Part shown: one piece after another, positions 1 through 64,000 of the stretch | How the letters are laid out: every line of letters begins with the position of its first letter | Position numbering within the stretch: position 1 is the stretch's first letter | Origin: Erythrobacter sp. YJ-T3-07 | GTDB taxonomy: Bacteria; Pseudomonadota; Alphaproteobacteria; Sphingomonadales; Sphingomonadaceae | Assembly (NCBI RefSeq): GCF_015999305.1 | Contig: NZ_JAEAGP010000001.1 | Span: 2,879,001 to 2,943,000, forward strand | Length of the DNA: 64,000 nt | Direction of reading: 5' to 3' | Notes under the pieces: generated by a model | Database searches by the model: none | What the model saw: only the letters and a program-made list of their open reading frames with translations | What the model was told of the DNA's origin: nothing | Position numbers and translations under genes: made by a program

Positions 1-480
1 TTCCCGCAGCCATTCGCGAACTGTGGTTGGGTGCGGCTCCCATCCTGTGGGATTTAGCGCAGCAATACCCGGCTGGGAGACCGCGCGGCGGATGACCGGA
101 AACATGGCGTCGTCGGACAGGGAGCCGCAGTTGTCGTCGCAGAAGAGGCTGATCGCGACCCGCAGCGGCGATTTCGCGTCCATCGTCCGGCACTGCTCGG
201 CGTCCAGTTCCATGTTTCGCGCAAGCCGCCGGCTTTCGTTGCTGGAGGGCTTCGAGCGGAAGATGATGCCGTCCTGTGCGAAGATGGCATTCATATCAGC
301 CGTGGTGGGCTTGCGGGGATGTCCGTTATCGTCATCGACCATGAAGTCGGGATAGGAGGCGCCGTAGGGCGCGCGATATGTGACCGCGTGGTCGGGATCG
401 ACGCGTTCGAAGTAGTAATCGCGGCCGAGGATCTCGACGGGATCCCCTTTCTCTTGAGGGTAGGCGAGAGGTCTTGTCAT
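1..480 (-). CDS. tnsB: Tn7-like transposase TnsB (N-terminal part, runs off left edge)
   Basis: An open frame on the minus strand starts with ATG at 480 and continues past position 1 without a stop; about 160 residues are visible. The start codon overlaps the stop of the upstream gene (ATGA), so the two are translationally coupled. The visible part is the N-terminal DNA-binding region typical of TnsB/Mu-type transposases, including a segment ending HPTTVREWLRE that matches the helix-turn-helix preceding the catalytic core in this family. The DDE core would lie outside the window. The assignment leans on the neighbouring TnsA-like gene. Confidence 0.7.
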   Translation of the reverse strand, partial: MTRPLAYPQEKGDPVEILGRDYYFERVDPDHAVTYRAPYGASYPDFMVDDDNGHPRKPTTADMNAIFAQDGIIFRSKPSSNESRRLARNMELDAEQCRTMDAKSPLRVAISLFCDDNCGSLSDDAMFPVIRRAVSQPGIAALNPTGWEPHPTTVREWLRE

Positions 481-1388
481 GCTGCTATCCCTTCGAATCC
501 CGGCAGCGGTCGCGACGCGACGATCGGCGTGGGACTTAGAATGGTGCGGTCGTGGAATGGCTTATCGAAGTCGACGGTGAACAGTCCGCCAGCGATGAGA
601 CGCTCGACGACCGCATTGCCGTGCTTGCGATCATGTTGAGCGACGAGGCTGATCAGGTCGCCCCATCCCATCTGCTGCATCTTCGCTCGGACTGCCTGCG
701 CGCGTAAACTCTCATGGTTGGTCAGTGCCATTGCGCGACGTCCGAAGATGTTGGCGACGTTGTGTTCACGCCATCTCGAACCGCGAATATCCTCGAGGTA
801 GCGGATGGAGAACTCCCAGCCACACCTGCGGACGAATTCCCGAACTCTCGCCAAGCTGACCTTGTCGTCGGTGCTGAGATCGTCCGGAGTGCGTTTGACC
901 TCGACTATCTCGATCCGACCATCGCGGTAGAGGATCGCGAGATCGGGACGATAGGTGAAACGCGGCCCGCCGAATGCGATGTCGAATTTGTAGGGATGGC
1001 ATTTGAACTGGACGATGTTGCCATCGACTTCGCACTGCATGGCGAGCAGTTCCTCTCCCCTTCCCTCGCCGACTTCCGTCATTCCGGTCTTCACCGACGG
1101 CATGCGGAAACGCAGATGGAGACCTCCGCGCGTCACCACTGGTCTCTCCGTCCCGCCGTGGCGGAACACCACGATGTGGCCGAGCGGAGGATTATCGGTC
1201 TCGCCAGTGCCGGTCCGAACAAGCCGGCGTCCGTCCGCTGGCTGGGTTTCATCCCGAAGATCGGGGATGGCCTGAGATCTTTGCGGATGGCTGATGGTCA
1301 CGACACGGACCTCCCGCTGACCGGGGTCCACCGCCAAGGGGAGGTGCGCCGCGAACGCATCGCCGAGATGCTCGGGTGTCGGTTCCAT
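477..1388 (-). CDS. tnsA: TnsA-like transposon endonuclease
   Basis: This 303-residue protein has a PD-(D/E)XK nuclease core: RPDLAILY with D149, then a strand ending in VEVKR with E163 and K165. The C-terminal third (after about residue 200) looks like the winged-helix TnsA C-terminal domain that contacts TnsC. In Tn7-type elements TnsA cuts the 5' ends while TnsB cuts and joins the 3' ends. It is coupled to the downstream tnsB-like gene by a 4-base overlap. No ATG, GTG or TTG lies further upstream in this frame before a stop near 1500, so ATG 1388 is the first usual start. TnsA length in other elements is about 270 residues, so the first ~70 residues are an extension. Confidence 0.75.
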   Translation of the reverse strand: MEPTPEHLGDAFAAHLPLAVDPGQREVRVVTISHPQRSQAIPDLRDETQPADGRRLVRTGTGETDNPPLGHIVVFRHGGTERPVVTRGGLHLRFRMPSVKTGMTEVGEGRGEELLAMQCEVDGNIVQFKCHPYKFDIAFGGPRFTYRPDLAILYRDGRIEIVEVKRTPDDLSTDDKVSLARVREFVRRCGWEFSIRYLEDIRGSRWREHNVANIFGRRAMALTNHESLRAQAVRAKMQQMGWGDLISLVAQHDRKHGNAVVERLIAGGLFTVDFDKPFHDRTILSPTPIVASRPLPGFEGIAA

Positions 1389-1607
1389 CGCGGCATCGGC
1401 GGGATGGAGCGGGCTGAACCAACTCGCGTAGCGGTGAGATCCGCCCGAACGTAGTTCGTGTGCCCATCTTCCGCATTTTTCCGCTCGGCAGATCCGCGAT
1501 CATGATCGCGCTCTGAATGCTCGCTATCAGCGAACGGGCATTCACCCTTCGGCTTACTATTGTTCGCCGGTGGTTCGATCTCAATGCTCATACGCACAAC
1601 TCCCTTA

Positions 1608-1671
1608 GTGCGTTGGCATTTAGAAAGTGCGTTTCAGAAAAGCAAGGAGATTCGCATTGGCATGTAGAATT
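1608..1671. repeat. Tn7-like transposon end with TnsB-type repeats
   Basis: Two similar direct repeats lie about 43 bases apart: gcgttggcatttagaa at 1610-1625 and cgcattggcatgtagaa at 1653-1669. A weaker copy (gcgtttcagaaaag, 1630-1643) lies between them. Spaced ~20-bp repeats just outside tnsA are the usual layout of TnsB binding sites at the transposase-proximal end of Tn7-like elements. The element would extend leftwards from about 1670-1690. I cannot place the exact terminus or the target duplication. The whole 1389-1756 interval has no convincing gene. Confidence 0.5.
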
Positions 1672-1756
1672 TTTGTGTTAACTCGGCAGGTATGGATGAG
1701 AACACGACGTCAGCATCTTCGCTCGCCCGCCACTGGCATATGGTGGCAAGCGAGAC

Positions 1757-2827
1757 ATGAAAGGCGGCGCATCGGTGTCGCTGCCCAGCTCGCTCCCGGC
1801 CACTGATGAAGAGGAGTGGAAGCTACTATCACCTTCCCGGCGCGATCTGGCGCGACGTCGGATCGATGCGATAGAAGGGTGGCGCGACGGGGAACTCGAC
1901 ATTGAAGAGGCATGCCGAACTGCGAACGTGAGCATCAGTCGCTTTTACAGGCTTGCGGCTGCCTGGCGCGACCACCCATCGCTTGGTTCTCTCGCGGTGC
2001 GCCGAGGGTCAGGCGCGTCAGCTCGGGCTCGACCGTCCAAAGGGGAGGTCGTGAACGCCCTTCAAGCCGTTGTTGGTAAGGTCGTTCGCGCCCACGCCGA
2101 TGCGTCTGTCGCCCAGTTGACCCGCCACATGGTCGAAGCAGCTGGAGTTGATCCAACCTCCGCGCCGAGCCCAATGGTCTTGCGCCGTATCGTCGAGACA
2201 GAGATTCGGCGCGTCAAGGCTACGGGCGAGGCAGGTCACGCTCTGCGCTTCGATTGTTCGGCTATCAGCGCCCCGCAGGGGGATGGTCGGCCTTGGATCT
2301 TGTTCGTCGTTCTCGACGTGGGCACGCGGATGATACTCGGCTGGCATGTCGCGGAGAGCGCCGTAGCGCTCCCAGGCTATCAGCGAGCGGCTCGCGATGC
2401 CCTGGCGAAACTTGACGATCTGTCTCCACCGACCTGGGCAAGGCGACTGACCGAGGTGGAAATCAAGTCCGGGCTCGACAAGGAAGCGACTGCCAAGCTT
2501 GTCGAGCGCCTTGACGCAGCCATATCCGGCAATGTCCAGCACGCAGACAGCGACGCTCGCTTCGGTCGATATTTTAAGAAGCTGGTGGGCGGCAAGCTTG
2601 GTCTCCTCACCCTGACACCGGCAAGGACGTTGCGCGGAGATGCCCTGCCTCCGAACGGGGACATGACCCCTTGGTCGCGTTCGGAGCTTGAGGCCCATTT
2701 CGCCATCAGGGCAGCGGAGTATAATGATGAGGTCATGCGAGAGAAGCAGCCTCTAGCTTCCGACGCCTTGAGCGAGATCCCTGCGGAAGTGCTCGAACTC
2801 CTTCATATGGTTGCCGAGCCACAATGA
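1757..2827 (+). CDS. TnsB/Mu-transposase-like protein, probably catalytically degenerate
   Basis: This 356-residue protein has an N-terminal helix-turn-helix (about residues 46-72, IEEACRTANVSISRFYRLA) and a second DNA-binding segment (about 95-150). These are followed by a retroviral-integrase-like fold: RFDCSAI with D166, then strands ending VVLDVGTRMILGWHV. The C-terminal part resembles the end of a TnsB core but shows no second Asp/third Glu in the expected context. It runs convergently with the next gene, which has the same architecture, and lies outside the terminal repeats at 1.6 kb. It may be a repressor or accessory factor derived from a transposase; no function can be assigned from sequence. 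Confidence 0.6.
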   Translation: MKGGASVSLPSSLPATDEEEWKLLSPSRRDLARRRIDAIEGWRDGELDIEEACRTANVSISRFYRLAAAWRDHPSLGSLAVRRGSGASARARPSKGEVVNALQAVVGKVVRAHADASVAQLTRHMVEAAGVDPTSAPSPMVLRRIVETEIRRVKATGEAGHALRFDCSAISAPQGDGRPWILFVVLDVGTRMILGWHVAESAVALPGYQRAARDALAKLDDLSPPTWARRLTEVEIKSGLDKEATAKLVERLDAAISGNVQHADSDARFGRYFKKLVGGKLGLLTLTPARTLRGDALPPNGDMTPWSRSELEAHFAIRAAEYNDEVMREKQPLASDALSEIPAEVLELLHMVAEPQ

Positions 2828-2862
2828 ATCGCCTCTGACATCGGGCGACCTTGGCTTCGGAC

Positions 2863-3807
2863 TCAGCCTACGGCAATGTCGAAGGAAACCTGGTTGTATC
2901 CACAACGACGGTTGTGATCGCTGACGGCCTGGTCGATTGTCGCCATTGCGAAATCTTCACTGATCGCCTCGTCCTGCCGGGAGAGGTTGGCCGCGGAGGT
3001 CTTCAACGCCTTCTGGATCTGAAACACGACGCGAATATCCGCTAGCGCGCCTCCGAAGGTCTGTGACATGATCCGCTGGAGCGACCGCGGGTGGCTCTTC
3101 AAGTCATCGAGGCCATTTACGCCCAGTGATCGGCGTGCCTCTTTTAGGTCATTCGGACTTAAGAGCAGTGGCCGGGCCATCGCCTTCGTCGAACGCTTAC
3201 GAAGCAGATCATCGACCAAGTCCCTAACAGAGGCTGGCCGTGCCGGGTCGAAGGACACACGATGGGCGAGGATGCACTTTTCCGGCAACGCTACCGCCAC
3301 AAGGACGAGTGGAAAGGTATCGGGATGCGCCTTCACCACCAACCGCGGCCACATTCGGCCAACCACGATGCGGGGAGCGCCCTCCGCATTCGCGGCTTGG
3401 GCATGTCGCTGGCGTATCCAGTTGTAGATCGTTGGGCGGGACGGTGGCTTGGCTCCGACTTCGACGCAGCGCTGTTCGACGATCGGCGCCACTTTCGTCA
3501 GTTGCGCATCAGCGCCGCTTGCCTCGATGACTTCTGTCGCGATCGCCTTGGCACGTGGGTCGATGCCGTAGTTGCGCGTCGCTCTTCCCCGCTTGGTCAC
3601 TACGAGCATCGTCGCATTCCGGTGTTCGCACCATGCCTTGACCAGCCGCTGAAACTGGTAACGCGTTATCCCGATCGAGCGAGCGAGGCGAATGGCATCC
3701 TCGCCGGTCGGAGACGGCAAGCTCAGATACTTGTCTATGGCGGCTAACCTGCGCTTGGCCTCGGGCACGCGCGTCGGCTCGATACCGGCAAAATCCGGTT
3801 CAGGCAT
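2863..3807 (-). CDS. TnsB/Mu-transposase-like protein, degenerate paralogue of the neighbour
   Basis: This 314-residue protein has the same order of parts as the convergent gene at 1757: a helix-turn-helix near residues 40-60 (AIRLARSIGITRYQFQRLVKAW), a second one near 95-135, then an integrase-like beta region around 145-190 (LVLVAVALPEKCILAHRVSF). The first catalytic Asp of a DDE core is not evident. The last ~30 residues (VSDHNRRCGYNQ) resemble the end of transposase cores. The two stops are only 35 bases apart. A role in target recognition, regulation or immunity is inference only. Confidence 0.55.
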   Translation of the reverse strand: MPEPDFAGIEPTRVPEAKRRLAAIDKYLSLPSPTGEDAIRLARSIGITRYQFQRLVKAWCEHRNATMLVVTKRGRATRNYGIDPRAKAIATEVIEASGADAQLTKVAPIVEQRCVEVGAKPPSRPTIYNWIRQRHAQAANAEGAPRIVVGRMWPRLVVKAHPDTFPLVLVAVALPEKCILAHRVSFDPARPASVRDLVDDLLRKRSTKAMARPLLLSPNDLKEARRSLGVNGLDDLKSHPRSLQRIMSQTFGGALADIRVVFQIQKALKTSAANLSRQDEAISEDFAMATIDQAVSDHNRRCGYNQVSFDIAVG

Positions 3808-3959
3808 TTTTCCACTCCTAACTATTACAACTGCAAACTTTGGCTCATTCCACTCCCCTCCACCCCAAGAGGGTTGTCGGGCGTCTGCGACCGCGCGCGT
3901 TCACCGCACCTCGGTGCGACGGCCATTGAATGGATCGGAAGGTCCGGTAAGAAGTTCGA

Positions 3960-4391
3960 ATGTCGGCACTTCTTCTTCTCGCAGCCGCAGTCGTGCCGGC
4001 CGGCGAGGCTTTCACCTGCACCCCCGAAGCCGTGTGGGACGGCGATGGGCCTGTATGGTGCGAAGAAGGTCCTCGTATCCGGCTCGCCGGCATTGCAGCG
4101 CGCGAGCTCGACGGCTCCTGTTCCGATGGTCACCCCTGCCCCGCAGCCGACGCGATGGTGGCGCGCGACGCATTGGTCGACTTGATCGGCCGCCCCACCG
4201 GCACCGGGCGCCACGGTCATGTCCTCGTAGCGGGTCCTGCGATGCGATGTGTTTCGACCGGTTCTGCAGGAGGCGATCGGACAGGCGCGTGGTGCATCTC
4301 GCCGAAGTCCGGTGACCTGTCTTGTGCTATGGTCCGCGGAGGTTGGGCAGCTCGGTGGGACCGGTATTGGGGGAGGCACGAATGTCGCTGA
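3960..4391 (+). CDS. Secreted thermonuclease (SNase) family protein
   Basis: This 143-residue protein starts with a short signal peptide (residues 1-17, MSALLLLAAAVVPAGEA). The SNase-like core begins at about residue 18: RIRLAGIAARELDG contains the Arg and Glu expected near the active site, followed by a Cys-rich central part and a C-terminal segment rich in Trp and Arg. Short staphylococcal-nuclease-like proteins of this type are common in sphingomonads. It overlaps the next gene by 10 bases and probably forms an operon with it. No strong Shine-Dalgarno precedes the start. Activity is not certain because the catalytic triad is only partly recognisable. Confidence 0.7.
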   Translation: MSALLLLAAAVVPAGEAFTCTPEAVWDGDGPVWCEEGPRIRLAGIAARELDGSCSDGHPCPAADAMVARDALVDLIGRPTGTGRHGHVLVAGPAMRCVSTGSAGGDRTGAWCISPKSGDLSCAMVRGGWAARWDRYWGRHECR

Positions 4392-4756
4392 GGGATTGGA
4401 GTGATCGGCAAGGCGAAGAGCCCAACTGGTCGATCAGGCTGGAGTTCGGGCTGGTCGCCGCGCTTGTGCTTGGATCACTGGTCATTGCAGTTGTCTCGCT
4501 CGTGTGGGCGGCCGCTGCTTCGGCCCATCCCGGAGGTCTCGCGGCCGACGGATGTCACAATGATCGCAAGAACGGTGGTCGTCATTGCCACCGCGCTCAG
4601 GCCCCACCAGCACGGGAGCGTCCGCCAGCAAGCGGGGCTGTATACTATGCGAATTGCGCCGCGGCGCGTGCTGCGGGGGCAGCACCCGTCAGGAGAGGCG
4701 ACCCGGGATATGCCAGGCACCTTGATCGCGATGGCGATGGTATCGGCTGTGAGTAG
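4382..4756 (+). CDS. Excalibur calcium-binding domain protein with one membrane segment
   Basis: The start at 4382 is chosen because a ggagg-type ribosome site lies just upstream; the frame is open further up. The protein has 124 residues. Residues 19-45 form a membrane anchor or uncleaved signal. A His/Cys motif follows (HPGGLAADGCHNDRKNGGRHCH), found in small secreted proteins next to excalibur domains. The C-terminal excalibur motif ends in DRDGDGIGCE. The partner SNase gene overlaps its start, a pairing seen in nuclease-excalibur fusions, so the two products may act together outside the membrane. Confidence 0.75.
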   Translation: MSLRDWSDRQGEEPNWSIRLEFGLVAALVLGSLVIAVVSLVWAAAASAHPGGLAADGCHNDRKNGGRHCHRAQAPPARERPPASGAVYYANCAAARAAGAAPVRRGDPGYARHLDRDGDGIGCE

Positions 4757-4774
4757 TTTTGGCTCGCGAGCGGG

Positions 4775-6466
4775 ATGGTCGACGTGAAGGGTTTTTGGCG
4801 CAGGCTCGCCGAACTCGCATCTGCTCCGACAGCGGAAACCCCGCGGCACCCTCCCTCGCAACCCGAGATCTCTACGCGTTGCGCGCTCGACTTCTTCTCC
4901 GATCGGTTTCTCACCATACGAGATCTTGGCTTTTTCGGGCAGTTTTCCCGCTCGCCGAATGGCCGCTATGTCGTTGGCTGGTCGGATCGCAGTCCGGATG
5001 GCAGTAGGGGCGGCCACCGGTATGACGGAGAGGGGCGATGGATTCTGCTCGAGGGCGATCGCCTGATTGCACAAGGCAACCTTCAGCGTCCCCAGGACGG
5101 GAAGGTCGCCGACGACGGCACGGTATTGATAAGCGACTGGTTGTTCGGGGATGGGCTCGACGGAGTGCTTGCTGGCTTTTCGAGCGAGGGACGGCAGCTT
5201 CTACACTACGCCCTAGCGGCCAACATCGACGATCACGCACTCTCTCCTGACGGAAGGACGGCGATCTGCCGGACGCTCAATTCTCCGGGGAGCAGTGATA
5301 GTTGCAAGCTGATCCTGTTTGATGTGCATGCGGGACGGGAACTCGCCCGATGGGATCCGGAATCCGTATCCATAGCCGGCTATGAATTCGATACCGATGC
5401 TGACCTGGTTCACGTCGTCACGGCGGACGGAGATCGCGCGGGTTATGACTTCACCGGTCGATTGGTGAATGCCACTGAGTGGCAGCGCGCTCGGATTGGA
5501 CGCGGTGACCTCAACGTGATCAAGTCCGCCATCGAGCAGGCCGGGTCAGATGCTGCGTCCGAAGACATCGCGGCGATTCTGCAGGGCCTCGCCGTAGCAT
5601 GCAGCACCGACGCTGATTGGCTTCGTGCAAGAGCCTTTAGAGCAAAGGGCGAACTACTCGAGAAACTGGGTCGCGATGCCGAAGCGTTGGAAGCGTATGA
5701 CAGCGCGCTGTTGCTTGACCCTCAGGTTGGCGTTTTCAGGCGTTCGGAAAAGTTGCGGCGCGCAGTTGGGGGGACGTCGAAGACGAAGCCACCGCCCAAG
5801 GGACGTCTGGAAAAGCAGGCTGACCGGTTCGGCATGAAGCATGAGGTCATCGAACTTGAAAAGGGCGAAAACAAGCTATGGAGGAGTGCCGCCTTCCGCG
5901 AATGGACGTCGATCGAGAATGCCGCGCTAGAGCATTACCTCGATGGAGGGTGGAGTGGGGCCGCAACCGAAGGAGGCTTGATCCTCACGGTTATCAAGGC
6001 CGCGTCCTTCGCTAAGCTGGTGGAGCGTAACGCCGATACCTACATCGAGGCGCTGTATGCGCAGAACGTCGCGTTCGATGAGGATCGATATGCCATCGGC
6101 GATCTGCTGGCGAGCGTCAGGCGAGCGGACATCGGGCAGCTGCGAAGGAACTGGGCTCTGATATCCAAGCGTTCAGGGGAAGCCCCTGCATTCTATCCAG
6201 GCGTCTGGTGGGATGGCGTGGAAGGCCTCTTCAAGGCGCTCGGCAACGAACGCCTCGCCGCCATTGCGGATCGTTTTTCTTCTGCGCCCTACGACCTGAG
6301 GGCGGGCTGGCCGGATCTCACGCTCTGGCGCGGCGACGAGGTTCGGTTCGTCGAGGTCAAAGGCCCCTCTGACTCCATACACGCAAGCCAGGCGCGACTA
6401 GTCCGCGATTTGCTCAATCCGTTGGCGCATCACGTGACGCTAGCAGAAATCATACAGGCCACATGA
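4775..6466 (+). CDS. Beta-propeller/TPR protein with C-terminal VRR-NUC nuclease domain
   Basis: This 563-residue protein has three recognisable parts. Residues ~40-240 carry repeated short beta motifs with SPDGR/SPNGR turns, suggesting a WD40/PQQ-like propeller. Residues ~270-325 look like TPR helices (AKGELLEKLGRDAEALEAYDSALLLDP). The last 60 residues match VRR-NUC: GWPDLTLW with D514, VEVKGP with E527 and K529, then SQARLV with Q539. VRR-NUC is a PD-(D/E)XK nuclease family found in FAN1 and in phage and restriction-like proteins. It follows the excalibur gene by 18 bases but may be independent. A defence role is inference from the domain and the neighbourhood. Confidence 0.7.
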   Translation: MVDVKGFWRRLAELASAPTAETPRHPPSQPEISTRCALDFFSDRFLTIRDLGFFGQFSRSPNGRYVVGWSDRSPDGSRGGHRYDGEGRWILLEGDRLIAQGNLQRPQDGKVADDGTVLISDWLFGDGLDGVLAGFSSEGRQLLHYALAANIDDHALSPDGRTAICRTLNSPGSSDSCKLILFDVHAGRELARWDPESVSIAGYEFDTDADLVHVVTADGDRAGYDFTGRLVNATEWQRARIGRGDLNVIKSAIEQAGSDAASEDIAAILQGLAVACSTDADWLRARAFRAKGELLEKLGRDAEALEAYDSALLLDPQVGVFRRSEKLRRAVGGTSKTKPPPKGRLEKQADRFGMKHEVIELEKGENKLWRSAAFREWTSIENAALEHYLDGGWSGAATEGGLILTVIKAASFAKLVERNADTYIEALYAQNVAFDEDRYAIGDLLASVRRADIGQLRRNWALISKRSGEAPAFYPGVWWDGVEGLFKALGNERLAAIADRFSSAPYDLRAGWPDLTLWRGDEVRFVEVKGPSDSIHASQARLVRDLLNPLAHHVTLAEIIQAT

Positions 6467-6501
6467 CCTTGGAGATGCGTGAACGTGAGAGAAATAAACA
6501 C

Positions 6502-6930
6502 TCACTTCTTGTTCTTCCTCCAAGGAAACACCTCATGTTTACGGTCGAGCCAGACAAGGTAGAATACCGATTCCTCGATCACGCCATGCATTCGCGCTGT
6601 GTTGCTTCGATCTACTCGGATCTCATGCATTCGGTAGTCCTTCCCGATCGTGTCGGGTCTCGTAAAACGCTTCGCCGGTCGCACTTCGCCTCGATGCGGA
6701 GAGCAAAGGCTGGAATTTCGAAGTGTCGTGACATCCATCGTTCGCAGTTTCTCGACGACACCGACGAAGCTCTTGAGATCAGCCTTGTTCCAGCTCGAAA
6801 GGCATTCCGTCTCTGCCCTGTAATGGGCGAAACTCACCGTTACCCCTTCATGATCTTCTAATGACCCCAAGGACGGGCGGGGATCTTGCCGGTCGGTGCG
6901 CATACGGCCCTGCTCGGAGTTATGCGGCAT
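6502..6930 (-). CDS. Putative toxin partner of Panacea antitoxin
   Basis: This 142-residue protein is encoded just downstream of, and overlapping by 11 bases, the Panacea-domain gene. ATG 6930 has gggagaag upstream; ATG 6903 is an alternative. The C-terminal half (YRMHEIRVDRSNTARMHGV, then FYLVWLDRKHEVFP) has the beta-strand pattern and terminal positive tail seen in small RelE-like or related toxins, but I cannot name the family. Panacea antitoxins are known to pair with many unrelated toxins, so position is the main evidence. It would act in the cytoplasm. Confidence 0.6.
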   Translation of the reverse strand: MPHNSEQGRMRTDRQDPRPSLGSLEDHEGVTVSFAHYRAETECLSSWNKADLKSFVGVVEKLRTMDVTTLRNSSLCSPHRGEVRPAKRFTRPDTIGKDYRMHEIRVDRSNTARMHGVIEESVFYLVWLDRKHEVFPWRKNKK

Positions 6931-7399
6931 CCTTGATCTTCTCCCTGTAGAAGCTCTTCATGGCGGTCTTGGGGATGACCCTGTCGCTGGGTGCCAGAGG
7001 TGCGAGGCCCTTTCGAGCGGTGTGCCAGGGGCCGCCGGGCTCCTTGGCGAGTTCGTCCAGCTTGAACGGCATGTAGCAGCCATAATCCCTCTGGATGCAT
7101 TCTAGCATCTCGAGTTTGCTACCCTTGATCGTGCGGCTGTTCTCGATGTCCGGTAGGCTCGCGACATCCATGCGCTCGAAGCGCTCGTAGATCGCGGGAA
7201 TTATGGGACCTGTGCCCCAGGCTTCGAATTCCTCTTCGAACATTTCGTGTCCGGTGTTCGCCAGATACCAGGCTTGTGCGAAATAAAGGAGCCGGTGGAC
7301 AACGTCGGTGGTGATGACTTCACCCATCCTTCGGTCGATCCGATTGATAAACCAATCTGCGACATCGTGGGCATCGATCTTACGGGCCATATCTTCCAT
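6920..7399 (-). CDS. Panacea (SocA/DUF4065) domain antitoxin
   Basis: This 159-residue protein has the Panacea domain layout: DVADWFINRI near residues 13-22, TTDVVHRLLYFAQAWYLA near 30-47, and EAWGTGPIIPAIYERF near 59-74. The combination of VHRLLYFAQ and FEAWxxGPxxPxxYxxF is the family hallmark (GepA/SocA-like). Panacea proteins neutralise diverse toxins and are usually encoded next to them, as here. A second Met lies three codons downstream. The genes read leftwards as an antitoxin-first operon. Confidence 0.8.
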   Translation of the reverse strand: MEDMARKIDAHDVADWFINRIDRRMGEVITTDVVHRLLYFAQAWYLANTGHEMFEEEFEAWGTGPIIPAIYERFERMDVASLPDIENSRTIKGSKLEMLECIQRDYGCYMPFKLDELAKEPGGPWHTARKGLAPLAPSDRVIPKTAMKSFYREKIKDAA

Positions 7400-7653
7400 C
7401 TCTTTGTTTTCCTTTCCAAGATGAACTTCAATCCCGAAATTTCCGTAAAAACAGTCCTCGGTTTATCGATGGCTAGTTCCAGGCGTCGCCCAATCGAAAA
7501 ATGACGAAAGCGCCTGAGGGCTGACCGCCCAGCACGCCGAGCGCGTAGAAGGCGCTACGATTTCCCAAGGCGAGCCCGGTGTCGCCTTCGAAGGAAGCGA
7601 ACTGCTATCCGCGTCTTGCGGTCACGGCTCGCAGACGTCTGGCTGTGTGCTAG

Positions 7654-8172
7654 ATGGCGCGAATGGCGGTTTATTTCATTCTGGAAGAGAACGACGCTGA
7701 TTGGCGAATGAAGATCGGCCGATCACGCAACCCGCAGGGTCGCGGTCGCGCCTTGCAGACCGGAAACTCGCGGCAGCTCAAATTGGTCGGTTGGATTGAC
7801 GACGGATCCGACGCTGTGACGGAGGCTAGTCTGCATGCCAAGTATGCTTGGGCCAATGTGAATAGAGGTAGCGAGGTCGCGGCGCGGGAATGGTTCTACC
7901 TGCAACCGGCCGATATTCTTGCCGATCTCGCACACGCGGGTCGTTTCGGTTTCGTTGCCAAGAACGCGGACGCGTTCGAGATTGTGGGCTACGACCGCGA
8001 TGCGGTTCCCGAGTATGTCGGCGTCTGGGACTGGGCAGACTTGGAGATCGACGAATGCTGCCCGTTCTGCGGTTGCTTTTGCGGGATGCATTTCCAGGAC
8101 GCATCCTGGATGTATCACTGCATGAATTGTGACGCATTGACCGATTTCGAGGGAGGCGGAAACCTTCCCTGA
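7654..8172 (+). CDS. GIY-YIG/T5orf172-type nuclease domain protein with zinc ribbon
   Basis: This 172-residue protein opens with VYFILEEN and MKIGRS, the two short motifs that replace GIY and YIG in T5orf172/Mug113-type domains. A basic helix and a conserved Glu region (EASLHAKYA) follow. The C-terminal part has a treble-clef or ribbon-like cysteine set: CCPFCGCFCG and YHCMNC. Proteins of this kind are found in phages and mobile elements, often as single-gene nucleases. No operon partner is visible: the gene before it is on the other strand and the next is convergent. Confidence 0.65.
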   Translation: MARMAVYFILEENDADWRMKIGRSRNPQGRGRALQTGNSRQLKLVGWIDDGSDAVTEASLHAKYAWANVNRGSEVAAREWFYLQPADILADLAHAGRFGFVAKNADAFEIVGYDRDAVPEYVGVWDWADLEIDECCPFCGCFCGMHFQDASWMYHCMNCDALTDFEGGGNLP

Positions 8173-8278
8173 TGTGTGAAACGCCGAAGGCGGGACGACG
8201 GCGACGTGAGCAGCTGACTGAGTTCGGCGGACCTGCGAACTTCTCATCTGTCCCAGGCGCTTGGCTGTCACATGCCGA

Positions 8279-8575
8279 TTAGGGTCGTTCTTCCGACGCT
8301 AGCGCGCGGCGTTGCGGGCGACGCCCCTCCTGCGCCAATAATCGATTAAGCTTGGCCACGTCGCGCTCGATCCGACGCGTGAGACGCATGAGTTCATCGG
8401 CACGCTGCACCGGAGGCGGAGGATTCTGGTTCAGCCATGCATTCATAGCGTCATGCATGCCATTCGTAAGAGCTACGGTTCCTCGCACGATCTTGCTGTA
8501 ATGCGGCTGCGTTATTCCGAGCTGCTCCGCGACCGCGTGCTGGGTGAATCGACGCGCCAGGCGGGCGCGCTCCAT
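8279..8575 (-). CDS. XRE-like helix-turn-helix regulator
   Basis: A classic HTH (FTQHAVAEQLGITQPHYSKI) lies near the start, followed by a charged helical tail. ATG 8575 is preferred because ctggaaaag precedes it. The longer form from ATG 8614 (111 residues) has no ribosome site and would leave only 13 bases to the divergent glycosylase start. The gene faces away from the OGG/QueC cluster across an AT-rich palindrome, so it is the likely repressor of that cluster and of itself. This is inferred from position. Confidence 0.7.
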   Translation of the reverse strand: MERARLARRFTQHAVAEQLGITQPHYSKIVRGTVALTNGMHDAMNAWLNQNPPPPVQRADELMRLTRRIERDVAKLNRLLAQEGRRPQRRALASEERP

Positions 8576-8608
8576 CTTTTCCAGAAGACTTCTTGCTGCC
8601 GAATCGGA

Positions 8609-8632
8609 ATGCATATAATATGCATATATGCA
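8609..8632. promoter_or_regulatory. AT-rich palindromic operator over divergent promoters
   Basis: ATGCATA-taa-TATGCAT (8609-8625) is a perfect inverted repeat, overlapped by a second one, TGCATATATGCA (8621-8632). A perfect -10 hexamer TATAAT sits at 8614-8619 on the plus strand, with a poor -35 upstream. Initiation 7-9 bases later would fall on the ATG at 8628, so the glycosylase mRNA may be leaderless. The HTH gene next door is the obvious candidate binder. Confidence 0.5.
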
Positions 8633-9443
8633 TTCGCTATCCCTCTCAACCGACCAGATCGTCTACGCGTTGAAAGAAGAGGCATTCTTCGAATTGCGCT
8701 TGCCTTCCGCGTCCACCGGGGTCGGCATTTCGGACTTGCGATGGGGAATGCATGACCACCCCAAGACGCCGGCTTACTGGGCGGCGCAATCCTGGATGTG
8801 GGGGCTGCAGGCGCCAGGGCATTACAAGCTCGGTAAGTCCTTGGAGGACGAATTGGTCGCTTGCCTTCTGGGGGGCTACGGCATCCCCGCCGAAGTCGGT
8901 ATCGCCGCTTACGAGCGCATTAGATCCGAATGCGATGGACGTTACGAGGCCCTGGCGGATGAGAGCTTTGTGCTGGATCTGCTGAGCAGGCCGCTCGAGG
9001 TCAGGGGGCGGAAGGTGCGTTACAGGTTCGCGCGGCAGAAGGCGCACTTCCTGGCATCTTCGTTTCAGGCTCTGCCGGAGATCGACCAGGGTCTTCCCGA
9101 TCGTGCTCTGCGCGACGGGATCATGACCCTCAAGGGAATTGGCCCGAAGACGGCGTCGTGGGTCGTGCGCAACTGGCGGGACAGCGACCTGGTCGCCATC
9201 CTCGATATCCATATCGTTCGCGCCTGCGAACATATGGGCCTCTTCGAGCCCGGCTGGAGGGTGGAGCGCCACTATCTAGCCATGGAGGAAGCATTCCTCG
9301 CCTTTGCAGAGGTGATCGGAGCGCGCCCCTCGCTGCTCGATTCGGTCATGTGGAACGTCATGCGTGAACTGGCCAGGCAGCCAGTCATCGATCGCAGGCT
9401 GGAACCGACAGCCGATCTTCCTCTCTTTGCTTCGGTCAACTGA
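8628..9443 (+). CDS. OGG-like HhH-GPD DNA glycosylase
   Basis: This 271-residue protein has a helix-hairpin-helix GPD centre: LKGIGPKTASW with the catalytic-type Lys174, and ILDIHIVRAC with Asp193. The Lys/Asp pair marks bifunctional 8-oxoguanine glycosylase/lyases. The N-terminal ~120 residues do not look like standard OGG1 or AGOG. OGG-like proteins of this kind occur as accessory genes in CBASS type IV (cap11), together with a QueC-like protein, and a QueC-like gene lies 1.6 kb downstream here. The start has no ribosome site and sits directly after a TATAAT box, which suggests a leaderless transcript or an internal start. It would excise a modified base from DNA; its substrate is unknown. 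Confidence 0.75.
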   Translation: MHSLSLSTDQIVYALKEEAFFELRLPSASTGVGISDLRWGMHDHPKTPAYWAAQSWMWGLQAPGHYKLGKSLEDELVACLLGGYGIPAEVGIAAYERIRSECDGRYEALADESFVLDLLSRPLEVRGRKVRYRFARQKAHFLASSFQALPEIDQGLPDRALRDGIMTLKGIGPKTASWVVRNWRDSDLVAILDIHIVRACEHMGLFEPGWRVERHYLAMEEAFLAFAEVIGARPSLLDSVMWNVMRELARQPVIDRRLEPTADLPLFASVN

Positions 9444-9523
9444 GTATTCCGCTGAAATGAACATGTTCGCGGTTGACGCGCGTGCACACCGGACATCATT
9501 CTTCCTTTCAAGGGAGAAGTATA

Positions 9524-9904
9524 ATGTCTGGAAGAGGGCCGGATTCGGGAACGGATCACAATCGCAATTCGATCGGCAGCGGTGGCTCACCTGGTAGCGG
9601 ATCCGGAGCGGGTGGGGGCTCCGATGCTGACGACTGCAACTTCGTCCAGACCGCGCCTCTCTCCAGTCCGGTCCCAGCCGTCGTTTCGGGCTTGAAGGTC
9701 GGCGATGTGCTTGAGGTGGATCTTCAGAATACTCCCTCCGGTAATCGCTTGGTGGTCAGCACCGCGGGCGGACAAGCTGCAGGTTCGCTCACACACCCCG
9801 GTCACCTGAAGATCATCCAGTGCATTGGCACCGGACACATCTACAAGGCGACGGTCGTCCAGAAGACGGGCGCCCTCATTGCCCTGAGAATTGAACCGAA
9901 ATGA
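9524..9904 (+). CDS. Small Gly/Ser-rich N-tail protein of the QueC cluster
   Basis: This 126-residue protein starts at an ATG with a strong ggga-gaag site 5-10 bases upstream. Residues 1-36 are a low-complexity Gly/Ser/Asp tail (MSGRGPDSG... GSGSGAGGGSD). The rest is a compact beta-rich domain (LKVGDVLEVDLQ, then HLKIIQCIGTGHIYKATVV). It overlaps the next gene by 4 bases, so it is coupled to the enzymes. No known family is recognised. Its size, flexible tail and position suggest a substrate or carrier for the downstream enzymes rather than an enzyme; this is inference. Only one cysteine lies in the tail boundary (DDCNF) and another in the domain. Confidence 0.75.
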   Translation: MSGRGPDSGTDHNRNSIGSGGSPGSGSGAGGGSDADDCNFVQTAPLSSPVPAVVSGLKVGDVLEVDLQNTPSGNRLVVSTAGGQAAGSLTHPGHLKIIQCIGTGHIYKATVVQKTGALIALRIEPK

Positions 9905-11091
9905 CCGCTGTCGTCGGCGGTGTTTACGCCGAGGAATGCCTCGAACCGTTCTGGAACGATGTATACGGGTCGGGCGGCCGCGCGGCAGCCGCGCTTTCGG
10001 GCTGGTGCGATGATCTGAAGCTCGTCACCTATCGGTCATCGGCGTTGGCAGATGGGCTGGAAAACCTGTCGGCCATCTATGGTTTCCCGATCGAAGGCCC
10101 CGAGGTCCGGGATGCGGTGAGTTTTCGATATATCCATTCTCTCGATGAGCCCAGGATCGCACCTCGGCCCGATTCCATTAGCGTTCACCCACCGATCGAA
10201 GTCAGCGGCGACGTCGTTCTACGGTTCGGCATGCTCGAAGGGGATGCGAGGGTGGCAGCCCGCCGGGCAGTTTACGACCCGCAATCGGCCTTCGATCCCC
10301 GGCCGTTCCACGAGAATGGATCCACGGCAGACGAGCTCGCCCTCATCCTCAACGCTTTCGAGGCTAGGCGGCTGACGAACGAGACCGAGCCCGAACGCAT
10401 GGTCGAAGCATTGATCGAGAAGCAGGATGCCAGCATCGTGGTTCTCAAGCTTGGCGGTCATGGAGCGATAGTCGCGACGCGAACTTCGCGAACCCGGGTT
10501 CCTGCCTACCGCAGCGACACGGTATGGAAGCTGGGCACCGGGGATGTCTTCTCGGCTGCTTTCACAAAGTTCTGGGCATGCGATGGCCTGGAACCCGCGG
10601 AAGCTGCCGATCTCGCTTCGAGGTCGGTATCCGTATATGCATCGACCCGCTCATTGCCGATCCCCGCGAAGAAGGAACTCGCGGCGCTGGACCTCTCGCC
10701 GGTCACACCTACGAGCGGACGGGTTTACATCGCAGCACCGTTCTTCACTCTGGCTGACCTCTGGCTCGTCGAGGAGATCAGGCAGCGTCTGCTCGACATG
10801 GGCGTTAGCGTATTCTCGCCGTTGCACGATGTTGGCTTGGGAACGGCGCAGGAGGTCGCGCTGCGAGACCTCGAGGGACTGGACCAAGCCGATGTCGTGT
10901 TGGCAGTCCTCAGCGGTTCAGATCCAGGGACGATATTCGAGGTCGGATATGCGGTGGCGAAAGGCAAGCCCGTCATCTGCCTAGTCCAGAACATGCGCGA
11001 CGAGGATGCCAAGATGCCAGAGGGCAGCGGGTGCCTGATCGTATCGGATCTCGTGACCGCCATCTACCATTCGATCTGGGCGCTGGCATGA
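9901..11091 (+). CDS. PfkB-like kinase fused to nucleoside 2-deoxyribosyltransferase
   Basis: This 396-residue fusion has two domains. Residues ~1-265 are PfkB/ribokinase-like: they contain WKLGTGDVFSAAFTKF, the family's second signature with the catalytic Asp (about 214), though the N-terminal glycine motif is weak. Residues ~275-395 are a nucleoside 2-deoxyribosyltransferase-type domain: VYIAAPFF, then LDQADVVLAVLSG and GTIFEVGYAVAKGKPV with the nucleophile-type Glu near 347. Such enzymes cleave or exchange the N-glycosidic bond of deoxynucleosides, and PfkB enzymes phosphorylate sugars or nucleosides. It overlaps its neighbours by 4 bases on both sides, so it belongs to the same operon. 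Confidence 0.8.
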   Translation: MTAVVGGVYAEECLEPFWNDVYGSGGRAAAALSGWCDDLKLVTYRSSALADGLENLSAIYGFPIEGPEVRDAVSFRYIHSLDEPRIAPRPDSISVHPPIEVSGDVVLRFGMLEGDARVAARRAVYDPQSAFDPRPFHENGSTADELALILNAFEARRLTNETEPERMVEALIEKQDASIVVLKLGGHGAIVATRTSRTRVPAYRSDTVWKLGTGDVFSAAFTKFWACDGLEPAEAADLASRSVSVYASTRSLPIPAKKELAALDLSPVTPTSGRVYIAAPFFTLADLWLVEEIRQRLLDMGVSVFSPLHDVGLGTAQEVALRDLEGLDQADVVLAVLSGSDPGTIFEVGYAVAKGKPVICLVQNMRDEDAKMPEGSGCLIVSDLVTAIYHSIWALA

Positions 11092-11678
11092 AGGGACTGC
11101 TTCTCTCGGGCGGCATGGATTCGATTGCGCTTGCTTGGTGGCTGAGGCCCGAGCAAACCATCACCGTCGATTACGGACAGCTTGCAGCGATCGCCGAAAC
11201 GCGAACCTCGCGTCAGGTATGCGAGGAACTCGGCATCGGGCATACGGTCATCGAAGCGAGATGTCCCGAGCTTGGCTCGGGCGACATGGCGGGCGACGCG
11301 CCGCACCAACTGGCGCCGGTTACCGAATGGTGGCCATTCCGAAATCAGCTGCTGGCAACTTTGGCCGGCATGAAAGCCGTTCAATTGGGCGTAACGGAGC
11401 TGATATTCGGAGCAGTTCGAGGCGACGGTTCGCATGCCGATGGCCTTCCCCGGTTCTTCGAAGACCTTAACCGGTTGATGTCCGGGCAAGAAGGAGGACT
11501 GAACGTGACAGCGCCCGCGATCGGAATGTCCACCGAAGAGCTGATCTTGAAGTCGAAGGTTCCGCGATCCGTCCTGGCATGGGCGCATTCCTGTCACAGG
11601 GGCGAACTGGCCTGCGGCGACTGCAGAGGCTGCTACAAGAACGCGGAAGTGATCGCGAACGTGTATGGGGATCTTTAA
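11088..11678 (+). CDS. QueC-like 7-cyano-7-deazaguanine synthase family protein
   Basis: This 196-residue protein has the PP-loop ATPase motif SGGMDS at residues 7-12 and the zinc cysteines C169-x6-C176-x2-C179-x2-C182, both diagnostic of QueC. True QueC converts 7-carboxy-7-deazaguanine to preQ0 with ATP and ammonia. It is short for QueC (usually ~220-235), and no queD, queE or folE lies nearby, so it is more like the QueC homologues of defence systems (CBASS Cap9, QatC) than a queuosine pathway gene. It is coupled to the upstream fusion gene (ATGA) and overlaps the nitroreductase gene by 14 bases. Confidence 0.8.
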   Translation: MKGLLLSGGMDSIALAWWLRPEQTITVDYGQLAAIAETRTSRQVCEELGIGHTVIEARCPELGSGDMAGDAPHQLAPVTEWWPFRNQLLATLAGMKAVQLGVTELIFGAVRGDGSHADGLPRFFEDLNRLMSGQEGGLNVTAPAIGMSTEELILKSKVPRSVLAWAHSCHRGELACGDCRGCYKNAEVIANVYGDL

Positions 11679-12360
11679 CGAGCCTCGACCGATCGCGGGC
11701 GTAGCAGCTCCGACGAGATCTTGGCCGGCGTTCGAGCACGCTATCCCCCTGACCCGGCGGATCCTGACCGGTTCTGACGGTTTCTTCGAGGTGTTGGCTC
11801 GGCGCCGCTCCGCGCTGGGAGGTTCTGTCAGCGAGCGCGAACTGTCCTCCCTTCTGTGGCATGCCATGCTGCTTCGAGAACGGAACCGTAATTCGAGGTT
11901 CGGCGAGTGGGAGAGCCGCGCGGCCCCGTCCGCAGGGGGTCTCCACTCGCTCGGCATCGCCTGTCTTCCCGTCGACGGCTCGCCTTGGTGCGGATTATAC
12001 GATCCCGAAGCACACGAACTTCGGAGCTCCTCCTCTTTCGAAGGGGCCGTGTCGCTCAATCGGAACGAGATAGACGAGATTTTGAGTTCGAAGCACGGGA
12101 TCACCCTTCAATTCATCGGTGATCGTCGACGCTACGAAGCGTGTTACCAACATTGGGAATCGCTGTTCTGGCGGGACGCAGGGGCACTTCTCGGAATCAT
12201 CACGATGATCGCAACCGCGCTGGGTCTCGAAGCGTCGCCGGTTGGGCGAAACGGAAGAGACATCGTCGCCGCGGCTGGTTTCCCCACCGAATACCTGGCG
12301 GGCGGTGCAATCCACATCGGCTCTGCCGGGACAACTGACAAGATTGGCGAAGGACATTAG
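11665..12360 (+). CDS. SagB-like nitroreductase family protein
   Basis: This 231-residue protein has the SagB/McbC-type flavin oxidoreductase pattern: SERELSSLLWHAMLL near residues 53-67, RAAPSAGGLHSLG near 84-96, and WRDAGALLGIITMIATALGLEASPVG near 170-195. Family members bind FMN and oxidise or reduce small substrates; SagB-type enzymes oxidise azolines in peptide natural products. It is the last gene of the 9524-12360 operon and ends 39 bases before the stop of the convergent nuclease gene. Its substrate here is unknown; a deazapurine or a modified small protein are possibilities. Confidence 0.7.
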   Translation: MGIFNEPRPIAGVAAPTRSWPAFEHAIPLTRRILTGSDGFFEVLARRRSALGGSVSERELSSLLWHAMLLRERNRNSRFGEWESRAAPSAGGLHSLGIACLPVDGSPWCGLYDPEAHELRSSSSFEGAVSLNRNEIDEILSSKHGITLQFIGDRRRYEACYQHWESLFWRDAGALLGIITMIATALGLEASPVGRNGRDIVAAAGFPTEYLAGGAIHIGSAGTTDKIGEGH

Positions 12361-12399
12361 GAAGCGGGCTATCCGCCCAATGGCGAGCCGGTTTCACCG

Positions 12400-15300
12400 T
12401 CAGTGTTGAGAAGCGACGAAGGGCGAGAGATCCGCGACCGATGTGATAATGTCGAAGGCCTGCCCCAAGGCGGCATTGAATTGCATCGGGACCAATGACG
12501 ATGTGACGAGCGCGGATACCAGAGAGATATCCCCGGCCTCCAGGCCGGTGACTTTCGCTAGGTCTTCGAGATGATCCCTCAACACCGCAATGCGGTCCGT
12601 GTGCTTGACCGTCGGCCCTCTTTTTGCATCCTCCGCCGACCTCGGTGAATATTCCGAGAGGCGTTCGGCGATTTCGCCGACCGTCCGGTCGGCGCGGAGG
12701 CGTTTGCATTCTATGGCGAAGACGCGGCCGTCAGCGGGTCGCCAAGCCAGCACATCGACGTCGCCGTTTCGCTTCGTGCCTCCCAGTCGCGCCATATCGA
12801 CCTCGGCAATTGCCACCAGTCCCATTGCTTCAAGGTCGTCTCTGACCTTTTGGTTGAACGCGTGCCCCCTCTCGTCAATGACCGAGCCTATCCAGCTCCG
12901 CATCTCATCACTGCGATAGAAGTCGACAGGCAGTCCGCCCGAATGCGCACGCAGAGCGTAGGTCAGGGCATGGTCCAGGAGGATTGGAGACAGCACAAGT
13001 TCGGGATCGTCTCTACCGTCGAGATTTATGATCGGCCGCGCCAGAAGGCTGAGGCGCCGCGCATGGCGCCACGGCCACCAGTCCCTCGCGGATGCGCCCT
13101 CGGGCTTCTTCTCGTCCCACTTGGACAGAGGTCGCAGCGACCATGTGTCGAGAAGGGCACCAATTCCGTCTTGATCGATTTCGAGCCTGTCCTTGGCTAG
13201 CTGGATCAGTTCGGAACGACGTATCCGGACGATATCTCCGCCTCGTTCGAGTGCGATCAGACCGACGAATGACACTATGTCGGCCATGCCCAAGGGATCG
13301 ACGCCGTATTCGGCCAGGAACGCTGCATCGAATGCCGCGTCCCTCTTTTCCTCATACTCTTCCCGCTCCAATGGTTCTGCACGTCGATAGATATCAGCGT
13401 AATCGCCAGCAGCGGCCTCGAATTGCTCCTGGGAGGATGCTCGCAGGTAAGGGGTATGAACTTGTTCGGCGAAATCGTTTTCGAAGCGGAGGGTGCCATT
13501 CGGCATCACCGCGAGTTCGGAAGCGAAGCCATGGTGGATCTCGTCACTTCGGGAGGCGATCGCAGTCATCAAGGAGATTTCCGCCATCATCTGATCAAGG
13601 TCGTAGACCGAGCACTCGCGCCCATGCTCCGTAGGCGAGGTGCACAACGCCATTTCAGCCAGGACCCGTGAGCACAGTCCCGCTTCGGCTCGCTCGCTTT
13701 CAAGGTTGATGGCGACCCGGACGCCCTCTTCGGGGGGATGGAGGGAGAGAACCGCCGCGGCCGTCGTTCGCCATCGGTTCCTGTCCTTGTCGACCGCATG
13801 ATGATTGCGAAGCGCCATCTCGATGACGTTGGCCCTGTCCAGGTCTTCAAGCCTCGTTCGGATCCTGGTCCATAGATCGTCCACCAAACCAGCCAGGAAC
13901 TTGGTTGCTTCGAGGCCCCGAACTACATTCGTTTCGTCGTCGGCCCCGACGCTGGCCAGTCCGACTTCGGCCCACGCCCGGACCTCCGGTTGCACCTTCC
14001 GAAGCGGATGATGGACGGCACTCGCGATCACCATCTGCGTGGTCGTCGCAGCGTTGAACACGTGAAGATGGCGCGCTGAGTCATCCTTGACTATCTCGCG
14101 TTCCATCGCATCAGCGCACGCAGACGGGTCTTGATTTGCAAGTCCGGCCGCACCCGAGGCGATCGCCCGCACCATCCATCGGTCGCCCTGATTACCGGGA
14201 TGGCCGAAAGAACGAAGATAGGGTTCAGCACAGGAGATCCGAATCGTCCCGCCGCCAAGGGAGACATTGGGCGGCTCGATTTTTCCTTCCTCTGCCAGCA
14301 GTTCCTGCTCATCAATCCGTCCGAATGTCAGGACTACCTCGACATGTCCCGGCAATTCTTCACCCAAATGGATTTCGAGTTCTGGCGCAAGCGGAATGAG
14401 CCAGTTCTGTGCCATGTCCCATACTCGAAAGGGGAGCGATCCGGCAGTGATTGGGTCACTGGCCTCTACCGTCAGCCACCACGTTGTCCTGCTGCCCTCT
14501 ATTGCGACTGCAGGGTGGCCATGACGCAGATCGTCAACGCTCACGAACGCGCTTTCGGTGCTGGCCGCCTCGAACAAGGGCAACGCGGAAGGGCGCTGCA
14601 CCTCCGCCCGATAGCCTCTCGAAGGACGCGCGACGCTATGCTTGTCGAGCGCCTGCCGAATCCGGATGCGCAGCTTGCTGAGATGATCGGTTCCCATCTG
14701 GATCATGGATGGCGCCGAGTGATCGACCTGCTCGGGCAGAAGCGTGAAATCCTGCTCTTCGACCATGCCGTAGAGGTTCATGAACCCATTCGGATTGAAC
14801 AGCTGGATGCCTCGCCGTGCGAGTTGATCCTCCTGCTCGAGAATCCTGAAAATGCGCAATGCGTCGATCTCCCCGGCGGATGCCAGAAGCGAAAGGTCGT
14901 CGTAACCAAGCCCCACGATCTGCCAGCAGTCTGGAGGTCTTCCGTGATCGGCGACCACACCGCGGCCCTGTCCACCGAAGACCAGCAGCGTCATGCCGCG
15001 CAAGTAGTCGTCGCGCGCGCTGCACTCTGCCGCTGCTTGCGTGATCAGCCTTCGGACAGGCGTTGAAACGTCCTGGACCGAACGGAAGCCTTCCGCGATT
15101 ACGTCATTTGGGTGGTCCGGCACGAATATGACCTGACAATAGGCTCCCGCATCGAACCTGCATAACTGGACCACGCAGTGACTTTGGACATCCGACCAGG
15201 GTGGAGCGGCAGGGCTCAGGTCGAGTCCGCGCACAGCGTCCCCTACCGCCCCCAAGAATTGATGTTCGGTTAGATGTCCTTCGTAAGCATCCCCCGCTTG

Positions 15301-16116
15301 GTTATCCCTCGCGAGTTCCAGTGCGCGGCGGCGGACCGCCGCGCCAATTGCCGTGGGAAGCAGCACCACGATGCCATCTTCTGTCCGCGAGACGGGCCGC
15401 CGCTCAAGGCTCGTCCAGTTGATGGTTTCGTTCCGCAAGAGCTGCGGATCGACGCGCGAGAAGTCGAAAGGGAGAAGGTCGAACGGTTCCACTCCGATCG
15501 CGTGCAGTTCCGCCTCGGTGAAGGTGACCGCTGCGCATGCACGTAGTGCCTTCGCGGTATCGAACCGAAACCGGTCGCGCGGCTTGCCCTCACCAGCTTG
15601 GTAGCGTCGCAGTCCTGCTCGCTCCGCTATCGCCTCGCCAATTGCCAACAACGCGTTTGCCTGACGCATTCCGTGCTGCGCCCATTCGTGACCATCTGCG
15701 ATCGCGCTGTTGAGCGCAGAGAGACAGCTCTGGGTATAGGCTGCGTTCGCTTCCCAGGTTCCTTCGAGGATGCGGAAATCGCCGGCCCCTGTGGTGATGT
15801 TGGAGACGAAGACGTCTTCGGAGGGATCCTCCAGACGCCATACGGCCCCGCGCGCGAGGTCATTATTGAGGAAGTCGCGGATCCGCGCAGCCGAGGGTTC
15901 TTCGTGTCCATCGCAATGCGCAGCCGCCAAGTGGGCGAGCACCTCCAGTCGAAGTATACCGCCTTGAAGACCGGGATCGAGCATGAGCCCTGCGACCATG
16001 CCGCAGGTTGCGTTTCGATCGAGCTTGCGCAGCCGTCGGCACAGCCGCTCATGCGTCGCCGTCAGAGATTCGATGTCGAGGACCGCTCCCGCCGTCGCCA
16101 TTGCTTCCAGTTCCAT
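12400..16116 (-). CDS. Very large uncharacterised protein with C-terminal PD-(D/E)XK nuclease
   Basis: From ATG 16116 the product has about 1238 residues; the frame stays open to 16503 but would then run into the upstream promoter of the metal operon. The only recognisable part is the C-terminal nuclease: GDVDVLAW with D1119/D1121, then FAIECKR with E1136 and K1138. The remaining ~1100 residues are mixed alpha/beta with no Walker A, helicase or methylase motif that I can see. ATG 16101 is an alternative start. It is convergent with the QueC operon. It may be a single-gene restriction or phage-defence protein; that is inference from the nuclease and the neighbourhood. Confidence 0.65.
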   Translation of the reverse strand: MELEAMATAGAVLDIESLTATHERLCRRLRKLDRNATCGMVAGLMLDPGLQGGILRLEVLAHLAAAHCDGHEEPSAARIRDFLNNDLARGAVWRLEDPSEDVFVSNITTGAGDFRILEGTWEANAAYTQSCLSALNSAIADGHEWAQHGMRQANALLAIGEAIAERAGLRRYQAGEGKPRDRFRFDTAKALRACAAVTFTEAELHAIGVEPFDLLPFDFSRVDPQLLRNETINWTSLERRPVSRTEDGIVVLLPTAIGAAVRRRALELARDNQAGDAYEGHLTEHQFLGAVGDAVRGLDLSPAAPPWSDVQSHCVVQLCRFDAGAYCQVIFVPDHPNDVIAEGFRSVQDVSTPVRRLITQAAAECSARDDYLRGMTLLVFGGQGRGVVADHGRPPDCWQIVGLGYDDLSLLASAGEIDALRIFRILEQEDQLARRGIQLFNPNGFMNLYGMVEEQDFTLLPEQVDHSAPSMIQMGTDHLSKLRIRIRQALDKHSVARPSRGYRAEVQRPSALPLFEAASTESAFVSVDDLRHGHPAVAIEGSRTTWWLTVEASDPITAGSLPFRVWDMAQNWLIPLAPELEIHLGEELPGHVEVVLTFGRIDEQELLAEEGKIEPPNVSLGGGTIRISCAEPYLRSFGHPGNQGDRWMVRAIASGAAGLANQDPSACADAMEREIVKDDSARHLHVFNAATTTQMVIASAVHHPLRKVQPEVRAWAEVGLASVGADDETNVVRGLEATKFLAGLVDDLWTRIRTRLEDLDRANVIEMALRNHHAVDKDRNRWRTTAAAVLSLHPPEEGVRVAINLESERAEAGLCSRVLAEMALCTSPTEHGRECSVYDLDQMMAEISLMTAIASRSDEIHHGFASELAVMPNGTLRFENDFAEQVHTPYLRASSQEQFEAAAGDYADIYRRAEPLEREEYEEKRDAAFDAAFLAEYGVDPLGMADIVSFVGLIALERGGDIVRIRRSELIQLAKDRLEIDQDGIGALLDTWSLRPLSKWDEKKPEGASARDWWPWRHARRLSLLARPIINLDGRDDPELVLSPILLDHALTYALRAHSGGLPVDFYRSDEMRSWIGSVIDERGHAFNQKVRDDLEAMGLVAIAEVDMARLGGTKRNGDVDVLAWRPADGRVFAIECKRLRADRTVGEIAERLSEYSPRSAEDAKRGPTVKHTDRIAVLRDHLEDLAKVTGLEAGDISLVSALVTSSLVPMQFNAALGQAFDIITSVADLSPFVASQH

Positions 16117-16351
16117 GCCACGTAGATGGCTGGGCTTGTCGCGATAGGCAATTGGGCTTGCTCGTTCGGTAATAAGGATACGGTATGCTCCGCGAGTCCT
16201 GACAAGACGAGTGCCTTGAGAATATGAGATGCGATCGGTTGAGTTTTTCGAGCCGCTCAGCACGATTAAATTACCGCGCTGTAATGAAATCACATTTCGT
16301 CTTTTAAGATTATTCTTTCGCAGCGGTGCTCCTGCTGCTAACGGACGACCG

Positions 16352-16690
16352 ATGACCCGGCTCTTCGCCCGTTCCCTTTTGCTGCAGCTCGTCACGCTGT
16401 GCACTGCATTCGGTGTCCTGTGGGCTCCGGTGGCGGAAGCGGCCGAGTGCGCGGGAGAGCCTCCGGTAGCATCCCAGCTCGAGCAGCACGACGAACCCGG
16501 CAATGATGACAGGGGGCCTGAGAAGCACGGCGCATGTGCGCATGGCCATTGCCATCATGCTTCGCAGGCCGTCGGACGGTCGCCTGACGCCTTTGCCTTG
16601 AGCTCGGTCATGAGTGGCCTGCGCGCTGGCGACCAGCCCTCGTTCGCGTCCAATCTGACCGAACTAGCAACGCCCCCTCCTCGCGCCTGA
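16352..16690 (+). CDS. Small secreted His/Cys-rich protein at the head of the czc operon
   Basis: The start at ATG 16352 gives a clear signal peptide (RLFARSLLLQLVTLCTAFGVLWAPVAEA cut near residue 29). The mature part carries a metal-binding-like cluster HGACAHGHCHHAS. Small periplasmic proteins of this kind often precede czcCBA operons in sphingomonads. The gene ends 65 bases before czcC and probably shares its promoter. The role is likely metal binding or sensing in the periplasm, by position and composition only. Confidence 0.65.
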   Translation: MTRLFARSLLLQLVTLCTAFGVLWAPVAEAAECAGEPPVASQLEQHDEPGNDDRGPEKHGACAHGHCHHASQAVGRSPDAFALSSVMSGLRAGDQPSFASNLTELATPPPRA

Positions 16691-16755
16691 CGTTCGCCGC
16701 GCGTCGGACCTGCTTTCCGACGCCGAACTGAACGTCAGCAGAGGAATACCCATCC

Positions 16756-18009
16756 ATGTTCGCCATATCGTGGCGAGCAGCCCCCGTCTGGGGGCTGATA
16801 CTCGCCCTGTCCACGGGACCTGCCAGCGCGCAGGACCCGCGTGTCGTCACGCTCGACGACGCCCTTGAACTCAGCGGGGTCGCCGCTGAGGCCGACACCG
16901 CCATCACCAACCCCCGCCTCGTGGGGCCCCGCGCTGAAACCGACGCGGCGGTCGCGCTTATCGATCAGGCTCGTCTGAGCCCCAACCCCGAGATCTCGTT
17001 CGACGTCGAGAATGTCGCCGGCAGCGGCGCATTCTCAGGTCTCCAGTCTACCGAATATACGCTCTCCGTCGGCCAGCGTCTCGAACTCGGCGGCAAGCGA
17101 TCCGCGCGGATCGGTGCAGCCGAAGCCCAGGCCGAACTGGCATCTCTCAGGGCCGACCTTACCACGGTCGAACTGGGACAGCTGGTGCGCGAGCGATATC
17201 TCGCAGCTGCTGCAGCGGCTGCGCGGGTCGAACTTGCCGAAGATGTCGTGGCGCGTAACGAGGAACTGGCTCGCATTGCTGGTGTCCTGGTCGAGGTCGG
17301 CCGTGAGCCGCCTCTGCGCGCATTGAGGGCGGATGCGGCCCTTGCCGAAGCGCGCGCGAGCTTGGTTGAGGCAGAGGCGGAGAGCCTGTCGGCTCGAACA
17401 GCGCTCGCAACTTTATGGACTGGCGGTGAAGCGCCGCTCGTTCCGGCGCAATTTCCGGATATCCTTCCGCCCGCATCGCTTATGTCGGAGGCGCAGGAAA
17501 GCCTCACCTATAGGGTCGCGCGAGCCGAGAGCACTGCTGCGGCGGCGGAGATCGAGCGGCAGCGAAGTTTGCGTATTCCCGATCCGACGGTCTCTGCGGG
17601 CGTGCGGCGCTTCGGGGAAAGCGGCGACAATGCCTTCCTCGTCGGCGTTTCAATCCCCCTTCCTTTTCGGGACCGGAATTCGGGCTACATCGCTGCTGCC
17701 GAGGCTCGGTTGCGTGCAGCGAACGCTCGCGAAGCTGTAGCTCGCGCGGATTACGAGCAGGCGGTCGCCACGGCCCGGGCAAGGTATCTTGGTGCGGAAG
17801 CGCGCGTCGAAACCCTGTCGCAGACATCGCTCCCGCAGGCGGAGGAGGCATTGCGTCTCGTTCGCATCGGGTATCGCAACGGACGTTTTCCCCTGATCGA
17901 AGTGCTCGCTGCCGCAGAGGCACGTGACACGATCCGCGAGGCGCTCATCGCCGCCCGCGAACAAAGGGGTCTGGCCGCAGCCGAACTGATCGGGCTGGCC
18001 GCACAATGA
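16756..18009 (+). CDS. czcC: CzcC-type outer membrane factor of metal RND efflux
   Basis: This 417-residue TolC-family protein has a signal peptide (residues 1-26) followed by two long alpha-helical repeat regions rich in Ala, Arg and Glu (e.g. ARAEAQ-type heptads). The first beta-barrel strands are recognisable by NPEISFDVENV and YTLSVGQRLELGGKR, the second repeat by LRIPDPTVSAGVRRF and FLVGVSIPLPFRDRN. It forms the outer membrane channel of the RND complex with the next two genes. Its stop overlaps the possible first Met of czcB. Confidence 0.9.
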   Translation: MFAISWRAAPVWGLILALSTGPASAQDPRVVTLDDALELSGVAAEADTAITNPRLVGPRAETDAAVALIDQARLSPNPEISFDVENVAGSGAFSGLQSTEYTLSVGQRLELGGKRSARIGAAEAQAELASLRADLTTVELGQLVRERYLAAAAAAARVELAEDVVARNEELARIAGVLVEVGREPPLRALRADAALAEARASLVEAEAESLSARTALATLWTGGEAPLVPAQFPDILPPASLMSEAQESLTYRVARAESTAAAAEIERQRSLRIPDPTVSAGVRRFGESGDNAFLVGVSIPLPFRDRNSGYIAAAEARLRAANAREAVARADYEQAVATARARYLGAEARVETLSQTSLPQAEEALRLVRIGYRNGRFPLIEVLAAAEARDTIREALIAAREQRGLAAAELIGLAAQ

Positions 18010-18020
18010 AGGATATATCA

Positions 18021-19166
18021 ATGACACGCAGAAAGCTGGCGATCCTCGTCGGTATCGTGATCGCGATTGGCGCTATGGCGCTGATATTCTGGCCAACATC
18101 CGAGGTCGACGACCATGCACAGGAGGAGACGGCGGCCGAGACACCCGAAGGGGTGATCACCCTTAGCGAAGAGCAGATCAGCGAGGGCGGGATACAGATG
18201 GCCGCCGTCCGGTCTGGGGCCGCTGTCGAGCTCGTCTTCCCAGCGACTGTCGCGGCGAGCCCCACTGCATCCGCTCGTATCGATGCCCGCGCCTCGGGGG
18301 TCGTCCGCTCCGTCGGCAAGACGCTGGGCGATTATGTGGCACGCGGCGAGACCGTCGCCCGCATTGAGAGCGCGGATGCCGCTGCTCTCGCCTCCCAGGT
18401 GAGCGCAGCAAGCGCGCGGGTGAGCGAGCTGTCTGCCGCCTACGAACGCGAGCGGCGTCTGTTCGAGGAAAATGTCACGGCCCGCCAGGATCTGGAAGCC
18501 GCGCGGGCGAACCTCAGCGTAGCACGTTCGGAACTTCAGCGGGCGCAGGCCGCGGTGGCGGCCGCTGGCGTCAGCGGCGACGGGCGTTCGCTGTCAGTCT
18601 CATCTCCCCTGGCTGGCAGGATCACCGCGGCACCGATTGTGCTCGGGGCCTTCGTCGATGCCGGCGAGGAACTCTACCGCGTGGTCGATCCCAATGGTCT
18701 CCAGGTCGAGGTGGCGCTGCCTTCGGCCGAAGCCTCTCGCATCCAACCTGGTGACGAGGCCGTGCTGGTGGTTGGCGACGGTCGGGAAATCGGCGCCCGG
18801 GTTCGTTCGGTGACGCCTTCGCTCGATCCGGAGAGCCGCAGTGCGACCGCGGTCCTGTCGTTATCGCGCGGCGTTCCGGGGCTTCAGCCAGGTGCCTTCC
18901 TTCAGGCGCGGATCAGGCCTTCGGGTGAGATAGACCGCGACCGCATCGCGGTGCCGGAAGACGCTATCCAGGTTGTCGAAGGACGAGACGTGGTCTTCGT
19001 CCGGACGAAGACGGGCTTCCAGGCCCGCGCTGTTGAGCTCGGGACACGATCCGCTGGTCAAGTGACGATCCTTTCCGGCATTCAGGAGGGATGGCGGATA
19101 GCCGTCGCCAATGCCTTCCTACTCAAGGCCGAACTCGGGAAGGAGGGCGCGACCCATGGTCACTGA
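18021..19166 (+). CDS. czcB: CzcB-type periplasmic adaptor of metal RND efflux
   Basis: This HlyD-family adaptor has about 381 residues. ATG 18021 is chosen over 18006 because aagga lies 7-8 bases upstream. An N-terminal membrane anchor (LAILVGIVIAIGAMALIFW) is followed by the lipoyl half-motifs, a helical hairpin (residues ~110-180) and the beta-barrel (RIAVPEDAIQVVEGRDVVFV near the end). It links the inner-membrane pump to the outer membrane channel. The gene overlaps czcA by 11 bases. Confidence 0.9.
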   Translation: MTRRKLAILVGIVIAIGAMALIFWPTSEVDDHAQEETAAETPEGVITLSEEQISEGGIQMAAVRSGAAVELVFPATVAASPTASARIDARASGVVRSVGKTLGDYVARGETVARIESADAAALASQVSAASARVSELSAAYERERRLFEENVTARQDLEAARANLSVARSELQRAQAAVAAAGVSGDGRSLSVSSPLAGRITAAPIVLGAFVDAGEELYRVVDPNGLQVEVALPSAEASRIQPGDEAVLVVGDGREIGARVRSVTPSLDPESRSATAVLSLSRGVPGLQPGAFLQARIRPSGEIDRDRIAVPEDAIQVVEGRDVVFVRTKTGFQARAVELGTRSAGQVTILSGIQEGWRIAVANAFLLKAELGKEGATHGH

Positions 19167-22100
19167 GACTCAGAACGAGCCCGCAGTGGATACCCACACC
19201 GATACGGCCAGCCATCGCCACGGTCTGATCGGGGCCATCCTCGACATCGCCGTGCGGTTCCGCTGGGCGGTCATCGTCCTCACCGTTTTCGCAGCCATCT
19301 ACGGCGCCATGAACCTTTTGCGCCTTCCGATCGATGCGGTGCCGGACATCACCAACACGCAGGTGCAGATCAACACCAGCGCGTCTGCGCTCTCTCCCTC
19401 TCAGGTGGAGACGCAGGTGACCTTCCCTATCGAGACCGGGCTTGCCGGGATCGAGGGGTTGGAGATGACCCGCTCGATCTCGCGCAACGGCTTCAGCCAG
19501 GTCACTGCGATCTTCGAAGAAGGCACCGACATCTACTTCGCGCGCAGCCAAGTGAACGAACGGCTAGCCCCGATCGGTGCGTCGCTGCCGGAGGGAGCGG
19601 AGCCTACGATGGGACCGATCTCGACCGGCCTGGGCGAAGTGCTCATGTATACGATCGAATACGAGTATCCGGGAGGTCGCGATGCGCCCAAGGGTGGTCG
19701 AACAGGGTGGCAGCCGGACGGGAGCTTCATCACCGAACGCGGCGATCGCCTCGACACCGAGGTCGCGAAGGCAGCCTATCTTCGCACGGTGCAGGACTGG
19801 GTCGTTGCTCCGCTCATGCGCTCCATCGACGGGGTGGCGGGCGTGGACTCGATCGGCGGCTATGAGAAACAGTTCCTCGTCCAGCCCGATCCTGCTCGTC
19901 TCACCGGCTACGGCCTGTCGTTCGACTCCCTGATCGAGGCCTTGGAAGCGGCGAACCTCGCCGAAGGCGCCAACTTTGTCGATCGTGCCGGAGAGGCTCT
20001 GCTCGTCCGCGTCGATGCGCGACTTGGGGGCACCCAGGACATCGAACAGGCAGTGGTCGCGACCCGCGAGGGCGTTCCGATCCGGATCGGGGATGTCGCC
20101 TCGGTTCGCATCGGCGGCGATCTGCGAACCGGTGCTGCCTCGCTCAATGGAGAAGAAGCGGTCGTGGGCACGGTCCTCATGCGCAGCGGCGAGAACAGCC
20201 GCACCGTGGCTGCCGCCTCGGCCGAGCGACTGGAAGAAGTCCGCGCCTCGCTCCCTGCCGGAGTGGTCGCCGAGATCGTCTACAACCGCTCGTCGCTCGT
20301 CGATGCGACCATCGCCACGGTCGAGAAGAATCTCGTCGAGGGCGCGCTTCTGGTGATCGCAGTCTTGTTCCTGATGCTCGGCAATATCCGTGCTGCGATC
20401 ATCGCCGCATTGGTCATTCCGATGTCCATGCTGATGGCCGCCGTGGGAATGAACAGGCTTGGTGTCTCGGGCAACCTGATGAGCCTCGGGGCACTGGACT
20501 TCGGGCTTATCGTCGATGGCGCCGTTATCATCGTCGAGAACAGCGTCGCGCGGCTCGCCGCCAGACAGCATCGCGAAGGCAGATTGCTCAGCCTCGGCGA
20601 ACGGCTGACGGAGACACGGCTGGCTGCACAGGAGATGATCAAGCCGACCGTCTACGGTCAGGCGATCATCCTCTTGGTCTACGCGCCGCTTCTCACCTTC
20701 ACGGGGGTCGAGGGCAAGACGTTCTCGCCCATGGCCATCACGGTCATGCTGGCACTCGCCTCCGCCTTCGTGCTGTCCCTGACCTTCGTGCCGGCGATGA
20801 TCGCGGTGCTCCTCAATCGCAAGCTGACCGAGAAGGAGGTCAAGCCCGTTCGGATGGCGAAGGAACGCTATGGCCCGGCGGTGCGCCGCGCCATCGCACG
20901 TCCCTGGCCGGTGATCGGTGCGGGCGCCGGGCTCTTCGCCGTAGCGGCTTTCGTGTTCACCTTCCTCGGCAGCGAGTTCACACCGCAGCTGGATGAACGC
21001 GACATCGCGGTTCAGTCGCTGCGGATACCGTCGACCTCGCTCGAACGATCACTCGCCATGCAGAGACAGGTGGAGGACAGGCTCGAGACCTTCCCGCAAG
21101 TCGAGCTGGTTTTCTCGCGCACGGGCACGGCCGAGGTCGCGAGCGATCCGATGCCGCCGAACGCGTCCGACGCCTATGTGATCTTGAAGCCGCGCGAAGA
21201 GTGGCCCGATCCCGACCTGTCGAAGGATGAACTCGTCGCACAGATGGAGGAGTCGCTCAGCGGTCTGGTGGGCAACCTCTACGAATTCAGCCAACCCATC
21301 GAACTGCGCTTCAACGAGCTGATCGCGGGTGTTCGCGGTGACGTGGCGGTCAAGCTCTACGGAGACGACCTTACCGCGCTGACCCGGTCAGCCGGAGAAG
21401 TGGCCGAGGTGCTGCGCGGCGTCGAGGGTGCTGCCGACGTCAAGGTCCAGCAGGTCACTGGCTTTCCCACGCTCGACATCGCCTTCGATCGCCCGACGAT
21501 CGCCCGATACGGTCTGACCGTGGAGGAGGTCGCACAATCAGTGGCCATCGCGCTGGGTGGTCGCCCGGCGGGACTGGTATTCGAGGGGGACCGCCGTTTC
21601 GATGTCGTCGTGCGGCTCGAGGATGCGACCCGGGACGATTTCGATCAGCTCGGCGCTCTGCCCATAGTCCTCGAAAGCGGGGTCACGGTCCCGCTTCGGA
21701 CGCTGGCGGATTTCCAGGTGGTCGATGGTCTCGCCGAGGTTCGCCGGGAGCAGGGTCGCCGATTGGTGATCGTGTCGGCGAACGTGCGCGAACGCGATCT
21801 CGGGTCGTTTGTCGAGGAGGCCCGGGCAGGCGTCTCCGAAAGCGTCGAGCTGCCGGCTGCCTCCTTCATCGAATGGGGCGGGCAATACCAGAACCTCCAG
21901 GCCGCGCAGGCGAGGCTCGCCCTCGTCGTTCCGGTCTGCTTCGCGCTGGTATTGCTGCTCCTGTTCATGGCGCTCGGCGGATGGGTGCCAGCGCTGGCGG
22001 TGTTCAGCGCGATCCCAATGGCACTGGCAGGCGGGGTCTTCTCGCTTGCCTTACGGGGGATGCCGTTCTCGGTGTCCGCTGCCGTGGGCTTCATCGCTCT

Positions 22101-22488
22101 ATCGGGTGTCGCGGTATTGAACGGGCTCGTGATGATGACCGCGATACGCCAGCGCCTCGACAAGGGAATGCCTCTCGATGAGGCGATCTCCGATGGCGCA
22201 CTGGCGAGGCTGCGACCGGTGCTGATGACAGCGTTGGTGGCCTCGCTCGGCTTCGTGCCTATGGCCCTTGCGACCGGCACTGGCGCGGAAGTCCAGCGTC
22301 CGCTGGCCACTGTCGTGATCGGCGGATTGATTACCGCGACCGCGCTTACGCTCTTCGTCCTGCCCGCGATCGCGCGGCTCGTGCTCAATCGATCGGACGA
22401 TGAGCGCAGCTGGCGCGAGAAGTGGTGGGATCGCCTGCGTCGAAACGTGACCAGCGACGAGCAGCGCGAACTGACGGACATCGCATGA
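19156..22488 (+). CDS. czcA: CzcA-type heavy-metal RND efflux pump
   Basis: This 1110-residue HME-RND transporter starts at ATG 19156, in the stop region of czcB; the frame is open further up but that part overlaps czcB. The first membrane segment (FRWAVIVLTVFAAIYGAMNL) and the large periplasmic loop are followed by TM4 with the heavy-metal motif DFGLIVDGAVIIVENS near residue 447-462. The Asp and Glu of this motif are the proton/metal pathway residues in HME pumps. It exports divalent cations (Zn, Co, Cd or Ni) from periplasm or cytoplasm; the exact metal cannot be read from sequence. Confidence 0.93.
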   Translation: MVTETQNEPAVDTHTDTASHRHGLIGAILDIAVRFRWAVIVLTVFAAIYGAMNLLRLPIDAVPDITNTQVQINTSASALSPSQVETQVTFPIETGLAGIEGLEMTRSISRNGFSQVTAIFEEGTDIYFARSQVNERLAPIGASLPEGAEPTMGPISTGLGEVLMYTIEYEYPGGRDAPKGGRTGWQPDGSFITERGDRLDTEVAKAAYLRTVQDWVVAPLMRSIDGVAGVDSIGGYEKQFLVQPDPARLTGYGLSFDSLIEALEAANLAEGANFVDRAGEALLVRVDARLGGTQDIEQAVVATREGVPIRIGDVASVRIGGDLRTGAASLNGEEAVVGTVLMRSGENSRTVAAASAERLEEVRASLPAGVVAEIVYNRSSLVDATIATVEKNLVEGALLVIAVLFLMLGNIRAAIIAALVIPMSMLMAAVGMNRLGVSGNLMSLGALDFGLIVDGAVIIVENSVARLAARQHREGRLLSLGERLTETRLAAQEMIKPTVYGQAIILLVYAPLLTFTGVEGKTFSPMAITVMLALASAFVLSLTFVPAMIAVLLNRKLTEKEVKPVRMAKERYGPAVRRAIARPWPVIGAGAGLFAVAAFVFTFLGSEFTPQLDERDIAVQSLRIPSTSLERSLAMQRQVEDRLETFPQVELVFSRTGTAEVASDPMPPNASDAYVILKPREEWPDPDLSKDELVAQMEESLSGLVGNLYEFSQPIELRFNELIAGVRGDVAVKLYGDDLTALTRSAGEVAEVLRGVEGAADVKVQQVTGFPTLDIAFDRPTIARYGLTVEEVAQSVAIALGGRPAGLVFEGDRRFDVVVRLEDATRDDFDQLGALPIVLESGVTVPLRTLADFQVVDGLAEVRREQGRRLVIVSANVRERDLGSFVEEARAGVSESVELPAASFIEWGGQYQNLQAAQARLALVVPVCFALVLLLLFMALGGWVPALAVFSAIPMALAGGVFSLALRGMPFSVSAAVGFIALSGVAVLNGLVMMTAIRQRLDKGMPLDEAISDGALARLRPVLMTALVASLGFVPMALATGTGAEVQRPLATVVIGGLITATALTLFVLPAIARLVLNRSDDERSWREKWWDRLRRNVTSDEQRELTDIA

Positions 22489-22510
22489 TGGTCCGGGAAA
22501 GGAGAATACG

Positions 22511-22882
22511 ATGTTGAAGATAGACGAAGAGAACGGGCTGCTGCGGATACGCGCGAGTGGCCAACTCGAAAGCTCGGACTACGATGACTTCGTGCCTCGG
22601 TTCGAACAGCTTGTCGGGCGAAAGCCCGGCAAGCTGCCGATGGTAATCGAACTCGCGCCCGATTTTGCAGGCTGGGATCTGCCTGGACTATGGCGCGACC
22701 TCAAGTTCGACGCGCATCATCAGGACAGCTTTGGCAGGATTGCCATCGCCGGCGATGCGAAATGGGAGGAATGGGGCACCAGGTTCTCCGATCCTCTCAT
22801 CCGCGCCGAAATGAAGTTCTTCGAGCCCTTCCAGCGCCAGGTTGCCGAGAACTGGGTCCGATCCGGGGCAGACACGGCATGA
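22511..22882 (+). CDS. SpoIIAA-like (STAS-type) protein
   Basis: This 123-residue protein resembles the SpoIIAA-like family: the N-terminal IRASGQLESSDYDDFVPRFE is followed by VIELAPDFAGWDLPGLWRDL and a C-terminal helix. Family members are small soluble proteins of unknown role, often encoded next to transporters. It lies 22 bases after czcA and overlaps the next gene by 4 bases (ATGA), so it belongs to the metal operon. A regulatory or lipid-binding role is possible but not shown. Confidence 0.75.
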   Translation: MLKIDEENGLLRIRASGQLESSDYDDFVPRFEQLVGRKPGKLPMVIELAPDFAGWDLPGLWRDLKFDAHHQDSFGRIAIAGDAKWEEWGTRFSDPLIRAEMKFFEPFQRQVAENWVRSGADTA

Positions 22883-23517
22883 GTGGCGACCATGATATCG
22901 ATCTCGGTTCGGCCGGGAAGCGCCGGACGCTGTGGATCGTGCTCTGGCTGAATGTCGCGATCGCGATCGGGTTCTTCGTCGTCGGCTACTTCGCGGACTC
23001 GAACGCGCTCTTGGCGAACGGGTTAGACAACTCGTCCGACGCGATAGTCTATGCGCTCAGCCTGCTCGCGCTGGCCCGCTCGCGCATTTGGCAGCGTGGT
23101 GCGGCGCGGTTCTCCGGGGTCATGCTCTTGGTATTCGCGGCAGGTGTCATTGCCGATGCCGTGCGTCGGTTCGTGGAAGGCTCGGAGCCAGGTGGATTCA
23201 TGATGCTGGCGATGGCGGCAGTCGCAGCCGTGGTGAATCTGATCTGCCTGCGGATGCTCCAGCGGACGGAGGACAAGGACGTCAGCATGCGCGCAGCGAC
23301 GACCTTCAGCTTCAATGATTTTATCGCCAATGGCGGGATCATCATCGCGGGGATCGTCGTGATGCTCACCGGCGCGAATTGGCCCGACCTGGTGGTAGGC
23401 GTCGCTGTGGCATGCATTGCCCTTTATGGCGGCATCCAGATCCTGCGCGATGCCCACATGGACATTCATGACGAGGAAGGGAGCGAGCATCGGAAGGGGG
23501 ATCAGTTCCGGACATGA
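22879..23517 (+). CDS. Cation diffusion facilitator family protein (short form)
   Basis: This 212-residue protein starts at ATG 22879, overlapping the previous stop. It has about six membrane segments. The TM2 motif is NGLDNSSDAIVY, with the D-x3-D pair of CDF transporters. The TM5 motif is FSFNDFIANGG, where the usual His/Asp is replaced by Asn/Asp, and the cytoplasmic domain after TM6 is almost absent. The altered TM5 site and short tail set it apart from the following full CDF gene. Confidence 0.8.
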   Translation: MSGDHDIDLGSAGKRRTLWIVLWLNVAIAIGFFVVGYFADSNALLANGLDNSSDAIVYALSLLALARSRIWQRGAARFSGVMLLVFAAGVIADAVRRFVEGSEPGGFMMLAMAAVAAVVNLICLRMLQRTEDKDVSMRAATTFSFNDFIANGGIIIAGIVVMLTGANWPDLVVGVAVACIALYGGIQILRDAHMDIHDEEGSEHRKGDQFRT

Positions 23518-24482
23518 GCAATCATCACACACATGGTGGGCATGGTGGCCACAACCACGGCGAGGAGAACCTGAGCGATCGCCAGCTGATCTTCGCGGTC
23601 GCGATCAACGTCCTGCTCACGCTCGCCCAGATCGTCGGCGGGATAGTCTCGGGTTCGCTCGCTCTCATTGCCGACGCCCTTCACAACTTCAGTGACGCCG
23701 CCTCGCTCGGCCTCGCGTGGTTCGCCCGAAGGATCGGCAGGCGTCCCGCCGACAGACGGATGACGTTCGGTTATGCGCAAGGGGAGGTCGTCGCTGCGCT
23801 CATCAACCTGACGACGCTGCTCATCATCGGCTTCTATCTGCTCGTGGAAGCGATCAACCGCTTCGCCGATCCGCAACCGATCGAAGGATGGACGGTGATC
23901 ACCGTTGCGGGCGTGGCATTGGTGATCGATCTGGTGACCGCCTTCATCACCCACCGCGGCGCCAAGGACAGCATTAACATGAAGGCGGCGTTCCTGCACA
24001 ATGTGTCCGATGCCATGGCCTCTGTCGGTGTGATCGTCGCAGGGGTCCTGATCCTGCTATACGATCTCTACGTGGCCGATCTGGCCATCACCGTCATCAT
24101 CGCCGCCTATGTGATCTGGCAGGGGCTTTCGTTGATGCCGCGCACGGTTCGCCTGCTTATGGGTGCAGTGCCAGATGACGTCGAGCTGCAAGAAATCATG
24201 GACGAACTCCAGGCAATCGATGGCGTCGAGAGCATACACCATCTTCATGTCTGGAATTTGGGAGAACACCGCCGCGCCCTCGAAGTGCACATCGTTCCTT
24301 CCAGTTCATCGCTCGAGCGCTTTGAAATCCTGAAACTGGCAATCAGGAGGCGGGTATCGTCGCAATTCGGTATAGAACACGCGACGTTGGAGGCCTGCCT
24401 TGCGGAGGACTGCAAAACGGATCTCATCGCTGTGACAGTGCAGGACGCCAATTGTAGAGAAAGCACCAAAAAAGGCGGCTAG
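23514..24482 (+). CDS. czcD: CzcD-type zinc/cobalt/cadmium CDF exporter
   Basis: This 322-residue CDF protein begins with a His-rich tail (MSNHHTHGGHGGHNHGEEN). The transport site is intact: ADALHNFSDAAS in TM2 and LHNVSDAMASVG in TM5, giving the H-D/H-D tetrahedral zinc site. The cytoplasmic ferredoxin-like domain follows (GVESIHHLHVWNLGEHRRAL). It exports zinc and similar ions from the cytoplasm to the periplasm, where the RND pump can take over. It ends 4 bases inside the convergent copB gene. Confidence 0.92.
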   Translation: MSNHHTHGGHGGHNHGEENLSDRQLIFAVAINVLLTLAQIVGGIVSGSLALIADALHNFSDAASLGLAWFARRIGRRPADRRMTFGYAQGEVVAALINLTTLLIIGFYLLVEAINRFADPQPIEGWTVITVAGVALVIDLVTAFITHRGAKDSINMKAAFLHNVSDAMASVGVIVAGVLILLYDLYVADLAITVIIAAYVIWQGLSLMPRTVRLLMGAVPDDVELQEIMDELQAIDGVESIHHLHVWNLGEHRRALEVHIVPSSSSLERFEILKLAIRRRVSSQFGIEHATLEACLAEDCKTDLIAVTVQDANCRESTKKGG

Positions 24483-25528
24483 AACCAGAACCGAACACCG
24501 ACGACATAGTTCGTGACACTGGGATCCTCTCCCTCGTTACGCGCGTAGTCGGCGCTCTTGCCGATCCGCCATTCCTGATCGATCCCGATGTAGGGCGCGA
24601 ACTCGCGGGCGACGTGGTATCGTAGGCGCACTCCGGCCTCGATACTGTCGAGTCCCGCACCGATGCCGAGTTCGGGCACGTCCTGCGCCGAGAATGAGGC
24701 CTCTACCCGGGGCTGGATGACGAGCCTCTGCGTGATACGTTGGTCGAGTTCTGCCTCAACGCGCGCAGTCAAGTCGCCCTTGTCGGACAGGAATGCGGCA
24801 GCATCGATCTCGAACAGGTAGGGCGCGAGACCTTGTATACCCACAACGGCATAAGTGCGGTCGATCGGAGCGACGTCCTGTCGGATGCCAGCTTGCAAAT
24901 CGAAGAAAGGAGCGATGGCGCGGCTGTAGAGCGCCTGCACCTCGGCCCCTTCGATGTCCTCGCCGAAACTGCCTTCGCCTTCGGACTTGAACCAGAACTT
25001 GCCGAGATCGCCGCCGTAATAGCCTTGCAGGTCGAATAGGTAGCCATCGGCGTTTTCGCGGGCGCGATACTCGACGCGGTCACCCTGGAACCAGAAATAA
25101 GGTTGGCCGCCCTGCTCATGGCGTAGCCGCTGACGGGCCTCATTCATGGCTTCGACGCCCCAGTAGGCATCTGCGGCGTTCGCCGGACCTGACCCCGCTG
25201 CGGCGGGAGGCGGCCCTGAGGGTATATCAGCAGGCATACCTCCGTGGCCCATGGCTGAATGATCCATGGTCGAATGGTCCATCGACGAATGATCCATCTG
25301 CGAGTGGTCCATAGCGCCATGGTTATCGTTTTCGTGACCCGTCGGCGCACATTGACCTTCGGAAACGGCGTGGCCCATCGCACGGTGGCGTGCCGCTTCC
25401 TCTTCACATGCACTCTCTTCTGGTGTCGCCGGGGACGCTGTTTCGTCGCCTGACATGGCGTGGCCCTGGTGCTGCGCGTAGGCGGGCGTTGCCGCGCTGG
25501 CGAGTAGGATTGCGACCAGATACCTCAT
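24479..25528 (-). CDS. copB: Outer membrane copper resistance protein CopB/PcoB
   Basis: This 349-residue protein has a signal peptide (residues 1-18) and a Met/His repeat region of DHSxM units (residues ~70-100: DHSQMDHSSMDHSTMDHSAM) that binds copper. The CopB beta-barrel domain follows (FWFQGDRVEYRARENADG to the C-terminal VVGVRFWF with terminal Phe, typical of outer membrane proteins). It is translationally coupled to the upstream copA by a 4-base overlap. Function: outer-membrane copper resistance together with CopA. Confidence 0.92.
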   Translation of the reverse strand: MRYLVAILLASAATPAYAQHQGHAMSGDETASPATPEESACEEEAARHRAMGHAVSEGQCAPTGHENDNHGAMDHSQMDHSSMDHSTMDHSAMGHGGMPADIPSGPPPAAAGSGPANAADAYWGVEAMNEARQRLRHEQGGQPYFWFQGDRVEYRARENADGYLFDLQGYYGGDLGKFWFKSEGEGSFGEDIEGAEVQALYSRAIAPFFDLQAGIRQDVAPIDRTYAVVGIQGLAPYLFEIDAAAFLSDKGDLTARVEAELDQRITQRLVIQPRVEASFSAQDVPELGIGAGLDSIEAGVRLRYHVAREFAPYIGIDQEWRIGKSADYARNEGEDPSVTNYVVGVRFWF

Positions 25529-27393
25529 CTGCTCTCTCCTACGCGCTTAACATTCGGCTGGTCGCCTCGCTGCGCTACGGTCACGACCTGGAACATCCCG
25601 GCGTGCATGTGATAGAGAAGATGGCAGTGGAACGCCCAGTCCCCCGGCTCGTCGGCGGTGAGGTCGAACTGGGCGAAGCCGCCCGGCTGCACGATGACAG
25701 TGTGCTTCTGCGGCTGCCGGTCGGCGGGTGCCCCGTTGACCAGTTCGAAGAAATGCCCGTGCAGGTGGATCGGGTGCGCCATCATAGTGTTGTTGACCAG
25801 CTTGACGCGCACGCGCTCGTTATAGGCGAAACGGATCGGCTCATCGCTGACAGCCGAGAACTTCTGACCGTCGAACGACCACATGTATCGCTCCATGTTG
25901 CCGGTCAGATGGATTTCCATCCGTCTGGAAGGCGTTCGAAGATCGTCATTGGGATCGAGCGCCACGAGATCGCGATAGTTCAGCACCTTGTGCGGCACAT
26001 CGGCGAGACCGATACCGGGATCGCCCATCCGGTCCTGCGGATTCATGGCCACCATGTCGATACCGGGACCGACTTTGACGTCGGCCGGCAAGCGGGAAGT
26101 GTCCCGCATATTCATGCCGTCCATCGACATCCCTGCCATCGCCCCGTCGATTGCTTCTCCACCCATGTCCATTCCACCGGCGGAGCGCTTGCCATGCCCC
26201 ATGCCGCCATGTCCCATCGCGCTGTGGTCCATGCCATCCATGCTCCCGCCGGTGTCACCACCATGCGAGCTGTGATCCATTCCGGCCATACCCATGTCGG
26301 CCATGGTCAGCAGCGGCGGATCGCGCAACGCAGGAACAGGAGCGCGGGCACCGGGCCGGCTGGCGAGCGTCGCCACGGCCATGCCCGATCGGTCCATGCT
26401 CTCCGCGACGATCGTGTGCGCATCGCCGGTCGGTTCCACGACGATGTCGTAGGTTTCTGCGGTGCCGATCTGGAACTCTTCCACCTCGACCGGCCGGACG
26501 TTGAGACCGTCTGCGGCCACGACCCAGAACTTCATGCCCGGAATGCGCACGTTGAAGAAACTCATCGCGCTGCCGTTGATGACGCGGATCCTCACGCGCT
26601 GCCCGCGCGAGAACAGGTATTCCAAGCCCTCCTCGGGTCCGTGGCCGTTGGCGAGGTAGGTGTAGGTAGAGCCCGTCACGTCGAGGATGTCGGTCGGCAT
26701 CATGCGCATCTCTGCCCACATTCGCCGTTCCTCGCCCGACAGCGGGTAGTCGTCGGTGAGCGTCCGCTGCTGGTAGTTGAAGTAGCCCTCGCCCTTCTTC
26801 AGCTTGGACATGATGGTGTGCGGATGCATCGGCGTGAACTCGCTGAGCAGCATCACGTAGTCGGCATCGGCCCGCACCGGATCGGGTCCCGCAGGATCGA
26901 CAATAATTGGACCGTAGTGGCCCGCTTGCTCCTGCAGCCCCGAATGGCTGTGCCACCAGTAGGTCCCAGCCTGCCGCAGCGCGGGCATCTCGTAGGTGAA
27001 CGTCTGGCCCGGCTTGATACCGGGAAAGCTTACGCCGGGCACGCCATCGAACTGGAACGGGACCAGAAGGCCATGCCAGTGGATCGAACTGTCCTCATCG
27101 AGCGAGTTGGTGACGTTGAGGTTGACCGGCTCGCCTTCCTTGAGCCGCACGAGTGGACCAGGCACGCTCCCATTCACTGCGACACCCATCCCGCGTCGCC
27201 CCTGCACCGAAAAGGGGCCGCGCGCGATATTAAGATCGATGCTACGTCCCGAAACCTCGTCGAATCCTTGCCGGATTGCCGGACCGTTCATATTGGCACC
27301 GCGAGCCCAAGCCGGTATCGCGGCCGCGGCCCCGATCATACCACCTGCCGCCAAGCTTGATCCGAGAAAACTACGTCTAGTGACAGTCTGCAT
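25525..27393 (-). CDS. copA: Periplasmic multicopper oxidase CopA/PcoA
   Basis: ATG 27393 is the likely start since it begins the Tat signal (MQTVTRRSFLGSSLAAGG); the frame is open upstream to 27453. The product has about 622 residues with three cupredoxin domains. Copper sites are visible: SIHWHGLLVP, YWWHSHSG, HPIHLHGHFFEL and HCHLLYHMHAGMFQ. A long Met/His/Gly stretch lies between domains 2 and 3 (residues ~350-430). It oxidises Cu(I) in the periplasm. It is transcribed with copB, and the sigma factor gene lies upstream (57 bases). Confidence 0.93.
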   Translation of the reverse strand: MQTVTRRSFLGSSLAAGGMIGAAAAIPAWARGANMNGPAIRQGFDEVSGRSIDLNIARGPFSVQGRRGMGVAVNGSVPGPLVRLKEGEPVNLNVTNSLDEDSSIHWHGLLVPFQFDGVPGVSFPGIKPGQTFTYEMPALRQAGTYWWHSHSGLQEQAGHYGPIIVDPAGPDPVRADADYVMLLSEFTPMHPHTIMSKLKKGEGYFNYQQRTLTDDYPLSGEERRMWAEMRMMPTDILDVTGSTYTYLANGHGPEEGLEYLFSRGQRVRIRVINGSAMSFFNVRIPGMKFWVVAADGLNVRPVEVEEFQIGTAETYDIVVEPTGDAHTIVAESMDRSGMAVATLASRPGARAPVPALRDPPLLTMADMGMAGMDHSSHGGDTGGSMDGMDHSAMGHGGMGHGKRSAGGMDMGGEAIDGAMAGMSMDGMNMRDTSRLPADVKVGPGIDMVAMNPQDRMGDPGIGLADVPHKVLNYRDLVALDPNDDLRTPSRRMEIHLTGNMERYMWSFDGQKFSAVSDEPIRFAYNERVRVKLVNNTMMAHPIHLHGHFFELVNGAPADRQPQKHTVIVQPGGFAQFDLTADEPGDWAFHCHLLYHMHAGMFQVVTVAQRGDQPNVKRVGESR

Positions 27394-27449
27394 CGTTGGT
27401 CCTGCGTGAATAGCTTTTGCCCCTTCTACGCAGCCGGCGTTCGTTTCCC

Positions 27450-28010
27450 TCACCCGAGCGAAATTTTTTCCTTCAGCCTCTTTCGGGCACGATAGACCAG
27501 CGATTCCACTGCCTTTTCCGAGACACCCATCATCTCTCCCGCTTCGCGCTGGCTGTGCCCCTCGATGGCAACGAGTATGAGCGCCTCGCGCAGTCGTAAC
27601 GGCAGGCGATCGATCTCCAACTGCGTCCGACTCAAGATTTGTCGGTCCACCGTCTCGCTTTCCGGTGAGGGAGCAGGGTCGGGCGAGAACTCCGGCTCGG
27701 GGGCGGTGCCAAAGCCAAGAAAGCGGGCTGCTTTGCGGTGCCGCAGTTTATCACGGCATTTGTTGAGGGTGATTGTCGTGAGCAATGGTAACACCGGTCG
27801 CGATGGATCGAGGCGCGCACGGGTAAGCCATGCGGAAGCCAAGGCGTTCTGCACCGCGTCCTCGGCCTCCTCGCGGATCCCAAGCATCCGGGTAGAGGTC
27901 GTCAGCAATTTAGGAATGTGCGGTTCGACCAGTCGTGTGAACGCACGGCGATCGCCGGCAACCACCTTGGCGACGAGAGCTTGTTCTTGACTGTCGACTT
28001 CGGTCGGCAC
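27450..28010 (-). CDS. ECF sigma factor (CnrH-like) of the copper locus
   Basis: This 186-residue sigma-70 family protein has region 2 (AFTRLVEPHIPKLLTTSTRMLG, then EAEDAVQNALASAWL) and region 4 (LRLREALILVAIEGHSQREAGEMMGVSEKAVESLVYRARKRL). It is encoded between a periplasmic sensor plus membrane anti-sigma pair and copAB. This order, small TM protein / periplasmic metal sensor / ECF sigma / resistance genes, is that of cnrYXH in Cupriavidus. It probably drives copAB and its own trio when metal is sensed outside the cell. Confidence 0.88.
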   Translation of the reverse strand: MPTEVDSQEQALVAKVVAGDRRAFTRLVEPHIPKLLTTSTRMLGIREEAEDAVQNALASAWLTRARLDPSRPVLPLLTTITLNKCRDKLRHRKAARFLGFGTAPEPEFSPDPAPSPESETVDRQILSRTQLEIDRLPLRLREALILVAIEGHSQREAGEMMGVSEKAVESLVYRARKRLKEKISLG

Positions 28011-28017
28011 TCCGCAA

Positions 28018-28458
28018 TCATTCCGGTGGCGGACCGGTTAGGGAAAGGGAGACCTGCCGGTCGAACTCACGCTGCTGCTCTTCGTCGAGGATACTGCGCA
28101 TCGCGAAAACGTGCCGGACGGTGGCCTTCTGTAGCTCACCCATCGCGGTGTGCACCTCGTCGATCGCCGCGCTAACTTCGGGGCCGTATTCATGCTCGCT
28201 GTCCATCGCGGCAGCGAGCGTTGCATTGGCCCGACGCACTTCAAGCTCTCTGCGTGCGTTCTCGATCGCATAACGTTCCTCGAGAAGGTCGAGCTCCTCC
28301 TCCTGATCCGCGGTAAGATTCAGACGCTCGTGCACGAAGTCGTGGAGCCCAACCGGTTCTTTTGATCCGAGCCAGCGTTCGGCACCGAGCGCTCCAAGGC
28401 ATCCCGCAAACGCGGCGAGCACAACGGCGACGGCAATCTGGAACTTGGTGTTCTTCAT
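28018..28458 (-). CDS. Periplasmic metal sensor (CnrX/CpxP-like)
   Basis: This 146-residue protein has an N-terminal membrane anchor (FQIAVAVVLAAFAGCLGAL) and a helical periplasmic domain with a heavy-metal-resistance pattern (LHDFVHERLNLTADQEEELDLLEERYAIE). His and Met side chains are placed as in CnrX/ZraP-type sensors (LHDFVH near residues 38-43). The C-terminal helices end with FAMRSILDEEQQREFDRQV. It lies between the small TM gene and the sigma factor gene, overlapping the former by 4 bases and 7 bases from the latter. Confidence 0.8.
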   Translation of the reverse strand: MKNTKFQIAVAVVLAAFAGCLGALGAERWLGSKEPVGLHDFVHERLNLTADQEEELDLLEERYAIENARRELEVRRANATLAAAMDSEHEYGPEVSAAIDEVHTAMGELQKATVRHVFAMRSILDEEQQREFDRQVSLSLTGPPPE

Positions 28459-28733
28459 CGTGAGACGTGCAGTAGATCGGCAGGAGAGAGTCGGGTCTGG
28501 TCGAGGAAGGTATACCGTGTGTCTTCGCTGTAGCCGGGCGCCTGAACGGTGAGTGCCCCAGCACCAAGACCGATGGTCAGAAGTCCCGCGAACAAGAAAC
28601 TCCGCATCGTTCGATCACGTCTTGCAGCCAGTTCGCCGACCCGCTCCCAGACCCCTTCCATAAAATCGTCGCGCATACCGCCGGGGGCCTCATGGCTTAG
28701 CGCGTCAAGAATAGGGTCTAGCCTCTGTGTCAT
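28455..28733 (-). CDS. Small membrane anti-sigma-like protein (CnrY-like)
   Basis: This 92-residue protein has an amphipathic N-terminal half (residues 1-42), one membrane segment (FLFAGLLTIGLGAGALTV, about 45-62) and a short periplasmic tail. The size, topology and position, first gene before a CnrX-like sensor and an ECF sigma, match CnrY, the anti-sigma that CnrX releases. Sequence similarity to CnrY itself is not something I can claim. The stop overlaps the sensor start (ATGA). Confidence 0.65.
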   Translation of the reverse strand: MTQRLDPILDALSHEAPGGMRDDFMEGVWERVGELAARRDRTMRSFLFAGLLTIGLGAGALTVQAPGYSEDTRYTFLDQTRLSPADLLHVSR

Positions 28734-28759
28734 CGTCTCGTTCCAAGCCTCATAGCGCG

Positions 28760-28790
28760 GTCATTCTCACGATACGCCTCAAGCGCATCC
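28760..28790 (-). promoter_or_regulatory. Possible ECF promoter of the sigma-sensor-cop operon
   Basis: Reading leftwards from about 28800, the strand shows GTGAGGGATGG then GCGTATC, with about 14-16 bases between the two blocks, 27-60 bases upstream of the operon start at 28733. This resembles an ECF -35/-10 pair in spacing. Without other members of the regulon for comparison it is only a guess. Confidence 0.2.
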
Positions 28791-28885
28791 ATCCCTCACG
28801 GAAATAATTTTGCGGGAAAGCGCCTCGGCTTGCGTAGCAGACGGCATGACAACCGTTAACCGTTCGTGAAAGCTGGCAGGCCCTC

Positions 28886-29524
28886 GTGAAGTTTTTGTTT
28901 TCCCTGATGCTGCTGTTCGCCGCCGTTCTGGCCACCGGCCCGGTCTACGCCCACGGTGATAATGCACACCAAAGCGAGATGACTAGGGCTGCTGCTGACA
29001 AGAATGACGACGGCTCCGCCGCCGCGCCCGCCACTGAAGCGGACGACGAAGCCGCAGGTGCTCATGGCCGCGCCTCCGAAGGCAGCGATGGTGCCGAAAC
29101 GAACCGTATCATTTCGTTCCTAAAGACGCTTCATCCCGCAACAGTTCACTTCCCCATTGCCCTGATTTTGACCGCGGCCTTTGTCGAACTGGTAGCTGCG
29201 ATGGGCATGGTTGAAAGGTCTGAACCGACAGTTCGGCTGTTGATCTACGCGGGAACAATCGGTGCAATTGTAGCGGCGTCGTTCGGTTGGATACATACCG
29301 GTTTTTGGTTCGGTGGCGATACGACCATGCAGCTCCACCGCTGGATGGGCATGCTGATCGCCGTCCTGGGAGTGGGCTTATCTCTTATCACGCATCGGGA
29401 TGAGGGTGGCCGAATTCTGCTGCGGTCCGGTCTAGTCGTCATTGCTGTGCTTGTCATCGCCCAAGGGTATCTGGGCGGCGAACTGGCCCATGGGCCAGAT
29501 CATCTTGGATTGTCTCTTACGTGA
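28886..29524 (+). CDS. DUF2231 membrane protein
   Basis: This 212-residue protein has a signal peptide (cut near VYA, residue 22), an Asp/Glu/Ala/His-rich linker, and four membrane segments starting with LKTLHPATVHFPIALILTAA, the DUF2231 signature with conserved His residues. DUF2231 proteins are found in metal and cytochrome-related loci and may handle heme or metal. It is divergent from the sigma/anti-sigma operon and heads a train of closely spaced genes (28886-33162), almost all envelope proteins. Confidence 0.75.
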   Translation: MKFLFSLMLLFAAVLATGPVYAHGDNAHQSEMTRAAADKNDDGSAAAPATEADDEAAGAHGRASEGSDGAETNRIISFLKTLHPATVHFPIALILTAAFVELVAAMGMVERSEPTVRLLIYAGTIGAIVAASFGWIHTGFWFGGDTTMQLHRWMGMLIAVLGVGLSLITHRDEGGRILLRSGLVVIAVLVIAQGYLGGELAHGPDHLGLSLT

Positions 29525-29535
29525 ACGAGGTAGCT

Positions 29536-29922
29536 ATGACGCATAAAAAGCAGGTCAACGTGATCGCGTTGGCGTTTGCAACATCTCTGATGACGAGCCT
29601 CGCGGCCTGTGACGCACCGTCCGATCGTATCGAGGAGGACGAGGCTACCGCGGTGGCCGAGCCCGAAACGGTGCCTGGCACCCAGCCCGCCGCATCTATA
29701 GAGAACCCGGAACCGGCAACGGGCAACACGGTGATGCCCGCGGAACCAGCGGCCCGAAACGATCCGGCTGGGATGTCGAAGCAGTCGTCACGACCTTCGG
29801 CGCCACCTACCGTTCCACCATCCGCAAGCGCTGTTCCTAAAGATGCAGACGCATTGCCACCAGACGAGCACGCCGGGCACGACATGGATTCAATGCCCGG
29901 CCACGAAATGGACAACGATTGA
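29536..29922 (+). CDS. Lipoprotein with C-terminal Met/His motif
   Basis: ATG 29536 is preceded by gaggt; GTG 29521 is the other option. The product has 128 residues. A lipobox (SLMTSLAAC) is followed by an acidic, Pro-rich low-complexity region and a C-terminal HAGHDMDSMPGHEMDND tail that looks like a copper site. No known domain. It probably sits on the periplasmic side of a membrane and buffers copper together with its DUF411 neighbour. Confidence 0.65.
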   Translation: MTHKKQVNVIALAFATSLMTSLAACDAPSDRIEEDEATAVAEPETVPGTQPAASIENPEPATGNTVMPAEPAARNDPAGMSKQSSRPSAPPTVPPSASAVPKDADALPPDEHAGHDMDSMPGHEMDND

Positions 29923-29929
29923 GGGGCGA

Positions 29930-30421
29930 ATGATGAGCCAGCAAAACTTTACCAAAGCTTGGAACCGGACCCGAAGGGCATTGGCCGCTAGCGGAATGGT
30001 CTTGCTAGCCGCCTGCACGAGCGCGGTGCAGGCCAGTCCCTACGTCATGTTCCGCGATCCTCAGTGCGGATGCTGCGAGGAGTGGGCGAAGCACGTGCAT
30101 GCGGGTCTCGAGCATGAGGTTGAGACGCGCGAGGACCGCCCCATGGCTGAGGTCAAGGCCGAACTGGGCGTGCCGGATGCGCTCGCTTCGTGTCATACAA
30201 TGAGAGTCGATGGCTACATTATCGAAGGCCATGTCCCAGCTCGCGAGATCGCCCGTCTACTCGAAGAACGGCCAGCTGAAGTGACAGGGCTCGCAGTTGC
30301 CGGCATGCCACTTGGCTCGCCCGGTATGGAGGTAGGTGGACGAGTGCAGCCCTATCAGGTGATCGCCTTTGGCCCTGAAGGAAGCAGTGTATGGGCAAGC
30401 TATCCGGAGAGCGCTTCATGA
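29930..30421 (+). CDS. DUF411 metal-binding (CopG-like) lipoprotein/secreted protein
   Basis: The likely start is ATG 29930 or 29933; the frame is open upstream inside the previous gene. After a signal with a possible lipobox (MVLLAAC) the DUF411 domain begins with VMFRDPQCGCCEEWAKHV and has SCHTMRVDGYIIEGHVPA and VAGMPLGSPGME. The CGCC and the downstream Cys/His/Met residues bind copper in this family. It overlaps the next gene by 4 bases. DUF411 proteins are usual members of copper resistance loci. Confidence 0.85.
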   Translation: MMSQQNFTKAWNRTRRALAASGMVLLAACTSAVQASPYVMFRDPQCGCCEEWAKHVHAGLEHEVETREDRPMAEVKAELGVPDALASCHTMRVDGYIIEGHVPAREIARLLEERPAEVTGLAVAGMPLGSPGMEVGGRVQPYQVIAFGPEGSSVWASYPESAS

Positions 30422-31194
30422 GCGCTCGATCCGATCATTCGAAAAAGGCCACCGTCTACCGGATGGTTATGCCCGACCATCTGTGTCCCTACGGCCTCAA
30501 GACCGTGGACCTGCTGAAGCGCGAAGGCTTCGAGGTCGAGGATCATCACTTGACCACGCGCGAGGAGACCGACGCCTTCAAGAAGAAGCACGGCGTCGAA
30601 ACCACGCCGCAGACCTTCATCGATGGCAAGCGGATCGGCGGCTACGACGATCTTCGCGAACACTTCGGGAAATCGCGCAGCCAGCCGCAAGAGGGCGAGA
30701 CGAGCTACCAGCCGGTAATCGCGATCTTCGGCGTGGCCTTCCTGCTCGGCCTGGCGATCAGCTGGTATGTCTTCGATACCATCTTCACCGTTGAGGCGAT
30801 CGAGTGGTTCGTCAGTCTCTCGATGGCCTTGCTGGCGATCCAGAAATTGCAGGACGTGCGCAGTTTCTCGACAATGTTCCTGAACTACGACCTGCTCGCG
30901 CGACGCTGGGTGCCCTACGGCTTCGTCTATCCGTTCGGCGAGGGACTCGCTGGGGTCCTGATGGTCGCCCATGCCCTGCCGATCATATCGGTGCCGGTCT
31001 CGCTGTTCATCGGGACGGTCGGCGCGGTCAGCGTGTTCAAGGCGGTCTACATCGACAAGCGCGAACTCAAGTGCGCCTGCGTTGGCGGCAACAGCAACGT
31101 GCCGCTGGGCTTTGTCTCGCTGACCGAGAACCTGTTCATGATCGGAATGGGCCTGTGGATGGGCGCTAAGGCGCTTGGATCGGTCGTCCTATGA
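30418..31194 (+). CDS. Glutaredoxin fused to MauE/DoxX-like membrane domain
   Basis: ATG 30418 overlaps the previous stop. The product has 258 residues. The N-terminal glutaredoxin-like domain has CPYG (residues ~22-25) and the cis-Pro region (ETTPQTFIDGKRIGGYDDL). Four membrane segments follow, ending in KRELKCACVGGNSNVPLGFVS, the MauE-type pair of cysteines near the membrane face. Such fusions are common in copper and mercury loci of sphingomonads and may pass electrons for thiol reduction across the membrane. Confidence 0.82.
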   Translation: MSARSDHSKKATVYRMVMPDHLCPYGLKTVDLLKREGFEVEDHHLTTREETDAFKKKHGVETTPQTFIDGKRIGGYDDLREHFGKSRSQPQEGETSYQPVIAIFGVAFLLGLAISWYVFDTIFTVEAIEWFVSLSMALLAIQKLQDVRSFSTMFLNYDLLARRWVPYGFVYPFGEGLAGVLMVAHALPIISVPVSLFIGTVGAVSVFKAVYIDKRELKCACVGGNSNVPLGFVSLTENLFMIGMGLWMGAKALGSVVL

Positions 31195-31607
31195 TTTTGG
31201 CACTTCTTCTCGGCTTCGCATTGTTCGCAATCTCGCTCTACTTCCACATGTGGATGCTGCGCGGAGCGAAGGCCGTGTCGCCGCCTGACAAAGATCCCCG
31301 TCATCTGCGTCTGCTGGCTGGGTCGAGCCTCGTTCTCGTTAGCCACTTGGTGATCGCAGGGATTTTCGCGGGAGGCATGTATCTCGCATCGGCGTGGGGC
31401 CTCGGCAGCCTTGAGAAGGACGTCATCGATAGCTGGATGGACTATTACTATTTCGCGTTGATCACGATTTCGACCGTCGGTCTCGGCGATATTCTCCCAG
31501 CGGGCCACATGCGCGCGCTTTCTGGGATCGCGGCGCTGACAGGTTTCCTGATGATCAGCTGCACCGCGCAATATGTCTATAAAACGATGAGCAAACAGGA
31601 GGAATGA
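31191..31607 (+). CDS. Small ion-channel family protein (K+ channel pore)
   Basis: This 138-residue protein has three hydrophobic segments and a pore loop ITISTVGLGDILP, close to the TVGYGD selectivity filter of potassium channels, at about residues 95-107. Family: two-TM ion channel (PF07885 type). It overlaps the previous gene by 4 bases and is followed by the DUF305 gene after one base. Its inclusion in a copper locus is a repeated pattern in alphaproteobacteria, in my recollection; its physiological role there is unknown. Confidence 0.78.
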   Translation: MILALLLGFALFAISLYFHMWMLRGAKAVSPPDKDPRHLRLLAGSSLVLVSHLVIAGIFAGGMYLASAWGLGSLEKDVIDSWMDYYYFALITISTVGLGDILPAGHMRALSGIAALTGFLMISCTAQYVYKTMSKQEE

Positions 31608-31608
31608 T

Positions 31609-32202
31609 ATGGCGAACGGCGAGCAACACAAGCACGAGGGAGGCGGCGGTAACTACTGGCGGTTCATGGCGATGGTCTCGACTTCCACCGTCATCATGTT
31701 CTTCCTCATGTATGCCAACACCTTCGATGCCGATCACCTTTTCTGGAGCGAAACCCGCTTCTGGATGATGTTCGTCATGGGCGCGATGATGATGGTCGTC
31801 ATGCTCCTCTTCATGTGGGGCATGTATAAAGACCGGACGAAGAACTTCATCATCTTGGGCGTTGGGGCAATCGTTTTTGCGCTCGCCCTCTGGCTCGTGC
31901 GCAGTCAGACGACGGTCGACGACGAGGAATACATGGCGGCGATGATCCCGCACCACTCAATCGCGATTATGACCAGCGAGCGTGCGAGCATCAAGGACCC
32001 GCGGGTGCGCAAGCTCGCCCACGATATCATTCTCGCCCAGCGACGCGAGATCGCACAGATGAAGTATCTCATCGCGGACATTGAAGAAAACGGCGTGCGG
32101 ACGGAAGAGCGCCTGCCGGAGGGGATCGAGACACCGCGCGCTGCCCCACCATCACCCGCACCGGAATTGCTTGAGACATCCGAGAATGGAGCAGGACAAT
32201 GA
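31609..32202 (+). CDS. DUF305 family membrane protein
   Basis: This 197-residue protein has three N-terminal membrane segments (MAMVSTSTVIMFFLMY; MMFVMGAMMMVVMLLFMW; IIILGVGAIVFALALWLV). A DUF305 domain follows, with EEYMAAMIPHHSIAIMTSERA and a helix ending in AQMKYLIADI. The HH and Met residues are typical metal ligands of the family. A His-rich N-terminal tail (EQHKHEGGGGN) is also present. It lies one base after the previous gene and overlaps the next by 4 bases. Confidence 0.85.
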   Translation: MANGEQHKHEGGGGNYWRFMAMVSTSTVIMFFLMYANTFDADHLFWSETRFWMMFVMGAMMMVVMLLFMWGMYKDRTKNFIILGVGAIVFALALWLVRSQTTVDDEEYMAAMIPHHSIAIMTSERASIKDPRVRKLAHDIILAQRREIAQMKYLIADIEENGVRTEERLPEGIETPRAAPPSPAPELLETSENGAGQ

Positions 32203-32678
32203 ACAAGCGACTGATCTTAATGGCGAGCCTGTCTGCCGTCCTGGCCGGGTGCAACCAGAACACCGCCATCGGCAACGACCGGGAAGCACATCTCGACCCG
32301 CCGGCCGAAGCCGCTGCGATCGAGTCTGCTTCGAGCGCTTTGCAGGGAGTGGCAACTGCCCTGGTGAAGCCAGAGACGATGACCGATGCCGACATCGCCG
32401 CAATTGGCGGTGACCAAGGACGCTGTGTGTTCCGCTTGACCGAAGTTGGATTCCCAACCTTTGTCTACGAGCAGAACGGGGCCGGTTTCATCAAGCTCAA
32501 TGGCAAGCTGATACAGGTCGAAGCTGATGAAGCAGATCGTTTTACCAGCGGGGAATTGTTGATCACGACACGGGCGCTCGATGACCGAGGGAATGCTGGT
32601 CTGCAGGCGCAGCAGCTGATCGTCGTTCCGCCGGGGGCGAAGGACGAACTGGGTTATAGGGGCTACGTTAACTGCTGA
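32199..32678 (+). CDS. Uncharacterised lipoprotein
   Basis: This 159-residue protein has a lipobox (SLSAVLAGC). The mature part is mixed alpha/beta with a single conserved-looking segment GGDQGRCVFRLTEVGFPTFVYE. I do not recognise a family. It overlaps the DUF305 gene by 4 bases, so it is part of the same operon and probably a periplasmic lipoprotein of the copper cluster. Confidence 0.7.
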   Translation: MNKRLILMASLSAVLAGCNQNTAIGNDREAHLDPPAEAAAIESASSALQGVATALVKPETMTDADIAAIGGDQGRCVFRLTEVGFPTFVYEQNGAGFIKLNGKLIQVEADEADRFTSGELLITTRALDDRGNAGLQAQQLIVVPPGAKDELGYRGYVNC

Positions 32679-32712
32679 TCCCCTCGAGCCGAATTTCCAA
32701 GAAGAGCGCAGT

Positions 32713-33162
32713 ATGGGAGAAAAATTCAATAAGCCCGAGGTTTGGCTGGCACTCCATGGTTTTCTCGTGGCGTTCGTCTGGGAGATGTTCCAGATGCCAT
32801 TCTACGAGATGGGCGCGTCGACGGCTTGGCAAGTTCCGACGCGCTGCGCGCTCGCCAGCTTTGGCGATGCGGGAATCATGGTTTTTGCATATTCGGTCGC
32901 TGCGCTTATCGCCCGAAATAGGCAGTGGCTGCACCATGCGACATGGAAACCCTTAGCGGCCTTTCTGCTGACCGGTGAGGTAATCACGATTGCCATCGAA
33001 TTTGTCGCGCTGCGCGTCCCATGGGGCTGGAACTACTCTGCCCGAATGCCCGTATTGTGGGACATCGGATTGATCCCAATCGCCATGTGGCTTGTGGTTC
33101 CACTCGCTGCACTAAAGCTTGCTGCGCGCAGCACTCCAAAATCCGCAGGGGATAGCGCTTGA
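32713..33162 (+). CDS. Uncharacterised four-segment membrane protein
   Basis: This 149-residue protein has about four hydrophobic segments, with Trp/Glu/Met-rich motifs near the start (FLVAFVWEMFQMPFYEM). No family is recognised. It comes 34 bases after the lipoprotein gene, and cagtATG has only a weak ribosome site. It ends the run of small envelope genes; the next gene starts 52 bases on. Proteins of this shape occur in metal islands of other alphaproteobacteria, in my recollection. Confidence 0.6.
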   Translation: MGEKFNKPEVWLALHGFLVAFVWEMFQMPFYEMGASTAWQVPTRCALASFGDAGIMVFAYSVAALIARNRQWLHHATWKPLAAFLLTGEVITIAIEFVALRVPWGWNYSARMPVLWDIGLIPIAMWLVVPLAALKLAARSTPKSAGDSA

Positions 33163-33214
33163 ATGACGGAATAGCGCCCCCGCACCCGCGCACAGCAAAG
33201 CGAAAGGAGAGAGC

Positions 33215-34567
33215 ATGCTGCTTGAAAAGATCAAGACACCTGGTTTGTCGCACCTTTCCTATTTGATCGGATCGGGCGGTCAGGCCGCCGTCATCGATCC
33301 TCGCAGGGATTGCGAGATCTATATCGAGAAGGCGCGAAACGAGGGGTTGCGGATCACCCATATTTTCGAGACCCACCGCAACGAAGACCTGGTTTCCGGT
33401 GCGCCCATCCTCGCTGAGCTGACCGGGGCGGAAGTATTTCACGGCCCCAACGCGGACGGCGAGGTGGAATACGCAAAGACCACGAGAGAAGGCGACCGCT
33501 ACGCGATCGGACAGCTCGAAATCCGCGTCCTCGAAACTCCGGGCCACACCTTCGACCACCTCGCCTATGCCATCTTCGATAGCGAGTATCCTGACAAGGC
33601 AGTCGGCGTCTTCACCGGCGACGCGCTGTTTGTCGGCGATGTTGGCCGAACCGATTTCTATCCCGATCGCAAGCGCGAAGTCGCGGGCCTCCTTTTCGAC
33701 TCGCTTCGCAAGATCTGCGATCTGGGCGACCAAGCGATCATTTATCCCGCACATGGTGCCGGTTCAGTGTGCGGATCGGGTATGGCGGACAGGGAGTTTT
33801 CGACGGTCGGTCACGAGCGCCGCAACAACCCCATGCTCCAGATCGAGGATCGCGACACGTTCATCGACCGCAAGGTCAACGAAAACCACTATCAGCCGCC
33901 CTATTTCCGGTTGATGGAACACCTCAACCTGGTGGGCGGCGACGCCGCACCGCGCGTGCTCAAGCCCCAACCGATGAGCCTTCGCGAACTGTCGTCCTGT
34001 GATGCCGACAGGGTTATCGATGTCCGCGAGCCGCTTGCCTATGCGGCGGGGCATCTGCCGGGCAGCATCAACCTGCCGGTCGGCATGATCCCGGCCTTTG
34101 CCGGATGGTTCATTGCCGAAGGCGAGAAGCTCGCGCTGGTGGCTTCGTCGCAGGGCCAGCTATCAACCGCGATGGAGCATCTGGTGAGGATTGCGCTCGA
34201 CAACATCGTCGGGGGTTATGCCGGTGTGGTTCCAGCCGCAGCCTCGGGGAAAACCATGCGCTCGATCCCGATGATCGGCACGGAGGAAGTCGAGCGCCGT
34301 TTGCAGGAAAAGCCCGGCGACTGGACCCTGCTCGACGTGCGAGATGCCGACGAGCGGCAAGCGCGGGCGATCGAAGGATCTCGCCATATCTACGTCGGCG
34401 AACTGAACGAGAAGTGGAAAAACCTCGACCCCGGCCAACGCCATACACTCCTGTGCGCAAGCGGGATGCGCGCGACTGTGGCCGCCGGCTGGCTCGATGC
34501 GCACGGGTTCGACCATCTCGATGTGTATCTGGGTTCGATGGGCGCCTGGAAGGCGGCGCATGGATAA
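33215..34567 (+). CDS. MBL-fold hydrolase with two rhodanese domains (persulfide dioxygenase-like)
   Basis: This 450-residue protein has an N-terminal metallo-beta-lactamase domain (residues ~1-230) with ETHRNEDLVSG replacing the usual THxHxDH, plus GHTFDHLAY and FTGDALFVGDVGRTDF. Two rhodanese domains follow: the first (~255-345) has DVREPLAYAAGHLPGSINLP but lacks an obvious catalytic Cys, the second (~355-450) has CASGMRATVAA with the active Cys. Proteins of this build detoxify sulfide/persulfide. The substitution of metal-site His residues in the first motif (Asn, Glu) is a known variant. A ggaga site precedes ATG. Confidence 0.85.
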   Translation: MLLEKIKTPGLSHLSYLIGSGGQAAVIDPRRDCEIYIEKARNEGLRITHIFETHRNEDLVSGAPILAELTGAEVFHGPNADGEVEYAKTTREGDRYAIGQLEIRVLETPGHTFDHLAYAIFDSEYPDKAVGVFTGDALFVGDVGRTDFYPDRKREVAGLLFDSLRKICDLGDQAIIYPAHGAGSVCGSGMADREFSTVGHERRNNPMLQIEDRDTFIDRKVNENHYQPPYFRLMEHLNLVGGDAAPRVLKPQPMSLRELSSCDADRVIDVREPLAYAAGHLPGSINLPVGMIPAFAGWFIAEGEKLALVASSQGQLSTAMEHLVRIALDNIVGGYAGVVPAAASGKTMRSIPMIGTEEVERRLQEKPGDWTLLDVRDADERQARAIEGSRHIYVGELNEKWKNLDPGQRHTLLCASGMRATVAAGWLDAHGFDHLDVYLGSMGAWKAAHG

Positions 34568-34693
34568 ATGATCGGGTAACTGTTCAACGACTTGGGAATT
34601 AGGGGATGGATCACGCCCTTCGCCAAGCAATAGATAACCGGAACATCACTTAAGGATTGGGATCGCGAGCGTTCGCGAAGTGCGAGCCGCAGA

Positions 34694-34969
34694 TCAGTTT
34701 GCGGCTTCCACGAGAAAGCCCGCCAAGCTGCGCAACGCATTGCGTTCCGCCCTGTAGGTCACCGACCGGCCCTCCTTCGTAGACGAAACCAAACCAGCGT
34801 TGCGCAGCACGGACAGGTGGACAGAAGTGTTGTTAGGCATCGTATCCGTTTGCTCGGCGACCTCACTCGAGGTGATGCCGTTCGCCGCTCGCGCTATGGC
34901 CAGGAATATCTCCAGCCGGGTTGGCTGGGCCAAGGCACTGAGTTTCGCGACGGCGTCCATCTTTTCCAT
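34694..34969 (-). CDS. ArsR-family transcriptional regulator
   Basis: Starting at ATG 34969 (or 35005) this ~91-residue winged-helix protein has LSALAQPTRLEIFLAIARA, then TSSEVAEQTDTMPNNTSVHLSVLRNAGLVSS and the wing EGRSVTYRAE. No cysteine metal site is visible, so it may sense something other than the classical metals, for example sulfide/persulfide or redox state, as in BigR/SqrR-type relatives. It lies beside the rhodanese/MBL gene with a near-perfect palindrome in its upstream region. Confidence 0.85.
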   Translation of the reverse strand: MEKMDAVAKLSALAQPTRLEIFLAIARAANGITSSEVAEQTDTMPNNTSVHLSVLRNAGLVSSTKEGRSVTYRAERNALRSLAGFLVEAAN

Positions 34970-35013
34970 TCTCCTGCAGATAGCGTCAGCAATCCCTACC
35001 GACAAGTTAATTC

Positions 35014-35039
35014 AATACTTCATTACTTATTGAAGTATT
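35014..35039. promoter_or_regulatory. Inverted repeat operator for ArsR-type regulator
   Basis: AATACTTCA (35014-35022) and TGAAGTATT (35031-35039) form a perfect 9-base inverted repeat with an 8-base spacer. It sits 45 bases upstream of the arsR start and 70 bases upstream of the divergent gene at 35109. ATA-TTCA-type dyads are typical ArsR operators. Confidence 0.65.
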
Positions 35040-35108
35040 TTCTGTTCATGCTATGTGCTGCGTCACGAGGCGCTGGTAGGTCCGGCGCGGAACGTGGGGA
35101 GCGGTGCG

Positions 35109-35486
35109 ATGAGCGATACCGCGGATTACGAGTTCGACCCTTATTTCGAGCGGGCTCCGGAGGACTGGGCGCTCGACCCGCTCGAGGACGAGAGTGGCGG
35201 CATGTTGGCTATTCGGCGCGTCGCGCTCGTCCGGATCGCATGCGTGGCTGCAGAGACCGGGGCGAGAATGCAGCGGGACGGCTTGGCGGAGGATCCCGTC
35301 GACTGGATGGTCTCGCCGCTCGAGCTATTCGAAGGCCGCCCGCCGATCGAAGCCTGCATGGAGCGCAGTGCGTGCTCAAAGGCGATCCTCCTTCACGGCC
35401 TGGGCCTTGGCCTCGACGCCGATCCAACGGTCATCAATCAATTGCTTTTCGACCATTCGCCATCCTCGGAGACCGGACGTGGTTGA
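35109..35486 (+). CDS. Uncharacterised acidic protein upstream of exonuclease
   Basis: From ATG 35109 the product has 125 residues; an earlier ATG at 35055 is in frame but has no ribosome site. The acidic N-terminus (DTADYEFDPYFERAPEDW) is followed by helices with DWMVSPLELFEGRPPIEAC, reminiscent of the short motifs near the end of Xre/MbcA-type proteins, and ILLHGLGLGLDADPTVI. I do not recognise a family. It overlaps the exonuclease gene by 8 bases. Confidence 0.55.
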   Translation: MSDTADYEFDPYFERAPEDWALDPLEDESGGMLAIRRVALVRIACVAAETGARMQRDGLAEDPVDWMVSPLELFEGRPPIEACMERSACSKAILLHGLGLGLDADPTVINQLLFDHSPSSETGRG

Positions 35487-36351
35487 ACCGGCGCAGTCCG
35501 ACATCCGGCAGCTCCGCCGTGTCGATCTTCACGTAGGTGAAACAGGCTTCGGGGATCCGGACGATCCCCAACGTGTCGCGGCCGTTTTGGATGTGGAGAC
35601 CACCGGGCTCGATCCCGAAAGCGACAGGGTCATCGAACTGGCAGTGCGACGTTTCAGGTATGATCCCGGCGGGAACATCACCGAGATCGGCCGGGCGTGG
35701 TGCTGGCGCGAGGATCCCGGCGTTCCGCTGCCGGAAGATGTGATCCGGATCACCGGCATCACGGATCAGGACCTCATTGGACGGCGAATAGACGACCGGA
35801 TCGCGACCGATATCATTTCGTCCGCCGATGTCGTCATCGCCCACAACGCGGCGTTCGATCGTCCCATGGTGGAGAAGCGCCTTACTGACCTGCCGATCAA
35901 GCAGTGGGCTTGCTCCTGCGTGGAGATCGACTGGGCCGCCGCTGGCTTTGAAGGCAGGTCGCTCGGCTGGCTCTGCGCGCAGGCAGGATGGTTCTATGAT
36001 GCGCACCGAGCGCAGGGGGATGTCGACGCGCTCATCCAGCTTCTGCGGCACGAGCGGACCGACGGTCGTCCGCTGCTCTACGAGCTCGATGGCAGCTCTT
36101 CGTGCGATAGTTTCGTTATCGAAGCGGTCGGCTCGGCCTTCTCGACCAAGGATGCTCTGCGGATGCGCGGCTACCGCTGGGATCCGAAGGCGCAGGTCTG
36201 GTGGCGTGAGGTCATGGAGTTTCGCGTTCTCGAGGAACAGGCGTGGTTGGCCAGCGAGGTCTACGCGAACGGAAAGGGCGCACGAGCCCTTGGCCCCAGG
36301 ATGACGCGCCGAGACGCATACAGCCGCTATCGCCTCGATACTCCGGATTGA
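35479..36351 (+). CDS. DEDDh 3'-5' exonuclease (DnaQ-like)
   Basis: GTG 35479 is the likely start; the upstream frame runs inside the previous gene. The product has about 290 residues. Exo I: VLDVETTGLDPESD; Exo II: VVIAHNAAFDRPMV; Exo III: FYDAHRAQGDVDAL with the His of the DEDDh class. The last ~80 residues (DALRMRGYRWDPKAQVWWREV) resemble the C-terminal extension of plasmid and ICE exonucleases. It degrades or proofreads 3' DNA ends, probably for the mobile element. Overlaps the small gene before it. Confidence 0.85.
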   Translation: MVEPAQSDIRQLRRVDLHVGETGFGDPDDPQRVAAVLDVETTGLDPESDRVIELAVRRFRYDPGGNITEIGRAWCWREDPGVPLPEDVIRITGITDQDLIGRRIDDRIATDIISSADVVIAHNAAFDRPMVEKRLTDLPIKQWACSCVEIDWAAAGFEGRSLGWLCAQAGWFYDAHRAQGDVDALIQLLRHERTDGRPLLYELDGSSSCDSFVIEAVGSAFSTKDALRMRGYRWDPKAQVWWREVMEFRVLEEQAWLASEVYANGKGARALGPRMTRRDAYSRYRLDTPD

Positions 36352-36387
36352 TCGATGCCCAGAAAAACCAGCTCTGGAGGACCGAAC

Positions 36388-37122
36388 ATGGCAAGGAAGC
36401 TGACCCAGCGGAAGACTGCCGGCAAGCAGGTCACGAAAGCGACGCTGCCGGACGGCCTGTTGAACGCCGCACCGGTTCCCTACCAGGTGGCGGACACCAG
36501 CATCACGGCCCTGCAGGTGTATCACAATCCCGATCGCCGACCGTCGGGCGACGGTCCCTGGAACAACGAGGCGGACAAGGTGTCCTGGATCGACAACGAG
36601 ACCGGCTTCGGCTGCATCATGCTTCGCCAGAAGAACGGGACGATCTCTGGCTATGTGGGGGTGAGCCCCGAGCATCCGCTCTTCGGCTATGAGGCGGACG
36701 CTGTGCCGGTCGGTGTTTCCAACACGGTTCACGGCGGCGTGACCTACGGCAAGGCCTGCGAGGTCAACCGGTTCGAACGGCGCGCCTACGGCAAGCCGCG
36801 TCAGGAGCGCTACACCGTGTGCCACACGACATTGGTCAGGACGGTCCAGGACTATCGCACGGTGCAGACCACCGAGGACGAGTTCCATAATGATCTGTGG
36901 TGGCTGGGTTTCGATACCGATCATCCGGGCGACCTCGTTCCGGGCGGTCGATACGGCGAAGGTCGCAAGGGTGACGTCTATCGCGATCAGTCCTTCGTCT
37001 ACGAGAACTGCATCGAACTGGCGCGCAAGTTGAAATCGCTGACCGAGAAGGGTTCGGCCATGGATACGCCGACCCGCGAGCCACTCGGCCTTCCGGCGCC
37101 CGCCGAGCATAAGGGTGAGTGA
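36388..37122 (+). CDS. Conserved hypothetical protein of mobile elements
   Basis: From ATG 36388 the product has 244 residues; the frame is open from 36355. The N-terminus is basic (KLTQRKTAGKQVTKA). The central part is rich in Trp, Gly and Tyr (GPWNNEADKVSWIDNETG, then GYVGVSPEHPLFGYE). No enzyme motif is visible. It is 36 bases after the exonuclease gene and overlaps the following gene by 4 bases, so the trio is probably one operon. A phage- or plasmid-borne housekeeping role is only a guess. Confidence 0.55.
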   Translation: MARKLTQRKTAGKQVTKATLPDGLLNAAPVPYQVADTSITALQVYHNPDRRPSGDGPWNNEADKVSWIDNETGFGCIMLRQKNGTISGYVGVSPEHPLFGYEADAVPVGVSNTVHGGVTYGKACEVNRFERRAYGKPRQERYTVCHTTLVRTVQDYRTVQTTEDEFHNDLWWLGFDTDHPGDLVPGGRYGEGRKGDVYRDQSFVYENCIELARKLKSLTEKGSAMDTPTREPLGLPAPAEHKGE

Positions 37123-37973
37123 TGGTCAGCTCGTTTCACCCTTTCGGTGCCGGTAAGGAACGCTACGGCGATGATCGGCATCCCGATCTACCCTGGGGAT
37201 ACTGGATGGTTTCGAGCGGATCGGTGCCGGGAGAACCGCCGTTGGTCGATGAGGACGGCCGTGAGTGGGGATCGGTGCGCGAGGCATTCTGGATCGATCG
37301 CCTCGGTCTGCCCGCCATCCATTCCGGGTGGATGAACGGGATCATGGAATTCATGGCGAGCTACCTCGCAATTGCCGACGGTCGCTTCGTTCCGCCGGAG
37401 GAGCGTGTCCGGGACATTTTCCTAGGTGATGGTCACCTCGATCAGTTCTTCAGAGCCTACCTGCTGGCTGCTGGGCTGGTGAACGACACGGACGGAAGGC
37501 CGACGCCTGAAGGGCGCTCTGTGCTGCTGATGCTCATTGCTACGCGAACGCGAGAGGATGCCGCGGAGGATGTAGGCCTCGACTGGATCTTGGCGAACCG
37601 GTCGGTGGCGAGTCATTCCGAGCGCAAGGCTGCTGCTGAGGAGATTGAACGGCGGGAGCGCGTCGCTGCGCGCATGGCGCACCGCTTCTCTACCGATTCG
37701 ATAGGCAATGATCCGGTGGTGAAGCTGATCGGCTTGCGGATCACCCGCGAGATCCCTGTGCGCAGCACACTGTGGACGATGACCTGGCCCGATGGCGACC
37801 GTCGCGCGCGCGACCGCTTCTACCTCTGGCTGCTCGAGCGCATCGATCGCTGGGATGAATGGAGCGAGATGGTCAGCCGTGATGGCGCTCGCGCCCTGAC
37901 CGAGCATTTCATGAAGCTCGCATTTTGCGATCGATTCGTCGCCGAGGGATTTGCTGGCTTCGATGGACTTTGA
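37119..37973 (+). CDS. Uncharacterised protein, end of the exonuclease operon
   Basis: This 284-residue protein (or 283 from the second Met) has no family that I recognise. The middle (residues ~125-195) is helical and charged (THREDAAEDVG-type segments), and the C-terminal 70 residues are rich in Arg and Trp (SLWTMTWPDGDRRARDRFYLWLLERIDRWDEW is the longest aromatic stretch, 31 residues, so only its ends are relevant here). The ATGA overlap couples it to the previous gene. It is followed by a ~280-base intergenic region. Confidence 0.5.
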   Translation: MMVSSFHPFGAGKERYGDDRHPDLPWGYWMVSSGSVPGEPPLVDEDGREWGSVREAFWIDRLGLPAIHSGWMNGIMEFMASYLAIADGRFVPPEERVRDIFLGDGHLDQFFRAYLLAAGLVNDTDGRPTPEGRSVLLMLIATRTREDAAEDVGLDWILANRSVASHSERKAAAEEIERRERVAARMAHRFSTDSIGNDPVVKLIGLRITREIPVRSTLWTMTWPDGDRRARDRFYLWLLERIDRWDEWSEMVSRDGARALTEHFMKLAFCDRFVAEGFAGFDGL

Positions 37974-38070
37974 AGAGTGATCCAATTCGAGGCGTCGTCC
38001 GAGGTGCTCAGGGAAGCTCACTGCGGAGACATTGGGGCGGATCTCAGCGATGTGCCTGTAAGCAATAAAA

Positions 38071-38092
38071 AACCCGGCGATCACTCGCCGGG
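38071..38092 (-). terminator. Rho-independent terminator of the KGGVGR-ATPase operon
   Basis: An 8-base GC stem (cccggcga / tcgccggg, 38073-38080 and 38085-38092) with a 4-base loop is followed on the minus strand by a run of six T. It lies about 165 bases after the ATPase stop at 38256. The rest of 37974-38255 shows no gene. Confidence 0.7.
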
Positions 38093-38255
38093 CCTTATGA
38101 CCTTAAGGTCGATTGCAGATCAGATGTCTGTTCCGGAATCATGAACCATCTTGGTATCTCCTACAGGTTCTAGATAGCATCAACTTGTTTAAGCGATGGT
38201 GAACATTTTCGTTCCTTGTTTGCCGCCCTATCCCACTCTCATAGCTCTTGCAACG

Positions 38256-40112
38256 CTATATAGCCCCCTTGCGAACTTCATCAAGGAAAGGTGGCTTCAG
38301 GGCTTCTCCGGCAGCCATGAGCGCACACATCTCCTCGACATCTGCACGGAACTCCTCGGCCTCTTTGCGCAGGAAGGTCCAGCAACTGAAGTTCAGTTGG
38401 CCCGGGACGACCCGCTCAATCGCGCTGTCCAGTTCCTTCAGGGCCAGATCTTTCTGGCCTACGATAGCATATGCCAAGGCGGTGCATTGATGCACATTGG
38501 GATCGCCGACCTCCATGCGAGGCAGGGCGTCGGCTAGACTTTCGAACATGTGCTTGGGCGGCTGGCCCGTTTTGCCCCAATATGCGATGGCTCGATTAAA
38601 TTCGACCGCTTCGGTGCCCTGAAACTCCCTGTCGCTGGTGAGAGTGAGGGCCTCGTCGAAACGGCCCGAGCCGATCAGCGCCAGCACGGCCGTCATGATG
38701 ACGTCTTCTGCCTGTTCGGGTTTTATCTCGAGGTCATCCAGTGGCTCGATCAATGTATCAGCCACGAGATCGAGGTGTTGCCGGTCCTGCATCAGCAATG
38801 GCGCCAGCTCTAACTTGGCCCTCATCTTCACGCCTTGCTGCTGAAAGATGTCGAGTGCGACTTGGACGGGATTTTCTGCGGCACTTCTGAGCATCCGGGC
38901 TGCGGGGCGGAATTCGAACGTGCTTCCCTCGGGCGATGTCAGCACCTCCTTCAGATCGCTGAGTGCTTCGTCTTTCTTGCCGAGATGCATTCGGACTATG
39001 GCTCGCACGGTCCGCGCCGCCACGGTCTCGTAACCAGCGCCAATTGCATCGCTGAGACTGGATTCCTGGCTCTCGTAGTCCTTCGCTTCCGAAAATACCT
39101 CGGCGGCAAGGAACGCCAGCCTCCCGTCGTCAGAATGGGTGGCGGCAATTTCGCTCGCGAGGTCTTTTACATCCGTCGCTGTCTTAGCTTTCTTCTCTTT
39201 GCGAGCAGTCCTGAAGACTTCCGGCAGCCGCTTGAGAGTGAACTTAGCCCCCTCTCTATCAGTGATGTTCTGACCGATGATGGCCGACATCAGATAGCGG
39301 TATTCACTGGACAGCCGGGAGTTCTCTCTTGCCTCGACGATCAGCGGTAGATCAAGGAGGTTCAAGTTGACCCAATGGCTGATGGTCACCACCGGCGGCT
39401 CCAGCCGGTCTTTCTGCCCGTAATCTAGAACCTTTGCGGCCTGGTCCAGAGCGGCTTCCAGAATGTGGTTCTCGTCGAAGAGATCGGGGATGTTCGATGG
39501 GCAGAAGATCAGATCGATTTCTCGGCCACTCCGCTTGCGTTCTGTGCGGATAAGGTCGACGATTGGCACGAGGCCGTCGGTGTTTTGTCGTGTCGGCATG
39601 AACAGGATCGCGACAGCGTCAGGCAGCTGTCTCGTGCAGATGCCACCGATGTCCGTGTTCCCGGTCCTGCTGTCGATCAGGACGTAGTCGAATCCTTGGC
39701 CGTCGAACTCCTCCCACTGCACCTTCATGTCATCGAGCAGTTCTGCTCCCTCGCGCTCCGCGTAGAGATAGCCCCAATCGATCTTGGCGAATTGTTCGGC
39801 ATATTCGGGGCGAGTGTTGTCACCCGCGGGAAGCACCCAGATGTCGCGCCCGTTGTCCAACTGGCACGGGACGATGTAATCAGCGACTTCCGGAACCTCG
39901 TTCGTGTCGAGGTAATGGCAGACGTAGTCGACTATGCCGGGCTTTCCTGCAGCCGCGGTCAGTGATCCATAGCTGGGAACGCCCGGAGCCTCGAGATCGA
40001 AGTCGACCACGAGCACCCGGCGCCCGATTTCGGCGAGCAGAGCCGCGACGTTGGCAAGCGCCATCGTTCGACCGACACCGCCCTTATAGGAATAGAATGT
40101 AGTAACGAACAT
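38256..40112 (-). CDS. KGGVGR-motif ParA/MinD-like ATPase with TPR-like C-terminus
   Basis: This 618-residue protein starts MFVTTFYSYKGGVGRTMALAN: a deviant Walker A motif in which KGGxGK is KGGVGR (Arg15), a known variant class. VLVVDFDLEAPGVPS and DYVLIDSRTGNTDIGG give the Walker A' and B regions. The C-terminal ~330 residues are helical repeats (DALSDLKEVLTSPEG and ALKELDSAIERV) suggesting TPRs. It overlaps the HTH gene by one base (TGATG). The R substitution and repeat tail fit signalling ATPases seen near defence genes better than plasmid partition. Confidence 0.8.
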   Translation of the reverse strand: MFVTTFYSYKGGVGRTMALANVAALLAEIGRRVLVVDFDLEAPGVPSYGSLTAAAGKPGIVDYVCHYLDTNEVPEVADYIVPCQLDNGRDIWVLPAGDNTRPEYAEQFAKIDWGYLYAEREGAELLDDMKVQWEEFDGQGFDYVLIDSRTGNTDIGGICTRQLPDAVAILFMPTRQNTDGLVPIVDLIRTERKRSGREIDLIFCPSNIPDLFDENHILEAALDQAAKVLDYGQKDRLEPPVVTISHWVNLNLLDLPLIVEARENSRLSSEYRYLMSAIIGQNITDREGAKFTLKRLPEVFRTARKEKKAKTATDVKDLASEIAATHSDDGRLAFLAAEVFSEAKDYESQESSLSDAIGAGYETVAARTVRAIVRMHLGKKDEALSDLKEVLTSPEGSTFEFRPAARMLRSAAENPVQVALDIFQQQGVKMRAKLELAPLLMQDRQHLDLVADTLIEPLDDLEIKPEQAEDVIMTAVLALIGSGRFDEALTLTSDREFQGTEAVEFNRAIAYWGKTGQPPKHMFESLADALPRMEVGDPNVHQCTALAYAIVGQKDLALKELDSAIERVVPGQLNFSCWTFLRKEAEEFRADVEEMCALMAAGEALKPPFLDEVRKGAI

Positions 40113-40789
40113 CAGTGCATTGTCATTTCTGGCCGGAGGTCGAACGGTTTGTGTGGGCGTGAGGGACCGCGGAATTTCGGTTTGCGCCTTTCCCCCTGCG
40201 GTTTACCGGCCCTTTCGCGGGCATAATCCTCGTATCGGGTGAATGGCCTTGCCGACACTGCGGTGGCCGCTGTCTCCCTCCCCTCCATTTTTCCGGTCTG
40301 AATTGGGATGGCCACAGGACTTCCCTGAAGTTCGAAGTTCAGCCTCTGAATGCATTCAGCCTGTTCGATAGCCTCAGGCGCGAGCTTGCCGCGGTCGGCT
40401 AACCAACGTGCGACTTCTTCCCAAGACCAGAGGGGCCGCGAGCTCGTGATGCCCGCGACCGGGAGTGGGAAGTTGCCCCCCCTTCCGCCGGTGGTGTAGA
40501 GCGACACGGCCTGCCGCGTGATGCCGGCACGCTCCGCGATGTCGCTGCTGCTCACAAGGGGATCAGGCTCGATCCGCAGGACCTTCGCCCCGGCGCTCCG
40601 GATGTCGTCACAGGCACTTCTTGCTGCACTTTCGAAATCCTCTGCCTCCCGATCGAAGAACAGGATGAAGACACCTCGCTGAAGCGAAACAGTCGCATCA
40701 TCACAGCCGGCTTCATAGAAAGCGTATTCCCATTCATCGGTGTCGAGCGGCAGCCCGGTCGCCGCGATGGTGAATTCGAAGCTCTTCAT
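40112..40789 (-). CDS. HTH DNA-binding protein of the ATPase operon
   Basis: From ATG 40789 the product has 225 residues (235 from 40819). The N-terminal ~75 residues form a small alpha/beta domain, followed by a MerR/excisionase-like HTH (SSSDIAERAGITRQAVSLYTTG with a glycine-rich turn and PLWSWEEVARWLADRG). The C-terminal tail is basic and Pro-rich. It overlaps both neighbours, so it is a middle gene of the three-gene operon and could act as its regulator or as part of the system. Confidence 0.65.
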   Translation of the reverse strand: MKSFEFTIAATGLPLDTDEWEYAFYEAGCDDATVSLQRGVFILFFDREAEDFESAARSACDDIRSAGAKVLRIEPDPLVSSSDIAERAGITRQAVSLYTTGGRGGNFPLPVAGITSSRPLWSWEEVARWLADRGKLAPEAIEQAECIQRLNFELQGSPVAIPIQTGKMEGRETAATAVSARPFTRYEDYARERAGKPQGERRKPKFRGPSRPHKPFDLRPEMTMH

Positions 40790-41040
40790 GTCTTTTCCTT
40801 TCGAGTGGTGGTCACACACTCACAGATCCTCAACGCTCTGCGCAGGTTCTTCGCATGGTTCTGCCCGCTTTTCGGGGTAGAATAGACCGAGACGGAACAG
40901 GCACCCCTCCGGTTCGCCGGACACTTTGCCCGGCCCCAGATGTGCGCTCGTGCACCGCTCTTTTCGACACTCCATCCGGCATTTTCGAAATCCCGCAATG
41001 CATCTTCGATGTCCTTATCTGGGTGTGTCGGTCGCGCCAT
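40786..41040 (-). CDS. Small HicA-like protein of the ATPase operon
   Basis: From ATG 41040 the product has 84 residues; the frame is open to 41121 but that stretch contains the operators. The fold reading is HicA-like: DIEDALRDFENAGWSVEKSG followed by AHIWGRAKCP and SVYSTPKSGQNHAKNLRRALRIC, with the His of the RNA-binding motif. No HicB antitoxin is next to it; the downstream gene is an HTH protein instead. Four-base overlap with that gene (ATGA). Confidence 0.55.
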   Translation of the reverse strand: MARPTHPDKDIEDALRDFENAGWSVEKSGARAHIWGRAKCPANRRGACSVSVYSTPKSGQNHAKNLRRALRICECVTTTRKEKT

Positions 41041-41060
41041 CTGGCCGCGATATGGGCCGC

Positions 41061-41129
41061 GTTGACATGAGTCAACCGCCAGAGGGTGCGTAACGAGCAA
41101 AAGATAAGAAAGCGTTGACATATGTCAAC
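41061..41129. promoter_or_regulatory. Two identical-type palindromes between the ATPase operon and CBASS
   Basis: GTTGACATGAGTCAAC (41061-41076) and GTTGACATATGTCAAC (41114-41129) are near-perfect palindromes 53 bases apart, centre to centre, in the divergent promoter region. Each contains TTGACA; on the minus strand the right copy is followed after 16 bases by TATCTT, a good promoter for the ATPase operon. On the plus strand the right copy is followed after 17 bases by TAGATC. The right palindrome covers the presumed cap15 start (ATG 41122). A single repressor could thus control both operons. Confidence 0.6.
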
Positions 41130-41859
41130 ACCTTCACTAGATCAGTCGTGCTTCGACCGGAAGCGCGATGGAGATTGTGATGAGGGACATGGCTACAGCA
41201 TTCTGCCTGGAACGGTGCGCGTTGTGATCCACGATCACGAATATGCGCTGCTCGGCGGTATAAACCGGGCGAAGGTGGGCCGGTATCTGAGTGTCGCGGC
41301 AGCCGCGATCTCCGCGCTTGTGATGCTTTGCGTCTTGGCGTTGTGGGATGTGGCAAAAGCGCTTGGCTTGCCGCCGAACATTCCGCCTGCGGTCCTTTCG
41401 CTGATCGGCGCCGGTTCGATATTCACCGTGCTGTATTGGTTCCTTGACCGGCATGCCTGGAAATGGGCACCGGTCGGCGGCTGGCTCAAGGCGCCCGACC
41501 TCAGCGGCGAATGGGACTGTCAGGGCACAACGCTGGCTCCTGACGGTTCGGTGGCGTTCAAGTGGTCCGGAACGGTCAAGATCGTGCAGAGCTGGGACAA
41601 GATCCGCGTGCGGCTGACCACCTCGACATCCGGATCCAACAGCCTGGCCGCAGCACTCGTGTGTGACGAGGCAGATGGGTTTCGCCTTCTCTACAACTAC
41701 CGGAACGATCCGCGGGTGGGAAAGCCCGAATTGCAGACCCACCGGGGATTCGCCGAACTCGTCTTTTCCCCTGACCGCTCAACGGCGGAGGGAGAATATT
41801 TCAACGGCCATGGCCGCTTTACTTTCGGAACAATGAAGCTCGTGAAGGGAGTTGCCTGA
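41122..41859 (+). CDS. cap15: Cap15 CBASS effector (two-TM, beta-barrel)
   Basis: This 245-residue protein has two membrane segments (residues ~57-75 and ~86-107) followed by a lipocalin-like beta-barrel (APDLSGEWDCQGTT, then FKWSGTVKIVQSWDKIRVRL). This build, with two TM and a SAVED-free beta-barrel ligand-binding domain, is that of Cap15, which binds a cyclic dinucleotide and disrupts the inner membrane. Its stop overlaps the start of the CD-NTase gene by one base. The start at 41122 lies inside a palindrome, which is odd but no other start exists in frame. Confidence 0.75.
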   Translation: MSTPSLDQSCFDRKRDGDCDEGHGYSILPGTVRVVIHDHEYALLGGINRAKVGRYLSVAAAAISALVMLCVLALWDVAKALGLPPNIPPAVLSLIGAGSIFTVLYWFLDRHAWKWAPVGGWLKAPDLSGEWDCQGTTLAPDGSVAFKWSGTVKIVQSWDKIRVRLTTSTSGSNSLAAALVCDEADGFRLLYNYRNDPRVGKPELQTHRGFAELVFSPDRSTAEGEYFNGHGRFTFGTMKLVKGVA

Positions 41860-42989
41860 TGCCCCGGGACATTAATACGCGCCTCGAGAATCTTCGCATC
41901 CGCCGTAAGGGGGTCGACGCCGCCCGATCTGGCCGGGTGACGGCGTCGGTTGCCGATGAGGTATTGCGCAAGAGCGTGATCCAGGAATCCTGGCAACGCC
42001 GTGCCACTGAACAACCTTACACTCGTTATGCACTCGGCGCCATGCAGGCGGTTGACCCCGCCTATACGCAGAAGAGCCACGACGAGGCTGATAGGGTGGC
42101 AAAGCAGCTGCGCAGTGGATTGTCCATTCCGATTGAGATGCGACTGCAGGGCTCGGTTCCGCTCGACGTCCATATTCGAGGCGTCAGCGACGTGGATCTC
42201 CTGGTCATCCGGACCGATTTCCTGCGTTATGACACCTTCGGCGCGTTGGCCACGAGCGGATGGTATAGCCCATCGAGCAAAACGTCCTTGTCGGTGCTTC
42301 GCGACCTGCGCATCGAGTGCGAAGAATTGTTGAAGCGGCGCTATTGGGGGGCGGATGTCGATTGCGACGGCGGCAAGTGCATTGCGCTATCAGGTGGTAG
42401 CTTCGAACGGCCGGTCGATGTGGTTCCGTCCCATTGGCATGATACGGTTGACTATCAGGCATCCCGGTTGGAGCACGAACGCGGCGTCTACATTCTTGAT
42501 AAGAAGATTCCGGACACCTTCTCGAACCTTCCGTTCAAGCACATCAAGCGAGTGAACGAGCGCGACCAATCGTATTTCGGAGGCTTGAAGAAAGCGATCC
42601 GCCTCGTGAAGAACGTGAAGAACGACGCTTCGGATGAGTCGACCGCTGCGAAGCTTCCGAGCTTTGACATCGCTGCACTGATGTATCACGCCGATGAGAC
42701 CAGCCTGAAAGCCGGCTATGTCAATGAACTCCATATCCTGTCGGAGGCACAGCGTTTCCTCGATTGGTGCTATCGAAATAAGGACGATGCTGGTCGGCTG
42801 ACCACACCGGACGGACTTCGCCGAATCTTGGATACCGAGGCCAAGCACAGCGGACTGCTCGCGATCTCCAGCGAACTCGACGACCTCGCGCAGCAGGTGG
42901 CCCGTGAGCAGGGATCGCTCGGGCCATCGCCCTCTTGGTCCAACGTATACTCGACACTTGGAAGTGCGCGAGTTCCCGATGCTGCCTGA
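41859..42989 (+). CDS. CD-NTase cyclic oligonucleotide synthase
   Basis: This 376-residue nucleotidyltransferase has the CD-NTase active site: QGSVPLDV with G98-S99, DVDLL with D111 and D113, and RPVDVVP with the third Asp D187. The C-terminal helical half includes KAIRLVKNVKN and SFDIAALMYHA. It would make a cyclic di- or trinucleotide on phage infection that opens Cap15. Gene pair cap15-cdn with no E1/E2/JAB or HORMA gene is a type I CBASS. The clade of the CD-NTase cannot be decided by eye. Confidence 0.82.
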   Translation: MPRDINTRLENLRIRRKGVDAARSGRVTASVADEVLRKSVIQESWQRRATEQPYTRYALGAMQAVDPAYTQKSHDEADRVAKQLRSGLSIPIEMRLQGSVPLDVHIRGVSDVDLLVIRTDFLRYDTFGALATSGWYSPSSKTSLSVLRDLRIECEELLKRRYWGADVDCDGGKCIALSGGSFERPVDVVPSHWHDTVDYQASRLEHERGVYILDKKIPDTFSNLPFKHIKRVNERDQSYFGGLKKAIRLVKNVKNDASDESTAAKLPSFDIAALMYHADETSLKAGYVNELHILSEAQRFLDWCYRNKDDAGRLTTPDGLRRILDTEAKHSGLLAISSELDDLAQQVAREQGSLGPSPSWSNVYSTLGSARVPDAA

Positions 42990-43097
42990 AATCTTCGTCG
43001 ACGAAGCGTCGGGAGCGGTGAGCTAGCGAGTGTCTTCTGCCCCCTAAACTGAACCAACAACGGCTTCTGGTCATGTTGGCCATGAAAGAGGATGAAT

Positions 43098-44444
43098 ATG
43101 AAGCGCCTGATTTTCTGTTTCGACGGGACCTGGAACAAGTTGTTGCCCGACGTCGCGACCAATGTGGTCCTGACCGCGGCAAGCATTGACCGTGTTGATC
43201 CGGCGGGCGTCCCGCAGGTGATCCATTATGACGAAGGCGTCGGAACAGGCGACCTCGAGCAGATTCGTGGCGGGATGTTCGGCTACGGGCTTATGGACAA
43301 TGTGCGCGAGGCCTATCGCTTCTTGGTTTTCAACTACGATCCTGGCGACGAGATATTCGTTTTCGGGTTCTCGCGCGGTGCTTTCAGCGCGCGAACCTTC
43401 ATCGGTTTCATCAGACACGTCGGCCCATTGCACCGTCTCCATGTCGGTCGGATCGACGAAGCGGTTGGCCTCTACGAAGATCGTCTGAAGGGAAAAGATG
43501 GCTCTGCCGAGGCCATGCGAAAGTTTCGCTCAACATATTCCGACAAGGTGTGCATCGGACAAGGTGATGAAGATTGGCGCTGTTCGAATGTTCCTGATTA
43601 CATAAGTGGGAGCGCTCCGCTCATGACCATCAAGTATCTCGGCGTCTGGGATACGGTCGAGGCCATGGGCATTCCCGAGATCATTCCCGGAAGCGACTGG
43701 TTCAATCGCGAATACGATTATCATGACGCATCACTGGACACCTTCGTCGAGAGCGCGCGCCATGCGGTTGCGATCGACGAACGTCGCAAGCTCTTCCCTG
43801 TCGTTCGCTTTGACGATGTTGATCAGCTTAATGCGAGCCGCGGCTTCGATAGCAGCAGCGACGACGCTCCTTATCAGGAGCGGTGGTTTCCGGGTGTTCA
43901 CGGATCGATCGGTGGCGGTGGCGACATCCGCGGACTTTCCGATGACGCTCTCATGTGGGTCTTGACGGGTGCGAAGAGAGCCGGACTGCGATTGGACACC
44001 GCCCGGGGAACCAGGATTCACGGCTTGCGGCCAGACCCTTTCGCGCCGTTGGTCAACGAAGCAGATCCGGAGTTCAGTGTAACTGGGTTGATAAAGGGCG
44101 ACCGTGACGGTCCGCAGCATCTATGGCAGCTATCCAATAGCGCCATCCGCCGCTGGCAAATTCCCGCTAGTGCATTAGGTGGCGAAGCCTACCGACCCGG
44201 CACGCTCGATAATGTGAAGCAGGAACTTAACGCTTTGGGTCCTTGGAGCTTCGAGCCGCCCACCGACCTAGTGACGGAAGAAAAAGTGGGTATCGGCGAT
44301 TCCCTCAGCAAGTTTGCCCATAAGCACTATGGCGATGCCGAGCTATGGCCCGAGATCTACGAGGCCAACCGAGATCGCATCCTCGACGAGGACGAGATAT
44401 TTCCTGGTCTTTCAGTCCGGATACCCCGTCGCTCACCAAGCTGA
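43098..44444 (+). CDS. DUF2235 alpha/beta hydrolase with C-terminal LysM domain
   Basis: ATG 43098 has gagg six bases upstream. The product has 448 residues. The N-terminal domain is DUF2235 (T6SS Tle1-like phospholipase family): CFDGTWNKLLP near the start, FGFSRGAFSAR with nucleophile Ser92, and LGVWDTVEAMG. The last ~60 residues are a LysM-like segment (GDSLSKFAHKHYGDAELWPEIY) that binds peptidoglycan or chitin-like sugars. It follows the CBASS genes after 108 bases. It may be an extra membrane-damaging effector, but could equally be unrelated cargo. Confidence 0.8.
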   Translation: MKRLIFCFDGTWNKLLPDVATNVVLTAASIDRVDPAGVPQVIHYDEGVGTGDLEQIRGGMFGYGLMDNVREAYRFLVFNYDPGDEIFVFGFSRGAFSARTFIGFIRHVGPLHRLHVGRIDEAVGLYEDRLKGKDGSAEAMRKFRSTYSDKVCIGQGDEDWRCSNVPDYISGSAPLMTIKYLGVWDTVEAMGIPEIIPGSDWFNREYDYHDASLDTFVESARHAVAIDERRKLFPVVRFDDVDQLNASRGFDSSSDDAPYQERWFPGVHGSIGGGGDIRGLSDDALMWVLTGAKRAGLRLDTARGTRIHGLRPDPFAPLVNEADPEFSVTGLIKGDRDGPQHLWQLSNSAIRRWQIPASALGGEAYRPGTLDNVKQELNALGPWSFEPPTDLVTEEKVGIGDSLSKFAHKHYGDAELWPEIYEANRDRILDEDEIFPGLSVRIPRRSPS

Positions 44445-44461
44445 CGCAATTTAGAAGAAAG

Positions 44462-44488
44462 GCCCCTCATTCTGCAAAAATGAGGGGC
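44462..44488 (-). terminator. Terminator of tRNA-Cys
   Basis: A perfect 10-base stem (gcccctcatt / aatgaggggc) with a 7-base loop is followed on the minus strand by ctttcttc. It lies 25 bases after the tRNA 3' end. It could also stop rightward reading from the DUF2235 gene. Confidence 0.65.
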
Positions 44489-44512
44489 TCTTGGTGCAAT
44501 ATGATAGTCGCG

Positions 44513-44586
44513 TGGAGGCCCGAGCCGGAATCGAACCGGCGTGCAAGGATTTGCAGTCCTCTGCGTAACCACTCCGCCATCGGGCC
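44513..44586 (-). tRNA. tRNA-Cys (GCA)
   Basis: The minus strand folds as a cloverleaf: acceptor GGCCCGA / TCGGGCC, D arm with GGAGTGGTTA, anticodon loop CTGCAAA (GCA, Cys), T arm GGTTCGATTCC, discriminator T, encoded CCA at 44515-44513. It is the boundary between accessory DNA (left) and core genes (right). Confidence 0.95.
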
Positions 44587-44737
44587 CCGCTGCTCACGGG
44601 CTTGGCGCGAAGCGGGCCATCTAGCGGGATGATCGCGGCAGTTCAATCGCCTTTCGGTCTCTAATGTCGCGCCCGCCCTTTCTATGGCCGCAGCCGGGTG
44701 TCTTCACATCGCCGCCCCCTTGTATAAGGAAGCCGCC

Positions 44738-45514
44738 ATGACGATCGCTGCCATGCTTGAACCGATCGCCGGCAACGGCGAGACCGTAACCCTCCCCGCT
44801 CACGAGTGGATGCAGGGGCGCACGCTTTATGGCGGGGCGAGCGCGCTGATTGCGTACACCGCAGCGATCCGCGCCTTCCCCGATCTGCCCCCGCTGCGCT
44901 CTGCCCAGGTGGCGTTCGTCGCCCCGGTCGGCGCCGAGGTGACCCCGCATGCGAGCATCATCCGGCAGGGGCGCAACGTCACGCAGGTGCGCGTCGACCT
45001 GCTGGTGGAGGGCAGCCCCGCGCTGACATCCTTCTGGCTGTTCGGTGCTTCGCGCGAGGCCAATGCGGTCCACGCCGCCGAGCCGATCGCCCCCGCTCCG
45101 ATCCCGATCGACGAGGCCGAGCGGCTGATGGAGGGCCAGGGCCCGGCCTTCATCCAGAACAATTACGAACTCCGCCGCGCAGCGCCGTCGGGCGGTGAAG
45201 GCGGGCCGGTGGTCCGCCGCTGGCTGCGCCTCAAGGGCGGCGACGACCTCGACCCGACCAGCCGCCTGATCCTGATCGGCGACACCATGCCGCCCGGCGC
45301 AATGCGCGCGATGCAGCGCCCCGGCCCGGTCAGCTCGATGAACTGGGCGATCAACCTGCTCGATCCGCTGGCGCAGACGCGCGACGGCTGGTGGATCGCG
45401 GAAGCCGCGAGCGACCACGCCGACCACGGCTATTCGAGCGAACGGCTGCGCCTGTGGGACGCCGACGGGCGCCTAGTGATGATCAGCCAGCAGGCGGCCG
45501 CGGTGTTCGGCTGA
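44738..45514 (+). CDS. Acyl-CoA thioesterase (TesB-like double hot-dog)
   Basis: ATG 44738 is preceded by aagga. The product has 258 residues with two hot-dog repeats: residues ~1-110 (HEWMQGRTLYGGASALIAYTA, QVAFVAPVGAEVTPHASIIRQGRNV) and ~135-258 (SSMNWAINLLDPLAQ, YSSERLRLWDADGRLV). The Asp/Gln/Thr triad of TesB-type thioesterases is in the second repeat region (SMNWAINL and SDHADHGYSS). It hydrolyses acyl-CoA esters in the cytosol. Single gene; no operon partner close by. Confidence 0.8.
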   Translation: MTIAAMLEPIAGNGETVTLPAHEWMQGRTLYGGASALIAYTAAIRAFPDLPPLRSAQVAFVAPVGAEVTPHASIIRQGRNVTQVRVDLLVEGSPALTSFWLFGASREANAVHAAEPIAPAPIPIDEAERLMEGQGPAFIQNNYELRRAAPSGGEGGPVVRRWLRLKGGDDLDPTSRLILIGDTMPPGAMRAMQRPGPVSSMNWAINLLDPLAQTRDGWWIAEAASDHADHGYSSERLRLWDADGRLVMISQQAAAVFG

Positions 45515-45626
45515 GATACCGCAAGCTCCCCTCCCTAGCGGGGGGGGGGCCAGCCATCGGCCGAAGTACACCCCCTCCCAGCCTCCCCCTCAAGTGGGAG
45601 GAGTTTGCAGCCTCAAGGACAGAGGT

Positions 45627-46823
45627 TCACGCGGCATCCGTGAAGTTCGGCGCGCGCTTGGCCATCCCGGCCATCACCGCTTCGATCTGGTTGGGCTGGC
45701 GGATGATGACGGCTTGCTCCTCGCTTTCGGCCATCAGCATGTCCTCGCCCGTCTCGTCGTGCATCCGGTTATGCAGCCGCTTGGCCGCGCGCACTGCGTC
45801 CGGGTTGCGCTGGGCGATGGTCGCGGCGATCTCCTTGGCCATGGCCAGCGGATCGTCCGACACATGCGTCGCGAGGCCCAGCACCTGCGCCTCCTCACCC
45901 GAGAACTCGCGGTTGGTGTAAACCAGCTCGCGCAGCACATCGTCGCGCACCAGTCCGCGCCATAACTGGTATCCGCCCATGTCGGGGACCAGCCCCCACT
46001 TCATTTCCATGATCGCCATCCGCGCGTCGGGTGCGGCGACGCGGATGTCCGCCCCGCTGGCGATCTGCATCCCGCCGCCGAAGCACACCCCGTGCACCGC
46101 CGCGATCACCGGCATGGGCAGCTTGCGCCAGACGGTCGCGACCTGCTGGAATTTATTCGAATCGCCGTGCGTGCGGTCGGTCAGCTTGGGCTCGTCCGGA
46201 TCGGGAGCGCGGGCGAAGCTGGAAGTGTCGAGCCCGGCGCAAAAGCTGCGCCCCTCGCCAGACAGCACCACCACACGCACATCCTTGCGCTCCATCAGCG
46301 ATTCGCCCGCGGCAATGATCGCCTCGAACATAGCCGGGTCGAGCGCGTTCATCTTGTCCGGCCGGTTGAGGCGGACATGCGCCACGCCATCCTCGCCGAT
46401 CTCCACCGCGACCCGCTGTTCCTCAACCTGCGATGCCATGCCTGAACTCTCCCGTTGTTCGCTCGTTTGAAACCGTTCGGATGGTTCGTTGCGCAAGGGC
46501 GCGGCGCTGTCCAGCCTGTATCCCGCCCCATCGGTGGCGATCATCGCCGCAAGGCCGACGGTCTCAAGCTTGCGCCGCAGCCGCGCGACATGGACTGCGA
46601 CGCGGTTGGTGCCGGGCTCGAAAGGGAGCCGCCAGACATCCTGCAGAAGCGCGCGCTGGCTGACCGTGGCTCCCGGCGTTTCCGCCAACCGCCAGAGCAG
46701 CGCAAACTCGCGCGGGTGCAGCGCGAGCCAACGGTCGCGCACATGCGCATCGCGATGGAACAGGTCGAGCCGCAACGGACCCGCCTCCATCCACCTCGCA
46801 ATGAATTGCTGCGCTGCGTGCAC
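45627..46823 (-). CDS. Winged-helix domain fused in frame to crotonase/enoyl-CoA hydratase
   Basis: One open frame of 398 residues. Residues ~1-105 are an OmpR/PhoB-type winged helix (LHPREFALLWRLAETPGATVSQ, then NRVAVHVARLRRKLE and GAGYRLD). Residues 128-398 are a crotonase: LNRPDKMNALDPAMF, AAVHGVCFGGGMQIASGADIRV (oxyanion-hole GGG), and EMKWGLVPDMGG. There is no stop between the two. ATG 46442 (residue 128) has gggaga upstream, so the crotonase may also be made alone. Without the fusion this would be a two-gene operon. Confidence 0.7.
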   Translation of the reverse strand: MHAAQQFIARWMEAGPLRLDLFHRDAHVRDRWLALHPREFALLWRLAETPGATVSQRALLQDVWRLPFEPGTNRVAVHVARLRRKLETVGLAAMIATDGAGYRLDSAAPLRNEPSERFQTSEQRESSGMASQVEEQRVAVEIGEDGVAHVRLNRPDKMNALDPAMFEAIIAAGESLMERKDVRVVVLSGEGRSFCAGLDTSSFARAPDPDEPKLTDRTHGDSNKFQQVATVWRKLPMPVIAAVHGVCFGGGMQIASGADIRVAAPDARMAIMEMKWGLVPDMGGYQLWRGLVRDDVLRELVYTNREFSGEEAQVLGLATHVSDDPLAMAKEIAATIAQRNPDAVRAAKRLHNRMHDETGEDMLMAESEEQAVIIRQPNQIEAVMAGMAKRAPNFTDAA

Positions 46824-46941
46824 GCGCCCCTGCCGCCCGCTGCCTCCACCAGGACATGCACCGTGGCACGTAGTTTACCTTATTGGAAAACAGGAACACT
46901 CCGGAACGGATGTATACCGGTTCAGGCTTGGGCGACGGTCC

Positions 46942-48129
46942 CTAGGCGTTCGATCGCTGGAGGAAGCGCTTGATATTGCGCGCGGCCTGCCGGATGCGCT
47001 GCTCGTTCTCGACCATCGCGATGCGGACGTAGCCCTCGCCCTCCTCGCCGTAGCCGATGCCTGCTGCGACCGCGACGCCCGCCTGCTCCAGCAGCTGCTT
47101 GGAGAAGTCGAGGCTGCCCATATGCTCGAAGCCCGGTGGCAGCGGAGCCCACGCGAACATGCTCGCGGGCGGAGAGGGAATCTCCCACCCGGCACGGGTA
47201 AAGCTCTCCACCATCACGTCGCGCCGCCGCTGGTAACGCAGGCGGTTTTCCTCGACGATGTCCTGCGGGCCGTTCAATGCCGCGCAGGCCGCCGCCTGAA
47301 TCGGCGTGAACGCGCCGTAGTCGAGATAGGATTTCACCCGCGTCAGCGCCGCGATCAGCGTCGGGTTGCCGACCGCGAAGCCCATCCGCCACCCGGCCAT
47401 CGAATAGGTCTTCGACATCGAAGTGAACTCGACCGCGACTTCCTTCGCGCCCGAAACTTCGAGGATCGAGCGGGTCGGCTTGCCGTCGTAATAGAGTTCG
47501 GAATAGGCGAGGTCGGACAGCACCCACACCTCGTTCTCCCGCGCCCACTTCACCAGCCGTTCGTAGAACGCCAGGTCGACCGTCTCGGCGGTCGGGTTGG
47601 ACGGGTAGTTGACCACCAGCACGCTCGGCCGGGGCGAGGTGTAGGCCATCGCCTGATCCAGCGCTTCCCAGTATTCCTCGTTCGGCGTGGTCGGCACAGA
47701 GCGGATCGTCGCGCCCGCGATGATGAAGCCATAGGTGTGGATCGGGTAGGACGGGCTCGGCGCCAGCACCACGTCGCCCGGTGCGACGATCGCGGTCGCC
47801 ATCGAGGAGAGGCCTTCCTTCGAGCCCATCGTCACCACCACCTCGCGCTCGGGATCGAGCTCGACCCCGAATCGCCGCGCGTAGTAATTAGCCTGCGCCT
47901 TGCGCAGCCCGGGAATGCCGCGCGACTGGCTGTAGCCGTGGGCGGATGCCTTGCCCGCAACCTCGCACAGCTTGTCGATCACATGCTGCGGCGGGGGGTG
48001 ATCGGGATTGCCCATGCCCAGGTCGATGATGTCGCGGCCCGCCGCGCGCGCCGCATGGCGCATCGCGTTGACCTCGGCGATCACGTAGGGCGGCAGGCGC
48101 CGCATCCGGTAGAATTGCTCGTCGCTCAA
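46942..48129 (-). CDS. Class I/II PLP aminotransferase (AlaC/LL-DAP-aminotransferase-like)
   Basis: TTG 48129 is the likely start (ggagcacagc upstream gives a clear site); the frame runs on to 48240 without an ATG until there. The product has 395 residues. PLP sites: VVNYPSNPTAE near 190, DLAYSELYYDG near 220, and the Schiff-base lysine in SMSKTYSMAGWRMGF near 255. The closest families are AlaC-type alanine or LL-diaminopimelate aminotransferases. It faces away from phaC with ~148 bases between starts. Confidence 0.8.
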   Translation of the reverse strand: MSDEQFYRMRRLPPYVIAEVNAMRHAARAAGRDIIDLGMGNPDHPPPQHVIDKLCEVAGKASAHGYSQSRGIPGLRKAQANYYARRFGVELDPEREVVVTMGSKEGLSSMATAIVAPGDVVLAPSPSYPIHTYGFIIAGATIRSVPTTPNEEYWEALDQAMAYTSPRPSVLVVNYPSNPTAETVDLAFYERLVKWARENEVWVLSDLAYSELYYDGKPTRSILEVSGAKEVAVEFTSMSKTYSMAGWRMGFAVGNPTLIAALTRVKSYLDYGAFTPIQAAACAALNGPQDIVEENRLRYQRRRDVMVESFTRAGWEIPSPPASMFAWAPLPPGFEHMGSLDFSKQLLEQAGVAVAAGIGYGEEGEGYVRIAMVENEQRIRQAARNIKRFLQRSNA

Positions 48130-48276
48130 GCTGTGCTCCCGCTCGCTCGGTTCGTTTCGTCCTTTCTGGAACGCCGCGCGCTTCTGTGCAATTGAAGCTT
48201 GAGAGAGGACGCCCAGAAATTTCTTTGCACGCCCAAGCATGCGGTTGGCGGGAAATTGACCAGAAGGACCGATGCG

Positions 48277-50193
48277 ATGGCCAAGGATTCATCCGATCCA
48301 GCCGAGGGGAACATGTTCTCCGCGATGCTGGAGGCGCAGGCGCGCTGGACGCAGATGATGCTCGCGCCGCTCGCCACCCCGGACCACAGCGATGCGGATG
48401 GCGCTGCGGATGACACGCCGCCCGCGCTCGCCGATCTTCAGAAATGGGCGGAGAACGCGACCCGGCTGCAGACCATGTGGCTAGAATTCTGCCAAACCCA
48501 CGCGATCGAGGCGACCAGCGATATGATGGCGGGGGATCCCGCCCAGTGGCCCGCGAAGTGGTTCTCGATGTTCGAAAGCTGGACCCAGCAGCTCCCCTTC
48601 GCAGACCCTGCCGAACAGCAGCGCTGGTGGGCGGAAAGCGCGCAGCTGTGGCAGGCGCTGATGCTTCCGCAAGGCGATCAGGGCGGCGAGGCCGGGGCGG
48701 CGAGCCCGAATCTGCCGCGCGAAGATCGGCGCTTCGCCGATCCGCGATGGCGCGAACAGCCGGTCTATGCGCTGATCCACCAGACCTATCTGCTACTCAG
48801 CGAGCGGGTGGAGACGATGGTCGAGCAGATGGACAACATCGATCCGGCCAAGCGCGAACAGCTCAAATTCGCGACCCAGGCGATGGCCGAAGCGCTCAGC
48901 CCCGCGAACTTCCCTGCGACCAATCCGATCGTGCTCGACCGGATCATGGAGACCCGCGGCGAAAGTCTGGTCAAGGGGATGCAGAACCTGCTGCAGGATC
49001 TGCAGAAGGGCCAGCTGACCCATTCCGACCCGCAGGCCTTCGTGGTGGGCGAGAATATCGCGACCACGCCGGGCAAGGTGATCTACGAGACGCCGCTGTT
49101 CCAGCTGATCCAGTACGACCCGAGCACGGAAAAGGTGCTGTCGGTGCCGCTGGTGATCTTCCCGCCGTGGATCAACCGGTTCTACATCCTCGATCTCAAC
49201 GAGAAGAAGAGCTTCGTGAAATGGGCTGTCGACCAGGGTTTGACCGTGTTCATGGTCAGCTGGAAATCGGCCGACTCTTCGATGAAGGACGTGGTATGGG
49301 ACGATTACATCGCCGCCCAGATCGAGGCGATCGACCATGTCCGCAAGCGTCTGCGCCAGCCCGCCGTCCATACGATCGGCTATTGCGTCGCGGGGACCAC
49401 GCTGGCCGCGACGCTCGCGGTGATGGCCGCGAAGGGTGAGGCCGACAAGGTCAAGAGCGCGACCTTCTTCACCGCGCAGGTCGATTTCGACGATGCGGGC
49501 GATCTGCTCCACTTCATCGACGATCACCAGCTGACCACGATCAAGGGGCTGGAGCGCGACGGCTATGTCGACGGGCGCTACATGGCGGCGACCTTCAACC
49601 TGCTGCGCGGCAACGACCTTATCTGGAACTACGTCGTGCGCAATTACCTGCTGGGCGAGGATCACACCGCGTTCGACCTGCTCCACTGGAATGGCGATGT
49701 CACCAACCTGCCCGCCAAGTGGCATCGCAATTATCTGCAGGATCTTTATCGCGACAACCTGCTGGTGAAGCCCGGCAGGCTGGAGGCGCTGGGCGAGGCG
49801 ATCGACCTGACCAGGGTCGACGTGCCGACCTACATCCAGGCAGGCAAGGATGATCATATCGCGCCCGTGACCAGCGTCTGGAAGTTGACCGAGCATTTCA
49901 CCGGCCCCACGCGCTTCGTCCTGGCAGGATCGGGCCACATCGCCGGGGTCGTCAATCCGCCCGCTGCGGGCAAATACCAGTACTGGATCAACGAGGACGA
50001 AAGCGTCGGCAGCCTCGACGAGTTTCGCAAGGGTGCGACGGAGCATCCGGGCAGCTGGTGGCCCGACTGGATCGAGTGGATCCGCAGCCATGACGACAGG
50101 GAGATCCCCGCGCGGGGCAAGCGCAAGCCGGGCAGCGGCAAGACCGACACGGTAATCGAACCTGCCCCGGGGCGCTACGTAAAAACCCGGTAG
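48277..50193 (+). CDS. phaC: Class I polyhydroxyalkanoate synthase
   Basis: From ATG 48277 the product has 638 residues. The N-terminal domain (~1-200, Trp- and Gln-rich) is typical of class I synthases. The catalytic domain has IGYCVAGTT with Cys370 (lipase-box Cys instead of Ser), the catalytic Asp in AGKDDHIAP (about 525) and His in GSGHIAG (about 554). It polymerises (R)-3-hydroxyacyl-CoA into storage granules. The next gene is the phasin. Confidence 0.93.
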   Translation: MAKDSSDPAEGNMFSAMLEAQARWTQMMLAPLATPDHSDADGAADDTPPALADLQKWAENATRLQTMWLEFCQTHAIEATSDMMAGDPAQWPAKWFSMFESWTQQLPFADPAEQQRWWAESAQLWQALMLPQGDQGGEAGAASPNLPREDRRFADPRWREQPVYALIHQTYLLLSERVETMVEQMDNIDPAKREQLKFATQAMAEALSPANFPATNPIVLDRIMETRGESLVKGMQNLLQDLQKGQLTHSDPQAFVVGENIATTPGKVIYETPLFQLIQYDPSTEKVLSVPLVIFPPWINRFYILDLNEKKSFVKWAVDQGLTVFMVSWKSADSSMKDVVWDDYIAAQIEAIDHVRKRLRQPAVHTIGYCVAGTTLAATLAVMAAKGEADKVKSATFFTAQVDFDDAGDLLHFIDDHQLTTIKGLERDGYVDGRYMAATFNLLRGNDLIWNYVVRNYLLGEDHTAFDLLHWNGDVTNLPAKWHRNYLQDLYRDNLLVKPGRLEALGEAIDLTRVDVPTYIQAGKDDHIAPVTSVWKLTEHFTGPTRFVLAGSGHIAGVVNPPAAGKYQYWINEDESVGSLDEFRKGATEHPGSWWPDWIEWIRSHDDREIPARGKRKPGSGKTDTVIEPAPGRYVKTR

Positions 50194-50222
50194 AGGGCCC
50201 ATTTCCCCTCGGTAAACCGCGA

Positions 50223-50280
50223 TTTGTGCACTGCACAAAAATTGCTTGAATTCGCATTGCACAATCGCTATTTGTGCAAT
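50223..50280. promoter_or_regulatory. Two PhaR-like palindromes upstream of the phasin gene
   Basis: TTTGTGCACTGCACAAA (50223-50239) is a perfect 17-base palindrome. ATTGCACAA (50256-50264) and TTGTGCAAT (50272-50280) form a second one with a 7-base spacer. Both share the TTGTGCA core; they lie between phaC and the phasin start and look like operators for the PHA repressor PhaR. Confidence 0.6.
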
Positions 50281-50309
50281 GCAGCAAGTAGTAAGAGGTT
50301 TCCGTTCAG

Positions 50310-51116
50310 ATGGCTGACCAGACCACCGACAAGGGCGACGCCGCGGCGCAGAAGGCTTACGAGTCCGCCGTTGCCGCGAAGTCCGACAGCGAGCGCAAGC
50401 CCGCGACCGAATCGGTCAAGGCGCCTGAAGCGCCCGCCCCGACCGTGACGGCGAAGGAACCTGCGAAAAAGGCAACTACCAAGCCTGCGACCGCCAAGAC
50501 AGCGGCGCCGGCCAAGAAGACCGCACCGGCGAAGCCTGCCGTGAAGGCCCCCGTCGCGAAGAACAAGAAGGCCGGCCCCGCCAAGCGCAAGCAGGCCACC
50601 TCCACCAAATCGAAGGCGGCCCCCAAGACCGCCGCCGCCCCCAAGACGAAGGACACCACCATGGCTACCAAGACCGAAACCAAGACCCCCAATTTCGCCC
50701 CCAATTTCACGAACGACATGGCCGCCGAAATGCAGACCCGCCTCGCGGGCATGTATGAAAAGGGCACCGAAATGACCGGCGAAATGGTCACCTTCCAGCG
50801 CGCCAATGCCGAAGCAATGGCCGAAGCCGGCAAGATCCTCTTCACCGGCATGCAGGACATGACCCGCGGCGCCGTGGAAGAAACCCGCAAGGCTGCCGAC
50901 CAGATGAGCGAAGATGCGCGCCTGATGGCCGCCGCCAAGTCGCCGACCGAACTGGTCAAGCTGCAGGGCGACATCATGCGCCGCTCGTTCGACCACGCGG
51001 TCGCCACCGGCTCGAAGAACACCGAAGCGTGGATCAAGCTGACCAACGACGCTTTCGCGCCGCTGACCAGCCGCGTCAGCGAAGCGGTCGACAAGATGAA
51101 CAAGCTCGCCGCCTGA
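50310..51116 (+). CDS. phaP: Phasin
   Basis: This 268-residue protein has a long Ala/Lys/Pro-rich N-terminal half (residues 1-115, histone-H1-like, e.g. KKATTKPATAKTAAPAKK) followed by a phasin domain of amphipathic helices (residues ~120-265: FTNDMAAEMQTRLAGMYEKG, AMAEAGKILFTGMQDMTRGA, ELVKLQGDIMRRSFDHAV). Phasins coat PHA granules; the basic tail could bind DNA, as in PhaM/PhaF-type proteins. A good promoter region with PhaR-like palindromes precedes it, and a terminator follows. Confidence 0.88.
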   Translation: MADQTTDKGDAAAQKAYESAVAAKSDSERKPATESVKAPEAPAPTVTAKEPAKKATTKPATAKTAAPAKKTAPAKPAVKAPVAKNKKAGPAKRKQATSTKSKAAPKTAAAPKTKDTTMATKTETKTPNFAPNFTNDMAAEMQTRLAGMYEKGTEMTGEMVTFQRANAEAMAEAGKILFTGMQDMTRGAVEETRKAADQMSEDARLMAAAKSPTELVKLQGDIMRRSFDHAVATGSKNTEAWIKLTNDAFAPLTSRVSEAVDKMNKLAA

Positions 51117-51192
51117 GCTTGCGATTCTAGCGGGCCTGCCTTCGGCAATGCCCCGCCGGTCCGGTAACGGACCAGGTCACGACAAGTCACGA

Positions 51193-51225
51193 GGGGTCGG
51201 GCGCAGATGTCGCCCGGCCCCTTTT
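51193..51225 (+). terminator. Rho-independent terminator after the phasin gene
   Basis: An 11-base stem with one G-T pair (ggggtcgggcg / cgcccggcccc, 51193-51203 and 51211-51221), 7-base loop, then TTTT. It lies 77 bases after the phasin stop and ends that transcript before clpS. Confidence 0.75.
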
Positions 51226-51290
51226 GCATTCCCCCCCTCGCCATCGCCGGTCCCTTGCAGATCGGCCCGGCGTTACGATATTGTTCTGCC

Positions 51291-51713
51291 ATGCATGATC
51301 CCGCCACACTCCGCGCGCCCGACGCCAGCCTTCGCCCGCGCGATGCTGCGCCCCTACCCTCGCGCGCGCCAACCGCAGCCGGTAGCGGGGACGAAGGCGA
51401 TGACGGTCGCCCGGCCGATCCCAATGTCGGGATCGCGACCAAGACCCGCGCCAAGCCCAAGAAGCCGAGCCAGTACAAGGTGCTGATGCTCAACGACGAT
51501 TACACCCCGATGGAATTCGTGGTCATCGTGCTCAAGCGATTCTTCCGGATGGATATCGACGAGGCGACGCGGGTGATGCTGCAGGTCCACCAGCGCGGCG
51601 TGGGGGTATGCGGGATCTTCCCCTACGAGGTCGCCGAGACCAAGGTGAACCAGGTGATGGACTTCGCCCGGCAGAACCAGCACCCGCTCCAGTGCACGCT
51701 GGAGAAAGCCTGA
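51291..51713 (+). CDS. clpS: ATP-dependent Clp protease adaptor ClpS
   Basis: The product from ATG 51291 has 140 residues. The ClpS core is complete: [18 protein letters not shown] near residues 61-78, [17 protein letters not shown] near 92-109, and the end QHPLQCTLE. The first ~55 residues are a Pro/Ala/Asp-rich extension, longer than usual, so a later start is possible, but no later Met precedes the core. It binds N-degron substrates and hands them to ClpAP. Confidence 0.9.
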
Positions 51714-51805
51714 ACCGGGCAACGTACCACAAGCCACATGACGTTTGCGTGCATTGCCGCTAGGGCAGCGCGACCACGACCGTCCAATTAGCCGCGGGAC
51801 CACGC

Positions 51806-53029
51806 TTGCCCTTCTCTTCGCGTCTCGACAGATACATCTTTCGCCTGACCATCGTCCCGATGATCGGAGTGTTCGCGCTCGCCGCGACGCTGTTGATGCT
51901 GGAACAGATGCTCAAGCTGTTCCGCTTCGTCTCGACCGAGGGTGGCCCGGTCGGCGTGGTGTTCCAGATGCTCGGCACGCTGCTGCCCGATTATGCGGTG
52001 CTGGCGATCCCTCTTGGCCTCTTGCTGGGTACCCTGTTCGCCTTTCGCCAGCTTGCGCTGTCGAGCGAGCTGGACGTGATGCGCGCGGTCGGCCTTGGCT
52101 ACGGACGGCTGCTGAGGGTGCCGTTCGCGATCACCCTCACACTGATGGCGATCAACGCCGCGATCGTGTTCTACGTCCAGCCGGTCTCCAAATATTACTA
52201 CGAAGAGCTCAATTTCGACCTGCGCTCGGGCGCGCTGGGTGCCTCGATCAAGGTCGGGGAGTTCACCACGCTGGCCGACAGGATGGCGCTACGGGTCGAA
52301 GAGAGCGAGGATTCGGGCCGCAAGCTCAAGGGCATTTTCGCGCGGATCAACGCCGAGGACGGGCAGACACTCTCGATCAGTGCGCGCGAGGGACGCTTCC
52401 TTTCCACCAGCGACAATCCCGACACGGTCATCCTGCGCCTGTCCGACGGCACGATCGTGCAGGACCCGCCGGGTGAAACCCCGCGCGTCCTCAGCTTTAC
52501 CGAACACGACCTGCCGATCGACCTGCCCGCGATCGAGCAGTTCCGCGCCCGGGGCGAGGCGGAGCGCGAATATATCCTGCCCGAACTGCTGCGCATGGGG
52601 TGGAGCGACAAGACCACCGAGGCCCAGCGGCTGGGCAGTCAGGCAAGCTTCAACTACCGGATGGTGGAGCTGGCGATGATGCTGTTCATGCCGCTACTGG
52701 CGGTCGCACTGGCGATTCCGCCCAAGCGGTCGACCAGCGCGCTGGGTGTGTTCGTCGCGGTGATCCTCGTGGTCGCCTATCACAAGGTCAATCAGTACAT
52801 GCAGGATTTCGCCGCGCTGGGCCGGGTCGATCCGACGCTGGGCCTGTGGGGCCCGTTCGCGATCTTCGCCGGGCTGATCCTGTGGTGGTACTGGCAGATC
52901 GCCCATGTCCCCGGCGGCCAGCCGATCGGCGCGCTGGAAAGCGCCTTCGCCAAGATCCTCAAACGGATCGGCAAGCTGCTACGTCCCAAGCGCCGGGCCG
53001 ACGCCTTCCGCGTCGAACAGGCTAGCTGA
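51806..53029 (+). CDS. lptF: LPS export ABC transporter permease LptF
   Basis: This 407-residue inner membrane protein starts PFSSRLDRYIFRLTIVPMIG and has six membrane segments: three in the first ~130 residues, a periplasmic beta-jellyroll (~135-290) and three more at the end (LAMMLFMPLLAVALAIPPKR and WGPFAIFAGLILWWYW). Positional neighbour lptG follows after 11 bases. The pair extracts LPS from the inner membrane with LptB. The N-terminal half is conserved in the YjgP/YjgQ family. Confidence 0.92.
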   Translation: MPFSSRLDRYIFRLTIVPMIGVFALAATLLMLEQMLKLFRFVSTEGGPVGVVFQMLGTLLPDYAVLAIPLGLLLGTLFAFRQLALSSELDVMRAVGLGYGRLLRVPFAITLTLMAINAAIVFYVQPVSKYYYEELNFDLRSGALGASIKVGEFTTLADRMALRVEESEDSGRKLKGIFARINAEDGQTLSISAREGRFLSTSDNPDTVILRLSDGTIVQDPPGETPRVLSFTEHDLPIDLPAIEQFRARGEAEREYILPELLRMGWSDKTTEAQRLGSQASFNYRMVELAMMLFMPLLAVALAIPPKRSTSALGVFVAVILVVAYHKVNQYMQDFAALGRVDPTLGLWGPFAIFAGLILWWYWQIAHVPGGQPIGALESAFAKILKRIGKLLRPKRRADAFRVEQAS

Positions 53030-53040
53030 GCGGTCGGGAT

Positions 53041-54138
53041 ATGACCTTCGACTTCTTCCCGTCGCGCACACTGACGCTCTACCTCGCCAAGATGTTCAGC
53101 CTGCGCATCTTCGCGGTGCTGGTGATGCTGGTGCTGGTGCTGATGATGCTCGACCTGCTGTCCAACAGCGGCCAGATCCTGGAAGTGCCGGGCAATACCG
53201 AGGCAGACCTGTGGCTCTACGCCTCGCTGCGCGTGCCGATGCTGATCCAGCGGTTTCTGCCCTATTCGGTACTGCTGGCGACGATCATCACGCTGGTCAC
53301 GCTCAACCAGAACAGCGAGGTGATCGCGATGAAGGCGGCGGGCCTGTCCGCGCATCAGGTGCTCGCCCCGCTGATCGTGACCGCGCTGCTGGTGGCGGGG
53401 ATCAGCTTCGCCTTCAACGAACGCGTGGTGACCCGCGCGACCGCACAGCTGACCGCGTGGGAGGCGACCGAATTCGGCGCGCAGCCAGACAAGCCCAAGA
53501 GCAAGGGCAGCATCTATCTCGAGGACGGGCAGAACATCCTCACCGCCCGGAGCTATTCCGGTGGCGGCCCCGCCCCGACCCTGCGCGATGTGACCTATTA
53601 CCGGCGCAGTCCGTCGGCCGAGATCACCCAGAAGATCGACGCGCCGATGGCGGTTCGCGGGCCCGATGGCTGGGCGATGCAGAACCCGAGCGTGTTCACC
53701 GTCGGCACGGCAAGCCTGGCGCAACCGACCCAGCTGACCGTCGCCCCCGGGATCACCCCTGCGACGATCGAGCTGCAGGAGATCGACCCGACCACCCAGC
53801 CGTTCTGGCAGCTGGGCAGCTCGATCGAGGCCTATCGGCAGGCGGGCCGCGATACGGACGAGCTGGAAGCGAATTACTGGCACAAGATTTCAGGCCCCCT
53901 CGCCGCGGTGCTGATGCCCATTCTAGGCGCCGTCGCAGGCTTCGGTCTCGCCCGTTCGGGGCAGCTGTTCATGCGGGCTCTGATCGGCATGGCGCTGGGC
54001 TTTGCCTATTTCGTGATCGACAATGCCGCGCTCGCAATGGGCGATTTCGGCGGCTATCCGCCCTTCCTCGCCGCGTGGGCACCGTTCCTGCTGTTCCTGA
54101 TGATCGGCGAGACCGTGCTCGTTCGCACCGAAGAGTGA
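53041..54138 (+). CDS. lptG: LPS export ABC transporter permease LptG
   Basis: This 365-residue YjgP/YjgQ-family permease has TM segments at residues ~15-35, 60-85 and 95-120, a periplasmic domain (SIYLEDGQNILTARSYSGG onwards) and three TM near the C-terminus (MRALIGMALGFAYFVIDNAALAM is one). Its partner lptF precedes it directly. Its stop overlaps the GTG start of the acetyltransferase gene. Confidence 0.92.
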   Translation: MTFDFFPSRTLTLYLAKMFSLRIFAVLVMLVLVLMMLDLLSNSGQILEVPGNTEADLWLYASLRVPMLIQRFLPYSVLLATIITLVTLNQNSEVIAMKAAGLSAHQVLAPLIVTALLVAGISFAFNERVVTRATAQLTAWEATEFGAQPDKPKSKGSIYLEDGQNILTARSYSGGGPAPTLRDVTYYRRSPSAEITQKIDAPMAVRGPDGWAMQNPSVFTVGTASLAQPTQLTVAPGITPATIELQEIDPTTQPFWQLGSSIEAYRQAGRDTDELEANYWHKISGPLAAVLMPILGAVAGFGLARSGQLFMRALIGMALGFAYFVIDNAALAMGDFGGYPPFLAAWAPFLLFLMIGETVLVRTEE

Positions 54139-54665
54139 ACAGCGCACAGACCGACGACTGGCACATCCGCCTCGCGCGGCGCGGCGATGCGGCAGCGATG
54201 CCCGCGATCGAGCGTGAAGCGAGCAGGATGTTCGGACGAATCGACGGGTTGGCGTGGGTCGCCGGGCAGGCACCCGTGCCGGTCGACCGGCTGGAGCGCT
54301 ATATTGCGCGCGGCCATTGCCTTGTGGCGCAGGCCGGCGAGCACCTCGTCGGATTTCTGGTGACCGAACCCTTCGGGCGCGAGTTGCATGCATACGAATT
54401 CAGCGTGCATCCCGACTGGCAGGGCCGCGGGATCGGTTCGGCGCTGCTGCGCGGATGCATGATCGACGCGCGCAATTCGGGCTTCACCGCGATCACGCTT
54501 ACGACGTTCGGGGAGGTCCCGTGGAATGCGCCGTTCTATCGCCGGATGGGCTTCGTCGACATCGCCGCAGCGGACAACCCGCGTCTGGCAGGCGAACTCG
54601 CGGCCGAGGCGGAGCGGGGCATGCCCGCCGAAGCGCGCATCGCGATGACCTGCGCGCTTGGTTGA
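54135..54665 (+). CDS. GNAT N-acetyltransferase (RimI-like)
   Basis: GTG 54135 overlaps the lptG stop (GTGA), so the gene is coupled to lptG. The product has 176 residues with a GNAT core: HLVGFLVTEPFGRELHAYEF, then SVHPDWQGRGIGSALLRGC (acetyl-CoA loop, QGRGIG) and NAPFYRRMGFVD. The substrate is unknown; RimI-type enzymes modify protein N-termini. Confidence 0.85.
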   Translation: MNSAQTDDWHIRLARRGDAAAMPAIEREASRMFGRIDGLAWVAGQAPVPVDRLERYIARGHCLVAQAGEHLVGFLVTEPFGRELHAYEFSVHPDWQGRGIGSALLRGCMIDARNSGFTAITLTTFGEVPWNAPFYRRMGFVDIAAADNPRLAGELAAEAERGMPAEARIAMTCALG

Positions 54666-54825
54666 CTGGTTTGCAACAATCTCTAAATGCACCGCGCATT
54701 CAGAGGGTTGCCCCCAACTGCCTTCTGTCGTGCTAAACGCGGGGTTCGGGCCGTTTGTGTTGGTGTTGCAACCTTCTCGCAAAAGCGTAGAAACACCCAA
54801 GGGGACGCAAAACAGGAATTTGCCC

Positions 54826-54984
54826 GTGTCGGGACCGCACACCGCGAAAGCCCAAGCCGATCTGCCGTTCCGCAAGCCCAGCCACGATCTTGATCGCATG
54901 ACCTTGCGTGAGCCGATCGTCAGCGCTTTCCAGCACCACACCATCATGGCCCATCTTGCGCTCACCAGCAGGCCGGCCGGCTGA
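54826..54984 (+). CDS. Possible 52-residue protein in the gap before the acyltransferase-like gene
   Basis: The 334-base gap 54666-54999 has no large gene. Within it, GTG 54826 with caggaatt 6-9 bases upstream opens a 52-codon frame ending at 54984 (MTLREPIVSAFQHHTIMAHLAL is its central part). The frame is open further upstream to 54658 but that region overlaps the end of the previous gene. No family is recognised. It may be a small real gene or only chance. Confidence 0.3.
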   Translation: MSGPHTAKAQADLPFRKPSHDLDRMTLREPIVSAFQHHTIMAHLALTSRPAG

Positions 54985-54999
54985 AATGCCCAGAGATTT

Positions 55000-56157
55000 A
55001 TGACCGACATCACCGTCTCGCCGCTCGATGCGACGAAAAGCCGCGACCGTGCGGCCTTCGTCGACCTGGGCCGCCGCTTCGCCGCGCAGCTGCCGCACTC
55101 GGTTCCGCAAATGCGGGCCGAACAGCTCGAACTCATCAATCCGGGCAAGAACCCGTTCTTCGGCCATGCCGAAGCGCAGCTGTTCATCGCCCATCGCGAC
55201 GGCAAGTCGGTAGGCCGGATCAGCGCGCATATCGACCGGCTGGCGCTGGAGGTGCCTGCCGAACAGGGCATGGGCCCCGGCACGGGCATGTTCGGCTATT
55301 TCGACGCCGAGGATGAAGCGGTCGCCAGCGCGCTGCTCACGGCGGCGGAAGACTGGCTGCGCACGCAGGGGATGAACCGGGTGCTCGGCCCGATCTCCAT
55401 GTCCATCTGGGAAGAGCCCGGCCTGCTGGTGCGGGGGCAGGATCATGCGCCGATGATCATGATGGGCCACCATCCCGAACGCTATGCTGGCTACATCGCG
55501 GGCGCTGGCTATACGCCTGCCAAGCACCTTTATACCTACGATCTGCCCGTCGGCCGGGAATTCCCGCCGCTGGTGCAGCGGATCGTCAAGTCGGGAGAGC
55601 GCAACAACCGGATCCGGGTGCGCCCGATCGACCTCGACCATTACGAGAGCGAGATCGAGATCGTTCTCGAAATCCTCAACGATGCATGGTCGCAGAACTG
55701 GGGCTTCGTCCCGCTGACCGAGGCGGAGGTCGCCTATACCGGCAAGAAGCTACGCCCGCTGATCCACCCGGAGATCAACCGGATCGCGGAACTGGACGGC
55801 GAACCGGTCGCCTTCATGATGACGCTGCCCAACGTCAACGATCTGTTCGCCCGCACGCGCGGCAAGCTGTTCCCGTTCGGCTGGCTTGCGACCCTGCGCT
55901 GGCTGCGCAAGCCGATGCACGCAGGGATGCGGGTGCCGCTGATGGGTGTGCGCAAGCGGCTCCACAATTCCCGCCTCGCCAGCCAGCTCGCCTTCATGAT
56001 GATCAGCCAGATCAGGCAGTCGGCGAGCGGCGTGTTCCACTCGGACCGCGGCGAGGTCGGCTGGATCCTCGAAGACAACCAGGGAATGGTCGCCATCGCC
56101 GACGCGATCGACAGCAGCATCAACCGCGAATACGTGATCTACGAGAAGGATTTGTAA
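55000..56157 (+). CDS. GNAT-fold protein related to N-acyltransferases
   Basis: This 385-residue protein has the look of a double GNAT protein: residues ~1-130 (FAAQLPHSVPQMRAEQLELI, then NPGKNPFFGHAEAQLFIAHR), central WEEPGLLVRGQDHAPMIMMG, and a C-terminal part with GWILEDNQGMVAIADAIDSSI. Such proteins are usually annotated as hypothetical or N-acetyltransferase. The core is conserved in many alphaproteobacteria, in my recollection. Function unknown. An EcfG-type promoter starts just after its stop, for the next gene. Confidence 0.65.
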   Translation: MTDITVSPLDATKSRDRAAFVDLGRRFAAQLPHSVPQMRAEQLELINPGKNPFFGHAEAQLFIAHRDGKSVGRISAHIDRLALEVPAEQGMGPGTGMFGYFDAEDEAVASALLTAAEDWLRTQGMNRVLGPISMSIWEEPGLLVRGQDHAPMIMMGHHPERYAGYIAGAGYTPAKHLYTYDLPVGREFPPLVQRIVKSGERNNRIRVRPIDLDHYESEIEIVLEILNDAWSQNWGFVPLTEAEVAYTGKKLRPLIHPEINRIAELDGEPVAFMMTLPNVNDLFARTRGKLFPFGWLATLRWLRKPMHAGMRVPLMGVRKRLHNSRLASQLAFMMISQIRQSASGVFHSDRGEVGWILEDNQGMVAIADAIDSSINREYVIYEKDL

Positions 56158-56174
56158 GCGCGCGCATTCGCTCC

Positions 56175-56200
56175 GGAACGCGAGGGACACCCGCGGCGTT
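56175..56200 (+). promoter_or_regulatory. EcfG-type promoter of the receiver-domain gene
   Basis: GGAAC (56175-56179), 17-base spacer, CGTT (56197-56200) match the alphaproteobacterial EcfG consensus. It lies 52 bases upstream of the response regulator ATG. The next two such motifs, at 56953 and 59687, precede phyR and nepR-ecfG. Confidence 0.7.
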
Positions 56201-56251
56201 TGCTGCATATCCCCACTTGCCGACCCCGGCCCTCGCGAAGGATACGTACGA

Positions 56252-56677
56252 ATGCCGCCGGACGGCGCCAGCCCCCGAAAGACCCGCAATTACGGGCCTG
56301 TCCTGATTGTCGAAGACGATGCCGTCCTTGCCCTCGCGGTGGAAGACGCGCTGATCGAGGCGGGCGCGCGCGACATCGCGATCGCCGCAACGACATCACA
56401 GGCGATCGAGCGGCTGCGCGATGGCGACGTGGAAACCGTAATCCTCGACGTCCATCTGGCCGACCGTGGCGATGGCTGGGCAATTGCAGAAGTGCTGCGG
56501 GCGCTCGGCCCCAATGCACCCAAGGTCATCTTCGCGACCGGATCGCCCGACGAAATACCCGCCCACGTTGCTGATCTGGGCCCGGTGCTGGGCAAGCCGT
56601 ACGATTTCGACGACCTTCTGGCGCATGTCGGCAAGCCCGAGCGGCCCTCCTTCCTCTCCCGCCTCAAGCGCGACTGA
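56252..56677 (+). CDS. Single-domain response regulator
   Basis: This 141-residue receiver has the acidic pocket (VLIVEDDAVLAL, residues ~17-28), phospho-acceptor Asp in ETVILDVHLADRG near residue 70, the Thr in VIFATGSPD and the Lys in VLGKPYDF. No output domain follows. With its EcfG-type promoter and location beside phyR it is probably a stress-response partner of the HWE kinase, perhaps a phosphate sink or a second target. Confidence 0.8.
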   Translation: MPPDGASPRKTRNYGPVLIVEDDAVLALAVEDALIEAGARDIAIAATTSQAIERLRDGDVETVILDVHLADRGDGWAIAEVLRALGPNAPKVIFATGSPDEIPAHVADLGPVLGKPYDFDDLLAHVGKPERPSFLSRLKRD

Positions 56678-56739
56678 GCGCTCTTCCGCGCGCCTCTCGG
56701 CGCGCCCGGGTTGCGCCTTTCGCGCGCGCCATCAGGCAC

Positions 56740-56781
56740 AAAAAAAGGCCTTCGATCCGCATGGTGCGGAACGAAGGCCTT
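56740..56781 (-). terminator. Leftward rho-independent terminator between receiver gene and phyR
   Basis: Stem at 56745-56754 / 56772-56781 with a further inner stem; an A-run at 56740-56746 on the plus strand gives the T-run of a minus-strand terminator. The plus strand has no T-run after the stem. No leftward gene is present to its right before phyR (which reads rightwards), hence the small RNA proposal. Confidence 0.65.
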
Positions 56782-56833
56782 CGGGATCGTATCACCGGCC
56801 GCTTGGACGGGAGGGGGGTCTCGGCGGTGACAT
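56740..56833 (-). ncRNA. Candidate EcfG-controlled small RNA, leftward
   Basis: On the minus strand GGAAC (56864-56860), a 16-base spacer and CATT (56843-56840, consensus CGTT) are followed by a possible start near 56833. A strong hairpin (10-base stem aaggccttcg/cgaaggcctt plus inner tccgca/tgcgga) and a T-run end the transcript at about 56740, giving roughly 95 nt. The RNA would carry a C-rich stretch (ACCCCCCUCCCGUCC) that could pair with Shine-Dalgarno sequences. No protein frame fits. Inferred only; the terminator orientation is what needs explaining. Confidence 0.4.
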
Positions 56834-56952
56834 AGGGAGAATGCCCCGACCCGAAGCCGGTTCCTCGCCCCGCAAATTTTTTTTCACCCCTTTCACCATC
56901 ACGTCATCGAAACCACCTTGGGGGCGCTTTACAAGCGAACTTGCGCAGGCTT

Positions 56953-56977
56953 GGAACCTGCCTCGACGCCGGACGTT
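56953..56977 (+). promoter_or_regulatory. EcfG-type promoter of phyR
   Basis: GGAAC (56953-56957), 16-base spacer, CGTT (56974-56977), 31 bases upstream of the phyR ATG. The match is exact to the EcfG consensus and fits the known positive feedback on phyR. Confidence 0.8.
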
Positions 56978-57007
56978 GGCGAGAGGTTCAGACGGGAAAG
57001 ATACTAC

Positions 57008-57811
57008 ATGTCCATTGGAGAAAATGTCGCTGCAAACCTGCCCTATCTGCGTCGCTACGCGCGCGCGCTGACGGGATCGCAGCAGACTGGTGACGCCTTC
57101 GTGCGCGCCACGCTCGAAGCGGCGCTGGCCGACGACGAGCTCAAGTCCTCGCTCGAAGGCGGCCGCGTGCCGCTGTACCGGGCGTTCAACAAGGTATGGT
57201 CGAGCGCCTATCTCGAAGTGTCGGACCGGGGGGCAGACAATGCCGACCTGCCCGACCAGATCAGCGCCGACCGGCTGCAAACCGTCACGCCGCTCAACCG
57301 GCAGGCGCTGCTGCTGACTACGCTGGAAGATTTCACGATCGAGCAGTCGGCGGAGATCATGGAGATCGCGCCGCAGGACGTCGAAAAGATGGTCCAGGAT
57401 GCGATCGCCGAAATCGATCGCGAATCGGCCACCAGCGTGCTCATTATCGAAGACGAGCCGCTGATCTCGATGCAGCTGGAAGACCTCGTACGCGGCCTCG
57501 GCCACGACATCTGCGGCACCGCCGCCACGCGCACGCAGGCGCAGCAGGTGGTCGCGGAGAAGACCCCGGGTCTGGTGCTTGCAGATATCCAGCTCGCCGA
57601 TGGCTCCTCGGGCCTCGACGCGGTGGACGATATCCTGAGCATCGGCAGCGTGCCGGTGATCTTCATCACCGCCTATCCTGAGCGACTGCTGACCGGCGAC
57701 CGGCCCGAGCCGACCTATCTGGTCACCAAGCCGTTCCAGGAAGCCACCGTGCGCGCGGCGATCAGCCAGGCGCTGTTCTTCAACGCCAGCCACGAGAACG
57801 CCTCCGCCTGA
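57008..57811 (+). CDS. phyR: Anti-anti-sigma response regulator PhyR
   Basis: From ATG 57008 the product has 267 residues. Residues ~1-138 are the sigma-like domain (LPYLRRYARALTGSQQTGDAFV, then LLTTLEDFTIEQSAEIMEI), which mimics EcfG and binds NepR. Residues ~142-262 are the receiver (VLIIEDEPLIS, phospho-acceptor Asp193 in LADIQLADGSSG, Lys in VTKPF). When phosphorylated it sequesters NepR and frees EcfG. The kinase gene is convergent and nepR-ecfG are 2 kb away. Confidence 0.95.
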   Translation: MSIGENVAANLPYLRRYARALTGSQQTGDAFVRATLEAALADDELKSSLEGGRVPLYRAFNKVWSSAYLEVSDRGADNADLPDQISADRLQTVTPLNRQALLLTTLEDFTIEQSAEIMEIAPQDVEKMVQDAIAEIDRESATSVLIIEDEPLISMQLEDLVRGLGHDICGTAATRTQAQQVVAEKTPGLVLADIQLADGSSGLDAVDDILSIGSVPVIFITAYPERLLTGDRPEPTYLVTKPFQEATVRAAISQALFFNASHENASA

Positions 57812-57831
57812 GGCAACATCTCACCGAACAC

Positions 57832-57865
57832 AAAAAAGGGCGTCGCGATTGCGGCGCCCTTTTTT
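57832..57865. terminator. Bidirectional terminator between phyR and the HWE kinase gene
   Basis: Stem gggcgtcgc / gcggcgccc (57838-57846, 57851-57859) with GATT loop, flanked by A-run 57832-57837 and T-run 57860-57865. It stops both convergent transcripts. Confidence 0.8.
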
Positions 57866-57915
57866 GTGTCTCGTCCGAAGGCGCCCCGGCGGGCCGGGGC
57901 ATCAGTTCCCCCCGA

Positions 57916-59619
57916 TCAGCGCCCGCTCGCAGCCCCTGCCTCGCGCGCCTGCACGCCGGCGGGGCGATTGCGCGCCCGCATCCTGAACTCGGTCGGCTTG
58001 CGCACCGGCACCCGCAACACGCAGCGCACGCCCTGCGGCGCAAAGTCCAGCTCGACCGGGTGCTTGAGCTCGTGCGCGACGATCTTTTCGATCAGCTCGG
58101 TGCCGAAGCCGCGCGGGCGCTCGCTCGCCACTGGCGGCCCGCCGCGCTCCTGCCACAGCACCTCGACCAGATTGTCGCGCAGCTGGTGCCAAGTGACATC
58201 GAGCTGTCCGCCTTCGACCGAGAGAGAGCCATATTTGGACGCATTGGTCGCCAGCTCGTGAATCGCGAGGCCGAACGAGAGGGCGTCATTGGGCGCAAGA
58301 TCGACCTCGGGCCCGTCGAGTTTGAGGATCGCTTCAGCGGAATTTGTGTAGGGCGCGAGCTCCGCCTCCAGCACCGCGCGTAACGGCGTGGTGCCCCATT
58401 CGGACTGGGTCAGCAGATCGTGCGTCGCGGACAGGGCGCGAATCCGCCCGTCGAGCCCGCTGGCAAAGTCCTCCAGCGAATGCGCCCGGCGGCGCGTCAG
58501 CGCGACGATCGAGAGGACGTTCGCCAGCGTGTTCTTCACGCGGTGGTTGAGCTCGCGGGTCAGCGAATTGCGGATCGAGTTCTGCTCGGCATAGAAATCC
58601 AGCGCCGCCTGGTCCTCATGCGCCTGCTGGGTCAGCAGCCGTGCGACCAGCATCGAGAGGCTGGCGACCGCGATCCCGAACAGCAGGGTGATCATCGACA
58701 GCAGCGAGAGCGCATCGCCGCGTGCCGATTCCACCTCCACCGTCATCGGCCGATCGGCCAGATCGACCTCGATCCGCGTCACCCGCCCGGTCCGCCGTCC
58801 AGGCGCGTGCGCCGCGACCAGATTGGCGGCCACCGGCTCGCCATCATACAGCCGCACGCCCCGCTGGCCGACCAGTTCGCGCGTCAGCACCGAATCGAGG
58901 AACACCTGCGAATTGAACGGGCCGTAGACGAAGCCGCGGATCAGCTCGTCGCGCGTCCCCGGCTCGAACACGGGCATGTAGATGATGAAGCCCGAATCTT
59001 GCCCCTGGCCTTCCTGCACCAGCACGATCCGTCCGCTCGCGGTCGGGCGGCCGGTCTCGATCGCTTTCTGCATTGCGCTACGGCGGGTCGCCTCGGAGTA
59101 CATGTCGAAGCCGAGCGCGCGCGCATTGCGTTCGCTCATCGGCTCAAGAAAGGTCACCGGCACCGCGAAGTTGCTGTCGGGCCCAGGCCTCGGCGTGATC
59201 CGGAACGGCTCCCCTGTATCGGCCTGAACCATCCGCTCGAAGCTGCCGATCTGCCCGCTCGGCACGATCGGTGCCCAGCCGATCCCTTCCGCCCCACGAT
59301 AATCGGCGTCCAACCGCAATTCGGTGGCGAAGCGGCGGAACAGGTCGGCGGGCACCCGGTCGAGCGTGGTGATCAGCGCTGCGCCCGCGATCAGGTACGA
59401 TCCGCTGGTATTGACCCGCCGGTCCAGCGAGGACGCAATCACCTGCGCGGTTTCGTTGAGCTGCGCCTGCTCGCGCCGCCGCTCGCCGCGTTCGATCGCA
59501 TAGACGCTCAGCGCAGTGATCGCGGTGATCAGCAGGAAGATTACCACCGGCACGGCACGGGGGTAATGGACCAGCCATCGCCTGAATCGCCGTGTCGGAA
59601 GTGTCGGATCGGACGCCAC
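57916..59619 (-). CDS. CHASE-domain HWE histidine kinase of the general stress response
   Basis: GTG 59619 with ggagcaata upstream is preferred; the frame is open to 59694 but that part covers promoters. About 567 residues: TM1 (VVIFLLITAITALSVYAI), CHASE domain (~40-250: LPGPDSN..., GRIVLVQEGQGQDSGF), TM2 (near 275-300), and the kinase: ELNHRVKNTLANVLSIVALT with phospho-His near 358, N-box HELATNASKYGSLS, and WQERGGPPV then RGFGTELIE, the W-x-E of the HWE class. It likely senses an extracytoplasmic signal and phosphorylates PhyR. Confidence 0.88.
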   Translation of the reverse strand: MASDPTLPTRRFRRWLVHYPRAVPVVIFLLITAITALSVYAIERGERRREQAQLNETAQVIASSLDRRVNTSGSYLIAGAALITTLDRVPADLFRRFATELRLDADYRGAEGIGWAPIVPSGQIGSFERMVQADTGEPFRITPRPGPDSNFAVPVTFLEPMSERNARALGFDMYSEATRRSAMQKAIETGRPTASGRIVLVQEGQGQDSGFIIYMPVFEPGTRDELIRGFVYGPFNSQVFLDSVLTRELVGQRGVRLYDGEPVAANLVAAHAPGRRTGRVTRIEVDLADRPMTVEVESARGDALSLLSMITLLFGIAVASLSMLVARLLTQQAHEDQAALDFYAEQNSIRNSLTRELNHRVKNTLANVLSIVALTRRRAHSLEDFASGLDGRIRALSATHDLLTQSEWGTTPLRAVLEAELAPYTNSAEAILKLDGPEVDLAPNDALSFGLAIHELATNASKYGSLSVEGGQLDVTWHQLRDNLVEVLWQERGGPPVASERPRGFGTELIEKIVAHELKHPVELDFAPQGVRCVLRVPVRKPTEFRMRARNRPAGVQAREAGAASGR

Positions 59620-59686
59620 TATTGCTCCGCTAGAATATCGTTCGGGCCGCGCGTCCGGCGGCCTGGTGAATGTCGGATTTAGCAAG

Positions 59687-59711
59687 GGAACCACGCGCGG
59701 GCAGCAACGTT
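59687..59711. promoter_or_regulatory. EcfG-type promoter of nepR-ecfG
   Basis: GGAAC (59687-59691), 16-base spacer, CGTT (59708-59711), 76 bases before nepR ATG. On the other strand the same stretch reads GGAAC (59713-59709), 16 bases, GGTT (59692-59689), so it may also drive the divergent kinase gene with a weak -10. Confidence 0.75.
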
Positions 59712-59786
59712 CCTGTTGTCTTGGATCGATTATGGGAAGGGCAGGCTTGGGTTTCGGCTATCGATACCCCATGTAAGCCAACAGGC

Positions 59787-59999
59787 ATGAACGAAAAACA
59801 CACACCGGATACGCAGGGCCAGCACGCCAAGGCGACTGGCAAGGATGGCGCGAGCATGGAAGAGCCTCGCTGGGCGGACAGCCTGCGAAGCCTGTACGAC
59901 TCCGTGGTCGACGAACCGATTCCCGACAGCTTCAAGGATTTGCTCGCTCAGTTCGACGATCCTGAAAAGGACGCCGACAAGGGCGGTGGCAAGTCATGA
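59787..59999 (+). CDS. nepR: Anti-sigma factor NepR
   Basis: The product from ATG 59787 has 70 residues. The core RWADSLRSLYDSVVDEPIP followed by DSFKDLLAQFD is the two-helix NepR motif that grips EcfG and is displaced by PhyR. The N-terminal part is a disordered charged tail. The ecfG start overlaps the stop (ATGA), so the pair is coupled. Confidence 0.92.
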   Translation: MNEKHTPDTQGQHAKATGKDGASMEEPRWADSLRSLYDSVVDEPIPDSFKDLLAQFDDPEKDADKGGGKS

Positions 60000-60616
60000 G
60001 TGGTCACCCCGCACCAGCCGCCGATCCGGTCGAGTTCAAGCGTGAACTGACCGGTGTGGTCCCGCACCTGCGCGCTTTCGCGCGCGGGTTGTGCGGCAGG
60101 CCAGATATGGCCGACGACCTCGTGCAGGAAACGCTGATGAAGGCGTGGGCCGCGCAGGAGCGGTTCGAGCCGGGCACCAGCATGCGCGCGTGGACCTTCG
60201 TGATCCTGCGCAATGCCTACCTCACCGACATGCGCCGCAACCGCTTTCGCGGCGAATATGACGAGAATGTCGCCGAACGCATCCTGACCGCGCCTGCGGG
60301 CCAGGAAGAGCCGATCCACCTGTCCGACATGCACCGTGCGCTGCTGACCCTCCCGCCCGAACGGCGCGAGGCACTGCTGCTGGTGGGCGCGGGCGGCTTC
60401 TCTTACGAAGAAGCGGCCAATATCTGCGGCTGCGCGGTCGGCACGATCAAGAGCCGCGTGGGCCGCGCCCGCGCCGCGCTCAACGCGATGCTTGCCGATG
60501 GCGATATTCCACGGCGCTCGATCGACGACGACACCGCCCACCGCGCGATTCTGGAAGAGCTGGACGATGTCGCGGCGGGCAATGGTCTGGCCGAACCGAC
60601 CAATGGGCGCAGCTGA
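59996..60616 (+). CDS. ecfG: General stress response ECF sigma factor EcfG
   Basis: This 206-residue sigma has region 2 (GVVPHLRAFARGLCGRPDMAD, DDLVQETLMKAWAAQERFEPG) and region 4 (LPPERREALLLVGAGGFSYEEAA, CAVGTIKSRVGRARAAL). It directs the core polymerase to GGAAC-CGTT promoters such as the three listed here. Held by NepR until PhyR is phosphorylated. Confidence 0.95.
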   Translation: MSGHPAPAADPVEFKRELTGVVPHLRAFARGLCGRPDMADDLVQETLMKAWAAQERFEPGTSMRAWTFVILRNAYLTDMRRNRFRGEYDENVAERILTAPAGQEEPIHLSDMHRALLTLPPERREALLLVGAGGFSYEEAANICGCAVGTIKSRVGRARAALNAMLADGDIPRRSIDDDTAHRAILEELDDVAAGNGLAEPTNGRS

Positions 60617-60676
60617 TGGCATCCGCGCCCTGCCCGGGCGCGCCCTGACCCCACGCCGCATCGCCGGATCGCCACG

Positions 60677-61873
60677 ATGAGCGAGCCGGGGGGCGAAGCG
60701 GAGCGTCGGCCTGACAAGCCGCCACGTTCCACCGGCGGTTCCAAGAAACGCACACTGCTGGCCGAACAGGAACTGCGCTTGCTGAGCACGCTGGTGCTGC
60801 TGCTGGGCGTGGGGCTGTTCCTCGCCCTGCCCTTCGTCCTATCGATCGGTTCTGTGGTGTTCCTGCCGGTCACCGCCGCCGTTCTCCTGACCGTATTGCT
60901 TGCCCCGCTGGCCGATCGCCTGTCGTCCTGGGGTGTGCCAAACACGCTTGCTTCGGTGCTCGCGCTGGTCATTTTCGTCGCGATCGTGGTGCTTGCATTC
61001 AGCGCGATCCTGCAGCCTGCCTTCTCTCTGTTCGACCAGCTGCCCGAACTGATCGAGCAGATCGGATCGCGCTACCGCGAGATGCAGGAGGAGTTCGCCT
61101 GGCTTGCCAATGCCAACGAGCGGCTGGCGGATCTGGTCGGCGGATCGGGGGCGACCGAAGTCACGCTGGCGGGCCCCTCGGTGTTCCAGCAGGTCGCGAT
61201 CAGCGCGCCGGTGCTGCTGCTGGAAGTAATGCTGACCTTCCTGATGGCGTTCTTCATGGTCGAGGCGCGCGGGCGACTTCGGCGCAACATCCTGTTCGGG
61301 CGGACCAGCTTCGGCACCAGCGTGAAGGCCGCGCGCGTGTTGCGCGAGGTGCAGGATCGCGTCGCCGCCTACATCCTGACCGTGGCGTGGATCAATCTGG
61401 GCGTCGGCATCGTCGTCGCGCTGGGCGCGTGGGCGATGGGCTTGCCCGCACCGATCATGTGGGGCGGCCTTGCAACCCTCCTCAACTTCATCCCCTATGT
61501 GGGCCCGCTGGCGATGACCGGGCTGCTGGTGCTGTTCGGGCTCGGCACGGCGGATTCGGTCTTTCTCGGAATGATCCCTGCGGTCGCCTACATCACGCTG
61601 CACGTGTTCGAGGCGAATGCGATCACGCCCGCGATCCTTGGCCGTCGGTTCACCATGAACCCGGTGATGATCCTGCTCGCCTTTTCCTATTTCACCTGGA
61701 TATGGGGGGCGATCGGCGCGCTGCTGTCGGTTCCGCTGCTGCTGATGCTGACCGCGTTCTTCGACCATGTCGGGCGGCCCAACCTGCTCGGTTTCATCTT
61801 CGGCGAACCGCTGTTCCAGACCCCGCTGATCGAAGAGGCGGACGAGTCCCTCACGCCGCCGCCCAAAGGCTAA
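60677..61873 (+). CDS. AI-2E family transporter (PerM/YdiK-like)
   Basis: This 398-residue protein has about eight membrane segments: two near residues 25-75, then a soluble middle part (~110-160), and the rest in the C-terminal half (GVGIVVALGAWAMGLPAPIMWG, LATLLNFIPYVGPLAMTGLL). The PYVGP motif near residue 270 is the family mark. Members export small molecules or ions; substrate unknown. It starts 60 bases after ecfG and may be read from that transcript. Confidence 0.85.
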   Translation: MSEPGGEAERRPDKPPRSTGGSKKRTLLAEQELRLLSTLVLLLGVGLFLALPFVLSIGSVVFLPVTAAVLLTVLLAPLADRLSSWGVPNTLASVLALVIFVAIVVLAFSAILQPAFSLFDQLPELIEQIGSRYREMQEEFAWLANANERLADLVGGSGATEVTLAGPSVFQQVAISAPVLLLEVMLTFLMAFFMVEARGRLRRNILFGRTSFGTSVKAARVLREVQDRVAAYILTVAWINLGVGIVVALGAWAMGLPAPIMWGGLATLLNFIPYVGPLAMTGLLVLFGLGTADSVFLGMIPAVAYITLHVFEANAITPAILGRRFTMNPVMILLAFSYFTWIWGAIGALLSVPLLLMLTAFFDHVGRPNLLGFIFGEPLFQTPLIEEADESLTPPPKG

Positions 61874-61886
61874 CGCCCGACCTGAC

Positions 61887-61925
61887 AAAAAAGGGGCCGG
61901 ACCGCAGCGCGGCCCGACCCCTTTT
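61887..61925. terminator. Bidirectional terminator between transporter and sod genes
   Basis: A stem of about 13 bases with two mismatches (ggggccggaccgc / gcggcccgacccc) is flanked by an A-run (61887-61892) and TTTT (61922-61925). It separates convergent genes. Confidence 0.65.
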
Positions 61926-61950
61926 CAATCGTTGACGATAGCTCGTCCGA

Positions 61951-62565
61951 TCAGCTGGAATATTTCCAGGTCTCACCGCGCGCGAGGTTCTCGCTCGCGA
62001 AGCCCCAGTTCAGCTTCTCGGTGGTCAGCGCCTTCAGATAGGCCGGACGCGCATTCTGGTGGTCGAGGTAGTAGGCGTGCTCCCACAGGTCGATCACGAG
62101 CAGGGGGTTGACGCCATCCTTGTCGGCCAGCGTGTCGCCGTCATGGGTTTCCTCGATCGTCAGCTTGCCGCCCTTTTCGGCGAGCCAGACCCAGCCGCTA
62201 GCGAAGTGACCGGCACCGCGTTCCTGCAGCTTTTCCTTGAGCGCATCGACCGAGCCGAAGGCGCTTTCGATCATGCTCTTGAGCTCGTCCGAGGCGGAGG
62301 TTTCTTCGCCCGCCATCGAGTTCCAGTAGAACCCGTGGTTCCAGCTCTGCGCCGAATTGTTGAACAGGCCCTGGTCGCTGCCGCGCGCGGCGGCGATGAT
62401 TTCCTCAAGCGACTTGTCCGCGTGATCGGTACCTTCGATCGCCGCGTTGGTCTTGTCGATATAGGCCTTATGATGCTTGCCGTGGTGGTAGCTGAGCGTC
62501 TCGGCGGAGACCGCCGGGGCCAGCACGGTGTCCGGATAGGGCAGCGGGGTAACTTCGAAAGCCAT
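61951..62565 (-). CDS. sodB: Superoxide dismutase (Fe/Mn)
   Basis: From ATG 62565 the product has 204 residues; the open frame to 63303 is antisense to the next gene's coding strand region and is not used. Metal ligands: SYHHGKHHKAYIDKTN near 25-40, SWNHGFYWNSM near 73-83 and DLWEHAYYLDH near 157-167, with the WxxE/DxWEHAY motif complete. The Gln before the ligand region (NSAQSWNHG) favours the Fe-type. Confidence 0.92.
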   Translation of the reverse strand: MAFEVTPLPYPDTVLAPAVSAETLSYHHGKHHKAYIDKTNAAIEGTDHADKSLEEIIAAARGSDQGLFNNSAQSWNHGFYWNSMAGEETSASDELKSMIESAFGSVDALKEKLQERGAGHFASGWVWLAEKGGKLTIEETHDGDTLADKDGVNPLLVIDLWEHAYYLDHQNARPAYLKALTTEKLNWGFASENLARGETWKYSS

Positions 62566-62597
62566 GTGTGTTGTCTCCCATTCTTTGGGTTTGTGGT

Positions 62598-63917
62598 TCA
62601 GCTGTCGGTAAGTGAACGCGCGGGCGCGGCATCCGTTGCAAGATTTTCGCCGCTTTCGTTCAGGAATTCGCTTGCGCCCTCTCGATCGGTCGCACTGGCG
62701 AGCGCGACGTCGGCGGTCACGTTGGCCAGCGTGCGCATGATGTCGGGGATCATCTCCACCGCGACCAGCAGCGCAAGCGGCTCGACCGGCACGCCCATCG
62801 CCAGCGCGATCGGCCCGATCGAGACGACGAAGCTGATCGTGCCGGGCAAGCTGACCGACCCGATCGAAATCACGAAGGCCACCGCCAGCCCGGCGAGCAT
62901 GGCGGTGAGGCCCAGCTGGATCCCGAACAGATGCGCGACGTAGATCGCCACCGCGAGGTTCATCGCCGGGCTGGTCGCGCGGAAGATCGCGACCGACAGC
63001 GGCAGGACGAAATCCGCGACATTCTCGCTTATGTCGAGCCGCCGCGCGCTTGCCAGCATCGCGGGCAGGCTCGCGAGCGAGCTCTGGGTGGAGATGGCAA
63101 CCGCCTGCGCGGGCAGCATCGCGCGAGCGAAGCGCAGCGGTCCATGCCGCACCGCGCCGACCACGAAGGCCGCGACCAGCACGATCCCGCCCATCGCCGC
63201 TACGGTCGCGATATAGTGGATCAGCGTCAGGAACGCCGCGTCTCCGCCTGCGCGCACCGCGACCCCCAGCGCCAGCGCGAAGACCCCGACCGGCGCAACC
63301 CACAGCACCCAGCCGATCACCATCAGCATCGCATTAGCGACCGCTTCGAAAAAGCTGCGCAGGATCGCGGACTGCTCGGGCGCCAGGCGGGTGATCGCGA
63401 CCGCGAACAGCGCGAAGAAAATCGTCAGCGGCAGCATCGCGGTTTCGGCCGCGGCGGCGATGATGTTGGGCGCGATCAGCGACAGGATGAATTCGCTTAA
63501 GCCCGGCACCTCCTGCGGCTCGACATTCGCGGCCAGCAGGCTTCGTGCGCCCGCAGGCGGCGGCACCGCGTCGAGCAGCAGTGGCATCGCGATCAGCGTC
63601 ACGACCCCGCTGAACACGAGCCCGCCTGCGACCAGCAGCAGCATCCGCCGCGCGGTCGCCCCGGCGCGCGCGGCACTGGCAAGCTGGGTGATGCCCAGCA
63701 CCAGCAGTGCGGCGACCAGCGGAATGATCGTCATTTGCAAGGCGCGCAGCCACAGCGCGCCCGCCGGTGCGGTGACCGGCAGAATGCTGTCCGCGACTGG
63801 TCGCCCGGCGATCAGCGATCCGGCGATCAGCCCGGCGACGAGCCCGCCGAAGGTCCACCAGACCGGCAGACGCAACGTCACCAGCCGTGCGGGACGGGTT
63901 GTCTCAGGTGCCGACAA
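62598..63917 (-). CDS. Dicarboxylate/amino acid:cation symporter (DctA/GltP family)
   Basis: TTG 63917 with ggaaggggg upstream is preferred over ATG 63995. The product has about 439 residues with ~8-9 TM segments. The family core motifs are present: STQSSLASLPAML (serine-rich hairpin 1), SPAMNLAVAIYVAHLFG (NMDGT-like region is altered), and SVSLPGTISFVVSIGPIALAMG (hairpin 2). Family members take up C4-dicarboxylates or glutamate with protons or sodium. The altered substrate-binding residues suggest a non-classical substrate. Confidence 0.85.
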   Translation of the reverse strand: MSAPETTRPARLVTLRLPVWWTFGGLVAGLIAGSLIAGRPVADSILPVTAPAGALWLRALQMTIIPLVAALLVLGITQLASAARAGATARRMLLLVAGGLVFSGVVTLIAMPLLLDAVPPPAGARSLLAANVEPQEVPGLSEFILSLIAPNIIAAAAETAMLPLTIFFALFAVAITRLAPEQSAILRSFFEAVANAMLMVIGWVLWVAPVGVFALALGVAVRAGGDAAFLTLIHYIATVAAMGGIVLVAAFVVGAVRHGPLRFARAMLPAQAVAISTQSSLASLPAMLASARRLDISENVADFVLPLSVAIFRATSPAMNLAVAIYVAHLFGIQLGLTAMLAGLAVAFVISIGSVSLPGTISFVVSIGPIALAMGVPVEPLALLVAVEMIPDIMRTLANVTADVALASATDREGASEFLNESGENLATDAAPARSLTDS

Positions 63918-64000
63918 GCGCGATTGCCCCCTTCCATCGCCGTGCGCACGCGTCCACAAGCGCGCCCCACGGGATCGCCTCGGTACAGACGACAAGCAAG

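What the first reader, a model, noticed from the sequence alone, without database searches (positions are those of the whole stretch)
8279..12360. Uncharacterised QueC-OGG-NDT-nitroreductase cluster, candidate anti-phage or DNA/protein modification system
The sequence shows an HTH regulator divergent from an OGG-like glycosylase. After 80 bases comes a tightly coupled operon: Gly/Ser-rich small protein, PfkB-NDT fusion, QueC-like, SagB-like nitroreductase (4-, 4- and 14-base overlaps). QueC-like and OGG-like proteins are known CBASS type IV accessories, and QatC of Qat is QueC-like. Here neither a CD-NTase, a TGT, nor QatA/QatD is present. The combined chemistry (base excision, base exchange or removal from deoxynucleosides, deazaguanine synthesis or ATP-driven coupling, redox) suggests a dedicated base-analogue pathway.
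Basis: partly seen in the sequence, partly recalled or inferred. Interest (0 to 1): 0.92.

Follow-up and report, generated by a model that had tools for sequence, protein, structure and literature searches.

The report
HIRAN-protein nucleobase-tagging operon, probably antiviral
A small set of bacterial genes that travels together across distant bacteria and archaea appears to attach a modified DNA base to the front end of a DNA-binding protein, and its company in genomes suggests that it protects cells against viruses.

Summary
An HTH gene lies divergent to an OGG gene, followed by a coupled operon: small Gly/Ser protein, PfkB-NDT fusion, QueC-like, SagB-like FMN enzyme. It recurs: of 88 sources (80 genome loci, 7 viral, the window), NDT lies beside QueC in 86, the small protein in 82, the SagB-like gene in 81, OGG in 77. 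The set spans several bacterial phyla; plasmid relatives add a cyanobacterium and haloarchaea.

Best reading: a third QueC-type nucleobase-to-protein conjugation system, with a HIRAN acceptor. No CD-NTase or Qat partner was found. The chemistry is inferred. The QueC and PfkB-NDT pair is in print as QueC 'Cluster 4', read there as purine salvage.

The parts
8279..8614 (-). HTH (Cro/C1-like) regulator, divergent from the OGG gene
   Evidence: Pfam HTH_3 2.3e-6; a relative of this HTH lies within 6 kb of QueC in 34 of 88 sources
8609..8634 (.). probable operator: ATGCAT repeats between the HTH and OGG starts; overlaps both assigned start codons, so the OGG start at 8628 may be wrong
   Evidence: ATGCAT N0-9 ATGCAT in 16 of 27 divergent HTH/OGG regions; 38 occurrences in all in 1.61 Mb of loci
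8628..9443 (+). OGG-family HhH DNA glycosylase with the catalytic-type Lys174 and Asp193 kept
   Evidence: PF22175 7.7e-12; K174 and D193 in at least 95% of 80 aligned sequences; they align with K and D of solved Ogg lyases
9524..9637 (+). N-terminal tail (residues 1-38) of the small protein, starting M-S-G, Gly/Ser-rich, predicted disordered: proposed acceptor
   Evidence: M-[S/T]-G in 81 of 84 hits; mean pLDDT 55-63 over residues 1-30 of the model
9638..9904 (+). HIRAN-fold domain (residues 39-126) of the small protein, with stop codon
9901..11091 (+). PfkB-type kinase fused to nucleoside deoxyribosyltransferase; NxxE (151-154), GxGD (212-215) and GTxxE (343-347) kept
11088..11678 (+). QueC-like (PF06508 Cluster 4) ATP-dependent enzyme, structurally closest to Cap9; H116-A-D118-G in place of the QueC YPDC
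11665..12360 (+). SagB-family FMN dehydrogenase-like protein
12400..16308 (-). Upx-like protein; moves with the cassette in close relatives but is not part of it elsewhere
   Evidence: PADLOC 4.1e-186; found in 3 of 88 sources: window, L005, L006; G049 shares 8356-16157

Best explanation
A mobile, probably antiviral, nucleobase-to-protein conjugation system. Inferred steps: (1) host QueD/QueE supply 7-carboxy-7-deazaguanine (CDG); (2) the Cap9-like QueC enzyme activates its carboxyl with ATP and joins it to the free N-terminus (Ser/Thr, Gly in some) of the HIRAN protein after Met removal; (3) the SagB-like FMN enzyme, where present, further oxidises the modified N-terminus; (4) PfkB-NDT acts on the tethered base, exchanging deoxyribose onto it and phosphorylating it, in the place that the TGT-like Cap10 takes in type IV CBASS; (5) the HIRAN domain brings the tag to DNA ends or damaged phage DNA, where OGG, an adenine methylase, a dGTPase or a restriction nuclease act. 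Shown here: the genes, their co-occurrence, the nearly fixed N-terminus on a variable tail, the predicted HIRAN fold, kinship to Cap9, kept catalytic motifs, defence neighbourhoods. Not shown: any reaction or any phage protection.
Against: The exposed residue is mostly Ser, not the Gly of CBASS and Qat, so the acceptor chemistry may differ. Tyr of YPDC is His here. One of 12 plasmid relatives (L097) starts MSSG. A QueE-type match is absent in 4 of 41 cassette genomes and weak in 3 more; two of the 4 have a canonical QueC, so the model may miss some QueE, but two have neither. 7 of 88 sources lack the SagB-like gene and 11 lack OGG near QueC (some contigs are cut), so these are not core. In the FastTree, Cap9 (two fragments) lies nearer canonical QueC than Cluster 4 (3.3 against 3.9), unlike the fold ranking, and the Cluster 4 clade has support 0.73. 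No Foldseek match to HIRAN is below E 0.001. Defence setting is company, not function; controls were mostly housekeeping regions, and several PADLOC profiles can match one gene.
Confidence: 0.55

Rival explanations
1. A free base-analogue pathway: QueC makes a 7-deazaguanine, NDT makes its deoxynucleoside, PfkB its 5'-phosphate; the analogue poisons or marks DNA, and OGG and the methylase protect or clean host DNA. The HIRAN protein is a DNA-end sensor.
For: NDT plus kinase is a base-to-nucleotide route; dGTPase (16 of 88) and adenine methylase (34 of 88) fit deoxynucleotide and DNA chemistry.
Against: Does not explain the nearly fixed start of the small protein on a variable tail or a SagB-type, usually peptide-acting, oxidase.
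Confidence: 0.17
2. Purine salvage or nucleoside metabolism, as proposed in print for QueC Cluster 4.
For: PfkB-NDT gene in about 89% of Cluster 4 neighbourhoods (PMC13329287, parts 1-3 of 5 and a term search read).
Against: Sparse presence (3 of 298 genomes of the family), defence-rich neighbourhoods and plasmids, OGG, HIRAN protein with a nearly fixed N-terminus.
Confidence: 0.08
3. A RiPP-like toxin: the small protein is a precursor, QueC activates amides and the SagB-like enzyme oxidises azolines in its Ser/Gly/Cys region, giving a modified toxin or effector.
For: SagB kinship; Gly/Ser-rich tail; Ser or Thr at position 2 in all 75 scored hits with the SagB-like gene (2 unscored).
Against: The HIRAN domain makes up most of the protein and is conserved; no YcaO or peptidase among the 20 window proteins scanned with Pfam, whose transporters (16.7-24.5 kb) are RND and cation efflux genes; 6 of 7 hits without the SagB-like gene keep Ser2 too.
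Confidence: 0.08
4. The genes are neighbours in a defence island but not one system.
For: Dense defence islands bring unrelated genes together; Upx beside the cassette is found in only 3 of 88 sources.
Against: Same small protein, NDT and QueC set with two main gene orders over several phyla, and by annotation in haloarchaea.
Confidence: 0.05

Closest known systems
Type IV CBASS (Cap9 QueC-like, Cap10 TGT-like, CD-NTase with MGGS start)
   Same: QueC enzyme closest to Cap9 by fold and profile; partner protein with a fixed Gly-containing start; a base-exchange enzyme family beside it.
   Different: No CD-NTase; acceptor is a HIRAN-fold protein; NDT-PfkB instead of TGT; SagB-like oxidase; His instead of Tyr in the base pocket.
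qatABCD (QatB MGTS tail, QatC)
   Same: QueC-family enzyme plus partner with disordered tail and fixed N-terminus (PMC13279940).
   Different: QatC has large extensions and Thr/Thr instead of Tyr/Asp in the pocket; QatB is helical, not HIRAN; no QatA, QatB or QatD match in the 20 window proteins scanned.
PF06508 Cluster 4 (Libby et al. 2026, PMC13329287)
   Same: Zinc motif CH(x)5CxxCxGCxK matches exactly; YGQ then E (5 residues between here, 6 as printed); PfkB-NDT neighbour; HTH neighbour.
   Different: The parts read describe no small protein, OGG or SagB-like enzyme (0 hits for nitroreductase, glycosylase, HIRAN and dGTP in its main text; its supplements were not seen) and it is read as purine salvage.
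HIRAN proteins: HLTF, Rad5, HamB of Hachiman
   Same: Fold of the small protein.
   Different: Those are domains of helicase proteins (recalled); here a stand-alone domain with an N-terminal tail.

Membership tests
PF06508 Cluster 4 | SGGxDS, YGQ..E, CH(x)5CxxCxGCxK zinc motif, PfkB-NDT neighbour | tested here: met
   (E spacing differs by one from the printed YGQ(x)6E)
Canonical queuosine QueC | YPDC and VPxRN motifs and grouping with QueC | tested here: not met
   HADG in place of YPDC, WWPFRN in place of VPxRN; separate clade; host has two further, high-scoring QueC
Type IV CBASS | CD-NTase in the operon | tested here: not met
   none among 20 window proteins (0.5-25.5 kb) scanned with PADLOC or 20 with Pfam
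Type IV CBASS | TGT-like Cap10 | tested here: not met
   same scans; NDT-PfkB stands in that place
Type IV CBASS / NDG systems | deazaguanine conjugated to a protein N-terminus | not testable with these tools
   needs mass spectrometry
qatABCD | QatA, QatB, QatD | tested here: not met
   no PADLOC match among the 20 window proteins scanned
HIRAN domain | HIRAN fold | tested here: met
   by predicted fold; no sequence match in PDB at E 10 or Pfam at E 0.1
HIRAN domain | binding to DNA ends | not testable with these tools
   recalled for HLTF; not tested for this protein
SagB peptide dehydrogenase | NCBIfam TIGR03605 above cut-off | tested here: not met
   window protein 29 bits, cut-off 78.4; family relation in 53 of 54 members at E 0.01
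Ogg-type DNA glycosylase-lyase | Ogg-HhH domain with catalytic Lys and Asp | tested here: met
   by sequence only
Nucleoside deoxyribosyltransferase | D-x-G-T-x-x-E catalytic motif | tested here: met
   G343, T344, E347 invariant and D341 in at least 90% of 46; aligned with 6evs
PfkB kinase | NxxE and GxGD motifs, full fold | tested here: inconclusive
   both motifs invariant in 46; the N-terminal half does not align to the Pfam model
Anti-phage defence system | protection from phage | not tested
   only neighbourhood evidence

The most novel reading that the evidence does not exclude
The HIRAN protein is turned into a protein-nucleotide. QueC ties CDG to its N-terminal Ser/Thr; a second, dehydrating activation (as when QueC makes a nitrile from an amide) closes that residue into an oxazoline, which the SagB-like enzyme oxidises to an oxazole; NDT then sets deoxyribose from deoxynucleosides (fed by the dGTPase found nearby in some loci) on the tethered deazaguanine, and PfkB phosphorylates it. 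The HIRAN domain holds this protein-bound deoxynucleotide at DNA ends, so that phage replication adds a bulky protein cap to its own DNA, while OGG removes such conjugates from host DNA. Every chemical step is inference.
Probability: 0.1. Interest if true: 0.97.

Novelty: new variant of a known kind. Interest (0 to 1): 0.86.

Why it matters
In the papers seen here, nucleobase-to-protein conjugation was reported in 2025 for one acceptor, the CD-NTase of type IV CBASS; Qat is a likely second. This would be a third, built on a HIRAN-fold (probably DNA-binding) acceptor. It would also carry enzymes (NDT, kinase, SagB-type oxidase) that point to further chemistry on the tag, and it is widespread: loci in several bacterial phyla and haloarchaea, and 2,192 database proteins related to its QueC at E 0.001 (only the best 120 were listed, and some of the rest may be canonical QueC). 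It gives an immediate test of what QueC-family conjugation is for, because the acceptor is small and its N-terminus can be read directly by mass spectrometry. It also re-reads a published 'purine salvage' cluster as probable immunity.

Tried and rejected

Defence-neighbour test: only the first 140 of 314 picked case ORFs and the first 140 of 236 control ORFs were scanned. ORFs were picked by a simple longest-first rule; family counts are not gene counts, since many profiles (GajA, DpdF) hit one gene. Control regions lie around QueE, other radical-SAM or QueC matches in cassette genomes and so include canonical QueC (6 ORFs) and one Dpd gene.

In the first start-site count one M-G-G was an artefact of taking the last matching start (L069); one search gives the corrected numbers. 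The tree holds 31 Cluster 4 sequences, 21 canonical QueC (one of the host's two) and two Cap9 fragments.

Literature: searches listed no paper that I could see describing the five-gene set. Of the listed papers, PMC13329287, PMC13279940 and PMC11996544 were read in part, and passages of PMC7824862, PMC12948488, PMC11706625 and PMC11090510 were seen (in the first two the term HIRAN matched only the author name Hirano); the rest were seen as listings. Supplements and most subscription journals were out of reach, so 'not in print' is limited to these searches.

Full report
What is there. The window holds, at the stated coordinates, an HTH gene divergent from an OGG-type glycosylase and then, 80 bases on, four overlapping genes: a 126-residue Gly/Ser-rich protein, a PfkB-NDT fusion, a QueC-like protein and a nitroreductase-like protein. 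The nitroreductase is recognised through its family: 53 of 54 aligned relatives match the SagB peptide-dehydrogenase model at E 0.01 (the window's own at 29 bits, under the cut-off of 78.4), and the family profile finds SagB-type dehydrogenases in the PDB at 1.4e-17.

It recurs. A scan of genome contigs with the QueC family gave 255 relatives, of which the best 80 were kept, and viral contigs gave 7. With the window that is 88 sources. Within 6 kb of QueC lie NDT in 86, the small protein in 82, the SagB-like gene in 81, OGG in 77 and an HTH relative in 34. Two gene orders dominate: HTH(-)/OGG, small protein, NDT, QueC, SagB-like; or small protein, NDT, QueC, SagB-like with OGG convergent behind. 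In the second, an adenine methylase of the D12 class follows OGG in 30 of 42 loci. By record titles the set includes Proteobacteria, Bacteroidota, Ignavibacteria, Aliifodinibius, a Thermoanaerobaculia MAG and a Sulfuricurvum MAG. Plasmid records add 24 places at 45-63% identity among 25 hits; the 25th, 24.5%, is annotated QueC. The 12 I opened include Synechocystis and three haloarchaea. In the haloarchaea the annotation shows only the tailed protein, NDT and QueC side by side. In Moraxella QueC is followed by a dGTPase, in Agrobacterium by a restriction endonuclease. The core is therefore tailed protein, PfkB-NDT and QueC, with changing partners.

Other enzymes look active. OGG keeps K174 and D193. 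PfkB keeps NxxE and GxGD, and NDT keeps GTxxE, all invariant in 46 sequences. The SagB-like family keeps R47, Y161, R170, G173, G194 and G214 in 54. The roles of these motifs are recalled from the families.

Setting. The QueC family is found in 3 of 298 genomes of the family at E 1e-30, and in 1 of the 7 listed of the same genus, the window's own. The window shares 29.5 kb (about -5044 to 24415) at 97.2% with G099, whose contig is that of Blastomonas marina by length. It shares 8356-16157 (most of HTH, the cassette and Upx) at 89.5% and 6524-8159 at 78.0% with another genome, G049, and 1090-16204 at 96.5% with Qipengyuania citrea. So the unit moves between genera. Over 140 flanking ORFs 248 PADLOC families are matched, against 26 over 140 ORFs of control regions; case families include GajA, AriA, Old, AbiLi, TniQ and type I and II methylases. 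dGTPase lies in 16 of 88 loci against 0 of 40 control regions, and the adenine methylase in 34 of 88 against 0 of 40; case loci total 1.61 Mb and controls 0.64 Mb. In 16 of 27 divergent HTH/OGG regions an ATGCAT N0-9 ATGCAT repeat lies between the genes, suggesting self-regulation.

Interpretation. In type IV CBASS, Cap9 joins CDG to the N-terminal Gly of the CD-NTase, which starts MGGS, and QatB has MGTS on a disordered tail (PMC13279940, parts 1-3 of 6; Wassarman preprint PMC11996544, abstract only). A nearly fixed start on a variable tail, next to a Cap9-like enzyme, is the same arrangement with a different acceptor. I therefore hold that QueC modifies the N-terminus of the HIRAN protein (0.55 for this as part of an antiviral system). 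That NDT-PfkB acts on the tethered base, as the TGT-like Cap10 binds it in CBASS, is an analogy. An oxazole through the SagB-like enzyme is suggested by Ser or Thr at position 2 in all 75 scored hits with that gene, but 6 of 7 hits without it also have Ser, so the link is weak.

Against. Ser rather than Gly is exposed; QueE is missing or weak in 7 of 41 cassette genomes, though two of the four without a match have a canonical QueC, so the model may miss some; L097 departs from the start motif; tree distances put Cap9 nearer canonical QueC, unlike the fold ranking. No function was measured.

Noticed in passing
window 12400-16308 (-): Upx-like protein (PADLOC E 4.1e-186) directly behind the cassette; only the window, L005 and L006 of 88 sources have it in the stretch held.
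   Followed up: partly
window 4775-6466, 6920-7399 (-), 7654-8172: TPR plus VRR-NUC protein, SocA/Panacea antitoxin-like protein and T5orf172/MUG113 (GIY-YIG-like) protein upstream: further defence-like genes.
   Followed up: no
window -5044 to 24415: 29.5 kb island 97.2% identical to Blastomonas marina, carrying RND and cation efflux genes besides the cassette.
   Followed up: partly
window genome G000:C1:149581 and C1:5555: Two further high-scoring QueC genes (231 and 222 bits) in one genome; a QueE-type match lies beside the second (C1:6840).
   Followed up: no
L017 12026-12700 (-) and 33 other loci: D12-class adenine methylase, behind the convergent OGG in 30 of 42 such loci: a probable extra member of that subtype.
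   Followed up: partly
L099 7572-9062; 16 of 88 loci: dGTPase gene within about 6.4 kb of QueC in several lineages and orientations; directly behind QueC on the Moraxella plasmid.
   Followed up: partly
L096 2267-4743; L101 8497-10312: Multiubiquitin and ThiF-type genes next to the cassette on Synechocystis and Rhizobium plasmids.
   Followed up: no
L048; L090; L019 and L059: Two copies of cassette genes in one locus (L048, L090), and two cassette loci in one Microvirga flocculans strain.
   Followed up: no
L092, L093, L100: Haloarchaeal small proteins seem to carry two copies of the small-protein domain after an acidic or polar tail (by eye).
   Followed up: no
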